DNA from: Chthoniobacterales bacterium
Lineage (GTDB): Bacteria > Verrucomicrobiota > Verrucomicrobiia > Chthoniobacterales > JACTMZ01
Direction: 5' to 3'
Assembly (NCBI GenBank): GCA_014879535.1
Contig: JACSRX010000021.1
Span: 1 to 64,000 of the forward strand
Length of the DNA stretch: 64,000 nt
Part shown: piece by piece, positions 1 through 64,000 of the stretch
Position numbering within the stretch: position 1 is the first letter of the stretch
Layout: the number at the start of each line of letters is the position of its first letter
Notes under the pieces: model-generated
What the model was told of the DNA's origin: nothing
The model's input: only the letters and a program-made list of their open reading frames with translations
Database searches by the model: none
Made by a program: the position numbers and the translations under genes

Positions 1-819
1 GGCGACTGGGAGGTCATTCTGGTGGACGACTGTGGTCCGGAGGACGGCACGCGGGAAGCGGTTGAGTCCCTCGCGCGGGAGCATCCTTCGAGGCGGATAG
101 AATACATCCGCAATGAGCAAAATGTGGGATGCAGTCACACCCGGAACATTGCGATGGCCGGGGCGAGGGGAGAGTTTCTTGCCTTCCTTGATCCGGATGA
201 CTACTGGGGACCTAGGCAACTTGAGATTGCGTTGCAGAGCATCGGGGATGCAGATCTCTGCTTCACCCGCGGCCGCTGCGTCGACGAGCGGGGCAGCGAC
301 TTGGGTCCCCACATGGGGGGGAGGATGGATGAGTTGGTGGCGGCATTTCCGCGTTCGATGTTCCGGGAAAATTTTCTCCTAATCTTCGCTGCGGTGATCC
401 GTCACGACTATATCCGCAAGGTCGGAGGTTTTATCACAAGAGAGCACGCTCTGGTTGGGGAGGATTGGGACTTCTACTTGCGGTGCATTGCTGCCGGTGC
501 GCGCTTCGTATTTTCCGCTGAGGAATGCTGTTACTACCGGCGCTATCAGGGGTCCTTAACGAGCGATTATCTTGGATCAGCGCGCGATTGCGTGCGGGTT
601 GTGCGCAGGAACCGACGCACAGCACGGGGGATCATGCGGAGAGATTTGACGGATGCCCTGCACGAACGGCTGTGCTGGCTTGCGTATCTGCTGACATCCT
701 TCCGGGATTGGGACGGGCTGAGGGACATGTGGGAGGCCTTGCGGCTAAAGCCTTTTGATGTGGCGCCGTTCGTGCAGGTGGCTAAGGGACTGCGCAACAA
801 CTGGAAATCGTTAAGATGA
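1..819 (+). CDS. Glycosyltransferase family 2, 5' end outside the window
   Basis: The reading frame is open from base 1 and begins inside the GT-A fold with VILVDDCGPEDGT, so the first ~29 codons lie upstream. The DPDD motif (residues FLDPDDYWGP) is the usual divalent-metal/nucleotide-sugar site of GT2 enzymes, which transfer a sugar from a nucleotide donor at the cytoplasmic membrane. The remaining 272 codons align end to end, without net gaps, with the second gene at 4252-5157, so this is one copy of a recent duplication. Codon use matches the GC-rich neighbours. Acceptor and donor cannot be told. Confidence 0.85.
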   Translation, partial: GDWEVILVDDCGPEDGTREAVESLAREHPSRRIEYIRNEQNVGCSHTRNIAMAGARGEFLAFLDPDDYWGPRQLEIALQSIGDADLCFTRGRCVDERGSDLGPHMGGRMDELVAAFPRSMFRENFLLIFAAVIRHDYIRKVGGFITREHALVGEDWDFYLRCIAAGARFVFSAEECCYYRRYQGSLTSDYLGSARDCVRVVRRNRRTARGIMRRDLTDALHERLCWLAYLLTSFRDWDGLRDMWEALRLKPFDVAPFVQVAKGLRNNWKSLR

Positions 820-1641
820 ATAGTCTGGCAACAGCAGGCAGCCTTTGCGGTGCCATGCTTGGTGCTATGGCCAGCGTTTCACGATCAGGGCAGCCGATGC
901 GCACTGAATGAGTCGTTTGGCCCGCTACGGTGCACATATTGTGGCTGAGCTACGGCAGTTCCCAGCTTCGACCGGATATTCTGCAACCGCGACCCGCTAA
1001 GGGCCATGATATCAGCCTTTTATCCAGAATAGTCGGTGGTTCCCTCTGAACATTGCAATCCTTGGCTTAGGTTAATAAGCGGGGATTGCTGATCGCTGTG
1101 CTCAAACTACATCCATGCGTTGATTGCGGGAACCGATAGCCTCATACAAATGCTATTTCAGGCGTGAAACTAGTCCACGATCGCGGGACAGGCGCCGATT
1201 TTCAGTAATTAACCGGGACTATTTTGTGGCCCTGCGGAATCGAATCCTCCGGATATGGCGAGCTTGGGTTCCGTCATCGCATTGGTGATCCCTCTCTCCG
1301 ATATGGAACTAAAACCTTTTAACAAATATGTTTTCACTCGCTCTAATCCCGGAGAGGCGATTGTCGCGTTTGAAATAGCTGTTCCGGAGGGGCCTGATCT
1401 GAGGGTGTGCTTTTAAGCGTGTCGACTGTTCTTGCCGGCACCTTCAGATGCTTTGGCTAGGGGGGGGGCATGATCTCGAGGGCTTGCGAGAAGACGAAGC
1501 GGCAAGAGAGCATTTTAAACGGTTGTGCCAAGCAGCAGCGAAAGATGACATCCTTTATGAGACGTGACATCGCCGATCTCAAGGAAGGGCTGCCATGTAA
1601 AACATGATGTGGCATTCAACTTGGAAGGCGTGACACTAAAA
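820..1641. other. Gene-poor, lower-GC stretch, probably decayed DNA
   Basis: About 820 bases contain no convincing gene on either strand. The base composition is visibly less GC-rich than the flanking GT2 genes. A 31-codon ORF (816-911) starts on the ATGA that ends the upstream GT2, at the place where the right-hand copy couples to its downstream gene. Bases ~1470-1607 read in short helical-looking segments (for example RRDIADLKEGLP at ~1560-1595) that are interrupted by stops in all frames, as in a dead gene. A run of nine G lies at 1460-1468. No promoter or terminator could be fixed with confidence. Confidence 0.55.
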
Positions 1642-3177
1642 ATGAATCGATTAACTGGCAGCAGTATTTTTTCGAAAAGACTGCGATTATCCACTGAGCT
1701 ATCAGTAATCGCGTTTATTGCGCTTATGGCGAGAAGCAGCTCAATAAGCGCGCTAAACTGGGCAAGTGATGACTACTCGCATGCCTTTAACCCGCCGGAT
1801 CAGTTCAGTTTCTGGCTGAGCCAGGGGCGATGGGTTCTCTACTGCATAAATGCCGCAGCTGTTGGACTGGGTGCATCTATCCCATTCGTCGGTGGCTTAT
1901 GGGGAATAGCGGAGGCCCTGGCACTTGCAGTTCTGGGTCTGCTATTGCGGCACTTTTGGGATCCGGGTGCACCCTCGGTCATTGGCATTGCTGTTGGATC
2001 AATAGTTGCGTTATCTCCTTACGCCACGGATTTAATGTCATACAATATCAATGGTCCGTGGTTCATTGTATGCATCCTTTCCAGTGCGGGTGTGCTTTTC
2101 TTGCTGAGCCAACACAACAACCAGCCAAGCAGCTTGATTGTTGTGTTGGCCTTGATAATAGTCACGTCCTATCAGGCCCTTGCGCTAATGATTGCTGCAA
2201 TTTTTGTGATAGATGCCCTCGTGAAGCTTGGGGGCGCAAATAATGGGGCTTTAGAAGATGGTAGGCGCGGTATACCAATGCTTGCTCATCGCCTGTTGCT
2301 GCTATTCGTGGCAGTAGCGGTAAATGCACTGATAACAATGGTTATTTGTGCAATCGCAGAGCAACAACTGCAAGCTAGGGGCCAGATCGTTGGCATAAGC
2401 GAGATTCCCGTCAGGCTAATGGCGGCTGCTTTGAAGATATACGATTACTGGGCTTGTGATGAGAGTTCTGTTCCGCGCGGTGCAAAGTTACTACAGATTT
2501 TTCTGCTTGGAGTCGTGATTGTTGGAATAGTAATAAGGTTTTTCAAATGCACTGCACGAAATTGGGTGCACCGATTTTTCGCCGCATGGGCGGCGCTAAT
2601 GGCGTTGTGTTTCAGTATTTGCATCCCTGTGGTGCCGTATTTCGCACTGAGAGAAAATACTGGCCTCATGACGCCGCGCATGATGCTACCATTGACAATT
2701 ACCTATGCTGGCATGCTCTGCGTGAGTTATGCTTTCTGCCCAAGGGGGGTGCGTGGTATTATCTGTGCGCTTGGTGTAATGCTGTGCATTTCGTATGCAC
2801 TGAAAGTCAACGAGCAAAGTGCGGATTTTTCCCGCGTGAATATTAGAGACCGATTACTGGCGAGTCGAATGATTGAGCGCTTCTCGACGATGTCTGATTA
2901 CAAGCGAATGAGAACGGCCGTCTTCGTTGGCGATATGACGGGTATCGGGGAATCTGGCATCCGAACGCGTGCAGTAAGTTTTAACGATTCGGCTTTTGTT
3001 ACGGTATGGTCCCGTGTGGGCCTTTTGAATGAGGTTGGTAGCCTCAACCTTTCAGAGCCGACAGCAAATGACATTGAAATGGCTAAGTTGGTGGCCAGGG
3101 GTAGGCCACATTGGCCTGCAGGAGGTTCTGCGTTTATTCAAGATGAAGTTGGCATCATTGTGGTCGGTGAGGAGTAA
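1642..3177 (+). CDS. GtrII-like membrane glucosyltransferase
   Basis: This is a 511-residue polytopic membrane protein with roughly ten or more hydrophobic segments. Near the N-terminus it has SDDYSH (residues 42-47) and then QGRW (61-64), the arrangement seen in GtrII-type glucosyltransferases (Glucos_trans_II), GT-C enzymes that use polyprenyl-linked sugars to decorate O-antigen on the outer side of the inner membrane. The ATG at 1642 is preferred over the GTG at 1564 because the extension has no family resemblance; GGAAGG lies 13 bases upstream. The GC content and codon use (many A/T-ending codons) are clearly lower than in every neighbour, which points to horizontal acquisition. The gtrA/gtrB partners are not visible nearby. 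The family call is good; the exact sugar is unknown. Confidence 0.7.
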   Translation: MNRLTGSSIFSKRLRLSTELSVIAFIALMARSSSISALNWASDDYSHAFNPPDQFSFWLSQGRWVLYCINAAAVGLGASIPFVGGLWGIAEALALAVLGLLLRHFWDPGAPSVIGIAVGSIVALSPYATDLMSYNINGPWFIVCILSSAGVLFLLSQHNNQPSSLIVVLALIIVTSYQALALMIAAIFVIDALVKLGGANNGALEDGRRGIPMLAHRLLLLFVAVAVNALITMVICAIAEQQLQARGQIVGISEIPVRLMAAALKIYDYWACDESSVPRGAKLLQIFLLGVVIVGIVIRFFKCTARNWVHRFFAAWAALMALCFSICIPVVPYFALRENTGLMTPRMMLPLTITYAGMLCVSYAFCPRGVRGIICALGVMLCISYALKVNEQSADFSRVNIRDRLLASRMIERFSTMSDYKRMRTAVFVGDMTGIGESGIRTRAVSFNDSAFVTVWSRVGLLNEVGSLNLSEPTANDIEMAKLVARGRPHWPAGGSAFIQDEVGIIVVGEE

Positions 3178-3430
3178 GTGGCTGTAGAGCGCATACCGAT
3201 ATTCAGATGTTACCTACAATTCATCAGGATGAGGCGACCAAGACATCAATGAGATCCTCCAGAAGCTGGTGCACGACCGCCGGGCAGCGCCACCGCGCAA
3301 TTCCCGGCTACAAATCCCAACGAATATGAATCCTAATGAACATTAGCATCTATCTGATTTCGAACAGGAGCCAAGCTTTGCCTGTCCCAGCGCCACTGCC
3401 GCGGCTGAAACGTTCAATGGTAAACACTCT

Positions 3431-4207
3431 ATGCAATCAATCGCTGCGCTGATCGTTCTTAGCTCGGCACACGAGGTCCTCTTCTGCCGCTATTTTGAGC
3501 CGACGCTGCCGTGGGGATTGCGCTTGGAAATCTTCGATATGGGCGCCAACCGCGGCGATGGGGCCTACATGAGCGGTGAATGGCAGGATGCAATGTGCGC
3601 AAAGGTCCGCCATGCCTTGGATTTCTGCCGGCGGTCCCCCGAGGGCGAGCCATTCATTGTTTCCGATGTTGATGTGCAGTTTTTTCCCGCGTTCGACGCG
3701 GCTGGCTTCCTGAAGTTGCTGGACGAGGCGGATGGCGACCTGGTGTTTCAGCGGGAGCGCTTTCGCGAGGGTGACCGGGAGGCGAATTGCGGGCTTTATG
3801 CAGGCAGGAACAGTGCCGCGGTGAGGAACCTCCTCGCAGCTTCGTTCGACAACCTCGAGAAGGACCCCATCAAGCACGAGCAGAATGCGGTGAACCGCAT
3901 GATGCGCGAGACCGGCTTCCGCTATGCCATGTTCGACCGCAGGTTCTACGCCCGCACGCACGGATTCCCGCCGCCGCGTGATCTCTGGACGCACCATGCG
4001 ACTTGGACAACGGACATCGCCAGCAAGATCAGGCAGCTCGAGCGCGTTCGTCGGGTTGTGCGGGGAGGGAGGCTGCGCCTCCATGTGGAATCCTATGCCG
4101 AGATGCTCCTGCGACCCCCGGCTGGAATCAGCCGGGCACGGTTTGTGGTGGAGGCGTCCGTAGGATTTCTCCGAAAGGTTCCTCTGTCGCCGGGCTCGCT
4201 GCCTTGA
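3431..4207 (+). CDS. Nucleotide-diphospho-sugar transferase-like protein
   Basis: This 258-residue soluble protein has the motif IVSDVDVQFFP at about residues 75-85, a DxD signature typical of the Nucleotid_trans (GT77-like) fold, followed by NCGLYAGRNS, where family members recognise the substrate backbone. It probably transfers a sugar during surface-glycan assembly. The ATG at 3431 has no strong ribosome-binding site. The preceding 253 bases (3178-3430) hold no gene; a stretch at ~3240-3345 reads as DINEILQKLVHDRR but is closed by stops. It precedes the second GT2 copy by 44 bases. Donor and acceptor are unknown. Confidence 0.65.
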   Translation: MQSIAALIVLSSAHEVLFCRYFEPTLPWGLRLEIFDMGANRGDGAYMSGEWQDAMCAKVRHALDFCRRSPEGEPFIVSDVDVQFFPAFDAAGFLKLLDEADGDLVFQRERFREGDREANCGLYAGRNSAAVRNLLAASFDNLEKDPIKHEQNAVNRMMRETGFRYAMFDRRFYARTHGFPPPRDLWTHHATWTTDIASKIRQLERVRRVVRGGRLRLHVESYAEMLLRPPAGISRARFVVEASVGFLRKVPLSPGSLP

Positions 4208-4251
4208 GGTCGGCATCGCTGTTCGCACTTTTTCATCAGCACACCGAGGGC

Positions 4252-5157
4252 ATGCCGTTGGTCAGCGTCATTCTTCCCAGCTTCCGCATGGGCCGATTCG
4301 TGCCGCAGGCGCTGGGTTCGGTCGGTGCGCAGACGCATGGCGACTGGGAGGTCATTCTGGTGGACGACTGTGGTCCGGAGGACGGCACGCGGGAAGCGGT
4401 TGAATCTTTCGCGCGGGAGCATCCTTCGAAACGGGTCGAATACATCCGGAACGCTGAAAACGTCGGATGCGGTCACAGTCGGAACATTGCGATGGCCGAG
4501 GCAAGGGGCGATTTCCTGGCCTTTCTCGATCCCGACGACTTCTGGGGACCGCGTTACCTTGAGCGTGCCGTGCGCGGCATCGGGAATGCGGACTTTTGTT
4601 TCTGCCGCTGCCGCAGTGTCGACGAGGATGGCAAGGATTTGGGGTCTCACACGGGCGGAAGGATGGAGGAGTTGGTTGCCGGGTTCCCCCGGTCTCTTTT
4701 TCGGGAAAATTTCCTCATTCCATCATGCACTTTCGTTCGGCGAAACGTCCCGGAGCGGTTCGCATTTTTCACGGCGCGCCGCGATGCGATGTATGCGGCC
4801 GATTGGGATTTTTATCTGCGGTGCATCGCCCGCGGGGCGCACTTCGTCTTTTTGGACGGCGAAGACTGCTACTACCGACGCCACGCTGGGGCGGCAACAA
4901 ACAACTATCTCAAAATGACAAACGAGTGCGTCCTGATCCTGCGGGACAACTGGCGTGCTGCCGGGGGTCTGATGAAAGGCGACTTGGCCGCCACGCTGCA
5001 TGAGCACCTGTGCCGGCTGGCCTATCTGAGGATCTCCTTCCGGATGTGGAGGGGCTTGGGCGACGCTTTCGAGGCATGGAGGCGCAAGCCGTTTGACGCG
5101 GCTCCCTTCGTGCAGGTGGCCCGGGGACTGCGCAACAATTGGAAGGATCTGCGATGA
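4252..5157 (+). CDS. Glycosyltransferase family 2 (complete duplicate copy)
   Basis: This 301-residue GT2 begins MPLVSVILPSF, the first strand of the GT-A fold, followed by ILVDDCG and FLDPDDFWGP (metal/nucleotide-sugar binding). It is the full-length relative of the truncated gene at the left edge. The frame is open upstream to 4003 because of overlap with the previous gene. ATG 4252, with GAGGG just before it, fits the family; an in-frame TTG at 4204 overlapping the upstream stop (TTGA) is an alternative. The stop overlaps the next start by four bases. It is probably a cytoplasmic-face transferase for one sugar of the surface polysaccharide. Confidence 0.88.
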   Translation: MPLVSVILPSFRMGRFVPQALGSVGAQTHGDWEVILVDDCGPEDGTREAVESFAREHPSKRVEYIRNAENVGCGHSRNIAMAEARGDFLAFLDPDDFWGPRYLERAVRGIGNADFCFCRCRSVDEDGKDLGSHTGGRMEELVAGFPRSLFRENFLIPSCTFVRRNVPERFAFFTARRDAMYAADWDFYLRCIARGAHFVFLDGEDCYYRRHAGAATNNYLKMTNECVLILRDNWRAAGGLMKGDLAATLHEHLCRLAYLRISFRMWRGLGDAFEAWRRKPFDAAPFVQVARGLRNNWKDLR

Positions 5158-6395
5158 GCGGCCGGTTGCCGCCTGGCCGTCTTGGGATCCGTGGCAAGTT
5201 GCTCGGCTTGATGGCATACATCGGCCGTATGGAACAGGCGGCGCACGTCCGGGCAAGGCATTTGGCCGGCGTGGGACCCGCGCCGGTGCGCATGCTTCTC
5301 CTGAGCGACGGACGATCCGCGCAGAGCGAAGCACAGTTCGACCCGATCTTCCGGAATCTTCCCGTGCTTCGCGAACGCTTCGGACTCGTCGTGGCCCGGG
5401 AGGCGTTGGATGCAGGGTGTCCGCCGTCACCGCATCGGCTTGCGGGATGGGACATCATCGGGTTCAAGCTTGATTACCGCACACCACCCGAAACCGTGGA
5501 GGCCGTGGCTCGGCACCTGGCCCGGTCGAAGCCGGCTGCCTCGGCGCTCGTTTACTGCGACGGCAATGACGAGATGACGGTCCAATGGCCTGGTTTGTTC
5601 CGCCACTGCGACGTTTACTGGAAAAAGCATGCCTTTCGGGACAGGAGACTTTACCGGCGGCGGTTTCGGGGTTCGACCAATCTCACGGAATACGCGTTGC
5701 CTCCCGGCGAGGGCGCCGTGCAGTCGGCGGGCGGGGCTTTCACGCCTCCCCCCGGCGACGGGGATTTGCAGAAATTGTTCGTGGGTTCCTCGGTGGGGCT
5801 CGACAGGAAGATCGCCGCGCTGCAACCGTTGCTGAAAAGCGGGTCTCCCGTGCCTCCGTTTGCGCAGCGCGAGAACGATGTCATTCTCCGTGCCGACGTT
5901 CCCGACAACTGGATGGGGAACCTGCGCCGCCCTGCAGCGGAGGTTCTGGCGGGATTGCAGGGGCGCCTGAAAATCCTGCTGCCGCACGGCCGCGTGCCGC
6001 CGCAGCAGTATGCGGAGGAAATGCTCACGAGCAAAATCTGTGTGTCACCCTTCGGATACGGTGAGATTTGCTGGCGCGACTTCGAGGCAGTTGCCTACGG
6101 GTGCCTGCTCATCAAGCCGGACATGGGTCATGTGGAGTCACGACCCGACATCTTCCAGCCCTTCAAGACCTACATTCCAGTGGCGTGGGATTTCAGCGAT
6201 CTCGAGCAGAAACTGCTGCATTGTCTGGAAAGCCCGGAGGAGTGTGTTCAGATCGTGGCGAATGCAAGACGTGTGCTGGCCGAGGCCCTTGAGCCGGGAT
6301 GGTTCGCCGGCGTCTTCGGGGAATTGCTGCAAGCTTCTGGAAACAGGACAAGCCAAAGACCGTTTCCTCCACAGCTCCACCCACGCGATGAATAA
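5154..6395 (+). CDS. GT-B-type glycosyltransferase, exostosin/CgeB-like C-terminal domain
   Basis: This is a 413-residue soluble protein. The C-terminal third carries KICVSPFGYGEICWRDFEAV then GCLLIKPDM (~residues 290-325), the pattern found in the donor-binding half of exostosin-like and CgeB-like transferases, where the acidic residue after the glycine-rich loop contacts the nucleotide. The N-terminal half has no clear motif. The start is the ATG at 5154, which overlaps the previous stop as ATGA and has GGAAGG upstream. It is followed by a 25-codon ORF that bridges to the next gene. Substrate unknown. Confidence 0.65.
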   Translation: MSGRLPPGRLGIRGKLLGLMAYIGRMEQAAHVRARHLAGVGPAPVRMLLLSDGRSAQSEAQFDPIFRNLPVLRERFGLVVAREALDAGCPPSPHRLAGWDIIGFKLDYRTPPETVEAVARHLARSKPAASALVYCDGNDEMTVQWPGLFRHCDVYWKKHAFRDRRLYRRRFRGSTNLTEYALPPGEGAVQSAGGAFTPPPGDGDLQKLFVGSSVGLDRKIAALQPLLKSGSPVPPFAQRENDVILRADVPDNWMGNLRRPAAEVLAGLQGRLKILLPHGRVPPQQYAEEMLTSKICVSPFGYGEICWRDFEAVAYGCLLIKPDMGHVESRPDIFQPFKTYIPVAWDFSDLEQKLLHCLESPEECVQIVANARRVLAEALEPGWFAGVFGELLQASGNRTSQRPFPPQLHPRDE

Positions 6396-6465
6396 TCACC
6401 CGGCTCTCAAAACCGCAATCGCGCACGGTCTTGCTCCTTCACGCCGCACCGCGGACGCTTTGTGA
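6388..6465 (+). CDS. Possible 25-residue bridging ORF
   Basis: This short ORF starts 8 bases before the end of the upstream transferase gene and ends in a TGA that overlaps the GTG start of the next transferase (GTGA at 6462-6465). The product (MNNHPALKTA...) resembles nothing I know. Its likely value is translational: it would carry ribosomes across the 66-base gap. Similar ORFs bridge 8317-8430 and 18103-18189. Chance is a real alternative in GC-rich DNA. Confidence 0.3.
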   Translation: MNNHPALKTAIAHGLAPSRRTADAL

Positions 6466-7439
6466 TTTCCTTTTTTGCCATTCCCAAACCTTTTACCGGC
6501 AGGACGGCTATGTTGCAGGGCAATGCCCTTACAAGCTGGCTGGCAGCGGATACCCGTTGCGAGGTGCTGGTGTTCGGCGACGAGGAAGGTGTCGCGCGGG
6601 CTTGCGCGGAGGCCGGAGCCCGGCACATCCCGGAGGTTCCGCGCAATGAGCATGGCACGCCCCTGCTGGATTTTGCCTTTCGTGAGGCCGCATCGCTCGC
6701 GCGGAACGAGATGCTGTGCTATGTGAACTCCGACATTCTGTTTTTTCCCGATTTCCTCCCCTCGATTCAGGCGGTCACCCGCCGGTTTTCCTCCTGCCTC
6801 ATTGTCGGAAGACGCTGGAATTTCGATGTGAGCGAACCATTTATCTTTCAGAAGGAGGAAGGATGGCGCGAGGAATTTCAGAAGCACATCCGATCCGCGG
6901 GCGTGCTTTATGACGGCTTCAATATCGACTATTTCATTTTTCCAAAAGCCGTCTTTGCGGAAATTCCGCCCTTTGCAGTGGGCCGCCCCGGCTGGGATAA
7001 CTGGATGATTTATGAAGCCCGGCGCCGGCAGATTCCGGTCATTGACACGACCGAAGCGATTTTTGCCGGCCACCAGAACCACGACTACGCGCATACCCGA
7101 GAGGGGCGCACGGGCGGCAAGGAGGCTCTTTGGCGAGGCGAGGAAGCCAAACGAAATCGGGAGTTGGCTGGCAATCGTCTGTTCCAGATCGAAGATGCCA
7201 CCCATGTCCTGACGGCACAGCGGCGGTTGAAGCGGAAAATCAATCTCGTGCGTTTTTTCCAACGCTGGCAGGTGGCGGCGGAAATCCATCCGCGCCATGC
7301 TTGGCTGCTGCGCCCGGTTTGCGCGTTTTTGCGTTTTCTGGGGCGCTGCGACCATGCGGCCAGGCTCTGGCTGCTGCGGAGAGGCGTGGATGTTTTTCCC
7401 CACCGCCACAAAAGAAAGGGCAGGATTGCCAAGACATGA
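6462..7439 (+). CDS. Glycosyltransferase (GT-A-like, NSD motif)
   Basis: The 325-residue protein begins MISFFAIPKPF, a typical first strand with a substrate loop, and has CYVNSDILFFPDF at ~residues 86-98, a DxD-equivalent motif for metal and nucleotide sugar. GRRWNFD and GWDNWMIYEA follow, the latter like the acidic catalytic region of GT-A transferases. The basic C-terminus may sit at the membrane. The GTG start at 6462 places the fold at residue 1. The stop overlaps the next start (ATGA at 7436). Likely cytoplasmic sugar transfer; substrate not predictable. Confidence 0.6.
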   Translation: MISFFAIPKPFTGRTAMLQGNALTSWLAADTRCEVLVFGDEEGVARACAEAGARHIPEVPRNEHGTPLLDFAFREAASLARNEMLCYVNSDILFFPDFLPSIQAVTRRFSSCLIVGRRWNFDVSEPFIFQKEEGWREEFQKHIRSAGVLYDGFNIDYFIFPKAVFAEIPPFAVGRPGWDNWMIYEARRRQIPVIDTTEAIFAGHQNHDYAHTREGRTGGKEALWRGEEAKRNRELAGNRLFQIEDATHVLTAQRRLKRKINLVRFFQRWQVAAEIHPRHAWLLRPVCAFLRFLGRCDHAARLWLLRRGVDVFPHRHKRKGRIAKT

Positions 7440-8320
7440 TGCTTTTCCCCTTTGCAGCGGATCGCATTACAAAGGAATATTTGAGTGCAGAGCAGTTTGC
7501 AGGGTGCTGCGACCAGCTCTGGAGTTCCGATCTGCGCTCCCCGCTTCCCGTGGATGATCGATCCGCGCCGCGCCACGGGTCGCTCCTTTACGCCAAGCAG
7601 GACCATGCGAGGGCCCTTTTTCCAGGATTGGAGCGGCGGCGGGCGCGCGTGGTGTTGATCACCGCGGAGTCGGATGTTCCCGTGGGGCCAGATGCGGACA
7701 TCCCGCTGCAGGTGGCATCATGGTTCGCCGTGAATGCCGATCACCGGTGCGTGGAATCCCTGCCCCTCGGTCTGGGCAATTCCTATTGCCGGCGGACATC
7801 GAAAGCCGATCTCCTAGCCCGGGTTGCGGGGATGCCGAAAACGGGGCTCCTGTATGTGAACTTCCGGGTGGAGAACAACCCCGCCGTGCGGGCGCCGCTG
7901 TGGGAGAAGTTCCGCTCGGCCGAATGGGCGGGTTCGGCGGCGTGCGAGCAAATCAAGCATACCGCCGCCGACTATGCGCGTGCCATGGCCTCGCACCGAT
8001 GCGTTCTCTGTCCCGCGGGCAACGGCATCGACACGCACAGGATGTGGGAAGCGCTTTATGCGGGAACCATCCCCGTGGTGGAGAGCCACCCGGCTCTCGA
8101 TGCGTTCCGCGATCTCCCGATCCTTTTCGTGGGGAGCCTTGCCACCCTTGGGCGCGGGCAGTTGGAGGCCGCGTATGGGGAGATGCTCGGGCGGACATGG
8201 AATTACGAAAAGCTGTTCCTCCCATGGTGGAGGGAACGCTTCGAACAGTCGCGCCGTCGCATCGACAGGCAGTTGTCGTGGTGCGCCTTCCTCGCGCGGC
8301 GCCTGCGGCGCGTGCGATGA
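7436..8320 (+). CDS. Exostosin-like (GT-B) glycosyltransferase
   Basis: This is a 294-residue protein. The motif CPAGNGIDTHRMWEALYAGT (~residues 195-214), followed by IPVVESHP, is the hallmark of the exostosin-type nucleotide-sugar-binding half found in many bacterial polysaccharide loci. The longer upstream open frame is not conserved; the ATG at 7436 overlapping the previous stop is clearly the start. The product has no signal peptide and should act in the cytoplasm. It is followed by a 37-codon ORF that links it to the next gene. Donor and acceptor are unknown. Confidence 0.7.
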   Translation: MMLFPFAADRITKEYLSAEQFAGCCDQLWSSDLRSPLPVDDRSAPRHGSLLYAKQDHARALFPGLERRRARVVLITAESDVPVGPDADIPLQVASWFAVNADHRCVESLPLGLGNSYCRRTSKADLLARVAGMPKTGLLYVNFRVENNPAVRAPLWEKFRSAEWAGSAACEQIKHTAADYARAMASHRCVLCPAGNGIDTHRMWEALYAGTIPVVESHPALDAFRDLPILFVGSLATLGRGQLEAAYGEMLGRTWNYEKLFLPWWRERFEQSRRRIDRQLSWCAFLARRLRRVR

Positions 8321-8430
8321 TCTTCCTCACTGGAATGATATTTTGGGTGGAATCCGAGACCTTCGCGGGCGTGGTGTGGCAACCGGGCGCCAAAACCGAG
8401 GTTACCAACGACCTTGGCGGCTCACTATGA
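8317..8430 (+). CDS. Possible 37-residue bridging ORF
   Basis: The ATG overlaps the stop of the preceding gene (ATGA at 8317-8320), and the TGA overlaps the ATG of the next one (ATGA at 8427-8430), so the ORF fills the 106-base gap exactly. The N-terminus (MIFLTGMIFWVE) is hydrophobic and the rest is polar. It could be a real small membrane peptide, or only a translational relay between the two transferases. No homologue is known to me. Confidence 0.35.
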   Translation: MIFLTGMIFWVESETFAGVVWQPGAKTEVTNDLGGSL

Positions 8431-9896
8431 TGAACCAAGACACACTGACTGGGGGAGGGACGGGGTTCGATCTGGGGTCGTTCGCCAAGGGGGTGCTGCT
8501 CTATCTCCTTTACCGGAAGAAAATTTGCTTCGACGAGAGTGAATATCGCAAAATCCATCTTCAAAGGGACCTCGGAATCTTCACCGGCATCTGGTTTCGT
8601 TTTCCCAAACTGCATTTTCTGGCGCATTTCTCGGACGACCCAGAAATGCAGGTCGCCGTGCTGGGCCAAGAGCTGCGGGTTCTGGTCGATGACGAAGAAT
8701 TTCGCGGGCGCTTCGATGCCGGGAAACCCACGGTCGTTTTTGTTTCCTACGATGTTGCGAGGGCCGGGGCGTCCAAAGTGGTCCTGGAAATCCTCAAAGA
8801 TTACGCCAAGACACACAACACGGTCTTCTTTTCGCTTGCCGGGGGCGACCGCAAGGCGACCTTCACGGACTGCGCGAGCTATTGCGTTTTCGAACTGGGA
8901 ACCCGCGGATGCCAGAAGCAGCTGCAGCGGCAGTTGGAACGCGTCGGACGCGTCGTCAGGCCGGAGCTCGCCATCGTCAACTCGATCGGTGCTGCCGAGG
9001 CTCTTGTGCCGCTCGCCGGGGCGGGCATTCCCCGGATGCAGCTCATCCACGAGATTGCCGATATCGAGGACCTTCGCCGTTTCGAAACGGTCGCGCGCTT
9101 TGCCGATGCGACCGTGTTTCCCGCGAATTTCGTCCGCGACCGGGCGCTCAATGTCTGCGCGGGGCTGGACGCTTCCAAATGCCAGGTTCTTCCGCAGGGG
9201 GTCTTCGAGGAGAAGGACGATCCGGAGGATGGCGGGACGGAAGGCGTCCGCTCGGGACTCCTGCCGGCATCATGGGACGACGGCAGCATTGTGGTCCTCG
9301 GCGTTGGAGGCGTGAACTTCCGAAAGGGGGTGGACTTGTTTCTCATGTGCGCGGGGCTGGTCGGGGGCAAGTTCCCCGGGGAGAAGGTGAGATTCCTCTG
9401 GGTGGGATTCGGCTACGAGAGTATCTCCACGGAGTTTCCGGCCTATCTGCGGCACCAACTGCGGGTGACCCAGCTTGCCGACGTCGTTCACTTCACCGGG
9501 GAACTCCGCGACCTGCCCGCAGCGTATGCCTGCGCTGACATCTTCTTCCTCCCGTCGCGGCTCGACCCTTTGCCCCTCGTCGCCCAGCAGGCGATGGACT
9601 GCGGTTTGCCGGTTGTCTGCTTTGACGAAGCGGGTGGCATCCCGGAGTTCCTTCGGGCGGATCCGGTTGCAGCAGGCGGTGTGGTCGGCTATCTGGACGT
9701 GCCGGCGGCCGCCGGCAAAATCATGGCCTTTGCAGCCGACCCCGAGCTGAGAAACCTGGTGGGAGAGGCCGGGCGCAGGGTGGCGCGGTCCGCGTTCGAC
9801 ACAGAGACCTACATCGAGTCGATCCGCAGCCTCGGGCGGCGGCTTTGCGTGGGGGGCGTGCGCAGAACGGCCGAGCCACCTCCCCCGGGGCGTTGA
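8427..9896 (+). CDS. Glycosyltransferase family 4
   Basis: The 489-residue protein has an N-terminal ~90-residue extension before the GT-B fold, which starts at VVFVSYDVARAGASKVV. The C-terminal domain has VLGVGGVNFRKGVDLF (~residues 290-305), DIFFLPSRLDPLPLVAQQAM and CFDEAGGIPEF, the standard GT4 donor-binding region with the conserved acidic residue near S/P-R-x-D-P. It should transfer a sugar from a nucleotide donor to a lipid-linked chain. ATG 8427 overlaps the stop of a small ORF; ATG 8430 is equally possible. Neighbours suggest surface glycan synthesis. Confidence 0.8.
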   Translation: MMNQDTLTGGGTGFDLGSFAKGVLLYLLYRKKICFDESEYRKIHLQRDLGIFTGIWFRFPKLHFLAHFSDDPEMQVAVLGQELRVLVDDEEFRGRFDAGKPTVVFVSYDVARAGASKVVLEILKDYAKTHNTVFFSLAGGDRKATFTDCASYCVFELGTRGCQKQLQRQLERVGRVVRPELAIVNSIGAAEALVPLAGAGIPRMQLIHEIADIEDLRRFETVARFADATVFPANFVRDRALNVCAGLDASKCQVLPQGVFEEKDDPEDGGTEGVRSGLLPASWDDGSIVVLGVGGVNFRKGVDLFLMCAGLVGGKFPGEKVRFLWVGFGYESISTEFPAYLRHQLRVTQLADVVHFTGELRDLPAAYACADIFFLPSRLDPLPLVAQQAMDCGLPVVCFDEAGGIPEFLRADPVAAGGVVGYLDVPAAAGKIMAFAADPELRNLVGEAGRRVARSAFDTETYIESIRSLGRRLCVGGVRRTAEPPPPGR

Positions 9897-9913
9897 TCAA
9901 GACGGCGGCGGAA

Positions 9914-11854
9914 ATGACAAGAATCGGATACCGCGCCGACATCGACGGACTGCGCGCTTTCGCGGTTCTCGCCGTCGTCGCCTACCATGCGTTTCCCGAG
10001 TTGGTTCCCGGGGGATTCATCGGCGTCGACATTTTTTTTGTCATCTCGGGATACCTGATTTCGGGGATCCTCTACAAGGGGCTGCGCGAGGGGGATTTTG
10101 CTTTCGGCGACTTTTACGCGCGTCGGGTCAGGAGGCTCTTTCCTGCCCTGCTTGTCATGGTGGTCATGTGCATGTCCTACGGGTGGCTTGTGCTGCTGCC
10201 CGGCGAATTTGCGCAACTCGGCGGCCATGTCGCGGCGGGGCTTGTCTTCGCCCAGAACATCGTCTTCTGGCAGCAGACGGGATACTTCGATCCTGCTTCC
10301 AGCCTGAAGCCGTTGCAGCACCTTTGGACCCTTGCGGTGGAGGAGCAGTTCTACATCTTCCTCCCTCCGCTGCTGATGCTGTTCTGGAAAAACCGCTGGC
10401 CGACGGCGTCTGTCCTGTGGGCGGTGCTGCTCGTTTCCTTCGCTGCCAACCTGCTGGTGGTGGGGATCGACATGAACGCGGCATTTTTCCTCACACCCTT
10501 CCGAGCGTGGGAGTTTCTCGCCGGATCACTGCTTGCGTGGCATGATTTCGGAAGGCGGGATCACCGCGACTTCAGGTTTTCCGGGATTCTTTCGGCGGTC
10601 GGTTTGGGCCTTCTCATTGCCGCGACATTCTTGATGAGGCATGGCGAACCCTATCCCGGCTGGAAGGCCGTGATGCCTGTCGCGGGATCCGCAATTCTCA
10701 TAGCCGCCGGGCCGAGCACATGGATCAACAGGTCCATCCTCTCAAATGGCATCGCCGTCTGGATCGGGTTGATCAGCTATCCTCTGTATCTCTTCCACTG
10801 GCCGGTTCTTTCCTATGTGCACATCGTCGAGGGGCCCGATCCCCGCTGGCGTGTGATCGCGGTGGCATTGGTGATCAGCTTCGCCCTGACCGTGGCCACC
10901 TATTACTGGGTCGAAAGACCCATCCGTCGTGCCATGTCGCCGCGCGCGGTGCATCTGCTCGTCGCGGTCTTCGTGCTCGTCGGGCTCGCCGGGATGTTCG
11001 CGTGGCAGGGGCTGATTCCCGGGAGGCAGCCGGTCGGAACCGGGGAGATCGAGAACGCGGTCAATGACCGGGACGTTTTCGCAGGCTATACCGAGTCGAA
11101 CCCCTACGATTCCCCGGTGGTGCTTTATTCCATCGGCGCCGAGCCATTCCACACCGTTGTTCTCGGTGACAGCAACGCCATGCATTATGCGCCGCGTTTC
11201 AGAAAGTTGGTCGAGGAGAACCCCGATGCTGGCGGTGTCGTTTTCGTGACTTTCGGAGGCGCGCCCGCCATTCCCGACATCGAGAGATCCGACATGCCGC
11301 AAATCATGGAGCTGGTGCTCGTTTTCGAGCGGGTCCTGAGAGACAACCCCGGAATCAGGCGTGTCGTGATTGCGGGGTTGTGGCACGGCTACTTCCGGCC
11401 GGGAAACAACTACAAGATCCACGGCTTCTCGCTGAGCGTTCCAGAGGGACGCGACGCCGCGCTGGGTGCGATCGGTCGGCTTGTTGCGAGCCTTGTTCCG
11501 GCCAAGAGGGTTGTCGTGGTTTCCAGCATTCCTTCAGGCGAGGAACTGGGGCCGAAGGCTTTCGTGGAGCGGGGCTATGGAGGCTTCCGCATCGCCCCCT
11601 CGCCGGTGCTCACCGAGGCCGTCTTCCTTCGGAACTTCGGGGAAATCAACCGCAGGATCCGCGAGGTGGCGCGGGATCACGGTGCCGAGGTGATCGATCC
11701 GTTGGTTGACCTCTGTTCGGACGGCGTGTGTATCAGTGCCAACAAAGATGGCCCCATCAGGTTCGACCCGGATCACCTCAGGCCCGGTTTCGTGCGGGAC
11801 AACCTCCGTTGCCTCGACATTGTGGCGGAGCCGCGAGCCATGGATGCCCGTTAG
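9914..11854 (+). CDS. OafA/YrhL-type membrane O-acyltransferase with SGNH domain
   Basis: This is a 646-residue protein. The N-terminal acyltransferase-3 domain (about ten membrane segments, residues ~1-370) begins with RADIDGLRAFAV and includes the catalytic-type histidine in YHAF (~25) and LWTLAVEEQFY (~136-146). The C-terminal periplasmic SGNH-type domain has VLGDSNAMHY (~415) and DPDHLRP (~618), giving the Ser and the Asp-His pair. Such fused enzymes move acetyl groups across the membrane and onto polysaccharide. ATG 9914 follows GGCGGCGG; an in-frame TTG at 9893 overlapping the previous stop is possible. It is the first member of the O-acylation group at 9.9-18.1 kb. Confidence 0.92.
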   Translation: MTRIGYRADIDGLRAFAVLAVVAYHAFPELVPGGFIGVDIFFVISGYLISGILYKGLREGDFAFGDFYARRVRRLFPALLVMVVMCMSYGWLVLLPGEFAQLGGHVAAGLVFAQNIVFWQQTGYFDPASSLKPLQHLWTLAVEEQFYIFLPPLLMLFWKNRWPTASVLWAVLLVSFAANLLVVGIDMNAAFFLTPFRAWEFLAGSLLAWHDFGRRDHRDFRFSGILSAVGLGLLIAATFLMRHGEPYPGWKAVMPVAGSAILIAAGPSTWINRSILSNGIAVWIGLISYPLYLFHWPVLSYVHIVEGPDPRWRVIAVALVISFALTVATYYWVERPIRRAMSPRAVHLLVAVFVLVGLAGMFAWQGLIPGRQPVGTGEIENAVNDRDVFAGYTESNPYDSPVVLYSIGAEPFHTVVLGDSNAMHYAPRFRKLVEENPDAGGVVFVTFGGAPAIPDIERSDMPQIMELVLVFERVLRDNPGIRRVVIAGLWHGYFRPGNNYKIHGFSLSVPEGRDAALGAIGRLVASLVPAKRVVVVSSIPSGEELGPKAFVERGYGGFRIAPSPVLTEAVFLRNFGEINRRIREVARDHGAEVIDPLVDLCSDGVCISANKDGPIRFDPDHLRPGFVRDNLRCLDIVAEPRAMDAR

Positions 11855-11872
11855 TCTGCCGATCCCATTGCC

Positions 11873-13060
11873 TTGAGAGTTTCGCTGAGCAGTCCGGATG
11901 GACTCGGGGATTTTGTTCTCCGCCTGCCGATGATTGATGCCCTGTTGCGCGAAGGGCACGATCTTCAGTTGCTCATGCGGCCGCCAGCGGCGGAGCTTGC
12001 ACATGCCCTGCTTCCCGAGGCGGAGGTTCACGTCATCGGCTGCGATCCCTGGCACGGGACAACACGGCAACGGCTCGATCCGTTTGCTGAGGATTTCGAG
12101 GTGCTTGCGCGCTTCAATCCCGACTTGTTCGTCGCGGCGGCATTCCAGACGACATTTTTCGACGAGCAGTGGCTGGCCTCGGGGTTCGCCCGGATCCGCA
12201 GCGTGGGATTCGTTTCCGCGGATGGGGCTGGCGCGGAGGCGCCTTCTTGGTCTGTTGCCGTCTCCGTGCCCGTCGCGATGCCTGAAACCGAGAAATGCCG
12301 GCACTTGGCCATGGCGATCACCGGACATGAGATGCGATTCGACCCGCCACGGCAGCCCGGTTCCGACGATGTGGCCCGCGCCGAAAAGTTGCTCGCGGAG
12401 ATCGGCGTCCCCGCGCATGGGTTCATCGTGGTCTGCGCCGGGAACCGCCCGGGATTGGTCTTGAAAGACTGGGGGGAGTCGAGGTGGGGTCGGCTTTTGG
12501 CGGCGATGGCACGGGAAGATCGCCGACCCCTGGTCTTTCTCGGCAATCCAAAAGAGGCGGCATCCATCGACAGAATCCGCAAGACCCTTCCGGCGGGAAC
12601 ATCCAGCATCAGTCTGGCATCGAGCCCCCCGCCGGTGCCCGTGACGCACGCGTTGGTTTCATTGTCCGCCGCGTATCTCGGGCGCGATTCCGGACCCATG
12701 CATTTGGCCGCGGCGACGGGGCGCCCTTTGCTGGCGCTGTTTGGCGGGGCGCATTGGCCGCGGTTTGTTCCGCCGGCCCCGGAGGGCGTGATTCTCACGT
12801 GCGCGACGCCGTGCCGCGGTTGCAATTTCGACTGTCCTTTCCCCGAACCCCACTGCGTTTCCGGCATTCCCGAGGAACGCGTTATGGAGGCGTGGCGCTC
12901 GCTGGGGGGCATGCACGGGCTGCGGGTGATCGAAATTCCACCCGGTGAGTCATGGTTGGAGCAGCATCGCGAAGTCATGACCCGGCGGAACAGTCGTCGC
13001 GCAGCCTCTTTGGTGCAAACACTGCAGGCTGCGTTGGGAAGGTTGATTTCGGGTGCCTGA
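11873..13060 (+). CDS. Heptosyltransferase-like protein (GT9)
   Basis: The 395-residue protein has the GT9 layout: an N-terminal SPDGLGDFVLRLP loop where family members have GxxGD, and in the C-terminal half RDSGPMHLAAATGRPLLALFGG (~residues 270-291), the ADP-heptose-binding signature. A cysteine cluster near the end (CATPCRGCNFDCPFPEPHC) matches the metal-site-like cysteines seen in many GT9 proteins. The start is TTG at 11873, the only codon that preserves the first strand. It lies 18 bases after the acyltransferase gene. It suggests that a lipopolysaccharide-core-like or related heptose transfer is part of this locus. Confidence 0.8.
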   Translation: MRVSLSSPDGLGDFVLRLPMIDALLREGHDLQLLMRPPAAELAHALLPEAEVHVIGCDPWHGTTRQRLDPFAEDFEVLARFNPDLFVAAAFQTTFFDEQWLASGFARIRSVGFVSADGAGAEAPSWSVAVSVPVAMPETEKCRHLAMAITGHEMRFDPPRQPGSDDVARAEKLLAEIGVPAHGFIVVCAGNRPGLVLKDWGESRWGRLLAAMAREDRRPLVFLGNPKEAASIDRIRKTLPAGTSSISLASSPPPVPVTHALVSLSAAYLGRDSGPMHLAAATGRPLLALFGGAHWPRFVPPAPEGVILTCATPCRGCNFDCPFPEPHCVSGIPEERVMEAWRSLGGMHGLRVIEIPPGESWLEQHREVMTRRNSRRAASLVQTLQAALGRLISGA

Positions 13061-13080
13061 CGATGGGTGGTTGTTGTCGC

Positions 13081-14514
13081 ATGGTTTTCAGCTCCCACAT
13101 CTTTCTTTTCTATTTCCTGCCCCTGGCGCTGGCGGCGAGTTTGCTGGTTCCGCGGCGGCTGTGGCTCGGGGTGCTCGCGGTTTTCAGCTACGCGTTCTAC
13201 GGCTGGGCGAATCCGGCCTTCATGCTGCTGATGATGTTTTCCACCTTGGTGGATTACGTTTGCGGGCTGTGGCTGGCCGGGGAGGCGCGGCGGCGTTTGA
13301 GCGAGGGAACCGCCGGGAGAACCGTCCGGGAGAAGCTGGCGCTCTGGATTTCAATTGTCACGAACCTCTCGCTCCTCGGTTTTTTCAAATACTTCAACTT
13401 CGCCGCGGAAAACTACAAGGCATTGACGCAGCATCTGGGATGGGCGGCTCCCGATTTTTTCCTCGAGGTGACGCTGCCCCTCGGCATCAGCTTCTACACG
13501 TTCCAGTCGATGAGCTACACCATCGACATCTACCGCGGGGAGGCGAAGGCCATGCGCAGTTTTGCGGGATTCGCCGCGTATGTGTCGATGTTCCCACAAC
13601 TTGTCGCCGGCCCCATCGTCCGCTTCCAGACGGTGGCACGCCAACTCCGCCGCCCGGACCGCACATGGTCCGCCTTTGCTCGCGGGGCGGCCTGTTTTTC
13701 GCTCGGGCTCGGCAAGAAGGTGCTTCTGGCCAACCCGTGCGGCAAGGTGGCCGACCTCATGTTCGGGACGGATTCGGCTGGAATGCTGGAATCGTGGATC
13801 GGGATGTTCGCCTACTCGTTCCAGATTTATTTCGATTTCAGCGGGTATTCCGACATGGCGATCGGTCTCGGGCTGATGCTCGGGTTCCGATTCCCGATCA
13901 ACTTCAACTCGCCCTACCGCGCACACAGCATCACCGATTTCTGGCAGCGGTGGCACATTTCGTTGTCCACATGGCTGCGCGACTACCTTTACATCCCGCT
14001 GGGTGGCAGCCGACGGGGGGATCTGCGCACGTATGCGAACCTGCTCACCGTGATGTTTCTCGGGGGTCTGTGGCACGGTGCGTCCTGGAACTTCGTGATC
14101 TGGGGGAGTGTGCACGGGGTTTTGCTGGCGGTTGAACGCGCGATGCCCGGGAGGAGTCTGTGGGCGCGTTTGCCGAGACTTCTCCAAGTGTCGCTCACAT
14201 TCACGGTTGTTTCGCTCGCATGGGTGCTGTTCAGGGCGCCGGATCTCGCGGGGGCCATGGACTACTACGCCCGGTTGGCCGGCCTTGGTCACGGGGGGGA
14301 ACTGGCCGCATTGATGGGCGCCCTGGTGTGGAAACCGCTTTTTGTCGCCACGATGATCCTTGCGGCCTTGGTGGTCTGGTTCGGGCCGACAACACTCGAT
14401 TGGTCCCGCCATCTCACGGCACCCAAAGCCGTGTGGTCGCTTGCCGTGTTCTGGGGCGCGGCCCTCATGCTCAGCGTCCAGAAATTCAACCCTTTTATCT
14501 ACTTCATCTTCTGA
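13081..14514 (+). CDS. MBOAT O-acyltransferase, AlgI family
   Basis: The 477-residue polytopic protein begins MVFSSHIFLFYFLPL, the typical AlgI start, and carries FWQRWHISLSTWLRDYLYIPLGG (~residues 284-306) and LWHGASWNFVIWG (~330), which contains the catalytic MBOAT histidine. It should pass an acetyl group through the inner membrane to a periplasmic partner. ATG 13063, two bases after the previous stop, is an alternative start adding six residues. The AlgX/AlgJ-like partner follows after two bases, as in alginate-type O-acetylation operons. No alginate polymerase genes are present, so the polymer is a different one. Confidence 0.93.
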   Translation: MVFSSHIFLFYFLPLALAASLLVPRRLWLGVLAVFSYAFYGWANPAFMLLMMFSTLVDYVCGLWLAGEARRRLSEGTAGRTVREKLALWISIVTNLSLLGFFKYFNFAAENYKALTQHLGWAAPDFFLEVTLPLGISFYTFQSMSYTIDIYRGEAKAMRSFAGFAAYVSMFPQLVAGPIVRFQTVARQLRRPDRTWSAFARGAACFSLGLGKKVLLANPCGKVADLMFGTDSAGMLESWIGMFAYSFQIYFDFSGYSDMAIGLGLMLGFRFPINFNSPYRAHSITDFWQRWHISLSTWLRDYLYIPLGGSRRGDLRTYANLLTVMFLGGLWHGASWNFVIWGSVHGVLLAVERAMPGRSLWARLPRLLQVSLTFTVVSLAWVLFRAPDLAGAMDYYARLAGLGHGGELAALMGALVWKPLFVATMILAALVVWFGPTTLDWSRHLTAPKAVWSLAVFWGAALMLSVQKFNPFIYFIF

Positions 14515-14516
14515 TC

Positions 14517-16205
14517 ATGCACCGTCCGAACGTGGATGTGCCGTTGAAGTTTCCGGGTTCTGTTCCCTATGCCTCGGGCTGGGAACGCACCGTGGTCGCG
14601 CGTCCGGTGGCCATCGGATTGTCCATCGTCTTCTGCCTCGGGTTGCTGTCGGTTCCGGCCATAGATGCATGGCGTGGGGACTGGGGGGCACCCGTGCAGG
14701 CAGTTCGCTCCGGAACCGGGGCGGTCGTGCGGGCTTTGTCCGGCGATGGGCCGTGGTGGAGGCGCCTGCTCGAGGCCAATCGCGTCGCGCTGGCCGGAAT
14801 CAAGAAATTCGAGACGGCCGTGGAGGATTCCTCGGTGGCAGCTTCGGCTGTGCGTCCGGCAACCCTCGATGCGCTGCTGCGTCATGGCGGGGCCGGCAGC
14901 GAGGAAGCCTATGTGGGGGGCGATGGATGGTTGTTCTACCGGCGCGATGTGGATGCCTTGATGCGTCCGGAGGGCGCGGGGAAGAGGGCTCCCGAGGCGA
15001 TTGCGGAATTCGCCGCCGACCTGGCATCGCACGGGGTGCGCCTGGTCTTCATGCCGGTGCCGGGCAAAGCATCCATTCATCCCGAGCATCTGGGTTCAGG
15101 ACGCGCATTTGACCATCCTCTGATGCCCGTCAGGTGGGAGGCATTGCGGGAGGATGTGCTGCGCGCATGGAAGTCGGAGATTGCAGCGAGGGGTTTGCAG
15201 GATGCACGGCCCCCCGTGGTGTTCGACCCGGCACGGGTGCTTTGGAACCGGAAGCAGATGTCGCGCGGAGACCAATATCTGGCGACCGACAGCCATTGGT
15301 CGCCGGAGGCGATGGAGGCGGTTGCGGCGGACTTGGCGGCGGTTCTTGTTGCCGAAGGCGCCGCGCCTCCGATGGCGGCGTTTCCGGAGCCGGGGTCGAT
15401 TTGGGTTTCAGGGCTGGGCGACACGGCCCGCATGCTTGAGCTTCCGGAAGGTTCGCCGCTGCGCCGTGAGCAGAAGGTCGTCATCCGGCCTGTGATGGGC
15501 ATCGGTGGGAAACCGTGGATGCCGGATCGGTGGGGCGAAGTTGTGCTGCTCGGCGACAGCTACACGAACATATATTCCTCGAAGGACCTTGGCTGGGGGG
15601 AATCGGCAGGGCTGGCCGAGCAATTGTCGCGGTTCCTCGGCGTCCCGGTTGACAGGATCTCCCGCAACGACGCCGGGGCACTCGAGGCCCGGAGGATGCT
15701 CGCGGCGGCTGCGGCGAAGGACCCGGAGTGGCTCCGTGGCAAGAAGGTGGTTGTCTGGCAGCTGGCGGCGAGGGAGCTTGTTGAAGGGGACTGGAGTCCT
15801 GTCGCCTGGCAGGGTGAGGTGGCTGCTTCCGCGGGGTTTTTTGTCGCGCCGCCGGGGCATGCCGTCGAGGTTGTGGCGAGTGTTGCCGGAGTCGGTCTGG
15901 TGCCGCGGCCGGGAACAACGCCGTATGCGGACTTTCTGACGGCCGTCCACCTCACCGACCTTCGGGATGCTGCAAGCGGCAAATCTCTCGACGGCGAGTC
16001 TCTGGTTTATGTATTCACGATGCGTGGCCACCGACTTCTTCCCGAAGCCGCCCTGTCATCCGGTCAGCGGGTGCGGGCGCGCCTGTCAAACTACGGCGAT
16101 CAGGCGGCCACACTGGATTCATTGAACCGCGGCGAGTTGGACGATGTCGATGTGATGCTGGAAACACCGAACTTTGCGCCATGGATTGAGCCGTGGCGGC
16201 CCTGA
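14517..16205 (+). CDS. AlgX/AlgJ-like periplasmic O-acetyltransferase
   Basis: The 562-residue protein has one N-terminal membrane segment (~residues 27-50) and then a periplasmic SGNH-like domain. GGDGWLFYRRDVD (~134), ATDSHWSPEAME (~256, the Asp-x-His pair) and LLGDSYTNIYSS (~343, the nucleophile serine) are the diagnostic blocks of AlgX/AlgJ proteins, which receive acetyl from an AlgI-type MBOAT and load it onto the polysaccharide. The ~200-residue C-terminal part could be a carbohydrate-binding module as in AlgX. It begins two bases after the MBOAT gene, so the two are surely a pair. Confidence 0.88.
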   Translation: MHRPNVDVPLKFPGSVPYASGWERTVVARPVAIGLSIVFCLGLLSVPAIDAWRGDWGAPVQAVRSGTGAVVRALSGDGPWWRRLLEANRVALAGIKKFETAVEDSSVAASAVRPATLDALLRHGGAGSEEAYVGGDGWLFYRRDVDALMRPEGAGKRAPEAIAEFAADLASHGVRLVFMPVPGKASIHPEHLGSGRAFDHPLMPVRWEALREDVLRAWKSEIAARGLQDARPPVVFDPARVLWNRKQMSRGDQYLATDSHWSPEAMEAVAADLAAVLVAEGAAPPMAAFPEPGSIWVSGLGDTARMLELPEGSPLRREQKVVIRPVMGIGGKPWMPDRWGEVVLLGDSYTNIYSSKDLGWGESAGLAEQLSRFLGVPVDRISRNDAGALEARRMLAAAAAKDPEWLRGKKVVVWQLAARELVEGDWSPVAWQGEVAASAGFFVAPPGHAVEVVASVAGVGLVPRPGTTPYADFLTAVHLTDLRDAASGKSLDGESLVYVFTMRGHRLLPEAALSSGQRVRARLSNYGDQAATLDSLNRGELDDVDVMLETPNFAPWIEPWRP

Positions 16206-16228
16206 GGTGCCGCACTGAGGAGTAAACC

Positions 16229-17098
16229 GTGAACAAAGCCAAGGAATCCCCATCGAAAAGCAACCAGATACCAGCCGCCGCGCGCAGCGCTTTGCTGCCC
16301 GGTTCCGACTCTGACCGCGAAAAGAGGGTGGCGACCATTGGCGCCCTCACGGGGTTGCGTCATGAAAACGGCCGCTACCGGCGGGCGAACTTCGAGAGGG
16401 CGCTGCTTCTTGACGCCATCGTTGCCGCATTGCGTCCGGCGGATGTCCTGGAATTGGGGACGGGGCGTGGACTGGGTGCACTGGCCATGGCTGCGGCAGC
16501 CCACGGGCACGGTTTCCGAACGCGCATCACCACAGTCGATGTCCTGCCTGCCGGTGCGCGACAGCACTGGCCCATCGAGACCGGAGGGCGGCGCGAGATC
16601 CGACAAACCAGCAGGACCGAGGTGTGGTCGGAGCACTTCCCCGCGGAGTGGCGCGGCATGATTTCCGAGGTCACCGGACTCACGACAGAATTTCTGCCGC
16701 GCCTGCTCAGGGAGGGGAAAACCTACGATTTCATTTTCATTGATGCGGGCCACGATCTTTTCAGCGTGGTGCATGACTTGAGCTACGCGGCAATGCTGCT
16801 GGCGCCCGGAGGCTGGATCCTGATGGATGATTTTGCGCCGGCATCGGACTACGGCCTGGCGACCTGTCTGGCGTCATCCCATGCGCGGCGGTCATTCCGC
16901 GTGATCGAGGTGCTGGTCACCGAGGGGGTGGTGTTCGGCGATGCGGAGTTGCCGGGCCTGCCGCGTTCCATGGTGCTCTTGGGGGAACGATCCCCGGGAA
17001 TCGGATTGCACAGGAGTCGGTTGTGGTTCTGGAAACTGGCGGGCAAGATTCTCGACCTGAGTTTCCGTCCGTCGTTGTTCCCCCTGGCCGCGGAGTGA
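16229..17098 (+). CDS. Class I SAM-dependent methyltransferase
   Basis: The 289-residue protein contains VLELGTGRGLGALA (~residues 73-86), the glycine-rich SAM-binding motif I, TTVDVLP at the end of strand 2, and FIFIDAGHDLFSV (~168), a motif of the Methyltransf_24 group. The GTG start has a strong upstream GAGGAG with good spacing, unusual in this otherwise overlap-coupled run, so it may be translated independently. Its place between two AlgX-like genes suggests methylation of a sugar in the same polymer, but the target is inferred only from context. Confidence 0.75.
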   Translation: MNKAKESPSKSNQIPAAARSALLPGSDSDREKRVATIGALTGLRHENGRYRRANFERALLLDAIVAALRPADVLELGTGRGLGALAMAAAAHGHGFRTRITTVDVLPAGARQHWPIETGGRREIRQTSRTEVWSEHFPAEWRGMISEVTGLTTEFLPRLLREGKTYDFIFIDAGHDLFSVVHDLSYAAMLLAPGGWILMDDFAPASDYGLATCLASSHARRSFRVIEVLVTEGVVFGDAELPGLPRSMVLLGERSPGIGLHRSRLWFWKLAGKILDLSFRPSLFPLAAE

Positions 17099-17179
17099 CT
17101 TCGAGGACTCCCGGAGCCGCAGCCTTCATTGCCCAAAACCGCCGATTCGCATGATGTCTGGAATCCCGACCCCCGCAGA

Positions 17180-18139
17180 ATGGATCTTACCGTCCGAATC
17201 CTGACACTGCTCCTGCTTGTCCCGGTCGCCGTGCTTCATGCCGGGGAAGAACTGGTGGTGCGGGCGGATGCCGCGATGGCGCACCGTGAGGCGTTCGTGG
17301 CCGGGGAGGGTGGTTGGCGGTTCCTGCCGGCCGAACTGCGATTCGCCGCAGCGCTCGCTTCGCCGGAGATCGGAACGAAAGTCGCCCCTGCTGTGGTCGC
17401 GATTTCCGATTTCGCGGCGCAACTGCGTGCGCTCGGCATCAAATTGATCGTGGTGCCCGTGCCGCCCAAGGCCCTGCTGCAGGGTGCAAGCCTCGGACTC
17501 TCCCCACACGAGCAGGAAGCGATGCGGAGCGGATGGGAAAAGATCATGGTGGAGCTCGGATCACACGAGGTGACAGTCGTCGATCTTGCGCCGGGCTTTG
17601 CGAGCCTGGCGGACAATCCCTACTGCTTGCGCGATACGCATTGGTCGGGGGATGGGGTCTCCTTGGCTGTCGCCAAGATTCTTCCGCTTCTGGAGCATGC
17701 CGGCCTCGAGGTCGGTCATCCCGCCGGTGCTCCTCCCGGGGACTGGACGGAGAAGACCATCACGGGCGATCTGGGGGGGGAACCCGAGCAGGTTCGCCTG
17801 CAGTTCCGGAATTTCGATTCCAACCCGGCGGAAACAAAGGAGCATCCGTTGCTCCTCGTGGGAGACAGTCATCTGCTGGTTTTCCACAGCGGCGGGGACA
17901 TGCATGCCGCAGGGGCGGGGCTTCCGGACCAGCTGGCCGCCGCGTTGGGGGCGATGCCCGATGTGATCGGCGTGCGGGGATCGGGAGCCACCAGTTCGCG
18001 TGTGGCTCTGGCCCGACGTGCACGCTCGGACACCGCTTATCTTTCCGGGAAAAAAGTCGTGGTCTGGTGTTTCGCCGGACGAGAATTCACGGAGGCCGAT
18101 TCATGGAAAATGATCCCCATCCAGCGCAAGACGCCCTGA
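17180..18139 (+). CDS. Second AlgX/AlgJ-like SGNH protein
   Basis: This is a 319-residue exported protein with a signal peptide (MDLTVRILTLLLLVPVAVLHA). It keeps the three AlgX blocks in short form: GEGGWRFLPAEL, LRDTHWSGDGVSLA (~150) and LLLVGDSHLLVF (~223), giving the Asp-His pair and the serine nucleophile. It lacks the extra C-terminal domain of its 562-residue relative. ATG 17180 is chosen because it starts directly before the signal peptide. It probably acts as another periplasmic O-acetyl acceptor enzyme served by the same MBOAT protein. An eight-G run at 17773-17780 lies in the coding sequence. Confidence 0.8.
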   Translation: MDLTVRILTLLLLVPVAVLHAGEELVVRADAAMAHREAFVAGEGGWRFLPAELRFAAALASPEIGTKVAPAVVAISDFAAQLRALGIKLIVVPVPPKALLQGASLGLSPHEQEAMRSGWEKIMVELGSHEVTVVDLAPGFASLADNPYCLRDTHWSGDGVSLAVAKILPLLEHAGLEVGHPAGAPPGDWTEKTITGDLGGEPEQVRLQFRNFDSNPAETKEHPLLLVGDSHLLVFHSGGDMHAAGAGLPDQLAAALGAMPDVIGVRGSGATSSRVALARRARSDTAYLSGKKVVVWCFAGREFTEADSWKMIPIQRKTP

Positions 18140-18189
18140 AAACCCGCGGTATCCGGCCCCTTGGTGCCCGGTGTGCCAACGCACGATGA
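18103..18189 (+). CDS. Possible 28-residue bridging ORF
   Basis: It starts inside the end of the AlgX-like gene (ATG 18103) and ends in a TGA that overlaps the ATG of the next transferase gene (ATGA at 18186-18189). It would take ribosomes across the 46-base gap. The product (MENDPHPAQDALKT...) has no recognisable feature. See also the ORFs at 6388 and 8317. Confidence 0.3.
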   Translation: MENDPHPAQDALKTRGIRPLGARCANAR

Positions 18190-19319
18190 AACCCGACTCG
18201 CCATTCAAACAGTCCCTTGTGGCGTGGCACCACTTGCTTGTTGCCAAACGTCGGTGGGTCCGGGCGTTGCGTGACGACCTTGGCGCGGCCCTGCGACCGC
18301 ACGCGCCGGTTGCAGAATCCCGAGCGGTTGCCGAGGAACCGTCGTCCCGGGCCAAACCTCCGGTGTTCGTGTCGTATTCCACAGACGGGAACCTCACGGG
18401 CAGCCACAAATTCTGCGGTGGGGAGAAGCTCTTGAACAACATGGTGCTCCTGCTGCGCCGGCACGGATACGATGCGTGGATGGTGAGCGCCGACGGGAGT
18501 CATTCCAACTGGCTGGCCGAGCATGCGCCGTTCCTGTCGCTCGGGGAGTTCAAGTCGAGGCTGGCCGATGCGCCCGGTGCGCGCTGCGTGACTTCATGGA
18601 TCGTCGCCGAGGCGTTTCTGAATGCGTGTCCCCGGTTTTATTTCTGGGACCAGGAGCTCGGCGCTTCCTCGCGCAGCCATTTCCCGCGCTTGGCGCGCAT
18701 GATGAAGCAGAAGCGCATCATCCGGACCGCCGGTGTCAACCGGTCGGTGCAGGCATGGCATCGCGCCACGTTCGGCACGCCTGCTCTGGTGCTGCGCCAG
18801 TTGGTGGACGAGAAATACTGGCAGCCGGACGAGGCGCGTCGGATCGGGGGGCGCATCGGCTATTTCGACGAGGGCGAACACGGGGAAAGATTCATCCGGG
18901 AAGTCCGTGCCCGCATGGTTGCCGCGGGCATGAAGCCGGAATTCCTCATGCTGCGCGGCGACGAGCGGGAGATCATTTCGCAGATGCAGACCTGCGGCGT
19001 TTTCATCGCGCTCAATGTCGGCAAGAGTCCGCTGTGGGGGGAGGGCGGCCCCATGACGCCGCAGGAAGCGATGGCCTGCGGGACGGTGCCCGTTTGTTTC
19101 GACATCAACGGCCCGTGGGAACTCATCCAGCAGAACTACAACGGTGTGATCGCGGGTGAGATCACACCGGAGGCCCTGGCGGAGGCGGTGGTTGGAATAT
19201 ACCGCACAAGCGGGCGCCGCGAGGACATGAGCAAACGTTGTTTGGAAGTGACAAAGGACGCCCACACGATGGAAGCCCGCTGGCCCGACGTGAGACGCTT
19301 TCTCGACCTGCCTGGATGA
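18186..19319 (+). CDS. Glycosyltransferase, GT4-like
   Basis: The 377-residue protein has an N-terminal basic stretch (~60 residues), then FVSYSTDGNLTGSHKFCGGEKLL, which resembles the acceptor-side loop of GT-B enzymes. In the C-terminal half it has EGGPMTPQEAMACGTVPVCF (~residues 288-307), equivalent to the GT4 E-x7-E donor site. It probably acts in the cytoplasm on the surface polysaccharide. The first ATG of the frame (18186) is used; it overlaps the stop of a short bridging ORF. The stop overlaps the next gene (ATGA). Confidence 0.65.
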   Translation: MKPDSPFKQSLVAWHHLLVAKRRWVRALRDDLGAALRPHAPVAESRAVAEEPSSRAKPPVFVSYSTDGNLTGSHKFCGGEKLLNNMVLLLRRHGYDAWMVSADGSHSNWLAEHAPFLSLGEFKSRLADAPGARCVTSWIVAEAFLNACPRFYFWDQELGASSRSHFPRLARMMKQKRIIRTAGVNRSVQAWHRATFGTPALVLRQLVDEKYWQPDEARRIGGRIGYFDEGEHGERFIREVRARMVAAGMKPEFLMLRGDEREIISQMQTCGVFIALNVGKSPLWGEGGPMTPQEAMACGTVPVCFDINGPWELIQQNYNGVIAGEITPEALAEAVVGIYRTSGRREDMSKRCLEVTKDAHTMEARWPDVRRFLDLPG

Positions 19320-20506
19320 CCGGTGCGGGCAGAGTCCGCCGCCTATGGCTGGTCGATCATCTCCTGAGGGATGATGTCGGGCACCATGCGGGATACAATG
19401 CAGCCTTGGCCGAGGCGGCGGAACGGGCGGGTGTTTCAGCCGTGGTAGTGGGGCACCGTGATCTGTCCCGCCGGGGACTGCGATCGTTCAGGACCATCGC
19501 GCATTTCCGCACCGACTGGCGGGCGCAGCCTCCCGCATGGATCGCGGGGAACCGGCGGCTTCTCGGCATGCTGGAAGCGCTGTGCGCAAACCGCTTTGCG
19601 GGCGACCTCAGGAATTTTCCCGAACTTCCGGAGTCCGGGGACTTTGTCTTCGCCCAGATGATCGCCCCGAGGCATCTGCAGGCTTGGACGGATTGGCTGG
19701 CCAGGCAACCGGCCCCCCCGATTCTCGCGCTGCATTTGGGCTATCAGCCCTGGAGGTTCGAACGCCCCGATCTGCGGAGGGCACTGGATTTGCTGCCCTC
19801 CTCCGTTTCTTCGAATCTCCGATTCGTGACGGACAGCGAGAAACTGGCCGGACCGTTCAGGAGGGCTCTCGGTCGTCGTGTCCGCCATCTGCCGCATGTT
19901 GTCGAGGCGGTGTTCCCACAAGCGGTGCCGGGACGCATCGGGAGGCCTCCGGTGATTTTTGCCGCCGGCAATGCGCGGCATGAAAAGGGGTTTGCCGATT
20001 TGTTGCATGCAGTCGCCCTCCTCGTTCCCAGGCTGGAGTCGGGCGGGTTTGTCGTGCATGCCCAGTGTCACAGTCCGGATCCCTTCTGCGCGGAGCTTTT
20101 GGGAAGGGTGGTTGTGCCCGCCGGTGTGTCCCTGCTGGCGGAAGGCTTGGCCAACGACAACTACGTTGCGGCCATCGCCGGGGCGGATGTGATTGTTTTG
20201 CCCTATCATCTCGATCATTACGCCTTGCGCACGAGCGGGGTATTCTGCGAGGCGCGCTGTGCGGGGCGTCCGGTGATCGCCACAAAGGGTTCCTGGGCCG
20301 GGGATCGTGTCGAACGAGAGGGGGGTGGGTGGGTGGTGCCCGAGAAAAACCCCGAAGCCCTCGCAGCGGCCATTGCGCATGCCGCGGGGCCCGATCTGGC
20401 TGCAAAGGCCTCCGAGGCGGCTGCGCTTCAGGAGGCTGCGAGGCGGGAATTCAGCCCGGATGGATTTGTGCAGTCCCTCCTGCGTGAAGAGCGGGGCGAG
20501 TCATGA
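19316..20506 (+). CDS. Glycosyltransferase family 4-like
   Basis: The 396-residue protein has a GT-B layout with LVDHLLRDDVGHHAGYNAAL at the N-terminus, IFAAGNARHEKGFADLL (~residues 220-236, start of the C-terminal domain) and DVIVLPYHLDHYALRTSGVF followed by GRPVIAT (~290-325), where GT4 enzymes bind the nucleotide sugar. The start overlaps the previous stop (ATGA at 19316). Acceptor and donor are not predictable. The domain order is right, but conservation of motifs is loose. Confidence 0.65.
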   Translation: MTGAGRVRRLWLVDHLLRDDVGHHAGYNAALAEAAERAGVSAVVVGHRDLSRRGLRSFRTIAHFRTDWRAQPPAWIAGNRRLLGMLEALCANRFAGDLRNFPELPESGDFVFAQMIAPRHLQAWTDWLARQPAPPILALHLGYQPWRFERPDLRRALDLLPSSVSSNLRFVTDSEKLAGPFRRALGRRVRHLPHVVEAVFPQAVPGRIGRPPVIFAAGNARHEKGFADLLHAVALLVPRLESGGFVVHAQCHSPDPFCAELLGRVVVPAGVSLLAEGLANDNYVAAIAGADVIVLPYHLDHYALRTSGVFCEARCAGRPVIATKGSWAGDRVEREGGGWVVPEKNPEALAAAIAHAAGPDLAAKASEAAALQEAARREFSPDGFVQSLLREERGES

Positions 20507-21510
20507 ACCTTCAGGAGCCAACCGCCTTCCGCAGATTCCGCCGGCGCCGCCTCGCGTCCCTGCATCTGCGCTGCCGCACGAGGGACCGGCGGAAAGCGGC
20601 ACCCGGGGCCGTCGTGGCAATCGCAGTCGTTCGCAACGAGGCCCTCCGTCTTCCGCGGTTTCTGGACCACTACCGGGGGCTCGGTGTGGGGAAATTTTTC
20701 ATCGTGGAGAACAACTCGACCGATGACACGGCGCAGCTTCTCGCCGGGCAAGACGACGTGTGCCTTTACCAGACGCCGGCATCCTTCGAACGGAAAGAGT
20801 CGTGGATCGACCTTCTTCTCAGGCGCCATGCCGGGGAGCGCTGGTGCGTGGTTGCCGACGCAGACGAGTTGCTCGATTTCCCGGAGAGCGGTCGTCTCGG
20901 GTTGCCCGGTCTTTGCGCGTATATGGACTCGCGGGGATTCAACGCTCTCCACGCCGTCCTGCTCGATCTCTACCCGGAAGGTTTCCTTGACGATGTGGCC
21001 TATGCCGCCGGCGAGGACTATTTCTCCCGTGCATGGTATTTCGATCCACCGGAAAACATGGTCAAAGTGCCCCGTGTGTTCGGGGAAGGGGCCGGCCTTG
21101 ATCACCGGCTCGCCGGCGGGGTGAGGGAACGTGTTTTCGGGGTGAGGAATTGCTGCTCGAAATTCCCCTTGATCCGCCGTTCGGGGGGCGTGTTCCTGCA
21201 CGACGGCCAGCATCACATCGAGAGGGCGCGCATTGCGGATATTCGGGCGGTCCTTTACCACTTCAAATACCTTCAGGATTTCAAGCCGCGTGTTGCCGAG
21301 GAATCGGAGCGTGGCGAGCACTGGAACGGTGCCGAGGAATACAAGCAGTATGCACGGGTGACCGAAAGCCGCGGGGGGGGGTTTCAGCTTCGTTGCGAGG
21401 AGTCCGTCCTGTTCACCGGACCGGAGCAAATGGAAGCCCTCGGCGTGACTTTGCGATCGGTGGAGCTCGGCGATTTCGCAGGCATGTGGGAGACACGGAA
21501 GGCTCCATGA
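20503..21510 (+). CDS. GT2-like glycosyltransferase (Glyco_tranf_2_4 type)
   Basis: The 335-residue protein has the GT-A sequence AIAVVRNEALRLPRFLDHY (~residues 40-58), FIVENNSTDDT and VVADADELLDFP (~115), where the D-A-D-E motif binds metal and nucleotide sugar. HFKYLQDF in the C-terminal part is also typical of this family of polysaccharide-locus transferases. Both ends overlap their neighbours by four bases. A nine-G run (21373-21381) falls in codons 291-293 (Gly-Gly-Gly); a slip there would truncate the protein about 45 residues early. Confidence 0.72.
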   Translation: MNLQEPTAFRRFRRRRLASLHLRCRTRDRRKAAPGAVVAIAVVRNEALRLPRFLDHYRGLGVGKFFIVENNSTDDTAQLLAGQDDVCLYQTPASFERKESWIDLLLRRHAGERWCVVADADELLDFPESGRLGLPGLCAYMDSRGFNALHAVLLDLYPEGFLDDVAYAAGEDYFSRAWYFDPPENMVKVPRVFGEGAGLDHRLAGGVRERVFGVRNCCSKFPLIRRSGGVFLHDGQHHIERARIADIRAVLYHFKYLQDFKPRVAEESERGEHWNGAEEYKQYARVTESRGGGFQLRCEESVLFTGPEQMEALGVTLRSVELGDFAGMWETRKAP

Positions 21511-22472
21511 AAATCAGCGTCATCATCCCCTGCTACAACTCCGCGCAGTGGGTCGGCGCGGCCGTGCGCAGTGTGCTGGCACAGACCCGGGCACCGGAGG
21601 AGATCCTCGTTGTCGATGACGGCAGCACGGATGATCCGGAGGCGGCATTGCGGGAGTTCGGGGGCAAAGTCCGGCTGCTCCGCAGGGAGAACGGCGGACT
21701 TTCCGCGGCGCGCAACACCGGGGTTGAGGCGGCCGGTGGCGACTGGTTCCTCTTCCTTGATGCTGATGACAGCCTGTTTCCCGATGCGCTCGAAAGGCTG
21801 GGCGCCACGGCGGAATCTTCCGGGGCGGGTGTCGCCTACGGGCTGGTCCTGCAGCGCAATGCCGAAGGCGGGAAGCTTCACAGCCTCGCACGGGCCGCGG
21901 GGGCGCCACCGGTCCCGGCCAAGGCTGCGTTCTGGTGGACGCCGCTGGCCACGGCCGGATGCGCCCTCATCCGCCGCGAGTTGAACGAGGCAGTCGGTGG
22001 CTTCGATGAAAATTTCCGCCAGGTGGAGGACGCCGAATATTGGCTGCGGTGCGGGGTCACGGCACCGTTCGCCCACACCGACACCATGGTGCTCGACAAG
22101 GCCTACCACGGGGAATCGCTGGGGCAGAGGCGCGGATCGTCCATCTGGTATCGCCTGCAGTTGCAGCGGAAGTTCCTCGATTGGTGCGCTGTGCGCGGGA
22201 TCGACACGGGCTTTCTGCAAACAACACCCGCGAGGATGGTCGATCATGCGCTGATCCAGGCTTGGAGGGCGCAGACTTGGCCTCTGCTTCGCCCGCTGCT
22301 CGGTCAGGCGCGGAGCATGGGGGTCTTCACGTCCTGGTGCGCCAAGGCCTGGATGAAGGTGCTCGCCATGAACGTCACCGGACAAACCCCAGCCACGCCG
22401 GATTTCTGCAGGGAGGTCTGGTCGGCGTGGCGCGATGAGGCGCAGCCTGCGACACCGTCCTGTGCGCAATAG
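21507..22472 (+). CDS. Glycosyltransferase family 2
   Basis: This is a 321-residue classic GT2: MKISVIIPCYNSAQWV, ILVVDDGSTDD (~residues 33-43) and LFLDADDSL (~82, the DxD site), then FDENFRQVEDAEYW (~170), the usual EDxE/W catalytic-base region. It transfers one sugar from a nucleotide donor on the cytoplasmic face. ATG 21507 overlaps the previous stop. The larger upstream open frame belongs to the overlap with the preceding gene. Thirty bases separate it from the next gene. Confidence 0.9.
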   Translation: MKISVIIPCYNSAQWVGAAVRSVLAQTRAPEEILVVDDGSTDDPEAALREFGGKVRLLRRENGGLSAARNTGVEAAGGDWFLFLDADDSLFPDALERLGATAESSGAGVAYGLVLQRNAEGGKLHSLARAAGAPPVPAKAAFWWTPLATAGCALIRRELNEAVGGFDENFRQVEDAEYWLRCGVTAPFAHTDTMVLDKAYHGESLGQRRGSSIWYRLQLQRKFLDWCAVRGIDTGFLQTTPARMVDHALIQAWRAQTWPLLRPLLGQARSMGVFTSWCAKAWMKVLAMNVTGQTPATPDFCREVWSAWRDEAQPATPSCAQ

Positions 22473-22502
22473 TGCCATGATCGGACAACAACCCATCGGT
22501 CC

Positions 22503-23405
22503 ATGCTGACAAGTTTCCGCCAAAAGGCGCGCCGCGCTTGGGCCGATTTCGGCCGGAACGTGCTGGCCAAGGCCGCGCTGAGCAACCATGCGCGGCCATC
22601 GACAGTCATCGAGGATCCGGCGGTCCACATGCTGGTGTCCTCGAAGACATGGGATGCCGGGGTCCTTGCCGCTGCGAGTTTCGAGCACCACACGGGAAGG
22701 CGCTGGAAGTTCTTCATCCATGATGACGGAACACTCGACGAGGCAGCGCGGAGGGGAATCCGGGAGGTCTTCGAGGATGCGGTCATCATCGGCCGCACGG
22801 AGGCGGACCAGCGCGCGGCGGAGTTCCTTGCGGGACACCCCAAGTGTCTCGATCGCCGAAACCGTCACAATTTGTTCCTCAAGTTTTCCGATTTCGTCGC
22901 GTGGACGCCGGGGCGCCGGTTCATCGTCCTCGATTCGGACGTGATCTTCTTCCGCCGCCCCGCGGAGATCGTCGCGTGGGCGGAATCCGGCGCGGACACG
23001 TGCCATTACAATGAGGACACCAAGGAGAAGTTCTGCATTCCCAGGCCGTTCATCCAAGAGCGCTTGGGAGTGGACATGTGGCCGCGTTTCAACAGCGGGC
23101 TTGTGTTGATGCCCACGGAGGCCGTGTCCCTGGACGCCGCGGAGCGGCTTGTGGAGGCCTTTGAGGAGAACGCGCACCATCCGCAATTCTTCGAGCAGAC
23201 GCTCTACGGTCTGATGGGCTCGATCTGGGGCCGCGGCGGGCATCTCCCCGCGACCTACGAGATCAGTTGGGGTTACCTGCGGCATCGCGGGGCCGTGTGC
23301 CGGCATTACGTGGGCGATTTCAAGCACGACCTGCTCTATGTCGAGGGAGCGACGGCTTTCTGGTGGAGGTCATGCATTCTCGACAAACTTGCGAGATCCC
23401 GATGA
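22503..23405 (+). CDS. GT8-like nucleotide-sugar transferase
   Basis: The 300-residue protein has VLVSSK-like and ASFEHHTGRRWKFFIHDDG segments, then FIVLDSDVIFFRRP (~residues 142-155), a DxD motif in the context usual for GT8-type enzymes, and WPRFNSGLVLMPTEA (~195), the substrate loop. It is expected in the cytoplasm. The start ATG at 22503 lacks a clear ribosome-binding site; a 10-codon ORF (22477-22509) overlaps it. The stop overlaps the acetyltransferase gene that follows (ATGA). Confidence 0.62.
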   Translation: MLTSFRQKARRAWADFGRNVLAKAALSNHARPSTVIEDPAVHMLVSSKTWDAGVLAAASFEHHTGRRWKFFIHDDGTLDEAARRGIREVFEDAVIIGRTEADQRAAEFLAGHPKCLDRRNRHNLFLKFSDFVAWTPGRRFIVLDSDVIFFRRPAEIVAWAESGADTCHYNEDTKEKFCIPRPFIQERLGVDMWPRFNSGLVLMPTEAVSLDAAERLVEAFEENAHHPQFFEQTLYGLMGSIWGRGGHLPATYEISWGYLRHRGAVCRHYVGDFKHDLLYVEGATAFWWRSCILDKLARSR

Positions 23406-23950
23406 GCGCACATCACAATCAGGGCGCCCTGACCGCCGACGTGGAGCGTCGCTGCCGACGGCACGGTCTCCGCGGCGGGTTCGCGCGATGGAGTTTTTTC
23501 CTGGCAGAGCCGCAATACCGCACGCTCTTCTGGTGGAGGCTGGCATCCTCTGGCCGTCCATGGTCCGGACTTTGCCGGCGTCTTTACCTCCGCAGCTCCC
23601 GGCGCAGCGGATTGGAAATCAACACGGATTCGCTTGGTGGCGGCGTGATCATGCCGCATTGGGGGCGCATCATCCTGAATGCCGAGAGCATCGGCCGCGA
23701 TCTCTACGTGCTGCACAATGTCACCATCGGCAACGACTACACCACGGGACGGCCGGTCATCGGCGATGGTGTGTTCCTCGGCACGGGCTGCACGGTGCTC
23801 GGCGGGATCCGGATCGGCGACCACGTGCTCATCGGGGCCGGCAGCACGGTCTTGTCGGACATTCCCTCCTGCTCGCTGGTGGCGGGCAATCCTGCAAAGG
23901 TGCTCCGCACGATCGAGCCGGACCATATCAGCAGGATGATCGGCTATTGA
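23402..23950 (+). CDS. Hexapeptide-repeat O-acetyltransferase (serine acetyltransferase-like)
   Basis: The 182-residue protein has an N-terminal helical part and a left-handed beta-helix from ~residue 75 (GGGVIMPHWGRIILNAESIG...GAGSTVLSD), ending in LVAGNPAKVLR, the hallmark end of this family. The histidine in LHNVTIGND is the catalytic one. CysE-like proteins inside glycan loci usually acetylate sugars with acetyl-CoA, and the lack of cysteine-pathway neighbours supports that. The start overlaps the previous stop, and the TGA shares its last base with the next ATG. Confidence 0.82.
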   Translation: MSAHHNQGALTADVERRCRRHGLRGGFARWSFFLAEPQYRTLFWWRLASSGRPWSGLCRRLYLRSSRRSGLEINTDSLGGGVIMPHWGRIILNAESIGRDLYVLHNVTIGNDYTTGRPVIGDGVFLGTGCTVLGGIRIGDHVLIGAGSTVLSDIPSCSLVAGNPAKVLRTIEPDHISRMIGY

Positions 23951-24753
23951 TGAAGGCCGTGAACATCACCGGAATCGTGCTGGCGCGGAACGAGGAGCGC
24001 TACATCGAGACCGCGGTGCGCAATGCTGCGCGCTTTTGCGACCGGATGCTGCTGTGTGATCACCGGTCCACCGACGGCACGGCGGAGATTCTGCGGGGGC
24101 TGGCCATGGAGCTTTCCTCGGCCGAGTTCCATTCCATCGTCCATCCGCGCGAATCGCACGATCTGCTCCGGCCGCTGTGCGGCACGGAGACGTGGGTTTT
24201 CGCCGTCGATGGGGATGAAATCTACGACCCGCAGGGCCTCGACCGCCTGCGCGCCCGGATCGGAGGCGGGGAGTTCGATGCATCATGGATGATCTTCGGC
24301 AATGTTCTCAACGTGACCCATCTTTCCGGGGACCATTCCACGGCCGCGGGGCATCTCGCCCCGCCGTGCCGGAGCATGACCAAACTCTACAACTTCGCGG
24401 CAATCGAGTCGTGGGATGGCAACTGCCCCGAGCGGCTGCATGGCGGCAATCCGGTTTTCCGTCCGGGCTTTGCGGCGACGGACCGGCGCTACCTGCATGA
24501 GGAGGTGCCTTGGGGAGACGCGGACTTCCGTTGTTTGCACCTGTGCTTCCTGCCGCGCAGCTCAACCGACCGCGAAGGCGGCCGACGCAACATCATGGAA
24601 ACCTATGGCTCCAGCCACCGGGAAACCCTCATGCTCGCACTGCGCCACTTCCTCCACGGGGGGCGCGCCTCGAAATGGAAGAACGAACGATACCGCCGCG
24701 GGCCCGAGGTGACCGTGGACGCCTCGCCTTTCTTCGGCGCCGGGATTGCTTAG
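23950..24753 (+). CDS. Glycosyltransferase family 2
   Basis: The 267-residue GT2 starts GIVLARNEERYIETAVRNA (residues 7-25), followed by DHRSTDGT and FAVDGDEIYD (~80-89; DGDE is the metal-binding motif), as in the WaaE/KdtX-like and glycan-locus branch. Its ATG begins on the last base of the upstream stop (TGATG). It should act on a lipid-linked or membrane-bound acceptor. A longer in-frame upstream extension exists but only shadows the acetyltransferase gene. Confidence 0.82.
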   Translation: MKAVNITGIVLARNEERYIETAVRNAARFCDRMLLCDHRSTDGTAEILRGLAMELSSAEFHSIVHPRESHDLLRPLCGTETWVFAVDGDEIYDPQGLDRLRARIGGGEFDASWMIFGNVLNVTHLSGDHSTAAGHLAPPCRSMTKLYNFAAIESWDGNCPERLHGGNPVFRPGFAATDRRYLHEEVPWGDADFRCLHLCFLPRSSTDREGGRRNIMETYGSSHRETLMLALRHFLHGGRASKWKNERYRRGPEVTVDASPFFGAGIA

Positions 24754-24757
24754 AATC

Positions 24758-25735
24758 ATGGGACTGTTCCGATCCACACCGCTTGCCACCGTGGCGTTCA
24801 ACATGCGTCCGCGCCGGGGACCGTTCGGCGGCGGGAACCAATGGCTGAACCAGCTTTCGGGCTACCTGCGCCGGCACGGTTACTCGGTGGTTTACGACCT
24901 CCGTGACGGCGTCGATCTCGTGATGGGAACGCACGCAGGTCTGAGCGGATCGCTGACATTTTCCTATGCGGACGTGCTTGCGGCGCGTGGGCGCAATCCG
25001 TCCCTGCGATGCATCCAGAGGATCAACGACAACGATGTGCGCAAGGGAACCGGGGAGATGGATGCGCTGCTTGCGGAATCCAACAAGGCGGCCGACCACA
25101 CGGTCTTTGTCTCCTCGTGGTTGCGGGACCATCACGCGGGGCGTTGGTTCGATTCGTCCCGTCCGCATTCGGTGATCATCAACGGCGCCGACCCTGCTGT
25201 GTTCCATCCGTTCGGCAACAAGGCCTGGGCGGCCGGTGAACCCTTCCGGCTTGTCACGCACCACTGGTCGGACAACCGCTCCAAGGGGTTCGATGTTTAC
25301 GAGGAGATCGACAGGCTGATTGCCGACGGGCGTCTCCCGGATGTCGAGTTGTGGGTGATCGGACGATGGCCGCAGGACATCCGATGGCGTGCGGCGCGCA
25401 CATTCGATCCCTGCGCCGGGAGCAAGCTGGCGTCGCTGCTCCGCCAATGCCATGCCGCCGTGACGGCGTCACGGTTCGAGCCGGGGGCGATGCATCCGGT
25501 GGAATCGCTGCAGTGCGGGCTTCCGCTGCTTTACCATGAAGACGGAGGGGGCACCGTCGAACTCGGGCGGGATTTCGGGGTTCCGCTCGGAGGGGACATC
25601 CCATCCGCGGTTGAGGCACTCAAGTCCGTCTACCCGGATTTGCGGCGTCGCGTTCTTCGTGACGGGCCATCCGGCGACAGCATGTGCATGGCCTACCGCA
25701 GGCTCATCCAATCCCTGCTCGCCGACCGCCGATGA
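24758..25735 (+). CDS. Glycosyltransferase family 4
   Basis: This 325-residue GT-B protein has RRGPFGGGNQWLNQLSGYL near the N-terminus (acceptor loop), VFVSSWLRDHH, IINGADPAVFHPF (~residues 147-160, inter-domain region typical of GT4) and TASRFEPGAMHPVESLQCGLP (~240-260, donor-binding E-x7-E equivalent). The TTG four codons earlier (24746) is possible, but ATG 24758 is preferred. The stop overlaps the next start as ATGA. Sugar specificity is unknown. Confidence 0.78.
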   Translation: MGLFRSTPLATVAFNMRPRRGPFGGGNQWLNQLSGYLRRHGYSVVYDLRDGVDLVMGTHAGLSGSLTFSYADVLAARGRNPSLRCIQRINDNDVRKGTGEMDALLAESNKAADHTVFVSSWLRDHHAGRWFDSSRPHSVIINGADPAVFHPFGNKAWAAGEPFRLVTHHWSDNRSKGFDVYEEIDRLIADGRLPDVELWVIGRWPQDIRWRAARTFDPCAGSKLASLLRQCHAAVTASRFEPGAMHPVESLQCGLPLLYHEDGGGTVELGRDFGVPLGGDIPSAVEALKSVYPDLRRRVLRDGPSGDSMCMAYRRLIQSLLADRR

Positions 25736-26958
25736 GCCGTTCCTGGCATGTCCACCTTACGGGTTGGTTGAAGATTCCGTGGGCGCTTGACGAGGATTTG
25801 AGGCAGGTGCAGATGGCCTTGGGCGACCGTGTGCGGTGGAGTTCCCTTCCGAGGGCGCGGATCGTCCAGGCGGCTTGGCCTTCGGCCGTGGCGGATTCCT
25901 CCCCCGGGGCGTTCCGTGGAAAGATGGTGATTTGCCAGGCGGACAATCCCCCGTCCTTTTATCTGGGCACCGAGGAGTTCGTCCGGGCTGCAGGGAGGGT
26001 GGACCTCTGGATCGCCCGGTCCCGCGAGGCCCTGGAGCAGTTCCGGTTGCTGGATCTTCCCGCGGTGCTTGCGCCCTACACGGTGGACACGGCGGTCTTC
26101 CGTCCGCTTCCGGATCCTGCTGGGATCCGGCGCCAGCTCGGCATCGGTCACGGTGCGTTTGTGATCGGGAATTTCCATCGGGACTCCGAGGGCGCCGATG
26201 TGCGGAAACCGAAATTGCAGAAGGGGCCGGATGTTTTCCTGGAGATCGCCCGCAAGCTGCAGGAGCAGGTGCCGGAGCTGACCGTGCTTCTCGCCGGCCC
26301 GCGCCGCCACTGGCTTCTGGGGGCGCTTCGGAAGGAGGACATTCCGGTGGTTCATGTCGGCGGGGAACCCGGGGATGCGGACGACTACGGACGGAATATT
26401 CTTCCTCGTGAGCGTTTGAACGAACTTTACCAGGCAATGGACTGCTGCGTGGTCAGTTCGCGGTGGGAGGGGGGGCCGCACACGGTGCTCGAGGCGCTGG
26501 CCGCGGGGCGTCCGTTGGTCAGCTCCCGGGTCGGCATGGCGCGGGATGTTCTGCCGGAGGCGTGCCTGTTCCGGTCGCCGGACGAGGCGGTCGGGTTGCT
26601 CGCCTCGCATGCAAGCACAGGGTGCCTTGGGAAACCGTGTGAGGAGGCGGCAGAACGAGCCGCCTCCACCCACAACCTCGGAGCTTTGCGCGACGCCTTG
26701 TCGGCCGCCTATGCGAATTGCCGGCAGGGTGCGGCATCGATCGGCGAGAGCGCCCGCTCCGCCTGCGCCATGGTTGCCGGAAGGGTCGGCCTCGGAAATA
26801 TGCCGAAGAACCCGGGGATCGAAAACCTGCGGCGCAGGGTGTGCGAGCGGGCGGCGAAGACATCCGGTCCCCGCGGGTTGATCGAGTTTCCCGCGGGCGG
26901 GGATATGGAGCAGTTGATGGATTGCGCCGCAGTCATCGCTGCGGCGCGCCGGTCATGA
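25732..26958 (+). CDS. Glycosyltransferase family 4
   Basis: This is a 408-residue GT-B protein. YTVDTAVFRPL (~residues 115-125) is the typical linker before the C-terminal domain, which has FVIGNFHRDSEG, KGPDVFLEIA and SSRWEGGPHTVLEALAAGRP (~242-261), the clear GT4 donor-site signature with both glutamates. The C-terminal ~90 residues after the fold are extra. It begins on ATGA with the previous gene and ends on ATGA with the epimerase gene. Probably cytoplasmic. Confidence 0.85.
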   Translation: MSRSWHVHLTGWLKIPWALDEDLRQVQMALGDRVRWSSLPRARIVQAAWPSAVADSSPGAFRGKMVICQADNPPSFYLGTEEFVRAAGRVDLWIARSREALEQFRLLDLPAVLAPYTVDTAVFRPLPDPAGIRRQLGIGHGAFVIGNFHRDSEGADVRKPKLQKGPDVFLEIARKLQEQVPELTVLLAGPRRHWLLGALRKEDIPVVHVGGEPGDADDYGRNILPRERLNELYQAMDCCVVSSRWEGGPHTVLEALAAGRPLVSSRVGMARDVLPEACLFRSPDEAVGLLASHASTGCLGKPCEEAAERAASTHNLGALRDALSAAYANCRQGAASIGESARSACAMVAGRVGLGNMPKNPGIENLRRRVCERAAKTSGPRGLIEFPAGGDMEQLMDCAAVIAAARRS

Positions 26959-27818
26959 AACGGGTTGCAATCACCGGTGCACGAGGGCGTCTCGCGCCCG
27001 GGGTTGCTGCGTTTCTCGGAGACCACGGATGGTCGGCTGCGTTGTTCTCGCGGACGGCTTCCCACGGGATCCGTGAAATATCCTCGCTCGCTTCACCCGC
27101 GGTTTTGGGGGAATTCGATGCCGTCCTTCATCTCGGGTGGAGTTCTGTGCCCTTGCTGAGCGAGGAAAGTCCGGGCATCGAGGAGCGCGAGGACTTTCCG
27201 TTCGCGCGCGCGCTGGCGGCCGCGGTGGCATCCTGTGGAAATCCGCCCCTCCTCGTTTTCGCATCCAGCGCGGCGGTTTACGGCAACACCGGGGAGGTGG
27301 TCGCCGACGAGCAAGCACCGTGCAGCCCCCTGGGGCGCTATGCGGCGGCCAAGCTCGAGGCGGAGCAAATTCTTTCCTCCGCCCCCCGCGTGTGCACCCT
27401 GCGCATCACCAACGTCTTCGGGATCGGGGGAGGGGCGACGCGACCGCAGGGCATCATCCCGCGGCTGATCGGGGCTTGTCGCACCGGAGCGGAAGTCACG
27501 ATCTGGGGTGAGGGCAACGCGATGAAAGATTATCTCTCTGTTGCAGATCTGCACGAGGGCATCCTCAGGATCCTGGACGCTGAGGTCACTGGTATCTTCA
27601 ACGTGGCTTCCGGGCATGTGTTGTCGGTGAATGAACTGATCGCCCTGGTGGAGACCGCCGTTGGATCGCCGCTGTTGCGTGTGGCTGCCCCGCCATTCCG
27701 GTGGGATGTCCGATGCTCGCGGATCTCCGCGGCGGCTTTGCAGCAGCGTTCCGGTTGGGCCGCCCGCATTGATCCCGCTCAAGCCATCAGGCAGATGGCG
27801 AGGGACACCGCCACATGA
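26955..27818 (+). CDS. NAD-dependent epimerase/dehydratase (extended SDR)
   Basis: The 287-residue protein starts MKRVAITGARGRLAPGVAAFL, a slightly altered Rossmann dinucleotide-binding motif. It has FASSAAVYG (~residues 101-109) and GRYAAAKLEAE (~127), giving the catalytic Ser/Tyr/Lys set, then RITNVFG and DYLSVADLHEGI, typical of nucleotide-sugar 4-epimerases and dehydratases. It would supply a modified nucleotide sugar to the surrounding transferases. Which sugar cannot be told from sequence alone. Four-base overlaps at both ends. Confidence 0.85.
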   Translation: MKRVAITGARGRLAPGVAAFLGDHGWSAALFSRTASHGIREISSLASPAVLGEFDAVLHLGWSSVPLLSEESPGIEEREDFPFARALAAAVASCGNPPLLVFASSAAVYGNTGEVVADEQAPCSPLGRYAAAKLEAEQILSSAPRVCTLRITNVFGIGGGATRPQGIIPRLIGACRTGAEVTIWGEGNAMKDYLSVADLHEGILRILDAEVTGIFNVASGHVLSVNELIALVETAVGSPLLRVAAPPFRWDVRCSRISAAALQQRSGWAARIDPAQAIRQMARDTAT

Positions 27819-29476
27819 CAGAGGCCCGCACCAGATGGTTGTGCGCGATCTCCGCGTTTGTGCTGGTCTTGTTGTCATGCTGGAGGATTGCGGCGACGTA
27901 TGATGAATTCTGGCAGACATGGGACGAGCCGTTCCACTTGGCATGCGGGTTGGAGTGGTGGGAGCGCGGGACCTACACATACGAAAGGTTTCATCCTCCT
28001 CTGGCGCGAATCTGCATCGCATTCCTTCCGTATATGGCCGGATTGAAGGGGGATCCGTCGGCGGAAAACCACTGGATCGAGGGGAATGAGCTGCTGCACT
28101 CCGGGGGAAGCTACGAGCGCAATCTGGCTTTGGCGCGGCTGGGAGTGCTCCCCTTCTTCGTCATTGCATCCGTTGTGGTGTTCCTGTGGGCCATGCGCTG
28201 TGGGGGTGCCTTTGCGGGACTCTGCGCGGTCGGGCTTTTTGTCCTGCTTCCCCCGGTGCTTGCGCATGCGGGGATGGCCGCCTTGGACATGGCGAATGCG
28301 GCGATGGTGGCTGCCGCCCTCTATGCGTTCCAATGTTGGTGCGACAAGCCGGGCTTGATTCGCGGGGGGATCTTCGGGACGACAGCCGGATTGGCCGTGA
28401 TGACAAAATTCTCCGCCGTTCCCTTTCTCGCGGCCGGTCTCATGTTCATGTTGGTGCTTCGACGTTCGTCTCCGGGGACGGAGCGCGCCGCGCAGAGATG
28501 GATTCCTTCCGCTGCTGCCGCGTTTGCCGCTGCCGCGCTTGTCATATGGGGCGGCTACCGTTTCTCCCTCGAGTCCATCCAGCCCGTGGGGAACGGATTG
28601 GATGCGCTGTTGGAAAAGGCGGGCCCGATGGCGGTGCCGATCAAGGACATTGTAAGGCGCGCACCCGTTCCCGCGGGCGGCTTTTTTTGGGGACTTTACG
28701 ACCTGCTGGTGTTCCGGCGCAGCGACGGGCATCTCGCGTTCTTCCTGGGCGAAGTCAGCAAGCATGGTTGGTGGCTGTTTTACCCGGTGTTGCTTTTGTT
28801 GAAGACTCCCCTTCCGTTTCTGGTCCTGGTCGGAGGTGCTCTTTTCACGGAAGGCCGCCAGTGGTGGCGCCGTCATCGCGGCACGGAGCTTTCCGCGCCG
28901 ATGGCCTGTGCATTCGGAGTTCTCGTTGCGGCGGCCGTGGCGACGCCGAACAACGGTCTTCGACAGGCGCTTGCTGTCTATCCGCTTCTGGCGGTTGTGG
29001 CCGGTTGCGCCTTTGCCGGCCTTTGGCGATCCGCAGCCTCCTCCGTTCTCAGGGCGTGTCTTGCGGTGATTCTCCTCGTGTGGAGCGTGGCGGTCCCGGT
29101 GATGGCCCATCCGGATTACCTGTCTTACTTCAATCCCCTGGCGGGCGCCGACCCGTCCAAAATCGTGGTGAACTCCGATCTGGATTGGGGTCAGGATCTC
29201 AAGCGTCTGAAGGCCGTGTGCGAGCGGCGGGAAATTGCGGCATTGACCCTGAAATACAACGGCAGCAAGGACATCGATTTGTCGCGTTTCGGATTGCCGG
29301 TGCTCACCGAACTTGAGCCGGGGCAGAGGCCCTCGGGATGGGTTGCGTTGAGTCTGAATGATTTGAGGCGGGGCTCGGGTGATCCGCCTTACGACCAATA
29401 TGCGTGGCTTGGTGATGTCGAGCCGGTGGAAACGGCCGGGCATTCCATACGTGTGTATTTCTTCCCGTCCCAATGA
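27815..29476 (+). CDS. GT39-like polyprenyl-phosphate sugar transferase (membrane)
   Basis: This is a 553-residue polytopic protein. TWDEPFHLACG (~residues 35-45) gives the acidic catalytic residue in the first outer loop, as in PMT/ArnT-type GT-C enzymes, followed by FHPPLARI. About ten hydrophobic segments follow, and the C-terminal tail contains NSDLDWGQDLKRL, common in the bacterial GT39-like group. Such enzymes use polyprenyl-phosphate sugars on the outer face of the inner membrane. It may decorate the polymer after export. Coupled to both neighbours by ATGA. Confidence 0.75.
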   Translation: MTEARTRWLCAISAFVLVLLSCWRIAATYDEFWQTWDEPFHLACGLEWWERGTYTYERFHPPLARICIAFLPYMAGLKGDPSAENHWIEGNELLHSGGSYERNLALARLGVLPFFVIASVVVFLWAMRCGGAFAGLCAVGLFVLLPPVLAHAGMAALDMANAAMVAAALYAFQCWCDKPGLIRGGIFGTTAGLAVMTKFSAVPFLAAGLMFMLVLRRSSPGTERAAQRWIPSAAAAFAAAALVIWGGYRFSLESIQPVGNGLDALLEKAGPMAVPIKDIVRRAPVPAGGFFWGLYDLLVFRRSDGHLAFFLGEVSKHGWWLFYPVLLLLKTPLPFLVLVGGALFTEGRQWWRRHRGTELSAPMACAFGVLVAAAVATPNNGLRQALAVYPLLAVVAGCAFAGLWRSAASSVLRACLAVILLVWSVAVPVMAHPDYLSYFNPLAGADPSKIVVNSDLDWGQDLKRLKAVCERREIAALTLKYNGSKDIDLSRFGLPVLTELEPGQRPSGWVALSLNDLRRGSGDPPYDQYAWLGDVEPVETAGHSIRVYFFPSQ

Positions 29477-30582
29477 ACGTGTCGACAGCCGGGCTTCCCC
29501 TCCGTGCCGCGCGTGCCGTGCTCGATGCACCGCAACGCGCGGCGGCTTGGTTCCGGCGCTCCGGCATCCGGAGGGCGACAGGCGTTGCCCCGGTGCTCGG
29601 TTTCGGCGGCGTGCTTGACGGCGAGCGACTGATCCACGGCGGGGCGGTGAAGTTGCTTTCCCTGCGCGACAATTTCGCGAGTTGTGAGGATGCGTTCAAC
29701 CTGCTCTACCTCGTGAGCAGTTCCCAGCCGGAATTCGCGGAGGATATGGCGTCCATTTGCCGCCGGCGGGGGATCCCCCTCGTCTGGAACCAGAACGGGG
29801 TGGGTTATCCCGGGTGGGCGGGCAACGATGCGGAACGCCACAACGCCCCGATGAGGCGGTTGCGAGCGCAGGCGTCCTTCGTGGTTTATCAGAGTGAATT
29901 CTGCAGGAGTTGTGCCGATCAATTTCTCGGTCCCTGCGATGTTCCGTTCGAAGTTCTGCTCAATCCCGTGGATTTGGACAAATTCCGCCCGTCGGACGCG
30001 GCGGCGTCTTTCGAGCCTGTCCGCCTTCTCGCCATGGGGACGCAGAATTACCGCGAGCGGGCGATGGTTGCGTTGGCCTGCGTGCAGGCACTGCGGGCCG
30101 GCGGGATCAAGGCGACTTTGACCATGGCCGGGCCGGTGGAATGGAAGCGTGGGGGCGAGGAACTGGCGGCGGCCGCGCGGAAGATGGCCATCGAGGATTT
30201 CGTGGAGTTGCGGCCGCCGTTCCGGCAGGAGGAGGCGCCGGATATCTACCGCGCACACCACATTCTGCTGCATCCCAAGTATCTTGATCCCTGCCCGACC
30301 GTGGTGGCCGAGGCCTTGGCCTGCGGGCTCCCGGTGGTGGCGTCGCGGTCCGGGGGGCTTCCGGAAATGGTCGGTGACGACTGCGGCGAGCTGATCGAGG
30401 TTCCGCTCGTGTGGGACCGGATGGTGACGCCTTCGGGCGACGAGTTGGCCCAAGCCGTCGTCCGTTTGCTGCCCCGTCTGGAGGCGGCGCGATCCGCGGC
30501 CCGGGCACGCGCGGAGCAGGCGTTCGATGCGCGCCGGTGGGTGGAACGCCACCGTGAAATATTCACCTCATTGCCGGAGTGA
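29473..30582 (+). CDS. Glycosyltransferase family 4
   Basis: The 369-residue GT-B protein has LLNPVDLDKFRPSD (~residues 158-171, inter-domain), LLAMGTQNYRERAMVAL and, in the donor domain, CPTVVAEALACGLPVVASRSGGLPEMV (~275-301), the full GT4 signature. The N-terminal ~50 residues are basic. It starts on ATGA with the GT39-like gene, and its TGA overlaps the GTG start of the next gene. Predicted cytoplasmic; specificity unknown. Confidence 0.85.
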   Translation: MNVSTAGLPLRAARAVLDAPQRAAAWFRRSGIRRATGVAPVLGFGGVLDGERLIHGGAVKLLSLRDNFASCEDAFNLLYLVSSSQPEFAEDMASICRRRGIPLVWNQNGVGYPGWAGNDAERHNAPMRRLRAQASFVVYQSEFCRSCADQFLGPCDVPFEVLLNPVDLDKFRPSDAAASFEPVRLLAMGTQNYRERAMVALACVQALRAGGIKATLTMAGPVEWKRGGEELAAAARKMAIEDFVELRPPFRQEEAPDIYRAHHILLHPKYLDPCPTVVAEALACGLPVVASRSGGLPEMVGDDCGELIEVPLVWDRMVTPSGDELAQAVVRLLPRLEAARSAARARAEQAFDARRWVERHREIFTSLPE

Positions 30583-31571
30583 GTGCCCCCGCAATCAGTG
30601 TGCTCATGGCGGTTTACAACGGCGGAGATGCCTTGTCGGCCTCGCTGGAAAGCATCGCCACCCAGACGTTCACCGATTGGGAGATGGTGGTGGTGGATGA
30701 TGCCTCGACAGACCGCACCCGCGAGGTCGTGGAAAGTTGGGGCAGGAAAGATCCGCGGATCCGCCTTGTGACCAACGCCGGAAACAAGGGCCAGACACCG
30801 TGCCTGAATCAGGGGCTGCGCGAATGCCGCGGGGACTGGGTGGCGCGGCAGGATGCGGATGATCTCAGCGCGCCCGGCCGGCTGGCGGCGCAGATGGATT
30901 TTGTCGTGCGTCATCCTGAAGTGGCCCTTCTCGGGACCTCCGGGATTCTCATCGACGAACGGGGCTGCAAGGCGGGCTTGCTCGATGTGCCGAGCACGGC
31001 TGCGGGGATTGCCTGGACATCCATGTTCCTCAATCCCTTCTTGCACACCTCGGTGCTTTTTCAGCGCGAAACCTCTTTGGAGACATTCGGCGGTTATGAC
31101 GAATCCTTCCGCATCGCCCAGGACTATGATTTGTGGGTTCGCATGCTGAATGCAGCCCCGACCGCGAACCTGCCGGAACGCTTGGTCAGCTACAGGCGCT
31201 CCGACGCGTCGCTCTCGCGAGCCGGTCGCGAACTTGCAATGCAGGAAGCCGGTCGCGTGGCCTCCCGGCAGTTCTCCCACCTGATCGGGCGCTCTCCCGA
31301 GGCCGGCGAGAGGAGGCTGTGCGATGCCTTCCGCTCCGGGTTGCCCGGTGCCGCGTGCCCGGAGTTCCGGAGCCTGTGGCGGCGATTGGAGTGTGAATTT
31401 TCAGCAAGGCATCCCGCTTGGGCGGATGGTCCGGCTGCGGTGGCGGCATCATGGCACCTGCGTCTGGCGGGATCCTCCGGGAGTGCCTTGTCCGCAGTGT
31501 CGGAAATGAGGGATGCGCTCGTGGCTGATCCTGGGTTTGTTCTCCGCTGGATACGGGACCGGTTGGGCTAA
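30579..31571 (+). CDS. Glycosyltransferase family 2
   Basis: The 330-residue protein has a complete GT2 domain: ISVLMAVYNGGDALSASLES, VVVDDASTDRT (~residues 34-44), RQDADDLSAPGRL (~88, metal site) and FRIAQDYDLWVRM (~175, catalytic-base region). The start is GTG on the previous stop (GTGA at 30579). It is the last gene of the long forward run; its TAA overlaps the TAG of the convergent minus-strand gene. No intrinsic terminator is visible between them. Confidence 0.9.
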   Translation: MSAPAISVLMAVYNGGDALSASLESIATQTFTDWEMVVVDDASTDRTREVVESWGRKDPRIRLVTNAGNKGQTPCLNQGLRECRGDWVARQDADDLSAPGRLAAQMDFVVRHPEVALLGTSGILIDERGCKAGLLDVPSTAAGIAWTSMFLNPFLHTSVLFQRETSLETFGGYDESFRIAQDYDLWVRMLNAAPTANLPERLVSYRRSDASLSRAGRELAMQEAGRVASRQFSHLIGRSPEAGERRLCDAFRSGLPGAACPEFRSLWRRLECEFSARHPAWADGPAAVAASWHLRLAGSSGSALSAVSEMRDALVADPGFVLRWIRDRLG

Positions 31572-32542
31572 TTGCGCAACAGGCGGTCCACGAAGAGAAT
31601 CCCGTGCGTGGCGGTTTTCCGGAGCCATTGCGTTCCGCGTCCCTTGGCGTTCCAAGCAGCCGCGCGGGCCGGAAGTTCCTCCTCCACCAACCGGCACCAA
31701 CGCCGCGCTGTGGCTTCCTGCGTGAACTCCAAGGCCCGAATGCGGCCCGATTCGGCGAGCTTTCGCCTCAGCGGGGCATCCGCGCAGAGTCTCTGCAAAT
31801 GCTGCATCAATTCGGCGGGGCTGTGCGCGGCCAAGTAGTCCTCTCCCGGATTTCCTTCCGCCAGATAAGCCGAATCGTTGCCACCTATGAAGGGAACACC
31901 TGCAAGCCACGCGTTGTAGAGTTTGGTCGCCGGTTTGTGGATTTGGCGGTTTCCCGAAAAATCACGGATCGCGATCACCGCATCGATGTCGCGGTAGTCG
32001 TGCCAGATGTCGTGTGCCCTCACGAGGAATTCGAGACCGAGGTCGTTTTTCAGCCCCGCCCTCCATTCGTCGCAGGCAAGTTCCCCAGCAAGGTTCGCCG
32101 GGTCGCCGAAAAAGCACACGTTGCGGAATTCCTCCCCCCGCGAGCTGTCGCGGGGGATGAGGTTGGTCTGCGGCCAATGCGGCATGTAGACCGAGCCCGG
32201 GAGGAGGGCGGCATGGCGCCTGTTCTGCAGAATCTGCACATGGGCCCCGGGGTGGGGCAGGCCGTCGGCCACCACCGCGGCAAGAAAGACGCACGGGGGT
32301 GGTGTGTATCCGGCGTGGAGGGTGCCGGAGAGGGCGATGACGATGCCGTCGTCCGGCATTTCGGTGACGAGCCTGACATCGCGTCCGCACAGCTCGAGTG
32401 CGTTCCAAGCCTGGTAAATCCACGACTCGGCGCAGCCGCCCTTGCCGAGCTGGTTGCGCATGATGTGTCCGCCGCTCCGCCAAGCCTCCCGGTTCTGCGG
32501 ACTCGGCATGTAGTGGGCCGGGAGATAAAAGGACGTCCGCAT
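31568..32542 (-). CDS. GT-B-like glycosyltransferase on the opposite strand
   Basis: The 324-residue protein carries HKPATKLYNAWLAGVPFIGG (~residues 218-237), the donor-binding K-x2-TK-x2-N pattern of several polysaccharide-locus transferases, and an N-terminal SGGHIMRNQLGKGG acceptor-like loop. The ATG at 32542 begins directly at the conserved first strand (MRTSFYLPAHYM). It is the only minus-strand gene in the glycan region. It converges on the gene ending at 31571, with overlapping stop codons, and diverges from the gene at 32614 across 71 bases that must hold both promoters. Confidence 0.7.
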   Translation of the reverse strand: MRTSFYLPAHYMPSPQNREAWRSGGHIMRNQLGKGGCAESWIYQAWNALELCGRDVRLVTEMPDDGIVIALSGTLHAGYTPPPCVFLAAVVADGLPHPGAHVQILQNRRHAALLPGSVYMPHWPQTNLIPRDSSRGEEFRNVCFFGDPANLAGELACDEWRAGLKNDLGLEFLVRAHDIWHDYRDIDAVIAIRDFSGNRQIHKPATKLYNAWLAGVPFIGGNDSAYLAEGNPGEDYLAAHSPAELMQHLQRLCADAPLRRKLAESGRIRALEFTQEATARRWCRLVEEELPARAAAWNAKGRGTQWLRKTATHGILFVDRLLRN

Positions 32543-32613
32543 GGGCAATCCGCACGTTAAATGAGATCGAACGTCCTGCAAGATCACGGAGGCCATGCGA
32601 TGGGGCGCACCCG

Positions 32614-33705
32614 GTGAAGTTCCTTTTCCTCTCCCAAGGCGCCCATCTCGTGTGGGACCCCGCATCGCCACGTGCTGCCGGCGGGGCCGAGTTCCAAGCC
32701 GCCCTCATGGCGAGGGAGCTTGTGCGGCGCGGTCATGAGGCCGTGCTTCTCGGGGCCGACACCGGGCAACCGGACGGTGCCATCTGGCAGGGAATCCGCA
32801 TCCGAAGCGGTGGCCGTTACGATACCGGCGGGATGGTTGACACACTCGGGGCATGGCCGAAAATCCACCGTGCCCTGCGCGAGGAGAACCCCGACTTCGT
32901 GGTGGTTTACGGGTGGACCTCGCTTCTTTACGCGCTTGCCTTGTGGCGGCGGGTTGTGCCGTTCCGGTTGGTTTTCGTGTGTGCGTTGGATGCGGAGATC
33001 GACGGCGGGTTCCGCCGGCGCAACCCGGTGCGGGGGCTCCTGTTTCACCGGGGAATGCAGGCGTCGGACTTCCGGTTCGGCATCACCGCACGCCAAGCGG
33101 CGGCCTTCGAGGAACAGGGAATGCGCTGTCATGTCACGCGTTTGCTTCTGCCCGAGGCGCAACCGACCAGCGCGACGGGGAAACCGGTCGATCTTCTCTG
33201 GGTGGCGCGGTGCGAGGAGGTGAAGCGTCCGATGCTTTTCCTCGACTTGGCCGAGACGCTTCCGGACGCCCGGTGCCGCATGATTTGCTCCGCCCAAGAT
33301 CAGGCCTTGTGGGAGCGCGTGAAGGAGCGGGCGGGCCGCATCGCCAACGTGGAGTTCATCGGTGGTGTGGCTTACCGTGACATCCAGAGTCATTTCGACG
33401 GATCGAAGATCCTTGTGAACACCTCTTCACATGAAGGTGTGCCCAACACGTTCATCCATGCGGCCCGGGGGGGGGCGGCGATTGCCTCGCTTGAAATCGA
33501 TCCGGATGGCATGTTCGGAACATTCCGCGCCGGCGTGCTGGCGCACGGAGATATGAACACTTTGATCGATGGAGTGCGGTTGCTGCTTGGTGAGGACGCC
33601 ATGAGGGAAGCCGCCGCGGTGGAGAGCGCCCGGTTTGTCCGGGAGTGGCATGACAATGCGCGGAACGTCACGGCGTTCCTGCGCGGTGTGGAGGCTGCGT
33701 CATGA
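32614..33705 (+). CDS. Glycosyltransferase family 4
   Basis: The 363-residue GT-B protein starts KFLFLSQGAHLVWDPASPRA then GGAEFQAALMARELVRRGHEV-like, a typical acceptor side. The donor domain contains DLLWVARCEEVKRPMLF and NTSSHEGVPNTFIHAARGG (~residues 268-286). The GTG start at 32614 is the only one that keeps the first strand. A nine-G run (33467-33475) falls in the donor loop. It heads a three-gene unit with the acetyltransferase and another GT4 (overlaps at 33702 and 34193). Confidence 0.8.
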   Translation: MKFLFLSQGAHLVWDPASPRAAGGAEFQAALMARELVRRGHEAVLLGADTGQPDGAIWQGIRIRSGGRYDTGGMVDTLGAWPKIHRALREENPDFVVVYGWTSLLYALALWRRVVPFRLVFVCALDAEIDGGFRRRNPVRGLLFHRGMQASDFRFGITARQAAAFEEQGMRCHVTRLLLPEAQPTSATGKPVDLLWVARCEEVKRPMLFLDLAETLPDARCRMICSAQDQALWERVKERAGRIANVEFIGGVAYRDIQSHFDGSKILVNTSSHEGVPNTFIHAARGGAAIASLEIDPDGMFGTFRAGVLAHGDMNTLIDGVRLLLGEDAMREAAAVESARFVREWHDNARNVTAFLRGVEAAS

Positions 33706-34196
33706 GGGAGGGGGTCTGGCAGGATTGGGCGGTGAACCCGGGTGACATGCGCATCCGGCTTCTGCTGGGGGCTTTCCGCCTTGCGCAGAAACTTCACCGC
33801 CTGCCGCGGGCGGTGCGCTGGCTGGCACTGCCCTGCCTGGCGATCTACCAGTTCCTTGCCTACTGGGGGTTGGGCATCGAGTTGAACTACAAAGCTGCGG
33901 TCGGTCCGCGCCTGCGGCTGCACCACGGCTTCGGTCTGGTGATCCACGACCGAGCGGTGATCGGGGCGGATTGCACGTTGAGGCACTGCACGACGATCGG
34001 CAACCGGCGAGGCGGCGACGATTGCCCGGTCATCGGTTGCGGTGTGGATATCGGCAGCAACAGCGTCATCATCGGGGCGATCCGGGTGGGTGATGATGCG
34101 GTGATCGGGGCGGGTAGCGTGGTGCTGCACGATGTCGCGCCGCGGCAGACCGTCGCGGGCAACCCCGCGCGGCCGGTGGGCGGAGCGGGTCGATGA
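33702..34196 (+). CDS. Hexapeptide acetyltransferase, serine acetyltransferase-like
   Basis: The 164-residue protein has a short helical N-terminus and a left-handed beta-helix from ~residue 60 (GPRLRLHHGFGLVIHDRAVIG...GAGSVVLHDV), ending in VAGNPARPV. The catalytic histidine lies in LRHCTTIGN. It is close in layout to WcaB/EpsB-like enzymes that O-acetylate exopolysaccharide sugars. It is coupled by ATGA to GT4 genes on both sides, so a role in cysteine synthesis is unlikely. Confidence 0.82.
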   Translation: MREGVWQDWAVNPGDMRIRLLLGAFRLAQKLHRLPRAVRWLALPCLAIYQFLAYWGLGIELNYKAAVGPRLRLHHGFGLVIHDRAVIGADCTLRHCTTIGNRRGGDDCPVIGCGVDIGSNSVIIGAIRVGDDAVIGAGSVVLHDVAPRQTVAGNPARPVGGAGR

Positions 34197-35272
34197 TCCG
34201 GGTCCTTCACGTCATCGACAGCCTCGATCTCGGGGGGGCACAGGCGGTCGTGGTGAACCTGGCGAGGTTCCGAGACCGGGAAAAATTCAACATGACGGTT
34301 GCGCCGATGCACGGCCGGGGTGTTTTCGCGGGGGCGCTGGAAGCCGAGGGCGTGCGGGTGGTCGAATTGTCCGCAGCGAAGGTGCCTCCGGCTTATTTGT
34401 GGGCTTTGCCCCGGTTGCTCCGGGGTGTTCGGTTCGACGTGGCGCACTTCCACCTTTTCGGGTCGAACTGGATCGCCAAGCCACTTGCGGCGGCATGCGG
34501 TGTGCGGGTGCGCATCAACCATGACCACTGCAACGACCGTGCGCGTGCGGGCTGGCGGCTGGCGGCTGACCGCTTCACCAACCGCTGGTCGTCGCATGTG
34601 TTGGCGGTGTCGCGATCGACGGCCGACGATCTCGTGGGAAGGGTCGGTCTTTCCCCGCGGTTGGTGACATGCCTGCCGAACGGGGTGGACACGGAGTATT
34701 TCCGACCCGCAGGGGATTTTGACCGGCTCAGGGCCAAGCGCGCGCTCGGGTTGCCCGCGGACAAGACGGTGGTCGCGGGGCTCGGACGATTGCATCCCCA
34801 GAAAAACTGGCCTCTTTTCCTGAAGGTGGCGGCGCGTTTTCCGCAGGCGGAATTCGTGATCGCCGGCACGGGCCCCCAGGAATCGGAGTTGCAGGCCTCG
34901 GCGGGGGGCAACGTCCGTTTCGCCGGCTTCCGCGATCCGCGGGAGGTGTTTGCAGCCGCAGATGTGTTCGTGCTGACATCCGACTACGAGGGGATGCCCA
35001 TGACGTTGCTTGAGGCGATGGCCAGCGGGCTGCCTTCCGTGGTTTCTGCTGTGGACGGGTGCCGGGACATCCTCGGCGACGGTGCAGGCGGTTTCTTGGC
35101 GCAAGCCGGGAATGCGGAAGATTTTGCATCCAAGCTGTCGCGCCTCATGGAGTCCGGGGAATCGCGGCAGACGATGGGAGACCTCGCACGGGCCAAGGCC
35201 AAGGCGTCATTTGATGCGAGGGCACAGACCAAGGTGGTCGAGGATCTTTATGGGACGCTTCTGCAGACGTAA
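34193..35272 (+). CDS. Glycosyltransferase family 4
   Basis: This is a 359-residue canonical GT4: VLHVIDSLDLGGAQAVVVNL at the start (glycine-rich acceptor loop), LPNGVDTEYFRP (~residues 160-171), GLGRLHPQKNWPLFL (~195) and TSDYEGMPMTLLEAMASGLPSV (~262-283) with both conserved glutamates. It is the last gene of the glycan region and is followed within 30 bases by an intrinsic terminator. Probably an inner-membrane-associated cytoplasmic enzyme. Confidence 0.92.
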   Translation: MIRVLHVIDSLDLGGAQAVVVNLARFRDREKFNMTVAPMHGRGVFAGALEAEGVRVVELSAAKVPPAYLWALPRLLRGVRFDVAHFHLFGSNWIAKPLAAACGVRVRINHDHCNDRARAGWRLAADRFTNRWSSHVLAVSRSTADDLVGRVGLSPRLVTCLPNGVDTEYFRPAGDFDRLRAKRALGLPADKTVVAGLGRLHPQKNWPLFLKVAARFPQAEFVIAGTGPQESELQASAGGNVRFAGFRDPREVFAAADVFVLTSDYEGMPMTLLEAMASGLPSVVSAVDGCRDILGDGAGGFLAQAGNAEDFASKLSRLMESGESRQTMGDLARAKAKASFDARAQTKVVEDLYGTLLQT

Positions 35273-35297
35273 CATCCATTCCCGTGTTGACGGCAAG

Positions 35298-35318
35298 CCG
35301 GGTGCGCCCGGTTTTTTT
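35298..35318 (+). terminator. Rho-independent terminator closing the glycan region
   Basis: A perfect five-base-pair GC stem (CCGGG/CCCGG) with a four-base loop (TGCG) is followed directly by seven T. It lies 25 bases after the stop of the last GT4 gene and before an unrelated housekeeping block. Confidence 0.85.
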
Positions 35319-35355
35319 GTGCCCCAATCGGCGGCCATTGTGGCATTCTCTGCCG

Positions 35356-35871
35356 ATGCTCGGTATCGTCATCCGGATGCTCGGCCTGCTGCTCTGCGCA
35401 GGCCTGTGGTGGTGGCTGTCCATGAAGGGAAGGTCCGAGGGGATCCCGGGGGGCATGATCGTCTTCCTTGCGGCCCACGGGGTATTGCTGGTGGCGGCAA
35501 TCCTCCTGGCCAAGCCGGTGGCCGGATGGCTCGGGGACATGACGGCGAATCTGTTCATGCCCGGTGCCCGGAATGACAAGCCCCAGCCGATGTATAGCAT
35601 CCCGGAAGGCCGGATGGCGGCGGAGGATTATGCCGGGGCATTGGAGGCCTATGCCGAGTTGGCAGCAGCCCATCCTGGGGAAATCGCCCCGCATTTGCGC
35701 ATGATGGAAATCTGGCTGCGGGTTTACAGGGACCCGGAATCGGCGCGGACGATCCACGCCAATGCCCTGCAGGCGATCAAAGGACGGAAAAACCGGGAGA
35801 AGTTCGCCGCCGCCGCCGCCGTGATCCTGGCGGAAGCAGGGATCGGGCCGGGTTCCGAGGGAGGAGTCTGA
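35356..35871 (+). CDS. Small membrane protein with TPR-like cytoplasmic part
   Basis: The 171-residue protein has two membrane segments (~residues 2-21 and ~33-55) and a soluble tail containing AAEDYAGALEAYAELAAAHPGEIAPHLRMMEIW, which looks like a single degenerate tetratricopeptide pair. ATG 35356 places the first membrane helix at the N-terminus. I do not recognise the family. It follows the terminator and stands 45 bases before the ribosome hibernation gene, so it may form its own short transcript. Confidence 0.7.
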   Translation: MLGIVIRMLGLLLCAGLWWWLSMKGRSEGIPGGMIVFLAAHGVLLVAAILLAKPVAGWLGDMTANLFMPGARNDKPQPMYSIPEGRMAAEDYAGALEAYAELAAAHPGEIAPHLRMMEIWLRVYRDPESARTIHANALQAIKGRKNREKFAAAAAVILAEAGIGPGSEGGV

Positions 35872-35881
35872 CCCATTTGGA

Positions 35882-35910
35882 TTGGCCGAGGCCGCACGGG
35901 GTGTTTTACT
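35882..35910 (+). promoter_or_regulatory. Candidate promoter for the hibernation factor gene
   Basis: TTGGCC, 17 bases, then TTTACT, ending six bases before the ATG at 35917. There is no ribosome-binding site between the boxes and the start, so the mRNA would be nearly or fully leaderless. Both boxes are imperfect. Confidence 0.35.
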
Positions 35911-35916
35911 GTCCCA

Positions 35917-36264
35917 ATGCACATTCACTTGAGTCCCCGGCATCTGGCCCTCACGGGAGCAATCAACTCCTACGTGGTGAACAAGCTCGCCCACCTCGAC
36001 AACCAGACCGACAGGATCATCGCAGCGCATGTCGTGTTGATGCACGACGAGTCCAAGAAAAAGAGCAACTATGTGGTCAAGGTCCACCTCGCACTGCCCG
36101 GTCCCGACATCCACGCCGAGGACCGCGAGAACGACCTCTACGCAGCGGTCGATCTGGTGATGAACAAGCTCTCCCAGCAGCTGCGCAAACGGAAGACGCG
36201 CTTGGTCTCGGCGAAGAAGCACAAGGCCCAGCTGGCCACCGAGCGCCGCAAGCGCGGATTGTGA
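35917..36264 (+). CDS. hpf: Ribosome hibernation promoting factor, short form
   Basis: The 115-residue protein begins IHLSPRHLALTGAINSYVVNKLAHLD and contains VVLMHDESKKKSNYVVKVHLALPGPDIHAEDRENDLYAAVDLVMNKL-type segments, i.e. the S30AE/HPF fold that binds the decoding centre of the 30S subunit and stabilises inactive ribosomes in starvation. It lacks the C-terminal dimerisation domain of long HPF. A lysine/arginine-rich tail follows. It stands directly before scpA. Confidence 0.9.
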   Translation: MHIHLSPRHLALTGAINSYVVNKLAHLDNQTDRIIAAHVVLMHDESKKKSNYVVKVHLALPGPDIHAEDRENDLYAAVDLVMNKLSQQLRKRKTRLVSAKKHKAQLATERRKRGL

Positions 36265-36277
36265 GGGCTGGCGGTTG

Positions 36278-37027
36278 ATGGATCCGGCCTACCAGGTCAA
36301 ACTCGACGTCTTTGAGGGGCCGTTAGACCTCCTGCTTTATCTCGTGAAACGGGATGAGGTGGACATTTACGACATCGAGATCGGGCGCATCACGCGCCAA
36401 TATCTCGAATACCTCGAGGCGATGGAGTCCATCGACGTCGAGATCGGCGGCGAGTTCATCGTCATGGCCGCGAACCTTCTGCTCATCAAGAGCCGCACAC
36501 TCCTGCCCGTGGATCTTCAGGGCCCCGCGGAGGAGGAAGGCGAGGATGAGGATCCGCGTTGGGAGTTGATCCGGCAGCTCATCGAATACAAGAAATTCAA
36601 GGAAGCCGCCGGCGAACTGCGCAACCGTGAGGAATTGGCGGTGAAGCTTTTCGGGCGCAGTCCGACCGCGCCACCTGCCGACGGAGGGGCGACGCTTCTT
36701 GCCGGCGAAGTCGGAGCGCTCGACCTCATCGCCGCCTTCCAGCGCGTGCTGGCCCGCATCGAGAAGGCCAAGGGCGCCACCCGCGAGATCGAGGCCGACC
36801 GGTTCACCGTCTCGGAAAAGATCGAGTTCGTGCTCAAGGTGCTTCCGGAGTCCGAGCCGCTCCGTTTCGAGGAGCTGTTTGCCGGGCAGCACACGCGCGG
36901 CGAGGTGGTCGCGACATTCCTGGCCCTGCTGGAGCTGGTGCGCCTCCGTCATGTGCGGGTCGAGCAGGTCGGGCCGTTCGGCGACATCCTGCTTCGGCGG
37001 AGGGGGGGCGGGCCCGCGCCCGCTTGA
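36278..37027 (+). CDS. scpA: Segregation and condensation protein A
   Basis: The 249-residue protein begins YQVKLDVFEGPLDLLLYLVKRDEVDIYDI, the unmistakable ScpA N-terminus, and has AANLLLIKSRTLLP (~residues 63-76). The C-terminal winged helix (~180-245) binds the SMC head. ScpA is the kleisin that bridges SMC dimers in chromosome condensation. ATG 36278 is preferred over the TTG one codon before. scpB follows after 69 bases and is transcribed in the same direction. Confidence 0.95.
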   Translation: MDPAYQVKLDVFEGPLDLLLYLVKRDEVDIYDIEIGRITRQYLEYLEAMESIDVEIGGEFIVMAANLLLIKSRTLLPVDLQGPAEEEGEDEDPRWELIRQLIEYKKFKEAAGELRNREELAVKLFGRSPTAPPADGGATLLAGEVGALDLIAAFQRVLARIEKAKGATREIEADRFTVSEKIEFVLKVLPESEPLRFEELFAGQHTRGEVVATFLALLELVRLRHVRVEQVGPFGDILLRRRGGGPAPA

Positions 37028-37096
37028 GCCTGCATTTCGCGGTTGATGCGCCGCGGCAAATGACAAATCCTCACCATCCCGCCTGAGACCCGATTT

Positions 37097-37774
37097 ATGA
37101 CCCTGCTTTCCCGCGTTCTTGAAGCCCTGCTTTTCGCCTCGGACAAACCGGTATCCGCTTCCGAGTGCGCGAAGCATCTGCGTGGGGCGGCTGAGGCGGC
37201 CCCGGAGGATGCGGAGGTGGCGTCACTCGCCGGAACGAAGCAGGATGAAATCGCCGCGGCCATGCACGGGTTGCAGGAGGACTATGCAGCTCAGGAACGG
37301 GGTTTCCGACTCGTTGAGAGCGCGGCCGGGTGGAAAGTGGTGACGGCGCCTGGCGCCGCCCCCTGGGTGCGGCAGCTTTTCCCCGAGAATCGTCCGGCCC
37401 GGCTCAGCCCCTCGGCTTTGGAGACGTTGGCCATCGTGGCCTATCGCCAGCCGATCCATCGTGCCGACATCGAGGCCGTTCGCGGGGTGAATGTGGATGG
37501 AGTGATGCAGACGCTTCTGGAACGCGGAGTGATCCGGATTACGGGGAGGGCCGAGTTGCCGGGACGGCCCCTGCTCTATGGCACCACGGAATTTTTTCTG
37601 GAGCACTTCGGCTTGAGATCGCTCGAGGAGCTTCCGAACTGTGCCGAGCTGCGCCGTGTCGAACTGCCTGTCTCCGGCGCGCCCGGGGATGCGCAGCCGG
37701 ATCTTCCGCTGGGCGAACCGGAGCCGATCGCGGAGGCTGTGGACCCGGTGCCGGTGAGCGAGGAGGCCCCATGA
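37097..37774 (+). CDS. scpB: Segregation and condensation protein B
   Basis: The 225-residue protein has two winged-helix domains. LSRVLEALLFASDKPVS opens the first, and LSPSALETLAIVAYRQPIHRADIEAVRGVNVDGVMQTLLERG is the conserved second-domain signature. The N-terminal domain has an unusual alanine/glutamate-rich insertion (~residues 28-50). ScpB dimers bind ScpA and regulate the SMC ring. The stop overlaps the pheA start by four bases. Confidence 0.94.
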   Translation: MTLLSRVLEALLFASDKPVSASECAKHLRGAAEAAPEDAEVASLAGTKQDEIAAAMHGLQEDYAAQERGFRLVESAAGWKVVTAPGAAPWVRQLFPENRPARLSPSALETLAIVAYRQPIHRADIEAVRGVNVDGVMQTLLERGVIRITGRAELPGRPLLYGTTEFFLEHFGLRSLEELPNCAELRRVELPVSGAPGDAQPDLPLGEPEPIAEAVDPVPVSEEAP

Positions 37775-38838
37775 CGCTCGAGGAACTGCGCGCCAAGATC
37801 GATGCGGTGGACGACCGCCTGTTGGATCTCCTCCGCGAACGCGCCGACTTGGTGACGGAAGTGGGGGGGATCAAGGGAAGGACCGGTGAATCCTATTATG
37901 CCCCCGAGCGGGAGGAGGACCTTCTCCGGCGCCTGGCACAGGCCAACAAAAGCCGTCTCCCCGAATCGTCGCTGCGCGCGATCTACCGCGAGATCCTGTC
38001 GTCGATGAGGGCGCTCGAACAGTCGATCACCGTGGCTTACCTCGGTCCACCGACGACGTTCAGCCACCAGGCGGCGGCACGCCATTTCGGCACGGCGGTG
38101 CGCCTGCTGGCAGAACGGAGCATCGGCGAGGTGTTTGAGGCGGTCGAGCGCGGACGCGCCCAATACGGGGTGGTGCCGGTGGAAAATTCCCTCGAGGGCG
38201 CGGTGAGTGCAACACTCGACCGCCTGATGGATACCGAGGCAAGGATTTGCGCCCAGATATTTCTTCCGGTGGAGTTGAACCTGCTCGGCAAAGGTCCGCT
38301 GGAAGGCGTGCGAAAGGTTTATTCGCACCCGCAGCCGTTCGGGCAATCCCGCCGGTGGCTGAACGAGCATCTTCCGGGTGCGGAGTTCGTGGAAGTTTCC
38401 AGCACCGCAAAGGCGGCTGAGTTGGCGGCCAAGGAGGCGGGGGTTGCCGCCATTGCAGGGGCGATGGCCGGCGAGGAGTTCGGGCTGCCCGTCCTTGCAA
38501 GATCCATCCAGGATGCCGCCAGCAATGTGACGCGTTTTTTCGTCATCGGGCAGCGGCCGGCTCGCCCCTCAAGCCGGGACAAGACATCGGTGATGTTCGC
38601 CGTCAAGGACCAGCCGGGAGCCTTGGCGCGCGCACTGGAGCCGTTCGAGAAGGCCGGGATCAGCCTGACAAGGATCGAAAGCCGCCCATCGAAGAGGCGG
38701 CCTTGGGAGTATTATTTCTTCGCCGATTTTGCCGGGCATGCGGAAGATTCCGAAGTGGCCCGTGCGTTGGCGGGGTTGTCAGAGGTATGTTCGTTCACGC
38801 GCATCTTGGGCAGCTATCCGGATGCCCCCGCGGCCTGA
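37771..38838 (+). CDS. pheA: Chorismate mutase / prephenate dehydratase (P-protein)
   Basis: The 355-residue bifunctional enzyme makes phenylpyruvate from chorismate for phenylalanine synthesis. Residues 1-85 are an AroQ-type chorismate mutase (LRAKIDAVDDRLLDLLRERADLV). Residues ~88-270 are the prephenate dehydratase with VPVENSLEGAV and SNVTRFFVIG (catalytic Thr-Arg-Phe). Residues ~280-350 are an ACT domain with the ESRPSKRRPWEY phenylalanine-binding motif, so feedback inhibition is expected. ATG 37771 overlaps the scpB stop; AGGAGG lies just upstream. Confidence 0.96.
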   Translation: MTLEELRAKIDAVDDRLLDLLRERADLVTEVGGIKGRTGESYYAPEREEDLLRRLAQANKSRLPESSLRAIYREILSSMRALEQSITVAYLGPPTTFSHQAAARHFGTAVRLLAERSIGEVFEAVERGRAQYGVVPVENSLEGAVSATLDRLMDTEARICAQIFLPVELNLLGKGPLEGVRKVYSHPQPFGQSRRWLNEHLPGAEFVEVSSTAKAAELAAKEAGVAAIAGAMAGEEFGLPVLARSIQDAASNVTRFFVIGQRPARPSSRDKTSVMFAVKDQPGALARALEPFEKAGISLTRIESRPSKRRPWEYYFFADFAGHAEDSEVARALAGLSEVCSFTRILGSYPDAPAA

Positions 38839-38855
38839 TCAAGGCACACGGCGGA

Positions 38856-38884
38856 TTGCGCACGGGGATGGGGCCTGCTAATCT
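38856..38884 (+). promoter_or_regulatory. Candidate promoter for the TPR protein gene
   Basis: TTGCGC, 17 bases, TAATCT, with 12 bases to the GTG start at 38897. The boxes are weak, but the position in the only gap between pheA and this gene fits. Confidence 0.3.
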
Positions 38885-38896
38885 CGCAGTTCCGTC

Positions 38897-40411
38897 GTGA
38901 AAACCGAAAAAGACCTCCCCCCCGCCAAGAGAACCACGTATCTCAAGTCGCTGAGCGCATTGGAGATGGGCAATCATTCCCTGGTTGTCTCGCTGCTCCA
39001 ACCGCTTGTGCTCGAGGAGCCGGAATTCTTCGCCGGTCGCAAACTTTTGCGGGAGGCGCAGCTGCTTCGCTCACGCGGCAAATCGGGGGGATTCCTCGGG
39101 CGCTCGGGTGCGGGATTGAGTCTGGGCAAGAGCAAGGCCCAGAAGTGCATCGAGGCGGCCGACTTTGCCGGGGCGATTTCCGCGGCGGAAAAGGCGCTTG
39201 AGAACGATCCGACCAGCCCGCAGGCCAACAAGGACCTTTTCGAGGCTGCGGAGGCCTTGGCAAGCAAGGAACGTGAAGCGGTGGCCCCGGTTGAGGCGGA
39301 ATACGAAGCGGCACCCGAGGGTGATGCCAAGGTGGAGGCAGCGCGCAAACTGCAGTCTGCCAGCAAGAAGCTGCAAGCCTATGAGGCGATTGCAAGGTTC
39401 GCCCTTGAGACCATCGGCCTCGATCCCAAAAACACCAAAGCGAAGCACGAGCTGGGTGATTACCTCATGGGCATCGAGGAATTCGAGGAAGCGTCGAAAG
39501 TTTTCGAGGAAATCCTCCGCAAGAACCCACTGGACCTCGAGGCGCGGGACCGCTCCAAGGAGGCTGCCGCGCGCCGCTCGATGCAGAGGGGACGCCTCGA
39601 CAAATCGTCGTTCTCCGATCTTGTCAAACAGAGGCAGGTCGCGGCGGCGTCCGGGGAGGACAAAGTGGCCACGGCGTCGGAATCCCCGGAGGATCTGGCG
39701 CGCCAAATCTACGAGGCGCACGAGGCAGGATCGCCGGATCGCGAGGCGGCGCGCAAGCTGGCCGACCTGTATTTCAACCGGGACGACTTCGAGAACGCCC
39801 TCCAGTATTACCGTTACCTCTCCGCGCTCGCCAACGAGACAGATCCCGGTCTGTTGCGCAAGATCAGCGACGTGGAAGTCCGTCAGATTTCACGCACCAT
39901 CTCCGAGAAGGAGTCGGCGCTCGAGGCGCTTGCGCCGGATGATCCCGCGGCATCCGGCCTGCGGGAGGAGTTGACGGAGCTCCGCCGCGACAAGGCCGAG
40001 CACATGCTGGACGAGGCGCGGAAGCGCGTGGAACGCAACCCGACGGATCTGCAATACCGTTTCGAGCTCGGAGAGCAACTGGTGCTTGCGGCACACTACA
40101 AGGAGGCCGTTCCCGAACTCCAGAAGGCCCGAAGCAATCCCAACACGCGCACCAGGGCCCTCAATCTTCTCGGGAAATGCTACACCGAGCGCGGCATGTT
40201 GGATTTGGCGTCCAAGACGCTTGAGACTGCAGCCGCCGAAATTCCCGGGATGGACGGCACAAAAAAGGATATCACCTACAACCTTGGCCTTGTTTACGAG
40301 CGCATGGGGGACAAGGCGAAATACCTCGAGTGCATGAAGCAGATTTACGAGGTCGATTACGGCTACCTCGATGTGGCCGAGCGTGTCGAGTCGTCCTACA
40401 CCACCGAGTGA
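38897..40411 (+). CDS. Tetratricopeptide-repeat protein, cytoplasmic
   Basis: This 504-residue protein has no signal peptide or membrane segment. Repeats are visible at ~residues 90-125 (AADFAGAISAAEKALENDPTS), ~175-215 (ETIGLDPKNTKAKHELGDYL then EEFEEASKVFEEILRKNP), ~290-310 and ~385-480 (YKEAVPELQKARSN; MLDLASKTLETAAAEIPG). The middle part (~330-375) is charged and probably coiled coil. TPR proteins act as scaffolds; the partner is unknown. GTG start. It converges on nuoN with 13 bases between the stops. Confidence 0.8.
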   Translation: MKTEKDLPPAKRTTYLKSLSALEMGNHSLVVSLLQPLVLEEPEFFAGRKLLREAQLLRSRGKSGGFLGRSGAGLSLGKSKAQKCIEAADFAGAISAAEKALENDPTSPQANKDLFEAAEALASKEREAVAPVEAEYEAAPEGDAKVEAARKLQSASKKLQAYEAIARFALETIGLDPKNTKAKHELGDYLMGIEEFEEASKVFEEILRKNPLDLEARDRSKEAAARRSMQRGRLDKSSFSDLVKQRQVAAASGEDKVATASESPEDLARQIYEAHEAGSPDREAARKLADLYFNRDDFENALQYYRYLSALANETDPGLLRKISDVEVRQISRTISEKESALEALAPDDPAASGLREELTELRRDKAEHMLDEARKRVERNPTDLQYRFELGEQLVLAAHYKEAVPELQKARSNPNTRTRALNLLGKCYTERGMLDLASKTLETAAAEIPGMDGTKKDITYNLGLVYERMGDKAKYLECMKQIYEVDYGYLDVAERVESSYTTE

Positions 40412-40424
40412 ATCGGGGGAGCGT

Positions 40425-41876
40425 TTATCGCAGCAACGCCAGCAACGGGGCGGGGTAGACGCCGAGCCAGATGATCAGCGCGCAGAGTGTGGCGATGGTG
40501 ATCTTGGCCAATCCGCCGACCTCGATCTCGGGGGCCCCGGGGTCTGCCGGCTGCTGCCAATACATCGCGCGGACCACTTTCAGGTAGTAGTAGAATCCGG
40601 CAGCGACGGTGACCACGCCGAGCGCGACCAACAGGTAATGCTCCTGCCGGAAGGCGCATTCGAAGATGAAGAGCTTGCCGAGGAAACCGGCGGTGAGGGG
40701 GAGTCCGGCGAGGGAAAGCATGGCCAGCAACATGCCGAAGGCGAGGTGAGGGGCGCGCCTGCCGAGTCCGGCAAAATCGGAGATGTCGTCGCCGCCGGTG
40801 GCCTTGGCCACGACGATCATCACGAGGAAAGCGAGCATCGTCATGAGCAGGTAGGCGCCGAGGTAGAAAAGGATGGCGATCCCGGCGAACGGGGCGCCGA
40901 TCGAGGCCACGCCCAGCAACAGGTAACCGGCATGACCGATGCTGGAATAGGCGAGGAGGCGCTTGAGGTTCGATTGCGGGATGGCTGCCAGGTTTCCGAA
41001 AACCATCGTGGCACCTGCCAGGACGGCCACCAGTGGGAGGATTTTCGCCTGGAGTTCCGGCACGATGACGAACGTCTGGAAGACGCGCAGCAGGACGATG
41101 AAGCCGGCGGCCTTGGATGCGGTGGAGAGGAAGGCGGTGACCGGCGTGGGGGCGCCCTGGTAAACATCAGGAACCCAGAATTGGAACGGCGCCGCGGCGA
41201 TTTTGAATCCGAGGGCGATGAGGACGAGGCCGAAGCCGAAAAGGAGGGCCGGCGCGACGGCATGGTCGAGGGTCGGAAGGGCGCGCGCGATCTCGGGGAG
41301 ATTCGTATGCCCGGTCACGCCGAAGATCCACGTGATGCCGTAAACGAGGAAACCGGTGGAGAGGGCGCCGAGCACGAGGTATTTGGTTCCGGCCTCGAGG
41401 CTGTCCCGGTTGCGGCGCAGGTAGGAAACGAGGATGTAGAAGCTGATGGTGACCAGTTCCAGCGAGACGAAGATCATCACGAAATCCTTCGCGGAAGCCA
41501 TCCACATTAGACCGGCGCATGTGAAGACCGGGATCGTGTAAAACTCGCCGAGGCCGGCGCCCCGCCGTTCGGAGGGGAGGTTGGCCTCGACCGTCGGCGC
41601 GTATTCGAGGGCCATGACCAGGAAGATGATGGTGGCCAAGAGGGAGAGCTGCTTGAGGAAGATGGCCAGTAAATCGGCGCTGTAGAATCTGGCGTAGGGT
41701 GCCGCGGCGTCCATCGCCGCGGGGTTGACGAAAAACGTGGCTGCGAGCACGGCGAGCAGTCCCAGGATGCCGAGGCCGGCGATGCCCCGCCTGGAACCGG
41801 CGCCGGAGAACGCCTCGGCCATGAGCATCACGATGCCCAGGACGACGACGGAGACTTCGAGGTAAAGCGGGTTCAT
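40425..41876 (-). CDS. nuoN: NADH:quinone oxidoreductase subunit N
   Basis: The 483-residue polytopic protein (about 14 membrane helices) is an antiporter-like proton-pumping subunit of complex I. SSIGHAGYLLLGVAS and FIFECAFRQEHYLLVALGVV are characteristic NuoN blocks, and conserved lysines lie within the helices. It is the last gene of the nuoHIJKLMN series. Its start overlaps the nuoM stop by four bases. Confidence 0.95.
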   Translation of the reverse strand: MNPLYLEVSVVVLGIVMLMAEAFSGAGSRRGIAGLGILGLLAVLAATFFVNPAAMDAAAPYARFYSADLLAIFLKQLSLLATIIFLVMALEYAPTVEANLPSERRGAGLGEFYTIPVFTCAGLMWMASAKDFVMIFVSLELVTISFYILVSYLRRNRDSLEAGTKYLVLGALSTGFLVYGITWIFGVTGHTNLPEIARALPTLDHAVAPALLFGFGLVLIALGFKIAAAPFQFWVPDVYQGAPTPVTAFLSTASKAAGFIVLLRVFQTFVIVPELQAKILPLVAVLAGATMVFGNLAAIPQSNLKRLLAYSSIGHAGYLLLGVASIGAPFAGIAILFYLGAYLLMTMLAFLVMIVVAKATGGDDISDFAGLGRRAPHLAFGMLLAMLSLAGLPLTAGFLGKLFIFECAFRQEHYLLVALGVVTVAAGFYYYLKVVRAMYWQQPADPGAPEIEVGGLAKITIATLCALIIWLGVYPAPLLALLR

Positions 41877-43348
41877 TGCGGCAGGTAGGCGAAGACCGGG
41901 TTGAGGTATTCGAGCAGCAGTCCGGGACGGAATCCGGTGACCAGCAGTGCGGCGAGGAGAAGGATGATCGCCCAGCGCGAACCGGCTGAGATATCCGCGA
42001 TCTCATCCTTCACGGCGGTGCCACGGCCTCCCCAGAACACGCGCCGGTAGGCGCGGAGCATGTAAACGGCGGAGATCACGACGCCCCAGAGGGCGAGTGC
42101 TGTCGCGGTTTGGAACCAGTTGAAGCAGCCGGTTGCACCGCGGGCGAAGGCGCCGAAGAAAATGAGGATTTCCCCGGCGAAGGACGAGAAGCCGGGCAGC
42201 CCGACCGAGGCCATGGCGGCGAAACCGAAGAGGAGTCCGAGTTTCGGCGTGATGCCGGCCATGCCGCCGAGTTCGGAGAACTCGAGCGTCCCGGTGCGCC
42301 GCGCGATTTCGCCGCACAGGGCGAAGAGCGCGGCGATCGTGAGGCCGTGGGCGAACATCATCAGCGCCATGCCGCCGAGCCCGAGCTGGTTGAGGGCAGC
42401 AAGGCCGAGAAATGCGTAGCCCATGTGCATCACGCTCGAATAACCGAGCATGAGGTTGAGGCGCTTCTGGGCGATGGTGACGAAGCCGACGTAGAGGATG
42501 TTGCCGAGGAGAAGGACGAGGAGCAGATGGGCGAACTGCTGGATCTCCGCAGGGAAGATCGGAACGGCGAGCCGGAGGAGGCCGTAAAGGCCGAATTTCT
42601 TGAGCACCCCGGCATGGAGCATGGCGGCCGGGGCCGGGGCGGAGGCGTAGGCCTCGGGTGCCCATGTGTGGAAGGGGAAGAGGGCGATAAGGATTCCGAA
42701 ACCGAAAAGCAGCAGCAGGTAAACGGCAGGCCCCGGGGAGAGGAGGCCCGCATAACCGAGCTGCTGGAGCATGCGGATGTCGAGGCTGCGCAGGTTGTCG
42801 GGCGCCGCGAGCCAGAGGCCGATGAGGCCGAGCAGGAGGATGAAACTGCCGAAGGCGAGGTAGATGGTCACTTTCCACGCGATGCGCTGGCGCTCGCCAG
42901 AACCCCAGATTCCGATGAGCAGGAACGTGGGGATGAGGGCCAGCTCGTGGAAGGCGTAGAAGAAGAAGAGGTCGATCGAGGCGAACGCGCCGACCGCGCC
43001 GACCGAGATGAAAAGCAGGCATGCGTAGAACATGCCCTCCTGCTTCTCGATTTTCGGGGTGACCCAGACGGCGGCGAAAGTCACCAGCGTGCAGAGCAGC
43101 AGGAGAACGAGGCTGAGCCCGTCCACACCGAGCGAAAAGCTGATCCCGTAGGCGGCGAACAGCGGGTTTTCGCTCACGAACTGGAAGCCGCCGATGGCTT
43201 GGTTGTAGGAGGCCAGCAGGTAAAGGCTGAGCAGGAGGTTGGCCCCCGCGCCGAAGATCGAGATGCGGCGCGGCGCAGCCCCGGCCATGCAGAACAACGC
43301 CGTGACCAGGGGGATCAGGATGAGCGAGAGGAGCGGGCTCGGGGTCAT
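41873..43348 (-). CDS. nuoM: NADH:quinone oxidoreductase subunit M
   Basis: The 491-residue antiporter-like membrane subunit has FFYAFHELALIPTFLLIGIWG (~residues 128-148, with the key glutamate in HELALIP), FGFGILIALFPFHTWAPEAY and GYSSVMHMGYAFLG, all diagnostic of NuoM. It forms the central proton channel of complex I. It is two bases downstream of nuoL and overlaps nuoN. Length is normal for the family. Confidence 0.96.
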   Translation of the reverse strand: MTPSPLLSLILIPLVTALFCMAGAAPRRISIFGAGANLLLSLYLLASYNQAIGGFQFVSENPLFAAYGISFSLGVDGLSLVLLLLCTLVTFAAVWVTPKIEKQEGMFYACLLFISVGAVGAFASIDLFFFYAFHELALIPTFLLIGIWGSGERQRIAWKVTIYLAFGSFILLLGLIGLWLAAPDNLRSLDIRMLQQLGYAGLLSPGPAVYLLLLFGFGILIALFPFHTWAPEAYASAPAPAAMLHAGVLKKFGLYGLLRLAVPIFPAEIQQFAHLLLVLLLGNILYVGFVTIAQKRLNLMLGYSSVMHMGYAFLGLAALNQLGLGGMALMMFAHGLTIAALFALCGEIARRTGTLEFSELGGMAGITPKLGLLFGFAAMASVGLPGFSSFAGEILIFFGAFARGATGCFNWFQTATALALWGVVISAVYMLRAYRRVFWGGRGTAVKDEIADISAGSRWAIILLLAALLVTGFRPGLLLEYLNPVFAYLPQ

Positions 43349-43350
43349 GG

Positions 43351-45162
43351 TCAGCGGAAAACGAGGAAGTAGAGCACGGCGACCACGCCAGCCCCGAAGA
43401 AGAAGGCGTAGGCCTGCAGGTTCCCGACTTGGAGCAGGCGAAGGACGTAGCCTGCAGCCCAGACGGTGCGCGCCGCGCCTGTGGCGAACACGCCGTCAAT
43501 GATCCACCGGTCGAACCATGAGCTGAGCACGGCCAGTCCGCCCTGCACGCGGGCGACGAGCCAGTCGTAGAAGTTGTCGATGTAGAGCCGGTTGGCGAAA
43601 AGCGGGATGCGCACGGGGTCCTTGGCGGGCCCGCGCAGGTAGAGCAGCGCGGCCAAGACGGCGCCGGCACCGAGGAAGGCGAGGATGATGGTGTGGGCGG
43701 CCGCGGGCGCGCCGGCATGGGGCATCTCCTCGAAGAAGAACCTGCGGAACCACGGGTAACCCGCGATGACCGCGGGCACGGCGAGGATGACGAGGGGGAG
43801 CGTCATCACCAGCGGCGATTCCTTGGCGTGCTCCGCGTGTTCGCCGCGGGGGCGCCCGAGGAACACCACGAAGAGAAGGCGGAAGGTGTAAATGGCGGTG
43901 AGGAAGACCGCCGAGGCCGTCACCCAGAATCCGGCGCGGTTGTTCATCCACGCCCACTCGATGATGTTGTCCTTGCTGAAGGAGCCGCTGAAAAACGGCG
44001 TGCCGGCAAGGGCGAGTCCGCCGGCCAGCATGCACAGTGCGGTCACCGGCATGCGGCGCAAAAGACCGCCCATCTTCCAGATGTCCTGCTCGTGGTGCAG
44101 GGCGATGATCACCGAGCCGGCGCAGAGGAAGAGCAGGCACTTGAAGAACGCGTGGGTGAAGAGGTGGAACATCGCGGCATCCGCCGTGGAGGCGACGCCG
44201 ATGCCGACGACCATGTAGCCGAGCTGCGAGATGGTGGAATAGGCGAGGATGCGCTTGATGTCGTCCTGCTGCGTGGCCATGAGCCCGGCGGCGAAGCAGG
44301 TGACGGCACCGATCCACAGGATGACCTCGCGCACGACCTCCGGGGCGGCGAGCAGGACGGGGAAGATGCGGGCGAGCATGTAAACGCCCGCGGCGACCAT
44401 GGTGGCGGCGTGGAGGAGGGAGGAGACGGGCGTCGGGCCCTCCATCGAGTTCGGAAGCCACACGTGCAGCGGCATCTGGGCGGATTTGCCGATGGTGCCG
44501 CAGAAGACGAGGAGGCATGCGGCGGTGAGGTAGCCTGGATGGAGGGTCACCGAGGAAAGGTTGGCCTCCACGGCGGAGAAAACGACCGAGCCGGTCGCCA
44601 GCCAGAGCATGAGGATGCCGAGCATGAAGCCGAAGTCGCCGACACGGTTGACAAGGAACGCCTGCTTGCCGGCATCGGCGGCGGAGTTCTTGCGGAAGTA
44701 ATGCCCGATGAGGATGTAGGAGCTGACGCCGACCAGTTCCCAGAAGATGAACATCATCACGAAGTTGTCGGCGAGGACGATGCCGAGCATCGAGAAGAGG
44801 AAGAGGCACAGTGCCGCGTAGTAGCGGGGGATGCCCTCGTCGCCCCGCATGTAACCGGCGGAGTAGATGAAGACCAGCGTGGCGATCGAGGTGACGACCA
44901 CGAGCATGACGCGGCTGAGGTTGTCGAGGATGATCCCGATCGGAACAGAGAACACTCCCGGGATTTCAATCCACGGGATCTGCGCGGTGACGGTCAGCGA
45001 CGGATCGAGGAAGACGCGCCACGAGAGGAAGCATGCGAGGACCGCAGCGACCACGGCGATGGAGCCCGCGGCGGTGGGTCTCCGGGAGAAGACGAAGAGG
45101 ATCACCCCGGCCGCGGCGAGCGGGGTGAAGAGGATGATCCAAGGATACAGCTGCGGGTCCAT
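43351..45162 (-). CDS. nuoL: NADH:quinone oxidoreductase subunit L
   Basis: The 603-residue membrane subunit has FWELVGVSSYILIGHYF, HVWLPNSMEGPTPVSSLLHAATMVAAGVYMLAR (conserved across NuoL/ND5) and the long C-terminal lateral helix region. It is the distal proton-pumping subunit of complex I. Start ATG 45162 is used; a GTG immediately before (45165) would add one residue. It lies six bases after nuoK. Confidence 0.96.
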   Translation of the reverse strand: MDPQLYPWIILFTPLAAAGVILFVFSRRPTAAGSIAVVAAVLACFLSWRVFLDPSLTVTAQIPWIEIPGVFSVPIGIILDNLSRVMLVVVTSIATLVFIYSAGYMRGDEGIPRYYAALCLFLFSMLGIVLADNFVMMFIFWELVGVSSYILIGHYFRKNSAADAGKQAFLVNRVGDFGFMLGILMLWLATGSVVFSAVEANLSSVTLHPGYLTAACLLVFCGTIGKSAQMPLHVWLPNSMEGPTPVSSLLHAATMVAAGVYMLARIFPVLLAAPEVVREVILWIGAVTCFAAGLMATQQDDIKRILAYSTISQLGYMVVGIGVASTADAAMFHLFTHAFFKCLLFLCAGSVIIALHHEQDIWKMGGLLRRMPVTALCMLAGGLALAGTPFFSGSFSKDNIIEWAWMNNRAGFWVTASAVFLTAIYTFRLLFVVFLGRPRGEHAEHAKESPLVMTLPLVILAVPAVIAGYPWFRRFFFEEMPHAGAPAAAHTIILAFLGAGAVLAALLYLRGPAKDPVRIPLFANRLYIDNFYDWLVARVQGGLAVLSSWFDRWIIDGVFATGAARTVWAAGYVLRLLQVGNLQAYAFFFGAGVVAVLYFLVFR

Positions 45163-45168
45163 CACGGC

Positions 45169-45489
45169 TCAGAATTTCATCCGGTTGAGATCCTCGACGT
45201 GGGTTGTCTGCCGCAGGCGGTAGAGGGCGACGATGATGGCGAGGCCGACGGCCACCTCGGCGGCGGCCACGGTGATGATGAAGAAGACAAGGACCTGGGC
45301 GTTGTAGTCGGGGGCGCCGAAGGCCGTGACCCCGTGCCGGGCGAAGGCGACGAGCGAGAGGTTGGCAGCGTTGAGCATGAGCTCGAGGCCCATGAAGATG
45401 ATGAGCAGATTGCGCCGGAGGAGCACGCCGGCGAGGCCGATGGCGAAAAGGAAGCCGCTGACAATCAGGTAGTCGCCGAGGAGGGGCAT
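45169..45489 (-). CDS. nuoK: NADH:quinone oxidoreductase subunit K
   Basis: The 106-residue protein with three membrane helices has [29 protein letters not shown], the NuoK/ND4L signature with the two buried glutamates essential for proton translocation, and [19 protein letters not shown]. It sits between nuoJ and nuoL with gaps of six bases on each side. Length is normal. Confidence 0.96.
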
Positions 45490-45495
45490 GGCTTG

Positions 45496-45999
45496 TCAAC
45501 GCAGGCTGCGGCGGCTCAGGATGACCACGCCGATGGTGGAGACGAGGAGGAGCACGCCGATGACTTGGAACGGCAGGTTGAAGTTTCCGAAAAGGGCGAC
45601 GCCGACCTCGGAAACGTCGGAATAGCCGGTGCGGGCGAGTGCGGGGAAGGACTCGCCGGAGGCGGGAAACGACAGGACGATCTGCCCGATGAGGAACACG
45701 AAGCCTGCCAGGACCGCGAGTCCGCCGAACACGGCGGCGAGGTTGAGGGTCCGCCGGGCTTCGACCTTGAGATCGAGCAGCATGATGATGAAGAGGAAAA
45801 GGACCATGACGGCACCGGCGTAAACAAGCACCTGGATGATGCCGATGAAGAAGGCATCGAGTGTCACGTAGAGACCGGACAGGGCGAGGAAGGACAGGAC
45901 GAGGCTCATCGCGCTGTTCACCGCGTTGCGGAAGACGACCACGCACACGGCCGAGCCGAGCATCAAAACGGATAGAACCCAGAACTGGATGATGAGCAT
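45496..45999 (-). CDS. nuoJ: NADH:quinone oxidoreductase subunit J
   Basis: The 167-residue protein with five membrane helices has GLYVTLDAFFIGIIQVLVYAGAVMVLFLFIIMLLDL, the conserved NuoJ core. ATG 45999 is chosen because the ~38-residue upstream extension is arginine-rich and not conserved. An 85-base gap separates it from nuoI, the only sizeable gap in this operon. Confidence 0.95.
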   Translation of the reverse strand: MLIIQFWVLSVLMLGSAVCVVVFRNAVNSAMSLVLSFLALSGLYVTLDAFFIGIIQVLVYAGAVMVLFLFIIMLLDLKVEARRTLNLAAVFGGLAVLAGFVFLIGQIVLSFPASGESFPALARTGYSDVSEVGVALFGNFNLPFQVIGVLLLVSTIGVVILSRRSLR

Positions 46000-46084
46000 G
46001 CGATGGTTTGCGCCGGTGGGCGCCCGGAGCGCCGTCAGTTTCCCCGGAAACCCCCACGCTAAAAGGAAGCGCGGGCGGTTTCGA

Positions 46085-46615
46085 TCACTTTTTTTCGTTC
46101 CACTTGTGGACAAGGCCGTTCATGACGCCGCCCAGTTCGTAGAGTTTCTGCTTGTCGTGGACCATCTCGGCGCGGGTGAGGCCGGTGATCGAGTAGTCCT
46201 TGCGCAGGAAGATGGCCTGTTCCGGGCAGACCTCCTCGCACAGTCCGCAGTAAATGCAGCGGATCATGTCGATGTCGAATTTTTCGGGGTATTTCTCGAC
46301 CTTGCTCCACTGCCGTCCGCCGGGGATTTCGCCGGGTTTGATGGTGATGGCGCGGGGCGGGCAGATGAACTCGCAGAGCTGGCAGGCGACGCAGCGCTCG
46401 CGGTCGTGCTCGTCCTTCACGAGGGTGGGGGCCCCGCGATACCACTCGGGAAGGGCGCTGTCCCATTTCTGCTCGGGATACTGCATGGTGACCTTCGTTT
46501 TCCCGAAGACCGAGTCCATGAAGTGCCTGATGGTGATCCAGAGGCCGCCGAGGAGTGCGGGGAGGTAGGAGCGCTCGATCAGGCTCAGTTTCGGGCGTTG
46601 GACGGTGAGGGCCAT
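46085..46615 (-). CDS. nuoI: NADH:quinone oxidoreductase subunit I (ferredoxin-like)
   Basis: The 176-residue peripheral subunit carries two [4Fe-4S] motifs: CVACQLCEFICP (~residues 74-85) and CIYCGLCEEVCP (~119-130). They hold clusters N6a and N6b, the end of the electron chain towards quinone. It follows nuoH with one base between stop and start. An N-terminal amphipathic helix is expected to sit on the membrane. Confidence 0.96.
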   Translation of the reverse strand: MALTVQRPKLSLIERSYLPALLGGLWITIRHFMDSVFGKTKVTMQYPEQKWDSALPEWYRGAPTLVKDEHDRERCVACQLCEFICPPRAITIKPGEIPGGRQWSKVEKYPEKFDIDMIRCIYCGLCEEVCPEQAIFLRKDYSITGLTRAEMVHDKQKLYELGGVMNGLVHKWNEKK

Positions 46616-46616
46616 G

Positions 46617-47759
46617 TCAGGATTGCGATTGCAGCCAGGCGAGGATGCCGGCGGTGAGGAAGATGTTGAGGAGCGCGAGTTCGAAGAAGAAATACCACCC
46701 GAGCTTCATGAGCTGGTCGAAACGGAACCGCGGGAGAGTCCAGCGCACCCAGAGGAAGAAGAAGATGACGGCGGCGACCTTGGCGAAGAACGTGCCGATG
46801 TTGACCAGTCCCCAGACCCAGCCCTGCGAGCCGTCGGGCACGAACGGCAGGCTCCAGCCGCCGAGGAAAAGCGTCACGATGACGCCGGAGCCGGCGATGA
46901 TGGCCGCGTATTCGCCGAGGAAGAAGAGGGCGAAGCGCATGGACGAGTATTCCGTGTGGTAGCCGGCCACGAGTTCCTGCTCGGCCTCGGGCAGATCGAA
47001 GGGGACGCGGTTGGTCTCGGCGAACATGGCGACCATGAACACCACGAACGAAATCATCATCGGGATCCAGAGGGCGATCTTGGCCACGCTCACGCCGAGC
47101 ACGGCACCGCTGGTTTCCACGAACTCGACCACGCCGGGGCCCGGCTGGAACCACGCGGGGAAGACCATCCAGCCGTTGGCCACCTGGTATTGCACGATCT
47201 CCCCGAGGTTGAGCGTGCCGGTGATCATGAAGACCGGGATCACGGAAAGGCCGAGGGACAGCTCGTAGGAGATCATCTGCGAACTGGAGCGGATGCCTCC
47301 GAGGAAGGGGTATTTCGAGTTCGAGGACCAGCCTGCAAGGACGATGCCGTAAACGCCGAGCGAGGACACCGCGAAGACCCAGAGGATGCCGACTTGGAGG
47401 TCGGCGATGACCATGGGCACCCCGAAGAGGCTGCTGCCGAACGGGAGCACGGCGAGCACGAGGATGGCCGGGACCATGGCCAGGCTCGGCGCGATGCTGA
47501 AGTAGAATTTGTTCACCCCGGCGGGCACGAAGTTTTCCTTGAGCAGGAGTTTCACGCCGTCGGCGATGGGCTGGATGAGGCCAGCCCAGCCCACGCGGTT
47601 CGGGCCGACGCGGTCCTGGATGAAGGCGCTGACCTTCCGTTCCGCCCAGACCGAGTAGGCGACCATGGTCAGGACGATCCCGATGATGCCGCCTGTCTTG
47701 AGCACCGACGTCCAGACGAGGAAGACTTCGGGTTTCAGAAATAGGTCGAGATAGGGCAT
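46617..47759 (-). CDS. nuoH: NADH:quinone oxidoreductase subunit H
   Basis: The 380-residue membrane subunit has YSVWAERKVSAFIQDRVGPNRVGWAGLIQPIADGVKLLLKE (~residues 34-74), the quinone-cavity signature, and AETNRVPFDLPEAEQELVAGYHTEYS, both unmistakable for NuoH/ND1. Start ATG 47759 is used; ATG 47774 would add five residues. It is the first gene of the cluster. In the usual order nuoG would lie upstream, but here there is an intergenic region and a divergent secreted-protein gene. Confidence 0.95.
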   Translation of the reverse strand: MPYLDLFLKPEVFLVWTSVLKTGGIIGIVLTMVAYSVWAERKVSAFIQDRVGPNRVGWAGLIQPIADGVKLLLKENFVPAGVNKFYFSIAPSLAMVPAILVLAVLPFGSSLFGVPMVIADLQVGILWVFAVSSLGVYGIVLAGWSSNSKYPFLGGIRSSSQMISYELSLGLSVIPVFMITGTLNLGEIVQYQVANGWMVFPAWFQPGPGVVEFVETSGAVLGVSVAKIALWIPMMISFVVFMVAMFAETNRVPFDLPEAEQELVAGYHTEYSSMRFALFFLGEYAAIIAGSGVIVTLFLGGWSLPFVPDGSQGWVWGLVNIGTFFAKVAAVIFFFLWVRWTLPRFRFDQLMKLGWYFFFELALLNIFLTAGILAWLQSQS

Positions 47760-48146
47760 AGACACGGACGGCATCGCGGGCGGCGCCAAGAGAAAACTGT
47801 TAGCGCCCCCGCACGGCGCCTTCAATGTTAAACCGGTGCGGAGAGGCGCCTCATGGTGCCTGCTCTTGCCCCAACACCGGACGCAGCTGCTCCACAGCTG
47901 TTGCGGATGACGGTCAAGGCATCGGCCCGAAGGGGGCGATACCGCACCAGCGGGTTTGTGCGGTTCAGTGTTGTCGCCCCAACTTCCATAAGCAGCCTGA
48001 GAATCCTGAATGTATGCGCGCGCTGATGATCAGGCCCTCTTCGGAATTTCATCGCGCAATTGAGAAAGTGTGCTTGTCCGCAGGCGGCGCTCTTTAGTAA
48101 TCATAATGTGTCCCCCCCGGCCTTGGAAAGGCACGCAAACAAGCCC
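47760..48146. other. Divergent intergenic region between nuoH and the giant exoprotein gene
   Basis: No gene is seen in these 387 bases. It must hold the promoters for both directions. On the minus strand a plausible one lies at 47797-47825. For the plus strand, CATAAT at 48102-48107 is a possible -10 box, but no matching -35 is convincing; GGAAAGG at 48125-48131 may be the ribosome-binding site for ATG 48147. No attachment site or repeat was recognised. Confidence 0.5.
47797..47825 (-). promoter_or_regulatory. Candidate promoter for nuoHIJKLMN
   Basis: Read on the minus strand: TTGAAG (47825-47820), 17 bases, TAACAG (47802-47797). The leader to the nuoH start would be about 30 bases. The match to the consensus is partial. 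Confidence 0.3.
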
Positions 48147-51100
48147 ATGACGCGCCACTCCCGAGCTTTGAAGCCTATTGGCGCGGTTCTCGTCGTCTTG
48201 ATGATTCTTGGCATGGGCAGTGTTGCTTTCGGGCAGGCGTTTACCCTTCCTCAAAACCAATTGACGGTCGTTGTGGCTCCGGGCTTCAATCACGCTCCCG
48301 TTGACATCCCCGTCAATGTCGTCGGCGGTTTCCAACTGGGCTCATTGCAGGTCGGTTCTGACGCCGCCGAGGTGCTTCCTTCGGTTGTGCCCGAGACTGG
48401 AAGGATCCGCTTGGAGTTTTCGACGAAAGACATGATTGCAGGGAAAACCGTGACTCTCACTGCGAGTGGAGGCGGCACGAGCAGCCAGATTTTTGTCACG
48501 CTGAGCATGGTGCCGCTCAATGTTTACCGGCTTCTCGAAGACCCGGCCCGTGCCACGGTTTATGGCATCCACTTGAACGGCGCCGAGCTGGGGGCGGTAT
48601 TCAATTATGATCCGAGAAGCGCAACCTACGGCTCTTGCTTAACGGTCGGGAAACGCCCGACCGATTTCGCGATAAGCCGCGATGCGAGCGAGCTTTTCGT
48701 GATTTGCAGCGCAGACAAAGCGATCTATGTGATCGATTTGAACGCCTTCGCAGTCAAGGAAGTCATCCCGCTTGCTGTCTACGGGGCATGGGGGTCTGCG
48801 ACGGATACCATCGGGCGCGTCTTGCAGGGCCCAAGCGACGTGCTCTACTACATCGACGGCGCTTGGGGGCCGACGTTGCACGTCCTGAACCGGACGACCC
48901 GCCAAGTCATCCAGTCGCTCCAGTATTTGGGTGGCGCGCCCACCAATACGTTGGGCTTTCAAGGCATCGCATTCACCTCAGACTTCACGCGTGCGGCTGC
49001 GATGCCCCAATATGGGTGGAGTGCTGGGGTGCACAATGCCACCTTGGCATCTTACTCCGTGGCTTCGGATGGCAAGTTGTCCTTTGTGCGGCAGACAGCG
49101 GCAATCACGGGCCTGCAGCGAGAGCCATTTGCGGCCCCCGCTCTCATCGCGCACAACGATGGCGCCGCATTCTTCAAGACGCTGTCCGTATCGCCGGACG
49201 ACATCAACGACGTTCGGGCAACCTTTTCGGGTCCGGTTTGGTCGATCACCCGCAACGGCGAATTGGTGGCCACAGCCACCGGGATCTACCACGTCGCAAC
49301 GGGCAACCTCCTCGCTTCGATACCCGGTGCGACGAGCGCCGTGAGCGGCTATCTCGGCACGAAGGCTCAGGCATTCACATCGGATTACCAGCGGTTCGTC
49401 TATTTCAACCCGTCGGACCGCAAACTCTATTCGTTGGATATTTCCTCGCAGGTGGCGGGCATCATCGGAAGCAGTGTCTCACCTGTGGACAAGTCGGTCG
49501 TGCTGCCACCCGGCTTGCTCGGATGGAGTCCGTTTGTCGGCATAAGCCAATATCGGGTCTACCTCGGTGGCTCCCAGGATGCGGTGTCGAACGCAGGGGT
49601 GGATTCCCCGGAGTTTCTCGGAACGTTCAACGGCAATTCGGCACCTGTTCCGGGGAATTTGGACGTAGGGCAGACTTATTATTGGCGCGTGGACGGTGTG
49701 GTGCCGGGCGGGATTTCGAAAGGCTTGGTGTTTTCGTTCACCACAAGCGCGGTTGCTCCCGGCCACGGTGCCGTCTCGGTCTCCCTTGTTCACTCTGAAG
49801 TCTCGCGAACGGTCGAAATACCGTTGGCATCCGAGTCCTCCCAGGCTTGGCAGGCATCTTGCGATGCGGGATGGATCGAGTTGTCGGCTTCCTCCGGAAC
49901 TGCTCCGGGCACGCTGGCGATCACGCTTGATCCGGAAGGCTTGGAGGTCGGGCTGCATCGAGCGGAGGTGATCATTGATTGCTCCTCGGGCCCCTTTGCC
50001 GTTCCCGTGGAGTTGCACGTCAACCCGCTCCACCTGACGCATCTCAAGTCGGATCGCAATTCCGCCATCGTTTATGGCATCAGCGAGAACACGGCAGTGG
50101 CTGGCTCCAAAGCCTTTCTGCTCGAGATCGATGCAGCCTCCGAGCGCATCCTGAGGTCCATCCAGGTGGGGAGTTCGGTCACCGACATCGAGATCCACCG
50201 TCCTGAAGGCCGGATTTACGTGACCAACCACCGCGATGGCCACCTCCTGGCCGTCAACAGGAGCACGTTTGTCATCGAGAGGACCTATGCATTCGCCCCG
50301 ATGGGGCAGATTGGATACGCCACCGGGGATGTTTTCCGCGTCGCGGCGGGCACCCACGGACGGCTTGTCGTGGAAGAAATGGATCAGTGGGTGCAGATCG
50401 ACATTTTCAATACATCGGTCGGGAACAAGCTTGCCACGGCGAGTGTTCGGGAAGGCGGGGGGGCTTTCGACTCGACTGGGCGTTTCTACTACCACGGTGA
50501 AAACAACAGTTCCGGGGCCAAGTTGATCCACTTCGACGTGACGGGCGATCAATTCACCCAACTCGGCACGAGCCGGCCCGACGGGATATCCTACTACGGT
50601 TCGCGGACTGTCCTGGTGAGTGAAAACGACAATCGTATTTTCTGGGCGCACGCGGTGTTTGACTCCGCGATCAACCCCGAATGGGTCGTCGGGGAAACGA
50701 TCTATTCGTGCAATGGGGATGGCAGGCTCGCATTCGCGGAGAACAAAATCTACGACATCAACCGCCGTTTGAGCATCTTGGGCATGCCTTCGACCACGAG
50801 GGTGAGCGCCTACAACACCGCGACTGCGAAACTGGTTGCCCCCGTTGCAGGGAAGGTGGGTTTCTTTGCTCTCCAACTGCCGGTGCAATCGCTGGTGGCC
50901 CCCCAATTCTTCGAAGCCCTCACGGAAGGGATCGAACTCACGAGCAACCAAGGAGCCCAAGTCGGATCCGCGGTCGTGTTGCGCTGGAGGGACCTGTCGC
51001 TCGAGACCGGATTCCACATCCAGATGCGGACGCAGGGACAGCAGGCTTGGCAGGATGTTTCGGCGAGCGTCGCCCAAAACGCCACCTCCTATGTTGTGAA

Positions 51101-52928
51101 AGGGTTGCAGCCTCTGTCCACTTACGAGTTTCGCATGCGGGCGACCGCGCCGGAGGTCAGTTCACCATGGGAAGGCCCGCTGGTCGTGGAACTTCCCTCG
51201 CCACCACCCCCGGTCCCGAACTTGCACCTGCCCACGCGTGTCGAGCCGTTTGAGGTGGGGTTGCGGTGGACCGTCTCGGGCATCTTTGGCGGCACTCGTA
51301 TCGAGCGCAGGCTTTCCGGTCACTCGGACCCTTGGGAGGTGATCGCGGAGGTGTCACCCGGGCAAACCACCTACGAAGATCTCACGGTCCAACCCCAGAC
51401 CACCTACATCTATCGGGTGAGCACCTTCACCGGGGATCTTACTTCGAGCCCTTCCACCGAGCGCACTGTCACGACACCTCAACTGTCGGCGCCAACAATT
51501 CCAACCAACCTTGTCGGCCAAGCCGCAGGCGCTTTTTCCATCGCCCTCTCATGGTCGGACGCGGGGAACGAAACCGAATATCGTGTCGAGCGCCGCATCG
51601 GCGAAGGCCAGTGGAATCCCATTGCAACACTTCCCGCCGACAGCACCAACCACACCGATATGGGGCTCGTCCACGGCACCTACTACAACTACAGGGTGGT
51701 TGCGGTGAATTCCGCGGGCGAAACCGCCTCCTCGAGTATGCTGGTTCTCGCCGCGCTTACCGGCCCCATTCTCGAGGATGATTTCGACCCTTGGGTCGAT
51801 GCCGGAGTCTGGAGCATTTATACGAACGCTTTCGTCGGCGGGGGTTCTCCCGGATTCCGCGATGGAAACGCACTGTGGTTCGGGGGGGGCGGTCAACGCC
51901 GGGCGGAGACGGTGCGCGTCAACGTGAGTGACGGCGGTTGGTTGCGTTTCACGCTCCGCGGTGGCAATGAGGACATCAGCGGTGCCGGCTACTGGGACAA
52001 AGCGGAGGAGGGCGAACACATCATCGTGGAATTTTCCACCACCCCGGGCGTCTGGCAGATTCTCGCCATGATTGACATCGCCGATGTGGAGCACCACGGC
52101 TGGATGGATTTTGACATTCTCCTGCCCGTTTTCGCCCGCAGCGAGTCGACGTCGTTCCGCTGGCGTCAAGCGGCCCATAGTGGCGTGAACTACGACACAT
52201 GGGCGGTCGATGACGTGCAAGTCATCGGGGTTTTGCCGCCACCGCCGGGGGCTCCGCCTTTCATCATGGCGAGCGCGAATTCCTCAACCGCCGTGGCCGT
52301 CTGGTGGGGCGTCTCCCAAGGGGCGCTCAACTACCAGATTCAAAGGCGCACTCCCAGCACCGACTGGGAAACCATCGGGACAAGCGGTGGTGCATCTTTC
52401 TTCACGGATGCGACCGCGAGACCAGCAACCGCCTACGCCTACCGCGTGCTCTCGGGCAACAACGGCGGTTGGTCGGATCCCAGCCAGCAGGCATTCGTCA
52501 CGACATGGTCAATTTTGCAAGAGTGGAGGTTCCAGAATTACGGCACGATCCACGATGCGGGGGTAGCCGCGGACCTCGCGGACAATGGCACCGGTGTTTC
52601 GAACCTGCTCCGCTACGCGTTCAACATGACCAAGGATGACCGCCATAAAGTGGTCGACCCCGAGGCGGGCACCAAGGGGCTGCCCTTCGTTCACCTGCAC
52701 GGCGACCGCCTCCAGATCGCCTTCATCCGCAAGCGGGATGCTGAATCGTCGGGATTGGAATACATCCCCGAATTCTCCGGGAACATGGTCGCTTGGGACC
52801 GAGTGGGGATCGAGGTTTTCGCCGAGAATATCGACGAGGAATTCGAGTTTGTCATCGTTCGTGACAACCACGCGCCTGGCACCACGAGCGCATCCCGTTT
52901 TGCGCGGGTCAGGGTGGTTCGCAAATGA
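48147..52928 (+). CDS. Giant secreted protein with propeller, BACON-like, Fn3 and reelin-like domains
   Basis: The 1593-residue protein has a signal peptide (~residues 1-32, ending GSVAFGQA). In order: a beta-sandwich (~33-130), a first YVTN-like propeller (~134-445, with AISRDASELFVICS repeats), an Fn3-like part (~448-534), a BACON-like domain (~538-628, WQASCDAGWIELSASSG), a second propeller (~630-910), three Fn3 domains (~914-1203), a reelin-like lectin-type domain (~1208-1361, DDFDP...GNALWFGGGG), another Fn3 (~1366-1452) and a C-terminal domain (~1453-1593) with WRFQNYGT and GVSNLLRYAFNM, a pattern seen in many Verrucomicrobiota exoproteins. It is probably extracellular or cell-surface; function unknown. 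It stands beside the type II secretion genes but is a separate transcript. Confidence 0.85.
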   Translation: MTRHSRALKPIGAVLVVLMILGMGSVAFGQAFTLPQNQLTVVVAPGFNHAPVDIPVNVVGGFQLGSLQVGSDAAEVLPSVVPETGRIRLEFSTKDMIAGKTVTLTASGGGTSSQIFVTLSMVPLNVYRLLEDPARATVYGIHLNGAELGAVFNYDPRSATYGSCLTVGKRPTDFAISRDASELFVICSADKAIYVIDLNAFAVKEVIPLAVYGAWGSATDTIGRVLQGPSDVLYYIDGAWGPTLHVLNRTTRQVIQSLQYLGGAPTNTLGFQGIAFTSDFTRAAAMPQYGWSAGVHNATLASYSVASDGKLSFVRQTAAITGLQREPFAAPALIAHNDGAAFFKTLSVSPDDINDVRATFSGPVWSITRNGELVATATGIYHVATGNLLASIPGATSAVSGYLGTKAQAFTSDYQRFVYFNPSDRKLYSLDISSQVAGIIGSSVSPVDKSVVLPPGLLGWSPFVGISQYRVYLGGSQDAVSNAGVDSPEFLGTFNGNSAPVPGNLDVGQTYYWRVDGVVPGGISKGLVFSFTTSAVAPGHGAVSVSLVHSEVSRTVEIPLASESSQAWQASCDAGWIELSASSGTAPGTLAITLDPEGLEVGLHRAEVIIDCSSGPFAVPVELHVNPLHLTHLKSDRNSAIVYGISENTAVAGSKAFLLEIDAASERILRSIQVGSSVTDIEIHRPEGRIYVTNHRDGHLLAVNRSTFVIERTYAFAPMGQIGYATGDVFRVAAGTHGRLVVEEMDQWVQIDIFNTSVGNKLATASVREGGGAFDSTGRFYYHGENNSSGAKLIHFDVTGDQFTQLGTSRPDGISYYGSRTVLVSENDNRIFWAHAVFDSAINPEWVVGETIYSCNGDGRLAFAENKIYDINRRLSILGMPSTTRVSAYNTATAKLVAPVAGKVGFFALQLPVQSLVAPQFFEALTEGIELTSNQGAQVGSAVVLRWRDLSLETGFHIQMRTQGQQAWQDVSASVAQNATSYVVKGLQPLSTYEFRMRATAPEVSSPWEGPLVVELPSPPPPVPNLHLPTRVEPFEVGLRWTVSGIFGGTRIERRLSGHSDPWEVIAEVSPGQTTYEDLTVQPQTTYIYRVSTFTGDLTSSPSTERTVTTPQLSAPTIPTNLVGQAAGAFSIALSWSDAGNETEYRVERRIGEGQWNPIATLPADSTNHTDMGLVHGTYYNYRVVAVNSAGETASSSMLVLAALTGPILEDDFDPWVDAGVWSIYTNAFVGGGSPGFRDGNALWFGGGGQRRAETVRVNVSDGGWLRFTLRGGNEDISGAGYWDKAEEGEHIIVEFSTTPGVWQILAMIDIADVEHHGWMDFDILLPVFARSESTSFRWRQAAHSGVNYDTWAVDDVQVIGVLPPPPGAPPFIMASANSSTAVAVWWGVSQGALNYQIQRRTPSTDWETIGTSGGASFFTDATARPATAYAYRVLSGNNGGWSDPSQQAFVTTWSILQEWRFQNYGTIHDAGVAADLADNGTGVSNLLRYAFNMTKDDRHKVVDPEAGTKGLPFVHLHGDRLQIAFIRKRDAESSGLEYIPEFSGNMVAWDRVGIEVFAENIDEEFEFVIVRDNHAPGTTSASRFARVRVVRK

Positions 52929-53074
52929 TCGTCCCAGCTTGCGACGGCGACACCGCGTGAAGTTTGCTGTGAGGTGGGCTTGATGCCGGTTGCACGAACT
53001 CTCAAATGCGGAATCGGTGGCTCATTGATCTCTCATCCATGTGACTGTGGCGCCAAAGGCGGGGACTTCTCCCC

Positions 53075-53104
53075 TTGACGGCGCGGGGGCGCGGCGATTT
53101 GCAT
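53075..53104 (+). promoter_or_regulatory. Candidate promoter at the head of the secretion locus
   Basis: TTGACG, 18 bases, TTGCAT, then six bases to ATG 53111. The -35 box is good (5 of 6) and the -10 box is weak. The arrangement again leaves no room for a ribosome-binding site. Confidence 0.3.
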
Positions 53105-53110
53105 GGTGTG

Positions 53111-54001
53111 ATGTGGCTCGGGGTCTTGCGTGGAATTTTATTCGGATTGGTGGCGGTGCTGCTGGCGGCGGCGGCGTTCGTGGCCGGGGCCATGACGGGC
53201 AAAAAGTCCGCGGCGGCGAAGTTCGTGCCGGGGCCGGTGGAGGTGTCGGTCGAGGAGAGGGAGTTGGCGCGGGGATTGGCCGAGGCGGGGCTGGCGGCGC
53301 GCTTCGCGGGGAGGGAGCGCGAGGCGCTGGGGCATTTCGACGAGGCGCGCCGGCATGATCCGACGCTGCGCGGGGTGGATTACCAGCGGGCGCTGACCCT
53401 GCTGAAACTCGGCGAATACGACGAGGCGTTGCAGGCTGCGCGCCGTTCGATCGACAATGGCGAGGAGTCGGGCAACGCGCACGCGTTGCTGGGGCTGATC
53501 GTGCTGGAGCGCGCGCGGGGCTCGGGGGGCGTCGCCGCCGCCGGTGATAAGATCCAGCGGCACGTGGAGGATGCGCGGCAGGCGGATCCGCTGAACCCGA
53601 TGCCGCTGTATGTGCTCGCCGAATTTCACCGGGCGGCAGGGGAGCCGGAGCAGGCGGTCGTGGCCTACCAGCGGGCGCTGGAACGGGTGTCCCCGTCGGA
53701 CAGCATCCTCATCTCCACCGTGAAGGCCGGGCTGGCCGGGATGCGGTTGAATTTCACGCCGGCCTCCCTCAAGTATAAGTTGCAGGAAATGAACGGAGTA
53801 GCCCCTCCGGAGCAGTTGTATTTCGCGGCGGCGGATGCCCTGCTGCGCGGCGACAAGGAGACGGCCGCGGGCTATCTGGAGCGGGTGCGGGATCAGGTGC
53901 CATCCACCGTGTTCAAGGCGCTTTTGCAGGATTCATTCTTTCAAGATTATCTCTCCGGTGGTATGGTTGGCAGTCCCGGATCCACCGTTCCCCAGCGATG
54001 A
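53111..54001 (+). CDS. Membrane-anchored TPR protein at the head of the secretion locus
   Basis: The 296-residue protein has one N-terminal membrane helix (MWLGVLRGILFGLVAVLLAA) and a periplasmic or cytoplasmic part with tetratricopeptide-like helices (AGREREALGHFDEARRHDP, LLKLGEYDEALQAARRSI, AAGEPEQAVVAYQRALERV; ~residues 65-210). ATG 53111 places the helix at the N-terminus. It is coupled by ATGA to an exported protein gene, ~1.2 kb before gspG. TPR proteins with this topology often assemble secretion complexes; a role here is an inference. Confidence 0.7.
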   Translation: MWLGVLRGILFGLVAVLLAAAAFVAGAMTGKKSAAAKFVPGPVEVSVEERELARGLAEAGLAARFAGREREALGHFDEARRHDPTLRGVDYQRALTLLKLGEYDEALQAARRSIDNGEESGNAHALLGLIVLERARGSGGVAAAGDKIQRHVEDARQADPLNPMPLYVLAEFHRAAGEPEQAVVAYQRALERVSPSDSILISTVKAGLAGMRLNFTPASLKYKLQEMNGVAPPEQLYFAAADALLRGDKETAAGYLERVRDQVPSTVFKALLQDSFFQDYLSGGMVGSPGSTVPQR

Positions 54002-55125
54002 ACCAGAGCGCCCTTTCGATATGCACGGCTGCCGTGATGACGGCGGTGTTCCTGTCCGGTGCGAGAGCGGCCGAACAGACGGTTTTCACGGCGGACCTTC
54101 CGTTTGATGCCGCACAGCCGCTGCCGGCATGGATGCACGGACCGCCGGTCTCGGCGCCCGGCAACGGCGCGCGCGTCGCGTTCCGCCTGTCGCCTCCGCA
54201 GGGGCGCGACCTGCTGGTGCATCTGGTGTTCGACGAGGCCGAAGGCGCCGGTCTGCGCGTGGAATGGCAGCGCGACGGGCAGGGTGCGCCGGAGATCGTG
54301 GCGGAGAACCTCGGTGAGGGCATCGGTGTCCCGAACCAGCGTGCGCTGCTGATCAGCGCCTCGCGACTCGGCGGCAACGGGACGCTCCTGCTGCAGGGCG
54401 GTGCGAACATGAATGTGAACCGCGTGAAGTTCGAGTGGGTGTCCGAGCGCACCACGTTGTCGGCGTCTTCGCGCTTCGTTCCCGTGGTGGTGACGGCATC
54501 GCGCCTGACCCTGGCCGAGGCGGATGTGGATGGCGGCCCGAGGCCGGCGCTGCAGGACGAGTGGCGCGACCGGGTGGTGCGCGCGCCGTTGACCGAGAAG
54601 GTGGAACTGCTCACCCCGGCGATCGAACTCCAAGCCGTCCTCGAGCAGGCGCCGACCATGGCGCGGTTGGAGGTGGCTGTGGCCGGCGTGTATCTCGACC
54701 AAGAGGTCTGGCTTGTCGTGAACAACCATGAGATCGGTCCGCTGGCGATCGAAGTTCCGGCACTGGACGACCCGGGTCATCTGGGGCGGGCCGACCGGGT
54801 GTCCGAGTTCGCCGGATGGCGGCGTGCCACCGCGCACGTTCCGGCAGAGTTGCTGCTGCCCGGGGAGAACGCCGTGATTCTGGAGCTCCGTTCGCCGGAG
54901 AATTCCGGCTACCGCAACCGCACGTTCGTCCGCGAGGCGGTTCTGGAACTCGCCTATCCGCCGGTTCCGGACGAGCCGGACCTTTCGCTGCCGGTTTCCG
55001 ACCTGCCTGCGGGTGACGTGGAGTTGATCGAAGAGCCTCCGCTGCCGCCGGTCCAAGGCCCGGAGACAGGGGGTCCGGCGGGTGCGCTGTCCGAATTCTG
55101 GAACAGCATCGGCGGTTCGCTCTGA
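53998..55125 (+). CDS. Exported protein of unknown function, linked to the secretion locus
   Basis: The 375-residue protein has a signal peptide (MNQSALSICTAAVMTAVFLSGARA) and no membrane helix after it. The mature part looks all-beta, with blocks such as LLVHLVFDEAEGAGLRVEW and VWLVVNNHEIGPLAIEV, and a proline/acid-rich C-terminus (~residues 330-375). I do not recognise a family. The start overlaps the TPR gene stop (ATGA), so the two are produced together. It may be a periplasmic component or a substrate. Confidence 0.7.
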   Translation: MNQSALSICTAAVMTAVFLSGARAAEQTVFTADLPFDAAQPLPAWMHGPPVSAPGNGARVAFRLSPPQGRDLLVHLVFDEAEGAGLRVEWQRDGQGAPEIVAENLGEGIGVPNQRALLISASRLGGNGTLLLQGGANMNVNRVKFEWVSERTTLSASSRFVPVVVTASRLTLAEADVDGGPRPALQDEWRDRVVRAPLTEKVELLTPAIELQAVLEQAPTMARLEVAVAGVYLDQEVWLVVNNHEIGPLAIEVPALDDPGHLGRADRVSEFAGWRRATAHVPAELLLPGENAVILELRSPENSGYRNRTFVREAVLELAYPPVPDEPDLSLPVSDLPAGDVELIEEPPLPPVQGPETGGPAGALSEFWNSIGGSL

Positions 55126-55131
55126 CGGGTT

Positions 55132-55160
55132 TTGACAAGCTGCGCCGGCACGCGCATCTT
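55132..55160 (+). promoter_or_regulatory. Candidate promoter for gspG
   Basis: A perfect TTGACA (55132-55137), 17 bases, CATCTT (55155-55160), then eight bases to ATG 55169. Transcription would start at or within a base or two of the start codon. Confidence 0.4.
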
Positions 55161-55168
55161 TCCCGGAT

Positions 55169-55615
55169 ATGGAAATTGCTTCGCACAGACGCCGCCGGCA
55201 CCGGGAGGCGGGCTACACCTTGTTCGAGATCATGCTCGTGCTTGGCATCATTGCCGTGCTGGTGGGTTCGGCGATCTACCTGCTTGTAGGCAACCTCGAT
55301 GTGGCGAAACAAGCTCGCGTGGATGCGGACTTCCAGGCGATCAGCACGCAGCTGCGCACCTACGAGATGCAGAACCTGCGCATGCCGTCCACGGCCCAGG
55401 GACTGGAGGCCCTGGTGAAGCGTCCGTCCTCCGAGCCGAAGCCCCGGCGTTGGATCCAGTTGATGGAGCGGGTTCCTCTGGATCCGTGGGGTGAGACCTA
55501 CATTTACCGCAATCCGGGCAAGCTGAATCCGCGCGGGTTCGACCTCATTTCCAAGGGACCCGACCGTCAGGAAGGCGGCGGGGACGACATCACCAACCAG
55601 TCGTCCGCCGAGTGA
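55169..55615 (+). CDS. gspG: Type II secretion major pseudopilin
   Basis: The 148-residue protein has the prepilin site EAG|YTLFEIMLVLGIIAVLVGSAIY (glutamate at +5) after a 15-residue leader. The globular part has STAQGLEALV, VPLDPWGETYIY and GPDRQEGGGDDI, the GspG calcium-loop region. It forms the pseudopilus that pushes substrates through the secretin. It is the first of five pseudopilin-type genes. Confidence 0.95.
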   Translation: MEIASHRRRRHREAGYTLFEIMLVLGIIAVLVGSAIYLLVGNLDVAKQARVDADFQAISTQLRTYEMQNLRMPSTAQGLEALVKRPSSEPKPRRWIQLMERVPLDPWGETYIYRNPGKLNPRGFDLISKGPDRQEGGGDDITNQSSAE

Positions 55616-55634
55616 TCCGCGGGCGGCGCCGCCC

Positions 55635-56132
55635 ATGAACGATTTGCCGCGAAGGGAACGGGCGGTCCCCGGGAAACCGGGTGGCTACACGCTGCTGGAG
55701 ATCGCCCTCGTGGTGGCGATCATCGGCATGATCGTCGGTGTCGCCGTCCCCATGACCTCCGGATTCATGCGCGAGCAGCGGCTCCGCGACGTTGTGAGGG
55801 AGCTGCTCGTGCTGGCCAAGACGGCGCGGGCCGATGCCATGACCACGGGCCGCATGTCCGAGGTGGTTTTCGCCAAGAAGGAATTCGGCTTGCGGCGTCC
55901 GGGGGACGAGGAACCCTCGGAAATCGTGGGTTTGCCCCAAGGGATGGCGTATGTGCTGATCCCGTTCGGATCCGAGAAGGCGGTGCGCCCGGACGGGCAG
56001 CGGTGGGTTTTCCGGCCGACGGGGCTTTGCGAGCCGTTGAGGGTGCGCGTCGAGGAGGGTGAAGCGTGGATGGAGGTGAGCTTCGACCCGCTGACCGCAA
56101 GCCTCGACGACGAAAGCTACCACATTCCATGA
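55635..56132 (+). CDS. gspH: Minor pseudopilin GspH-like
   Basis: The 165-residue protein has leader ...KPGG and YTLLEIALVVAIIGMIVGVAVP, a prepilin N-terminus with Glu at +5, and a beta-rich C-terminal part as in the GspH/FimT group. GspH belongs to the pseudopilus of the type II system. Its stop overlaps the gspI start by four bases. The assignment rests on order and on the GspH-like C-terminal length. Confidence 0.82.
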   Translation: MNDLPRRERAVPGKPGGYTLLEIALVVAIIGMIVGVAVPMTSGFMREQRLRDVVRELLVLAKTARADAMTTGRMSEVVFAKKEFGLRRPGDEEPSEIVGLPQGMAYVLIPFGSEKAVRPDGQRWVFRPTGLCEPLRVRVEEGEAWMEVSFDPLTASLDDESYHIP

Positions 56133-56512
56133 GACGCGGAGGATTCACCCTGCTCGAGGTTCTCGTGGCGCTGGGCATGTTCACGCTCGCGGTGGGGGGC
56201 TTGGCGCTGGCGCTCGACCGGGCGTTTGGTGCGAGCAACATGATGCGCCGGGATGCGGACATCCGCCAGCAACTGGAATCCCTCGTCGATCAGGCGATGG
56301 TGATGCCGATCGAGGAGTTGCAGCAGGGGCAGGAGAGCGGGCCCGACGCGCTCGGGGTTGAATACTTCATGGGCGCGGAGCTGACGGAGGATTTCCGCAA
56401 CATGGACGATGAGGAGCTCGACGGGCTCTGGCGCGTGACCGTGCGCGCGCGCTGGCTGGAGCAGGGGGAGAAGCAGGAATGGAAGGAAACATTCCTCCGT
56501 TACCAGCCATGA
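56129..56512 (+). CDS. gspI: Minor pseudopilin GspI-like
   Basis: The 127-residue protein starts MRRGG|FTLLEVLVALGMFTLAVGGLALALDRA, the typical short leader and helix. The short C-terminal part, with WRVTVRARWLEQGE, is typical for GspI. GspI is the core of the GspI-J-K tip complex. ATGA overlaps at both ends. The larger upstream frame is only overlap. Confidence 0.85.
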   Translation: MRRGGFTLLEVLVALGMFTLAVGGLALALDRAFGASNMMRRDADIRQQLESLVDQAMVMPIEELQQGQESGPDALGVEYFMGAELTEDFRNMDDEELDGLWRVTVRARWLEQGEKQEWKETFLRYQP

Positions 56513-57204
56513 AGCCGGCTGCAATTTCGCGCAGGACGGGGGGGTTCACCCTGTTCGAGATGATCGTGGTGGTGGCGATTTTCGTCCTGCTTGCGGGGGG
56601 GATTTTCGCCACCGTGAGCGCGGCGGTGCGGGCCTCGGCCACGCTGTCCGAGGAGAACCTGAATTCGCAGCGCGTGAACACCTTCGTCAGTCTCCTGCGG
56701 CGGACGTTCCACAATCTTCCATCCACGGCGCTGGTGTCCGGCGGCGTGCGGTCGGATGGCGGCAAGTCCATCCCGGAGATCGTGCTGCGCGAGGCGCCGG
56801 GGGTGTTCGCGTGGGGGCACGGTGGTGGTGCGGCCAGCATGGTCCTGCTTTCGGCGAAGCCGCGGTTGGGTGGAGGCAAAGAGTTCAGCCTGCTTTCCTT
56901 GCCGTCGACGCTCGGAGACAACGACCTTCGCAATGCCATCGAACGGGGGAACTGGCTGAGGCTGCTGCCCGACCTGCGCGAGGCCCGCTGGCGGTTCTAC
57001 AACGATTCGACCCAGGAATGGGTCGAGGAATGGGAGGAAGGCGCCGAGCGCCCGCAGCTCGTCGAGTTGAGTTTCGAGCTGCTCGGGGAGGAGATTCCAC
57101 GGACGTATGTCTTCTGGCTGCCGCCGGTCAAGGAACCCCAGCAGGCCACCAATGCACCTTCCGGCACGCCGCCTCAGCCGGACGAGAATCCGCCGGGTCC
57201 ATGA
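56509..57204 (+). CDS. gspJ: Minor pseudopilin GspJ-like
   Basis: The 231-residue protein has RTGG|FTLFEMIVVVAIFVLLAGGIFATV with Glu at +5. RVNTFVSLLRRTFHNLP and RFYNDSTQEWVEEWEE resemble GspJ (WRF-like strand). It would sit at the pseudopilus tip with GspI and GspK. It carries a proline-rich tail (~residues 205-231). Four-base overlaps on both sides. Confidence 0.84.
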   Translation: MKPAAISRRTGGFTLFEMIVVVAIFVLLAGGIFATVSAAVRASATLSEENLNSQRVNTFVSLLRRTFHNLPSTALVSGGVRSDGGKSIPEIVLREAPGVFAWGHGGGAASMVLLSAKPRLGGGKEFSLLSLPSTLGDNDLRNAIERGNWLRLLPDLREARWRFYNDSTQEWVEEWEEGAERPQLVELSFELLGEEIPRTYVFWLPPVKEPQQATNAPSGTPPQPDENPPGP

Positions 57205-58127
57205 ATGGGTTACGCTGCAACCGCCGCGGTGCCGCCCTGCTTCTTGTCCTCTGGGCGATTGCGGTGCTTTCGTTTTCGGTGCTGTGGGTTTCGAGCCTCG
57301 TGAACCTCGAGATGGATACCGGGTCGGCGGACGCGAAGGGGCTGCGTGCCCGCCAGATCGCCCTGAGCGGCGTGGCCCTCGGATCGCACCCGAAAGTGAC
57401 GCGTGAGGACACCGACTTGCTTGAGAGGCGGGTCGGGCCGGGCGAGCAGATGAAGGTGAGGATCCGCGGGGAGGGGGCGAGGTTGAACATCAACCAGCTT
57501 CTTGCCGACCAGGACCGCGTGACCCTGCAGAAACTTTTCATGCTCTGGGGGCTGGACAACCGGCAGGCCGACACCCTGATCGACCGGCTCATCGATTGGG
57601 TGGATGACGACATCGGACGCCAGATGAACGGGGCCGAGAGATCGGAATACGAAGCGGTGGAAATCACCGATGCGCCGGCCAACAGACCGTTCCGCTCGGT
57701 GGATGAAATGGGCCGGGTGATGGGGATGGAGGTTCTGGACGAGGTTCATCCGGGGTGGCGGGATGCCTTCACCATTTTCGGGGACGGTCGCGTCGATGTG
57801 AACGAAGCATCCTCCGAAGTCCTGCAGGCGGTGACCGGGTTGCCACCCGAAATGGTGGAGGAGATCCTGCGCATGCGGCGTGGTGCGGACGGCATGGAGC
57901 CATCGGAGGACGACCTTCGATTCGAGGATGTCAGCCAATTGCGCGGCTGGTTGCAGGCATCGATCGTGCCCTACGAACAGGTGGAGTCGAAACTGACCAC
58001 CGAGAGTGCCGTCAAAAGAATTGATAGCCGGGGCGTCGTGGGCGACCGTGAAGTGCTGATCTCGGTCGTTGCGGAATCGGCCGCGACCGGCGGAGCACCG
58101 ACTTATCTGCTATGGGAAGAACGATGA
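57201..58127 (+). CDS. gspK: Minor pseudopilin GspK-like
   Basis: The 308-residue protein has a GspK-type N-terminus (RRG|AALLLVLWAIAVLSF, with no glutamate at +5, as usual for GspK), ARQIALSGVALG, and the long alpha-helical domain with IDWVDDDIGRQMNGAE (~135) and DVNEASSEVLQAVTGL (~195), typical of GspK helix-hairpin-helix parts. It caps the pseudopilus. ATG 57201 overlaps the gspJ stop. Confidence 0.9.
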   Translation: MNGLRCNRRGAALLLVLWAIAVLSFSVLWVSSLVNLEMDTGSADAKGLRARQIALSGVALGSHPKVTREDTDLLERRVGPGEQMKVRIRGEGARLNINQLLADQDRVTLQKLFMLWGLDNRQADTLIDRLIDWVDDDIGRQMNGAERSEYEAVEITDAPANRPFRSVDEMGRVMGMEVLDEVHPGWRDAFTIFGDGRVDVNEASSEVLQAVTGLPPEMVEEILRMRRGADGMEPSEDDLRFEDVSQLRGWLQASIVPYEQVESKLTTESAVKRIDSRGVVGDREVLISVVAESAATGGAPTYLLWEER

Positions 58128-59398
58128 ACAAATCCCGTCAACCGCGTCGCGGCGTGGCGGCGCTCTATCGTCCCGTGGCGGCCGGATGGCAGAAGTGGCT
58201 GGAGAGGGAGGGCGGCGCGTGGGAGGCGGCGGCCGAGGGGATGGAGTTGGCCGATTTGAAACCGTCGGCAGGCTCGCTCATCGCGGTGCCCGTGAGGCGC
58301 GCGTTTTCCCTTGCCTTGTGGGTGCCCGCGGCGGATCCGCAGATTTTCGGGGATTTGATTTACACGCAGTTGGAGCTCCGGGGCCTGGCCGCACGCACAA
58401 GAAGCAGCGCGGCCTTTGCGTGGGAGGAGATCGCCACCGAGGGTGACGAGGCGTTGTTGCATGTCGTCGTGCTCCCCCAGCATCTTGCCCCGCGCTATTG
58501 GCACGGGGACGTGATCAACTACGCGGTGTCGGCCGCGTGTCTTCCACTTGCGTCCGATGCGGTGACCCTCTGGCGCGAGGAGGGCGGCTGGGTCTCGGCG
58601 GTGACGCGGGGGGGCAAGCTGCTGCATTTCCAGCCGTTGACAGAGCGGGAACCCGGCGCCCAGATGGCACTGGAGGTCTGGTTGATGCTCGCGCCCCTGG
58701 AGGCCGGCCACATGATGCCCGGCTCCGTCTCGGCGGTGTTGTTTTACGAAGGCGACAACGCACCGGATCTGGAATCGTGGCGTTCGGCGGGGGGGATTTC
58801 CGTGGAGACCCGGCCGCTTCCGCCGCCGGTGCGTCCGCCGCAAGCGCTGGATTGCGTGCCGACGCCCGTGCGGGAGGTCCAGGAGGCGAAGGAGATCGGA
58901 GCACGGAGGCAGCGGTTGGCACTTGTTGCCGCCGCGGTGTATTTCGCCCTTGTGCTTGTGCTTGCGGCCAACACCATGCGCCTCTCGTGGCGTGCCCGCG
59001 GATTGCAGCAGGAACTCGACCGCGATGCAGCGACGGTCACCGAGACAACCGAGACCATGAAGCGGTGGGAGGCGTTGAGTGCGGCCGTCGATCCGCTGGG
59101 ATATCCGCTCGAGGTGCTTTACCAGACAGCAAGGCTGCTGCCCAAGGATGGCGTTCGCCTGACGCTCTTCGAGATGAATCTCGGCCGCGTGGTCATCCAG
59201 GGCGAAGCCTCCACCTTTCCCGCAGCGCAGCGGTTCCAGGATGACGTGAAGAAGAATCCCGAACTGGAGGCCTACGACTGGACGGCGGAAAATCCGCGGT
59301 CGCTGCCCAATGGCAGCGCGAGGTTCCAAATCGACGGGGTGCGCCGAGGGGCGGTGCCCGAGGACAGTCTTGATCAAAATGAGGACGTTGACATCTAA
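58124..59398 (+). CDS. GspL-like assembly protein
   Basis: The 424-residue protein has a cytoplasmic N-terminal region (~1-260), one membrane helix at ~263-285 (LALVAAAVYFALVLVLAAN), a coiled coil (~288-320) and a small C-terminal ferredoxin-like domain (YQTARLLPKDGVRLTLFEMN...). This is the layout of GspL/PilM-PilN proteins, which tie the ATPase GspE to the inner-membrane platform. Sequence similarity to standard GspL is weak; the call rests mostly on topology and on its place after gspK. Confidence 0.65.
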   Translation: MNKSRQPRRGVAALYRPVAAGWQKWLEREGGAWEAAAEGMELADLKPSAGSLIAVPVRRAFSLALWVPAADPQIFGDLIYTQLELRGLAARTRSSAAFAWEEIATEGDEALLHVVVLPQHLAPRYWHGDVINYAVSAACLPLASDAVTLWREEGGWVSAVTRGGKLLHFQPLTEREPGAQMALEVWLMLAPLEAGHMMPGSVSAVLFYEGDNAPDLESWRSAGGISVETRPLPPPVRPPQALDCVPTPVREVQEAKEIGARRQRLALVAAAVYFALVLVLAANTMRLSWRARGLQQELDRDAATVTETTETMKRWEALSAAVDPLGYPLEVLYQTARLLPKDGVRLTLFEMNLGRVVIQGEASTFPAAQRFQDDVKKNPELEAYDWTAENPRSLPNGSARFQIDGVRRGAVPEDSLDQNEDVDI

Positions 59399-59933
59399 AG
59401 AGAAGAGACTGCTGGCAGGTCTGCTTGGGACGCTTTTCATCCTGCTCAATGTGGTGGGATTGCAGGCGTTCCTCAACCGGAAGCGGACCCTCGATGCGAA
59501 CATCTCCCAGCTGGAAACGAAGCTGTCCGAAAGCCGCGCGATCCTCGACCAGAAAGACTACTGGCGCGAGCGGGGCGCATGGCTCGATGAGAACCAGCCC
59601 ACGGATGATGTCACAACGATCGAGGACGACACGAAGTTCACCGAATTTGTCGAAACAAGCGCCAAGAACAGCGGATTGCAATACACGCGCCGGGGCGGCG
59701 GTCCGCTTCCTGCGAAGGGACCGTATGCCGAGGTGTATGACGCCTCGCAGGTCAAGGGGACGATGGAGCAGCTTGTCAAGTGGCTGGCCGAGTTGCAGCA
59801 GCCCAAGGCTTTCCGCGCGGTGAAGCAACTCCGGATCAAGAGCGGCGAACCGCCGGAGGTGATCGCAGATATCGAGGTGGCCCGTTGGTATCGCGCCGCG
59901 GGGGGCGATGCAGAAAGTGGGGATACCCAATGA
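59379..59933 (+). CDS. GspM/PilO-like assembly protein
   Basis: The 184-residue protein has a short cytoplasmic end, one membrane helix (~residues 11-30, LLAGLLGTLFILLNVVGLQAF), a coiled coil (~31-60) and a small periplasmic domain with GTMEQLVKWLAELQQPKAFRAVKQLRIK. This matches GspM/PilO, the partner of GspL. It overlaps the previous gene by 20 bases. Family call from topology and position. Confidence 0.62.
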   Translation: MRTLTSKEKRLLAGLLGTLFILLNVVGLQAFLNRKRTLDANISQLETKLSESRAILDQKDYWRERGAWLDENQPTDDVTTIEDDTKFTEFVETSAKNSGLQYTRRGGGPLPAKGPYAEVYDASQVKGTMEQLVKWLAELQQPKAFRAVKQLRIKSGEPPEVIADIEVARWYRAAGGDAESGDTQ

Positions 59934-60796
59934 GAAGGAGCGTCCTAATCGCATGGGTTGTCGCCATGCCGTTCGCGGTCATGGCTGCGGATGATGCCGA
60001 CCCGGCCGGCGACATGCTCGTGGTTCCGCCTGCGGATGACCGTCCGGTGGCAGACGACGGGGGGGATGCCAGGAGTCAGGACCAGGACCAGCCGGACCCA
60101 GCTCCCGAGGTGGACGATGGCGCCCCGATGCCGGATGCCGGGGAGTCGGAGGAGGGCCTGGTCCCCCCGGCGTTCCCGCTGTCGCGTTATTCTGGGCTGT
60201 GGGAGAATTCGCCGTTCCAGTTGGAATCGATCGCACCCCCGACCGTTTCGGAAGGGCTGGCGCAGCGTTATGCGCTCACGGGGATTGCGAGCATCGACGG
60301 CACGCCGCTGGTCTTCCTCATGGAGCGTGCCACTCAACAGCGCATCATGCTGAAGAAGGATGCGGAGCAAGCGGGCATTTCGCTGGTGCAGGTGGACGAG
60401 CAGAAGAAATATGATGAGTCCACCGCCACCATCCGCCGTGGCGGCGAGGTTGGAGTGATCAAATTCGATGTTTCGGCGTCCGGCTCGCAGCCCATGCCGA
60501 TGCCGACGATGCCGGGGCATCCCGGCGCGAACATCCAACCACAGGGCAGCATGCCTTCCGCCGGTTTGCCCCCGCAGGTGCCGGGAGTCAGTGGTGTGCA
60601 GCCCGGGAGCGTGCCGGGACAACCCAATGCTCCGTTCGTGCAGGGCGGGGCACCCCACAACACGACCGGGGTCGTGCCGGGTGTTCCGGGTCCAGGAATA
60701 CCGCAGAGCGGGCAGGTTCAACAGACGCCCGGGGTCCCGCAACAAGGACCGCCGAGGGTGATCCGCCGGAGGGCGATTGTTCCAGCGACACCTTGA
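59930..60796 (+). CDS. Periplasmic proline-rich protein in the GspC position
   Basis: The 288-residue protein has a cleavable-looking signal peptide or an N-terminal anchor (MRRSVLIAWVVAMPFAVMA) and an acidic linker (~20-80). A central folded part (~95-185, YALTGIASIDGTPLVFLMERATQQRIML) resembles the GspC HR domain or PilP, and a long Pro/Gly/Gln-rich tail follows (~188-275). It may connect the inner-membrane platform to the secretin, as GspC does. Starts on the gspM-like stop (ATGA). Uncertain; the family assignment is an inference. Confidence 0.55.
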   Translation: MRRSVLIAWVVAMPFAVMAADDADPAGDMLVVPPADDRPVADDGGDARSQDQDQPDPAPEVDDGAPMPDAGESEEGLVPPAFPLSRYSGLWENSPFQLESIAPPTVSEGLAQRYALTGIASIDGTPLVFLMERATQQRIMLKKDAEQAGISLVQVDEQKKYDESTATIRRGGEVGVIKFDVSASGSQPMPMPTMPGHPGANIQPQGSMPSAGLPPQVPGVSGVQPGSVPGQPNAPFVQGGAPHNTTGVVPGVPGPGIPQSGQVQQTPGVPQQGPPRVIRRRAIVPATP

Positions 60797-60820
60797 GAAC
60801 CCGGGATTTCCTGCTTAAAT
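60793..60820 (+). promoter_or_regulatory. Candidate promoter for gspD
   Basis: TTGAGA, 16 bases, TTAAAT with TGC before it, then seven bases to ATG 60828. Its match to the consensus is among the best in the window. It would allow gspDE to be transcribed apart from the upstream genes. Confidence 0.45.
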
Positions 60821-60827
60821 AGTCCCC

Positions 60828-63341
60828 ATGCGCCGCAGTTTTGCCGGTCTTGTCCGATTTTTGCCCTTGGCTGTCATGCTGGCGGGTGCGGATGCCGCTT
60901 TTGCCCAAGACCCTCTGCCATCACCGGCGGTCCCTGCCAAGAGGGGGGATCAGGCTCCGGTCGTGCCCGACCCGGGACCGGCGAGCCTGCCTGACCCGCC
61001 GTCACCGCTGCCCTCTGCGCCGGTCGCCGCGCCGACACCGGTCGCCGTGCCGACACCGCCCCCGACCAACACGGTTCCCGAGCCGACCGTCGGCCTGACA
61101 TTTCCCAACACATCGATCAACGAAATCCTGAGTCTCTACGAGGCGCTGACCAACAAGCGGCTGATTCGCGATTCCGCATTGGCCCAGGGCCAACCGCTCA
61201 CCATCGTGGTGCCAGGCCAAGTCCCGCGCAGCGAAGCGATCCGCCTGATCGAGGCATCGCTCCTCCTCAACGGCTACTCTTTCGTGCCGGTGGACGAGAA
61301 AACACAGAAAATCCTCGGCCCGTCGAAATTCGCCCGCTCCGAAGGCATCCCGATCTACTCCTCTCCCTACATGCTGCCCGACAGCGAGCAGGTGGTGAGT
61401 TACTTCATGAGGCTCAATTACCTCGCCCCGCAGGAGGCGGCGCAGCTTTTCCAGACGGTGATCAGTCCGCCCAAGCCGTTCACCGCGTTCACTCCGGTGC
61501 CGAATGTGCAGGCTGTTCTCATCACCGAAAACGTGCCGGTCATCCAGAAACTGATCGCCCTGCAGGCCATGGTCGATGTCCCTCCGGCGCAGGTCATGAC
61601 GGAGTTCGTCACGCTCAAGCGCGCCGATGCCGAGAAGGTGGTGGAGGTTCTGCAGGGGCTGATCGACAAGAGAGACGACGCCGCAGCCAAGGCGGCCGGG
61701 CAGCCGGGGCAGCCGCCGCAGGCGGATGCACAGGGCCAGGTGATCCAAGCCTCCCTCACCACGGCCGGAGCCGGCCAGTTCGAATCCAACCTTGTCGTCG
61801 GCGAGACCCAGCTTGTCGCCGATCCCCGCACCAACCGCATCCTCGTTGTCACACGCCCCGTCAATTTCCCCTACATCAAGAAGTTGATCAACGAGCTTGA
61901 TGCTCCGATCCCCTTGGATGCCGTTCTCGAGAGACCTCTCAAGTTCGTCTCGGCCTCCGATGTGCTCCCGGTGCTCAGCGACCTCTTGTCGGATGGCGAG
62001 GAAGGCGGTGCGGGCGGGGGAACCCGAGCGGGTGATGGAGGGCGCGCCACCCTCGACAGCGGCACCGGCACCGGCCAAGGCATCGGCCAGAGCGGCAACC
62101 AAGGCGCTGGTGGCTTGGGAAGCAGTGGTGGCATCAGCCGGGCGGATCGTCTTCGCGAGCCCACGGCCGACGTGGCGCCGGAATCGGTCATCGTCGGCAA
62201 GACCAAGATCATCGCCGACAAAAGCGCCAACTCGATCATCGTCATCGGGCCGCCAGACAGCAGGCAGAGGGCCGAGCAGCTTCTCGACATGTTGGATGTG
62301 CGTCCGAGGCAGGTTTACATCGCCGCGGTCATCGGGGAGTTGAATCTGACGGACGAGATGGAATTCGGGTTCAGTTACTTCCTGAGATACGTGAACAACG
62401 GGCACGGCACCGGGGCGGCGGGGTCGATCATCAACTCGGTCCTCACGCCCAACACCAACCTGCCCACGGCCTCCGACCTGATCAGCCCCAAACTATTCTC
62501 CAACCTCCAAGGGCTCACTGTTTACGGCACCATCGCCGATGCGGTCGATATCTACGCCCGGGCGCTCGAGAAAACCGGGAAGTTCAAGATCCTTTCCCGG
62601 CCGGTGGTCTACACGACCAACAACAAGAAGGCCACGATCAGTTCGGGCCAGCAGGTTCCCTACACCAGCAGCACGCTGACCTCCACGTCGCTCAGCGGCG
62701 GTGCCGTCAACCAGCAGGCGGGCATCACCGCGAACATCACGTATCTGGATGTCCTGCTCAAACTCGAGGTCGTGCCGCTGATCAATGCGAACAAGGATGT
62801 CACCCTGGTGATCGCCCAGACGAACAACAACGTGCTGGGTGAGCAGGATTTCGGCGGGGGCAACAAGGCGCCGATCGTCAGCGCGCAGGAACTGACCACA
62901 ACCGTCACGGTTCCCAACGGCGGCACCGTCGTCTTGGGCGGCCTCATCGTCGAGCGCATGGAAACCGACCAGTCCGGCGTTCCCTTCATCATGCGCATCC
63001 CCGTGCTCGGCTATCTCTTCAAGCAGAACTCGCGCCAGGTCAAGCGGCAGGAGCTGCTCGTGCTGCTCCAGCCGACCGTCGTGGAAACCGAGGAGGATCT
63101 CGTGGCGGCGAGCTGGCAGGAGCGTTACCGCACCAAGCTCGGAGACGAGGCGTATGCCGAGGCCTCCCCGCCGACGTTCAACAACACGCCGGTCATCTTC
63201 AGCGGGCAGGAACTCGAGGCGGACTCGAGCATCCGCAAGCCGCGCGATCCGCTCCGTCCCGCGGGGTGGGATTACGAGGAATACGCGCAGGAACCGGCGC
63301 AAAACAGGGGGCGCCGGCAGAAACCGCAGGCCGGTCCCTGA
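60828..63341 (+). CDS. gspD: Type II secretion outer-membrane secretin
   Basis: The 837-residue protein has a signal peptide (residues ~1-26), a proline-rich segment (~27-85), N0-N3 domains (~88-480) with long Gly/Ser/Gln-rich insertions at ~285-320 and ~390-445, and a secretin C-domain (~490-765). In the C-domain, ISSGQQVPYTSST and VVLGGLIVERMETDQSGVPFIMRIPVLGYLF are diagnostic. It forms the outer-membrane channel. A pilotin or S-domain is not evident. It lies 31 bases after the proline-rich gene. Confidence 0.95.
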   Translation: MRRSFAGLVRFLPLAVMLAGADAAFAQDPLPSPAVPAKRGDQAPVVPDPGPASLPDPPSPLPSAPVAAPTPVAVPTPPPTNTVPEPTVGLTFPNTSINEILSLYEALTNKRLIRDSALAQGQPLTIVVPGQVPRSEAIRLIEASLLLNGYSFVPVDEKTQKILGPSKFARSEGIPIYSSPYMLPDSEQVVSYFMRLNYLAPQEAAQLFQTVISPPKPFTAFTPVPNVQAVLITENVPVIQKLIALQAMVDVPPAQVMTEFVTLKRADAEKVVEVLQGLIDKRDDAAAKAAGQPGQPPQADAQGQVIQASLTTAGAGQFESNLVVGETQLVADPRTNRILVVTRPVNFPYIKKLINELDAPIPLDAVLERPLKFVSASDVLPVLSDLLSDGEEGGAGGGTRAGDGGRATLDSGTGTGQGIGQSGNQGAGGLGSSGGISRADRLREPTADVAPESVIVGKTKIIADKSANSIIVIGPPDSRQRAEQLLDMLDVRPRQVYIAAVIGELNLTDEMEFGFSYFLRYVNNGHGTGAAGSIINSVLTPNTNLPTASDLISPKLFSNLQGLTVYGTIADAVDIYARALEKTGKFKILSRPVVYTTNNKKATISSGQQVPYTSSTLTSTSLSGGAVNQQAGITANITYLDVLLKLEVVPLINANKDVTLVIAQTNNNVLGEQDFGGGNKAPIVSAQELTTTVTVPNGGTVVLGGLIVERMETDQSGVPFIMRIPVLGYLFKQNSRQVKRQELLVLLQPTVVETEEDLVAASWQERYRTKLGDEAYAEASPPTFNNTPVIFSGQELEADSSIRKPRDPLRPAGWDYEEYAQEPAQNRGRRQKPQAGP

Positions 63342-63354
63342 TTTCAGGAAGTTC

Positions 63355-64000
63355 ATGGCCCTGATCCCCGATCTCGTCGAGATGGCGGCGCGCCACGGCG
63401 CGACCGACCGGGAGAAGCTGTCCACTTCGCTGCGGGAGGCCGCCCGCAACCAGTCCTCGATGCTTCGGGCTCTTCTGGACTCCGCGGAGATCGATGAGAC
63501 CGGGTTCTACCGCGAGTTGTCCGAAAAGTTCCACCTTCCGTGGGGAGGTGCCGACGTGGCGAAGGCCGCCCCGGAATTGCGGGCGAAACTTCCCGCCCGC
63601 ATCGCCCTGCGCTACCAACTCCTGCCTGTGGTGGCGGAAGACGACAGGATCACCCTGCTGACCTACGACCCTTTCGACCTGCTTGCACGGCAGGCGGTGG
63701 CCGAGGCGGTTCCCCAGCAGGTGCGCTACGAGGTCTATACCCGCAAGGGCATCCTGCCGGCCCTGCGCCAAGTCTACGGCATCGGGGCGGAGACGTTCGA
63801 GGAACTGCTCGAAGGGCGGGCAACCGAGGAGGAACTCGACCAGATCCGCAGCGAGGAGGTGAACGTCCTCGACGAGAACGAGACCGAGGAGGCCTCGGTC
63901 AAGAAGTTCATCAACCAGATCATCCGGGAGGCGCTGCGCGAACGCGCCACCGACATCCACGTCGAACCGCTTTCCGACGATCTCCGCGTGCGCTACCGGA
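63355..64000 (+). CDS. gspE: Type II secretion ATPase GspE, N-terminal part (cut by window end)
   Basis: The frame is open to the last base, giving 215 residues. An N-terminal MshEN/N1E-type domain (~residues 1-130, with FHLPWGG and LLTYDPFDLLA) is followed by ETEEASVKKFINQIIREALRERATDIHVEPL, the conserved GspE/PilB entry block. The Walker motifs lie beyond the window. GspE hydrolyses ATP at the inner face of the membrane to assemble the pseudopilus. ATG 63355 has AGGA eight bases before it; 13 bases follow the gspD stop. Confidence 0.93.
   Translation, partial: MALIPDLVEMAARHGATDREKLSTSLREAARNQSSMLRALLDSAEIDETGFYRELSEKFHLPWGGADVAKAAPELRAKLPARIALRYQLLPVVAEDDRITLLTYDPFDLLARQAVAEAVPQQVRYEVYTRKGILPALRQVYGIGAETFEELLEGRATEEELDQIRSEEVNVLDENETEEASVKKFINQIIREALRERATDIHVEPLSDDLRVRYR

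Follow-up and report, generated by a model that had tools for sequence, protein, structure and literature searches.

A directly repeated two-gene cassette around a low-GC insert with a GtrII-family gene in a polysaccharide locus of a Chthoniobacterales bacterium

Introduction

How did two collinear copies of a GT2 glycosyltransferase gene come to lie on either side of a low-GC segment, and why are copies that differ along most of their length identical exactly where a contig begins? These questions are raised by the window analysed here, a stretch of 64,000 nucleotides that equals bases 1-64000 of contig C6 of a Chthoniobacterales bacterium (genome of 3.17 Mb in 97 contigs, 95.9% complete). 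An earlier note on this DNA had described a single duplicated GT2 gene (1-819 and 4339-5157, collinear and equal in length) bracketing low-GC DNA that extends to 4250, with near-identical first 65 or so bases as a sign of recent conversion, and had proposed that recombination or insertion had diversified a surface-glycan locus.

This paper describes the repeat, the DNA between its copies and the surrounding locus. The data argue, with reasonable though not high confidence, for a glycan locus of an uncultured bacterium that has changed in three layers: a cassette was duplicated long ago, foreign DNA was inserted, and a short, local exchange by gene conversion followed later.

Materials and Methods

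Base composition was sampled in stretches over about 109 kb of the bacterium's own genome (mean GC 0.630, sd 0.028). For comparison within the genus, the prephenate dehydratase gene, which is present in 10/10 other genus genomes, served as the reference point, and in each genome a stretch of up to 13 kb next to it was compared. The contig of G001 opens 394 bases before scpA and the stretch of G007 is without scpA; both were uninformative.

Results

The repeated unit consists of two genes in direct orientation, a Nucleotid_trans (PF03407) gene followed by a GT2 gene. The repeat is thus not a single GT2 gene as had been supposed, since the Nucleotid_trans gene also has a second copy, on contig C88, with 82% protein identity. 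In the second cassette, Nucleotid_trans occupies 3431..4207 on the + strand (34.5 bits, above the curated cut-off of 22; E 2.7e-8) and the complete GT2 gene 4249..5157 (+; PF00535, E 2e-27). GT2 copy 1 (1..819, +; PF00535, E 1e-18) runs from codon 30 or 31 to its stop; base 1 of the window is base 1 of C6 and lies inside this gene, and the copy begins there because the contig does. The two GT2 copies score 68.3 and 96.6 bits against the PF00535 profile, both above the curated cut-off of 23.3.

The missing 5' part of GT2 copy 1 is found on C88 (96,319 bases), directly after Nucleotid_trans copy 1 (L024:13423-14199, or G000:C88:95422-96195 without the stop), which like its counterpart encodes 258 aa. 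A search with GT2 copy 2 matched C88:96243-96317 (25 residues at 96%), the extreme end of that contig, and alignment of this end places the start of GT2 copy 1 at L024:14244-14320, its first base lying 77 bases from the C88 end. Because C88 stops 77 bases into a GT2 gene and C6 opens with the remainder, we infer that C88 runs into C6, across a junction that is not read through; approximately ten bases between them, equivalent to 4329-4338 in copy 2, have no readable counterpart.

Two overlapping frames immediately before Nucleotid_trans copy 1 (L024:12692-13410) look like one gene split by a frameshift and have no noteworthy Pfam match. Downstream of the second cassette, an unrepeated Glyco_trans_1_2 (PF13524) gene (5154..6395, +) begins inside the stop of GT2 copy 2 (ATGA). 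Elsewhere in the genome, contig C18 carries one more GT2 paralogue, which is less closely related (39% identity; L026, about 5158-5829, - strand) and is adjoined by another GT2-like stretch.

The description of 1-819 and 4339-5157 as collinear copies of equal length was borne out: they show 70.6% nucleotide identity over 820 aligned columns, and the protein alignment is ungapped. From Nucleotid_trans into GT2 the identity is 77.4% over 882 columns, and the joined copies are 72.5% identical over 1717 compared columns. The DNA similarity of the C88 end to the window starts within Nucleotid_trans, and upstream of that gene blastn detected nothing in common between the two. Among degenerate codons for identical residues, half (178/356) show a synonymous difference. 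Outside the identity tract described below, Nucleotid_trans has a dS of 1.69 and a dN of 0.11, and GT2 a dS of 1.49 and a dN of 0.28; judged by these dS values of about 1.5-1.7, the cassette copies are old outside this one short tract.

The exception to this divergence lies at the start of the GT2 genes. In copy 2 the tract spans 4274..4403 (+): its first part, 4274-4328, is the same as the final 55 bases of C88, and its right half, 4339-4403, is identical in 65/65 bases to 1..65 (+) of the window, so that the tract straddles the contig break and all 120 of its 120 readable bases are identical. The near-identity of the first 65 bases was therefore real and even complete, but base 1 is not the start of the gene and the tract extends across the break (55 + 65). 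Base-by-base alignment showed scattered differences between the GT2 copies past these 65 bases. Even if none of the ten unread bases agreed, identity over the 130 bases of the tract would be 92%. None of the 36 degenerate codons in the tract differ, versus 73 of the 154 codons for identical residues in the remainder of GT2; at that rate, and with codons treated as independent, the chance of 0/36 is about 9e-11. The longest identical runs, 65 and 55 bases, also exceed the maximum of 48 seen in 20,000 column shuffles. As assembled, the tract thus has a synonymous identity far above that of its flanks, as is found in gene conversion, and it suggests a short, later conversion event, in agreement with the recent conversion that had been proposed; as it lies at a contig break, reads are needed for proof. 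In the GT2 codons just past the tract (4404-4680) dS is 0.90 versus 2.7 and 2.0 elsewhere, which may reflect an earlier exchange in the same part, although these values are near saturation and are not relied on.

The position of the tract makes it necessary to consider that its identity arose or was exaggerated during assembly, with consensus or copy-2 sequence from merged paths at the tips of C88 and C6. The tract lies exactly where two contigs end, ten bases were lost between them, and several of the contig tips examined (82/194) end in sequence in common, so this assembly breaks at shared sequence: among the tips compared, three same-sided pairs overlap by 69 bases, opposite tips by 63-66, and one further tip by 41. 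Such groups, with 63-69 bases in common, involve the tips of contigs C1, C15, C19, C21, C38, and C39, and are consistent with short repeats that end contigs. However, the C88 and C6 tips have 55 and 65 bases in common with copy 2, not the 69 of the other same-sided tips, and an exact k-mer explanation of the C88-C6 break was rejected, as the break is similar to, but not the same as, the usual tip pattern (65/55 versus 63-69). Most of the tract (4284-4403) occurs at three places only in the genome, the C88 end, the C6 start, and the internal copy. Moreover, in short-read assembly, paths with approximately 27% differences are not expected to merge; the copies differ by about that much overall, so that the break itself needs high true similarity. 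Had two similar paths been merged, the ten bases could have disappeared and a few true differences could have been erased, but as the origin of the tract we consider an assembly effect rather unlikely.

Comparison with other genomes bears on whether the cassette was duplicated in place. The Nucleotid_trans gene was found in none of the ten other genus genomes at E 0.001, and the GtrII gene that lies between the cassettes was likewise present in 0/10 of them. A conserved order with uniform divergence in relatives, which would have marked an old and stable arrangement, was not found, and divergence between the copies is strongly non-uniform. In a wider set, the Nucleotid_trans profile matched 8/384 genomes, this one included; in three fetched neighbourhoods from the seven others no close GT2 relative adjoined the gene, and in one of them GT2 matches were present at 23-25% identity only, 2-4 kb away. 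A scan of genome contigs with Nucleotid_trans copy 2 gave no named close relative of the cassette.

These results leave some room for separate acquisition of the two cassettes as already diverged homologues. Their dS is near saturation and the Nucleotid_trans gene is lacking in 10/10 other genus genomes, as this explanation would have it; against it, both copies share the same gene order, the same 258-aa Nucleotid_trans, and a host-like GC, and such a pair turned up in no other genome, three neighbourhoods having been compared from the seven others with a Nucleotid_trans match. We therefore regard separate acquisition as unlikely, with the reservation that no single-cassette relative was found, so that duplication in place and two acquisitions are not separated.

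Between the cassettes lies an insert (820-3430) with a single intact GtrII-family ORF and, over about 740 bases, no recognisable gene. The expectation of low GC between the copies was correct as to composition, the 2.58-kb stretch from base 801 having a GC of 0.50, the lowest of all stretches sampled, but not as to extent: the low-GC DNA ends at approximately 3430 and not at 4250, as the Nucleotid_trans gene at 3431-4207 (GC 0.616, GC3 0.74) resembles the rest of the locus and is part of the second cassette, outside the insert. The ORF (1564..3177, +; PF14264, E 1.2e-13, 51.4 bits, cut-off 30) is listed from a GTG at 1564, an ATG at 1642 being the likelier start. Its GC is 0.493 and its GC3 0.50, versus a GC3 of 0.67-0.79 in ten neighbouring genes. 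A simple hydropathy scan gave nine hydrophobic segments, as in a polytopic membrane protein, and the product is predicted to be a membrane glucosyltransferase-like protein. A 16-nt inverted repeat (94% complementary, 11-nt loop) is located inside the ORF at 2108-2150.

The ORF is preceded by a stretch in which no gene is recognisable (820..1563, GC 0.522) and the longest stop-free reading is 67 aa, and followed by a spacer (3178..3430, GC 0.514) that forms the right end of the insert. The stretch 820-1563 has no Rfam match and no similarity to the compared genome pieces or the relatives' loci. A decayed gene was considered for it and rejected, as scans of three of the five stop-free readings of at least 45 aa gave no noteworthy Pfam match. 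A remnant of the 5154-6395 gene after GT2 copy 1 was also tested, both GT2 stops lying in ATGA. Here a reading of 31 aa (816-908) gave an alignment with P 0.007, but at the DNA level it aligned no better than other stretches that start with ATG, a fraction of 0.145 to 0.66 of which scored as high or higher, and no remnant is claimed.

The insert is present once in the genome. The GtrII protein matched 1/213 genomes of the order, its own, and 2/387 in the phylum sample, its own included and the other at 22% identity; there was no match in phages or plasmids, and a phage or plasmid origin of the gene thus found no support at the protein level. The PF14264 family as such matched 19/387 genomes of the phylum sample, ten of which exceeded the cut-off; both counts include the own genome. 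In three fetched neighbourhoods of such genes in other genomes, ABC exporter genes were present in two, and the three PF14264 genes had a GC of 0.51-0.55 versus 0.56-0.57 around them; part of the low GC of the insert could thus be normal for genes of this kind. In three further members (L047, L049, and L051) the GC is 0.65-0.73, and low GC is therefore no property of the family at large. Because no match exists in other genomes of the order, the insert is probably foreign, and horizontal transfer is its simplest reading, though not a proven one.

The window holds no tRNA, positions 1-6000 gave no Rfam match, and only short imperfect repeats were seen, none bracketing the insert. Promoter- and terminator-like sites were at chance level. 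A mobile element as carrier finds no support in these results; no insertion mechanism is therefore visible, and an old, eroded element may lie behind the insert.

Counted from Glf, the polysaccharide locus extends over about 41 kb, split over C88 and C6. Upstream on C88 lie, in a row, Glf (PF03275), an ABC-2 permease (PF01061; L024:10893-11816), and an ABC ATPase (PF00005; L024:11869-12681), which together with the downstream genes make up an ABC-dependent polysaccharide locus if C88 and C6 are adjacent. Downstream, to about 35.3 kb in the window, glycosyltransferases of several families, an SGNH-domain acyltransferase, MBOAT, and AlgX-like genes are encoded, together with an epimerase and a methyltransferase, followed by scpA and prephenate dehydratase. 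The genes of O-acetylation type (acyltransferase with SGNH domain, MBOAT, and AlgX-like) are grouped at 9845-18136, pointing to a putatively acetylated polysaccharide.

In the genus, a glycosyltransferase block adjoining scpA in G008 (L239) matches the window at 26.7-35.3 kb (26718-35269) with 31-68% identity, and G009 has a single glycosyltransferase match (39%), which lies where the compared stretch ends, about 1.8 kb from scpA. No such match was found in the 4.5-10 kb beside scpA in G002, G003, G004, G005, G006, and G010. As judged from these gene contents, the locus varies within the genus. The LeuB protein encoded on C88 has its closest matches among Verrucomicrobia records, a single-protein result that suggests no more than the phylum.

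Discussion

The reading that we favour is that a PF03407-GT2 cassette in an ABC-exporter polysaccharide locus would have been duplicated directly long ago, after which the copies diverged; that an A+T-richer segment carrying a single GtrII-family gene ended up exactly between them, probably by horizontal transfer; and that a later gene conversion of about 130 bases, possibly somewhat longer, re-homogenised the start of both GT2 genes. The likely effect would be two related but different sugar additions and side-chain glucosylation on the same surface polysaccharide. The sequence itself shows the two cassettes and how far they have diverged, the tract as assembled, the foreign composition, and the limits of the insert; the joining of C88 to C6, duplication in place, transfer, conversion, and function are inferred. 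Of the diversification driven by recombination or insertion that the earlier note had envisaged, the duplication and the insertion between the copies are supported, but a causal relation between the two, in either direction, cannot be shown.

It is quite doubtful that the arrangement acts as a recombination switch, in which a crossover between the tracts of approximately 130 bases, 4.3 kb apart, excises the GtrII gene and Nucleotid_trans copy 2. If it did, a hybrid GT2 gene would be left, and variants that possess the side-chain transferase would coexist in the population with others that lack it; should the tract indeed recombine, such surface-glycan variation would be directly testable in existing metagenome reads. 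The tract encodes the start of the GT-A fold, a usually conserved region, but its maintenance by protein-level selection is very improbable, as it is identical at synonymous sites too (0/36 versus 73/154). More generally, a contig break can mimic or hide local sequence exchange.

Several known systems invite comparison. Gtr clusters for O-antigen glucosylation (gtrA, gtrB, and a gtr-type gene) are described for Shigella flexneri and its phages, and gtrA/B/II for Pseudomonas donghuensis (PMC3259042, PMC8509367). The insert resembles these clusters in that its ORF matches Glucos_trans_II (PF14264), and differs in that there is no three-gene cluster here and no phage or plasmid match. The GtrA family (PF04138) had no match in the own genome (0/1) versus matches in 7/14 control genomes, and instead of an adjoining gtrA and gtrB, as in serotype-conversion clusters, the ORF has the two cassettes as its neighbours.

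Homogenisation of tandem paralogues by gene conversion is a known class of events, and a literature search, judged by title, found no paper on it in glycosyltransferase loci. The old direct duplicates described here, with one short tract identical including its synonymous sites, are of this kind, with the difference that the tract sits at a contig break and is unproven without reads. Finally, in ABC-transporter-dependent O-polysaccharide loci (wzm/wzt with glf), the likeness lies in Glf, the ABC-2 permease, and the ATPase, followed here by many glycosyltransferases, whereas the present locus is split over two contigs. Seen beside these systems, the locus is an ordinary, if tidy, case of diversification, and nothing in it departs from the known ways in which polysaccharide loci change.
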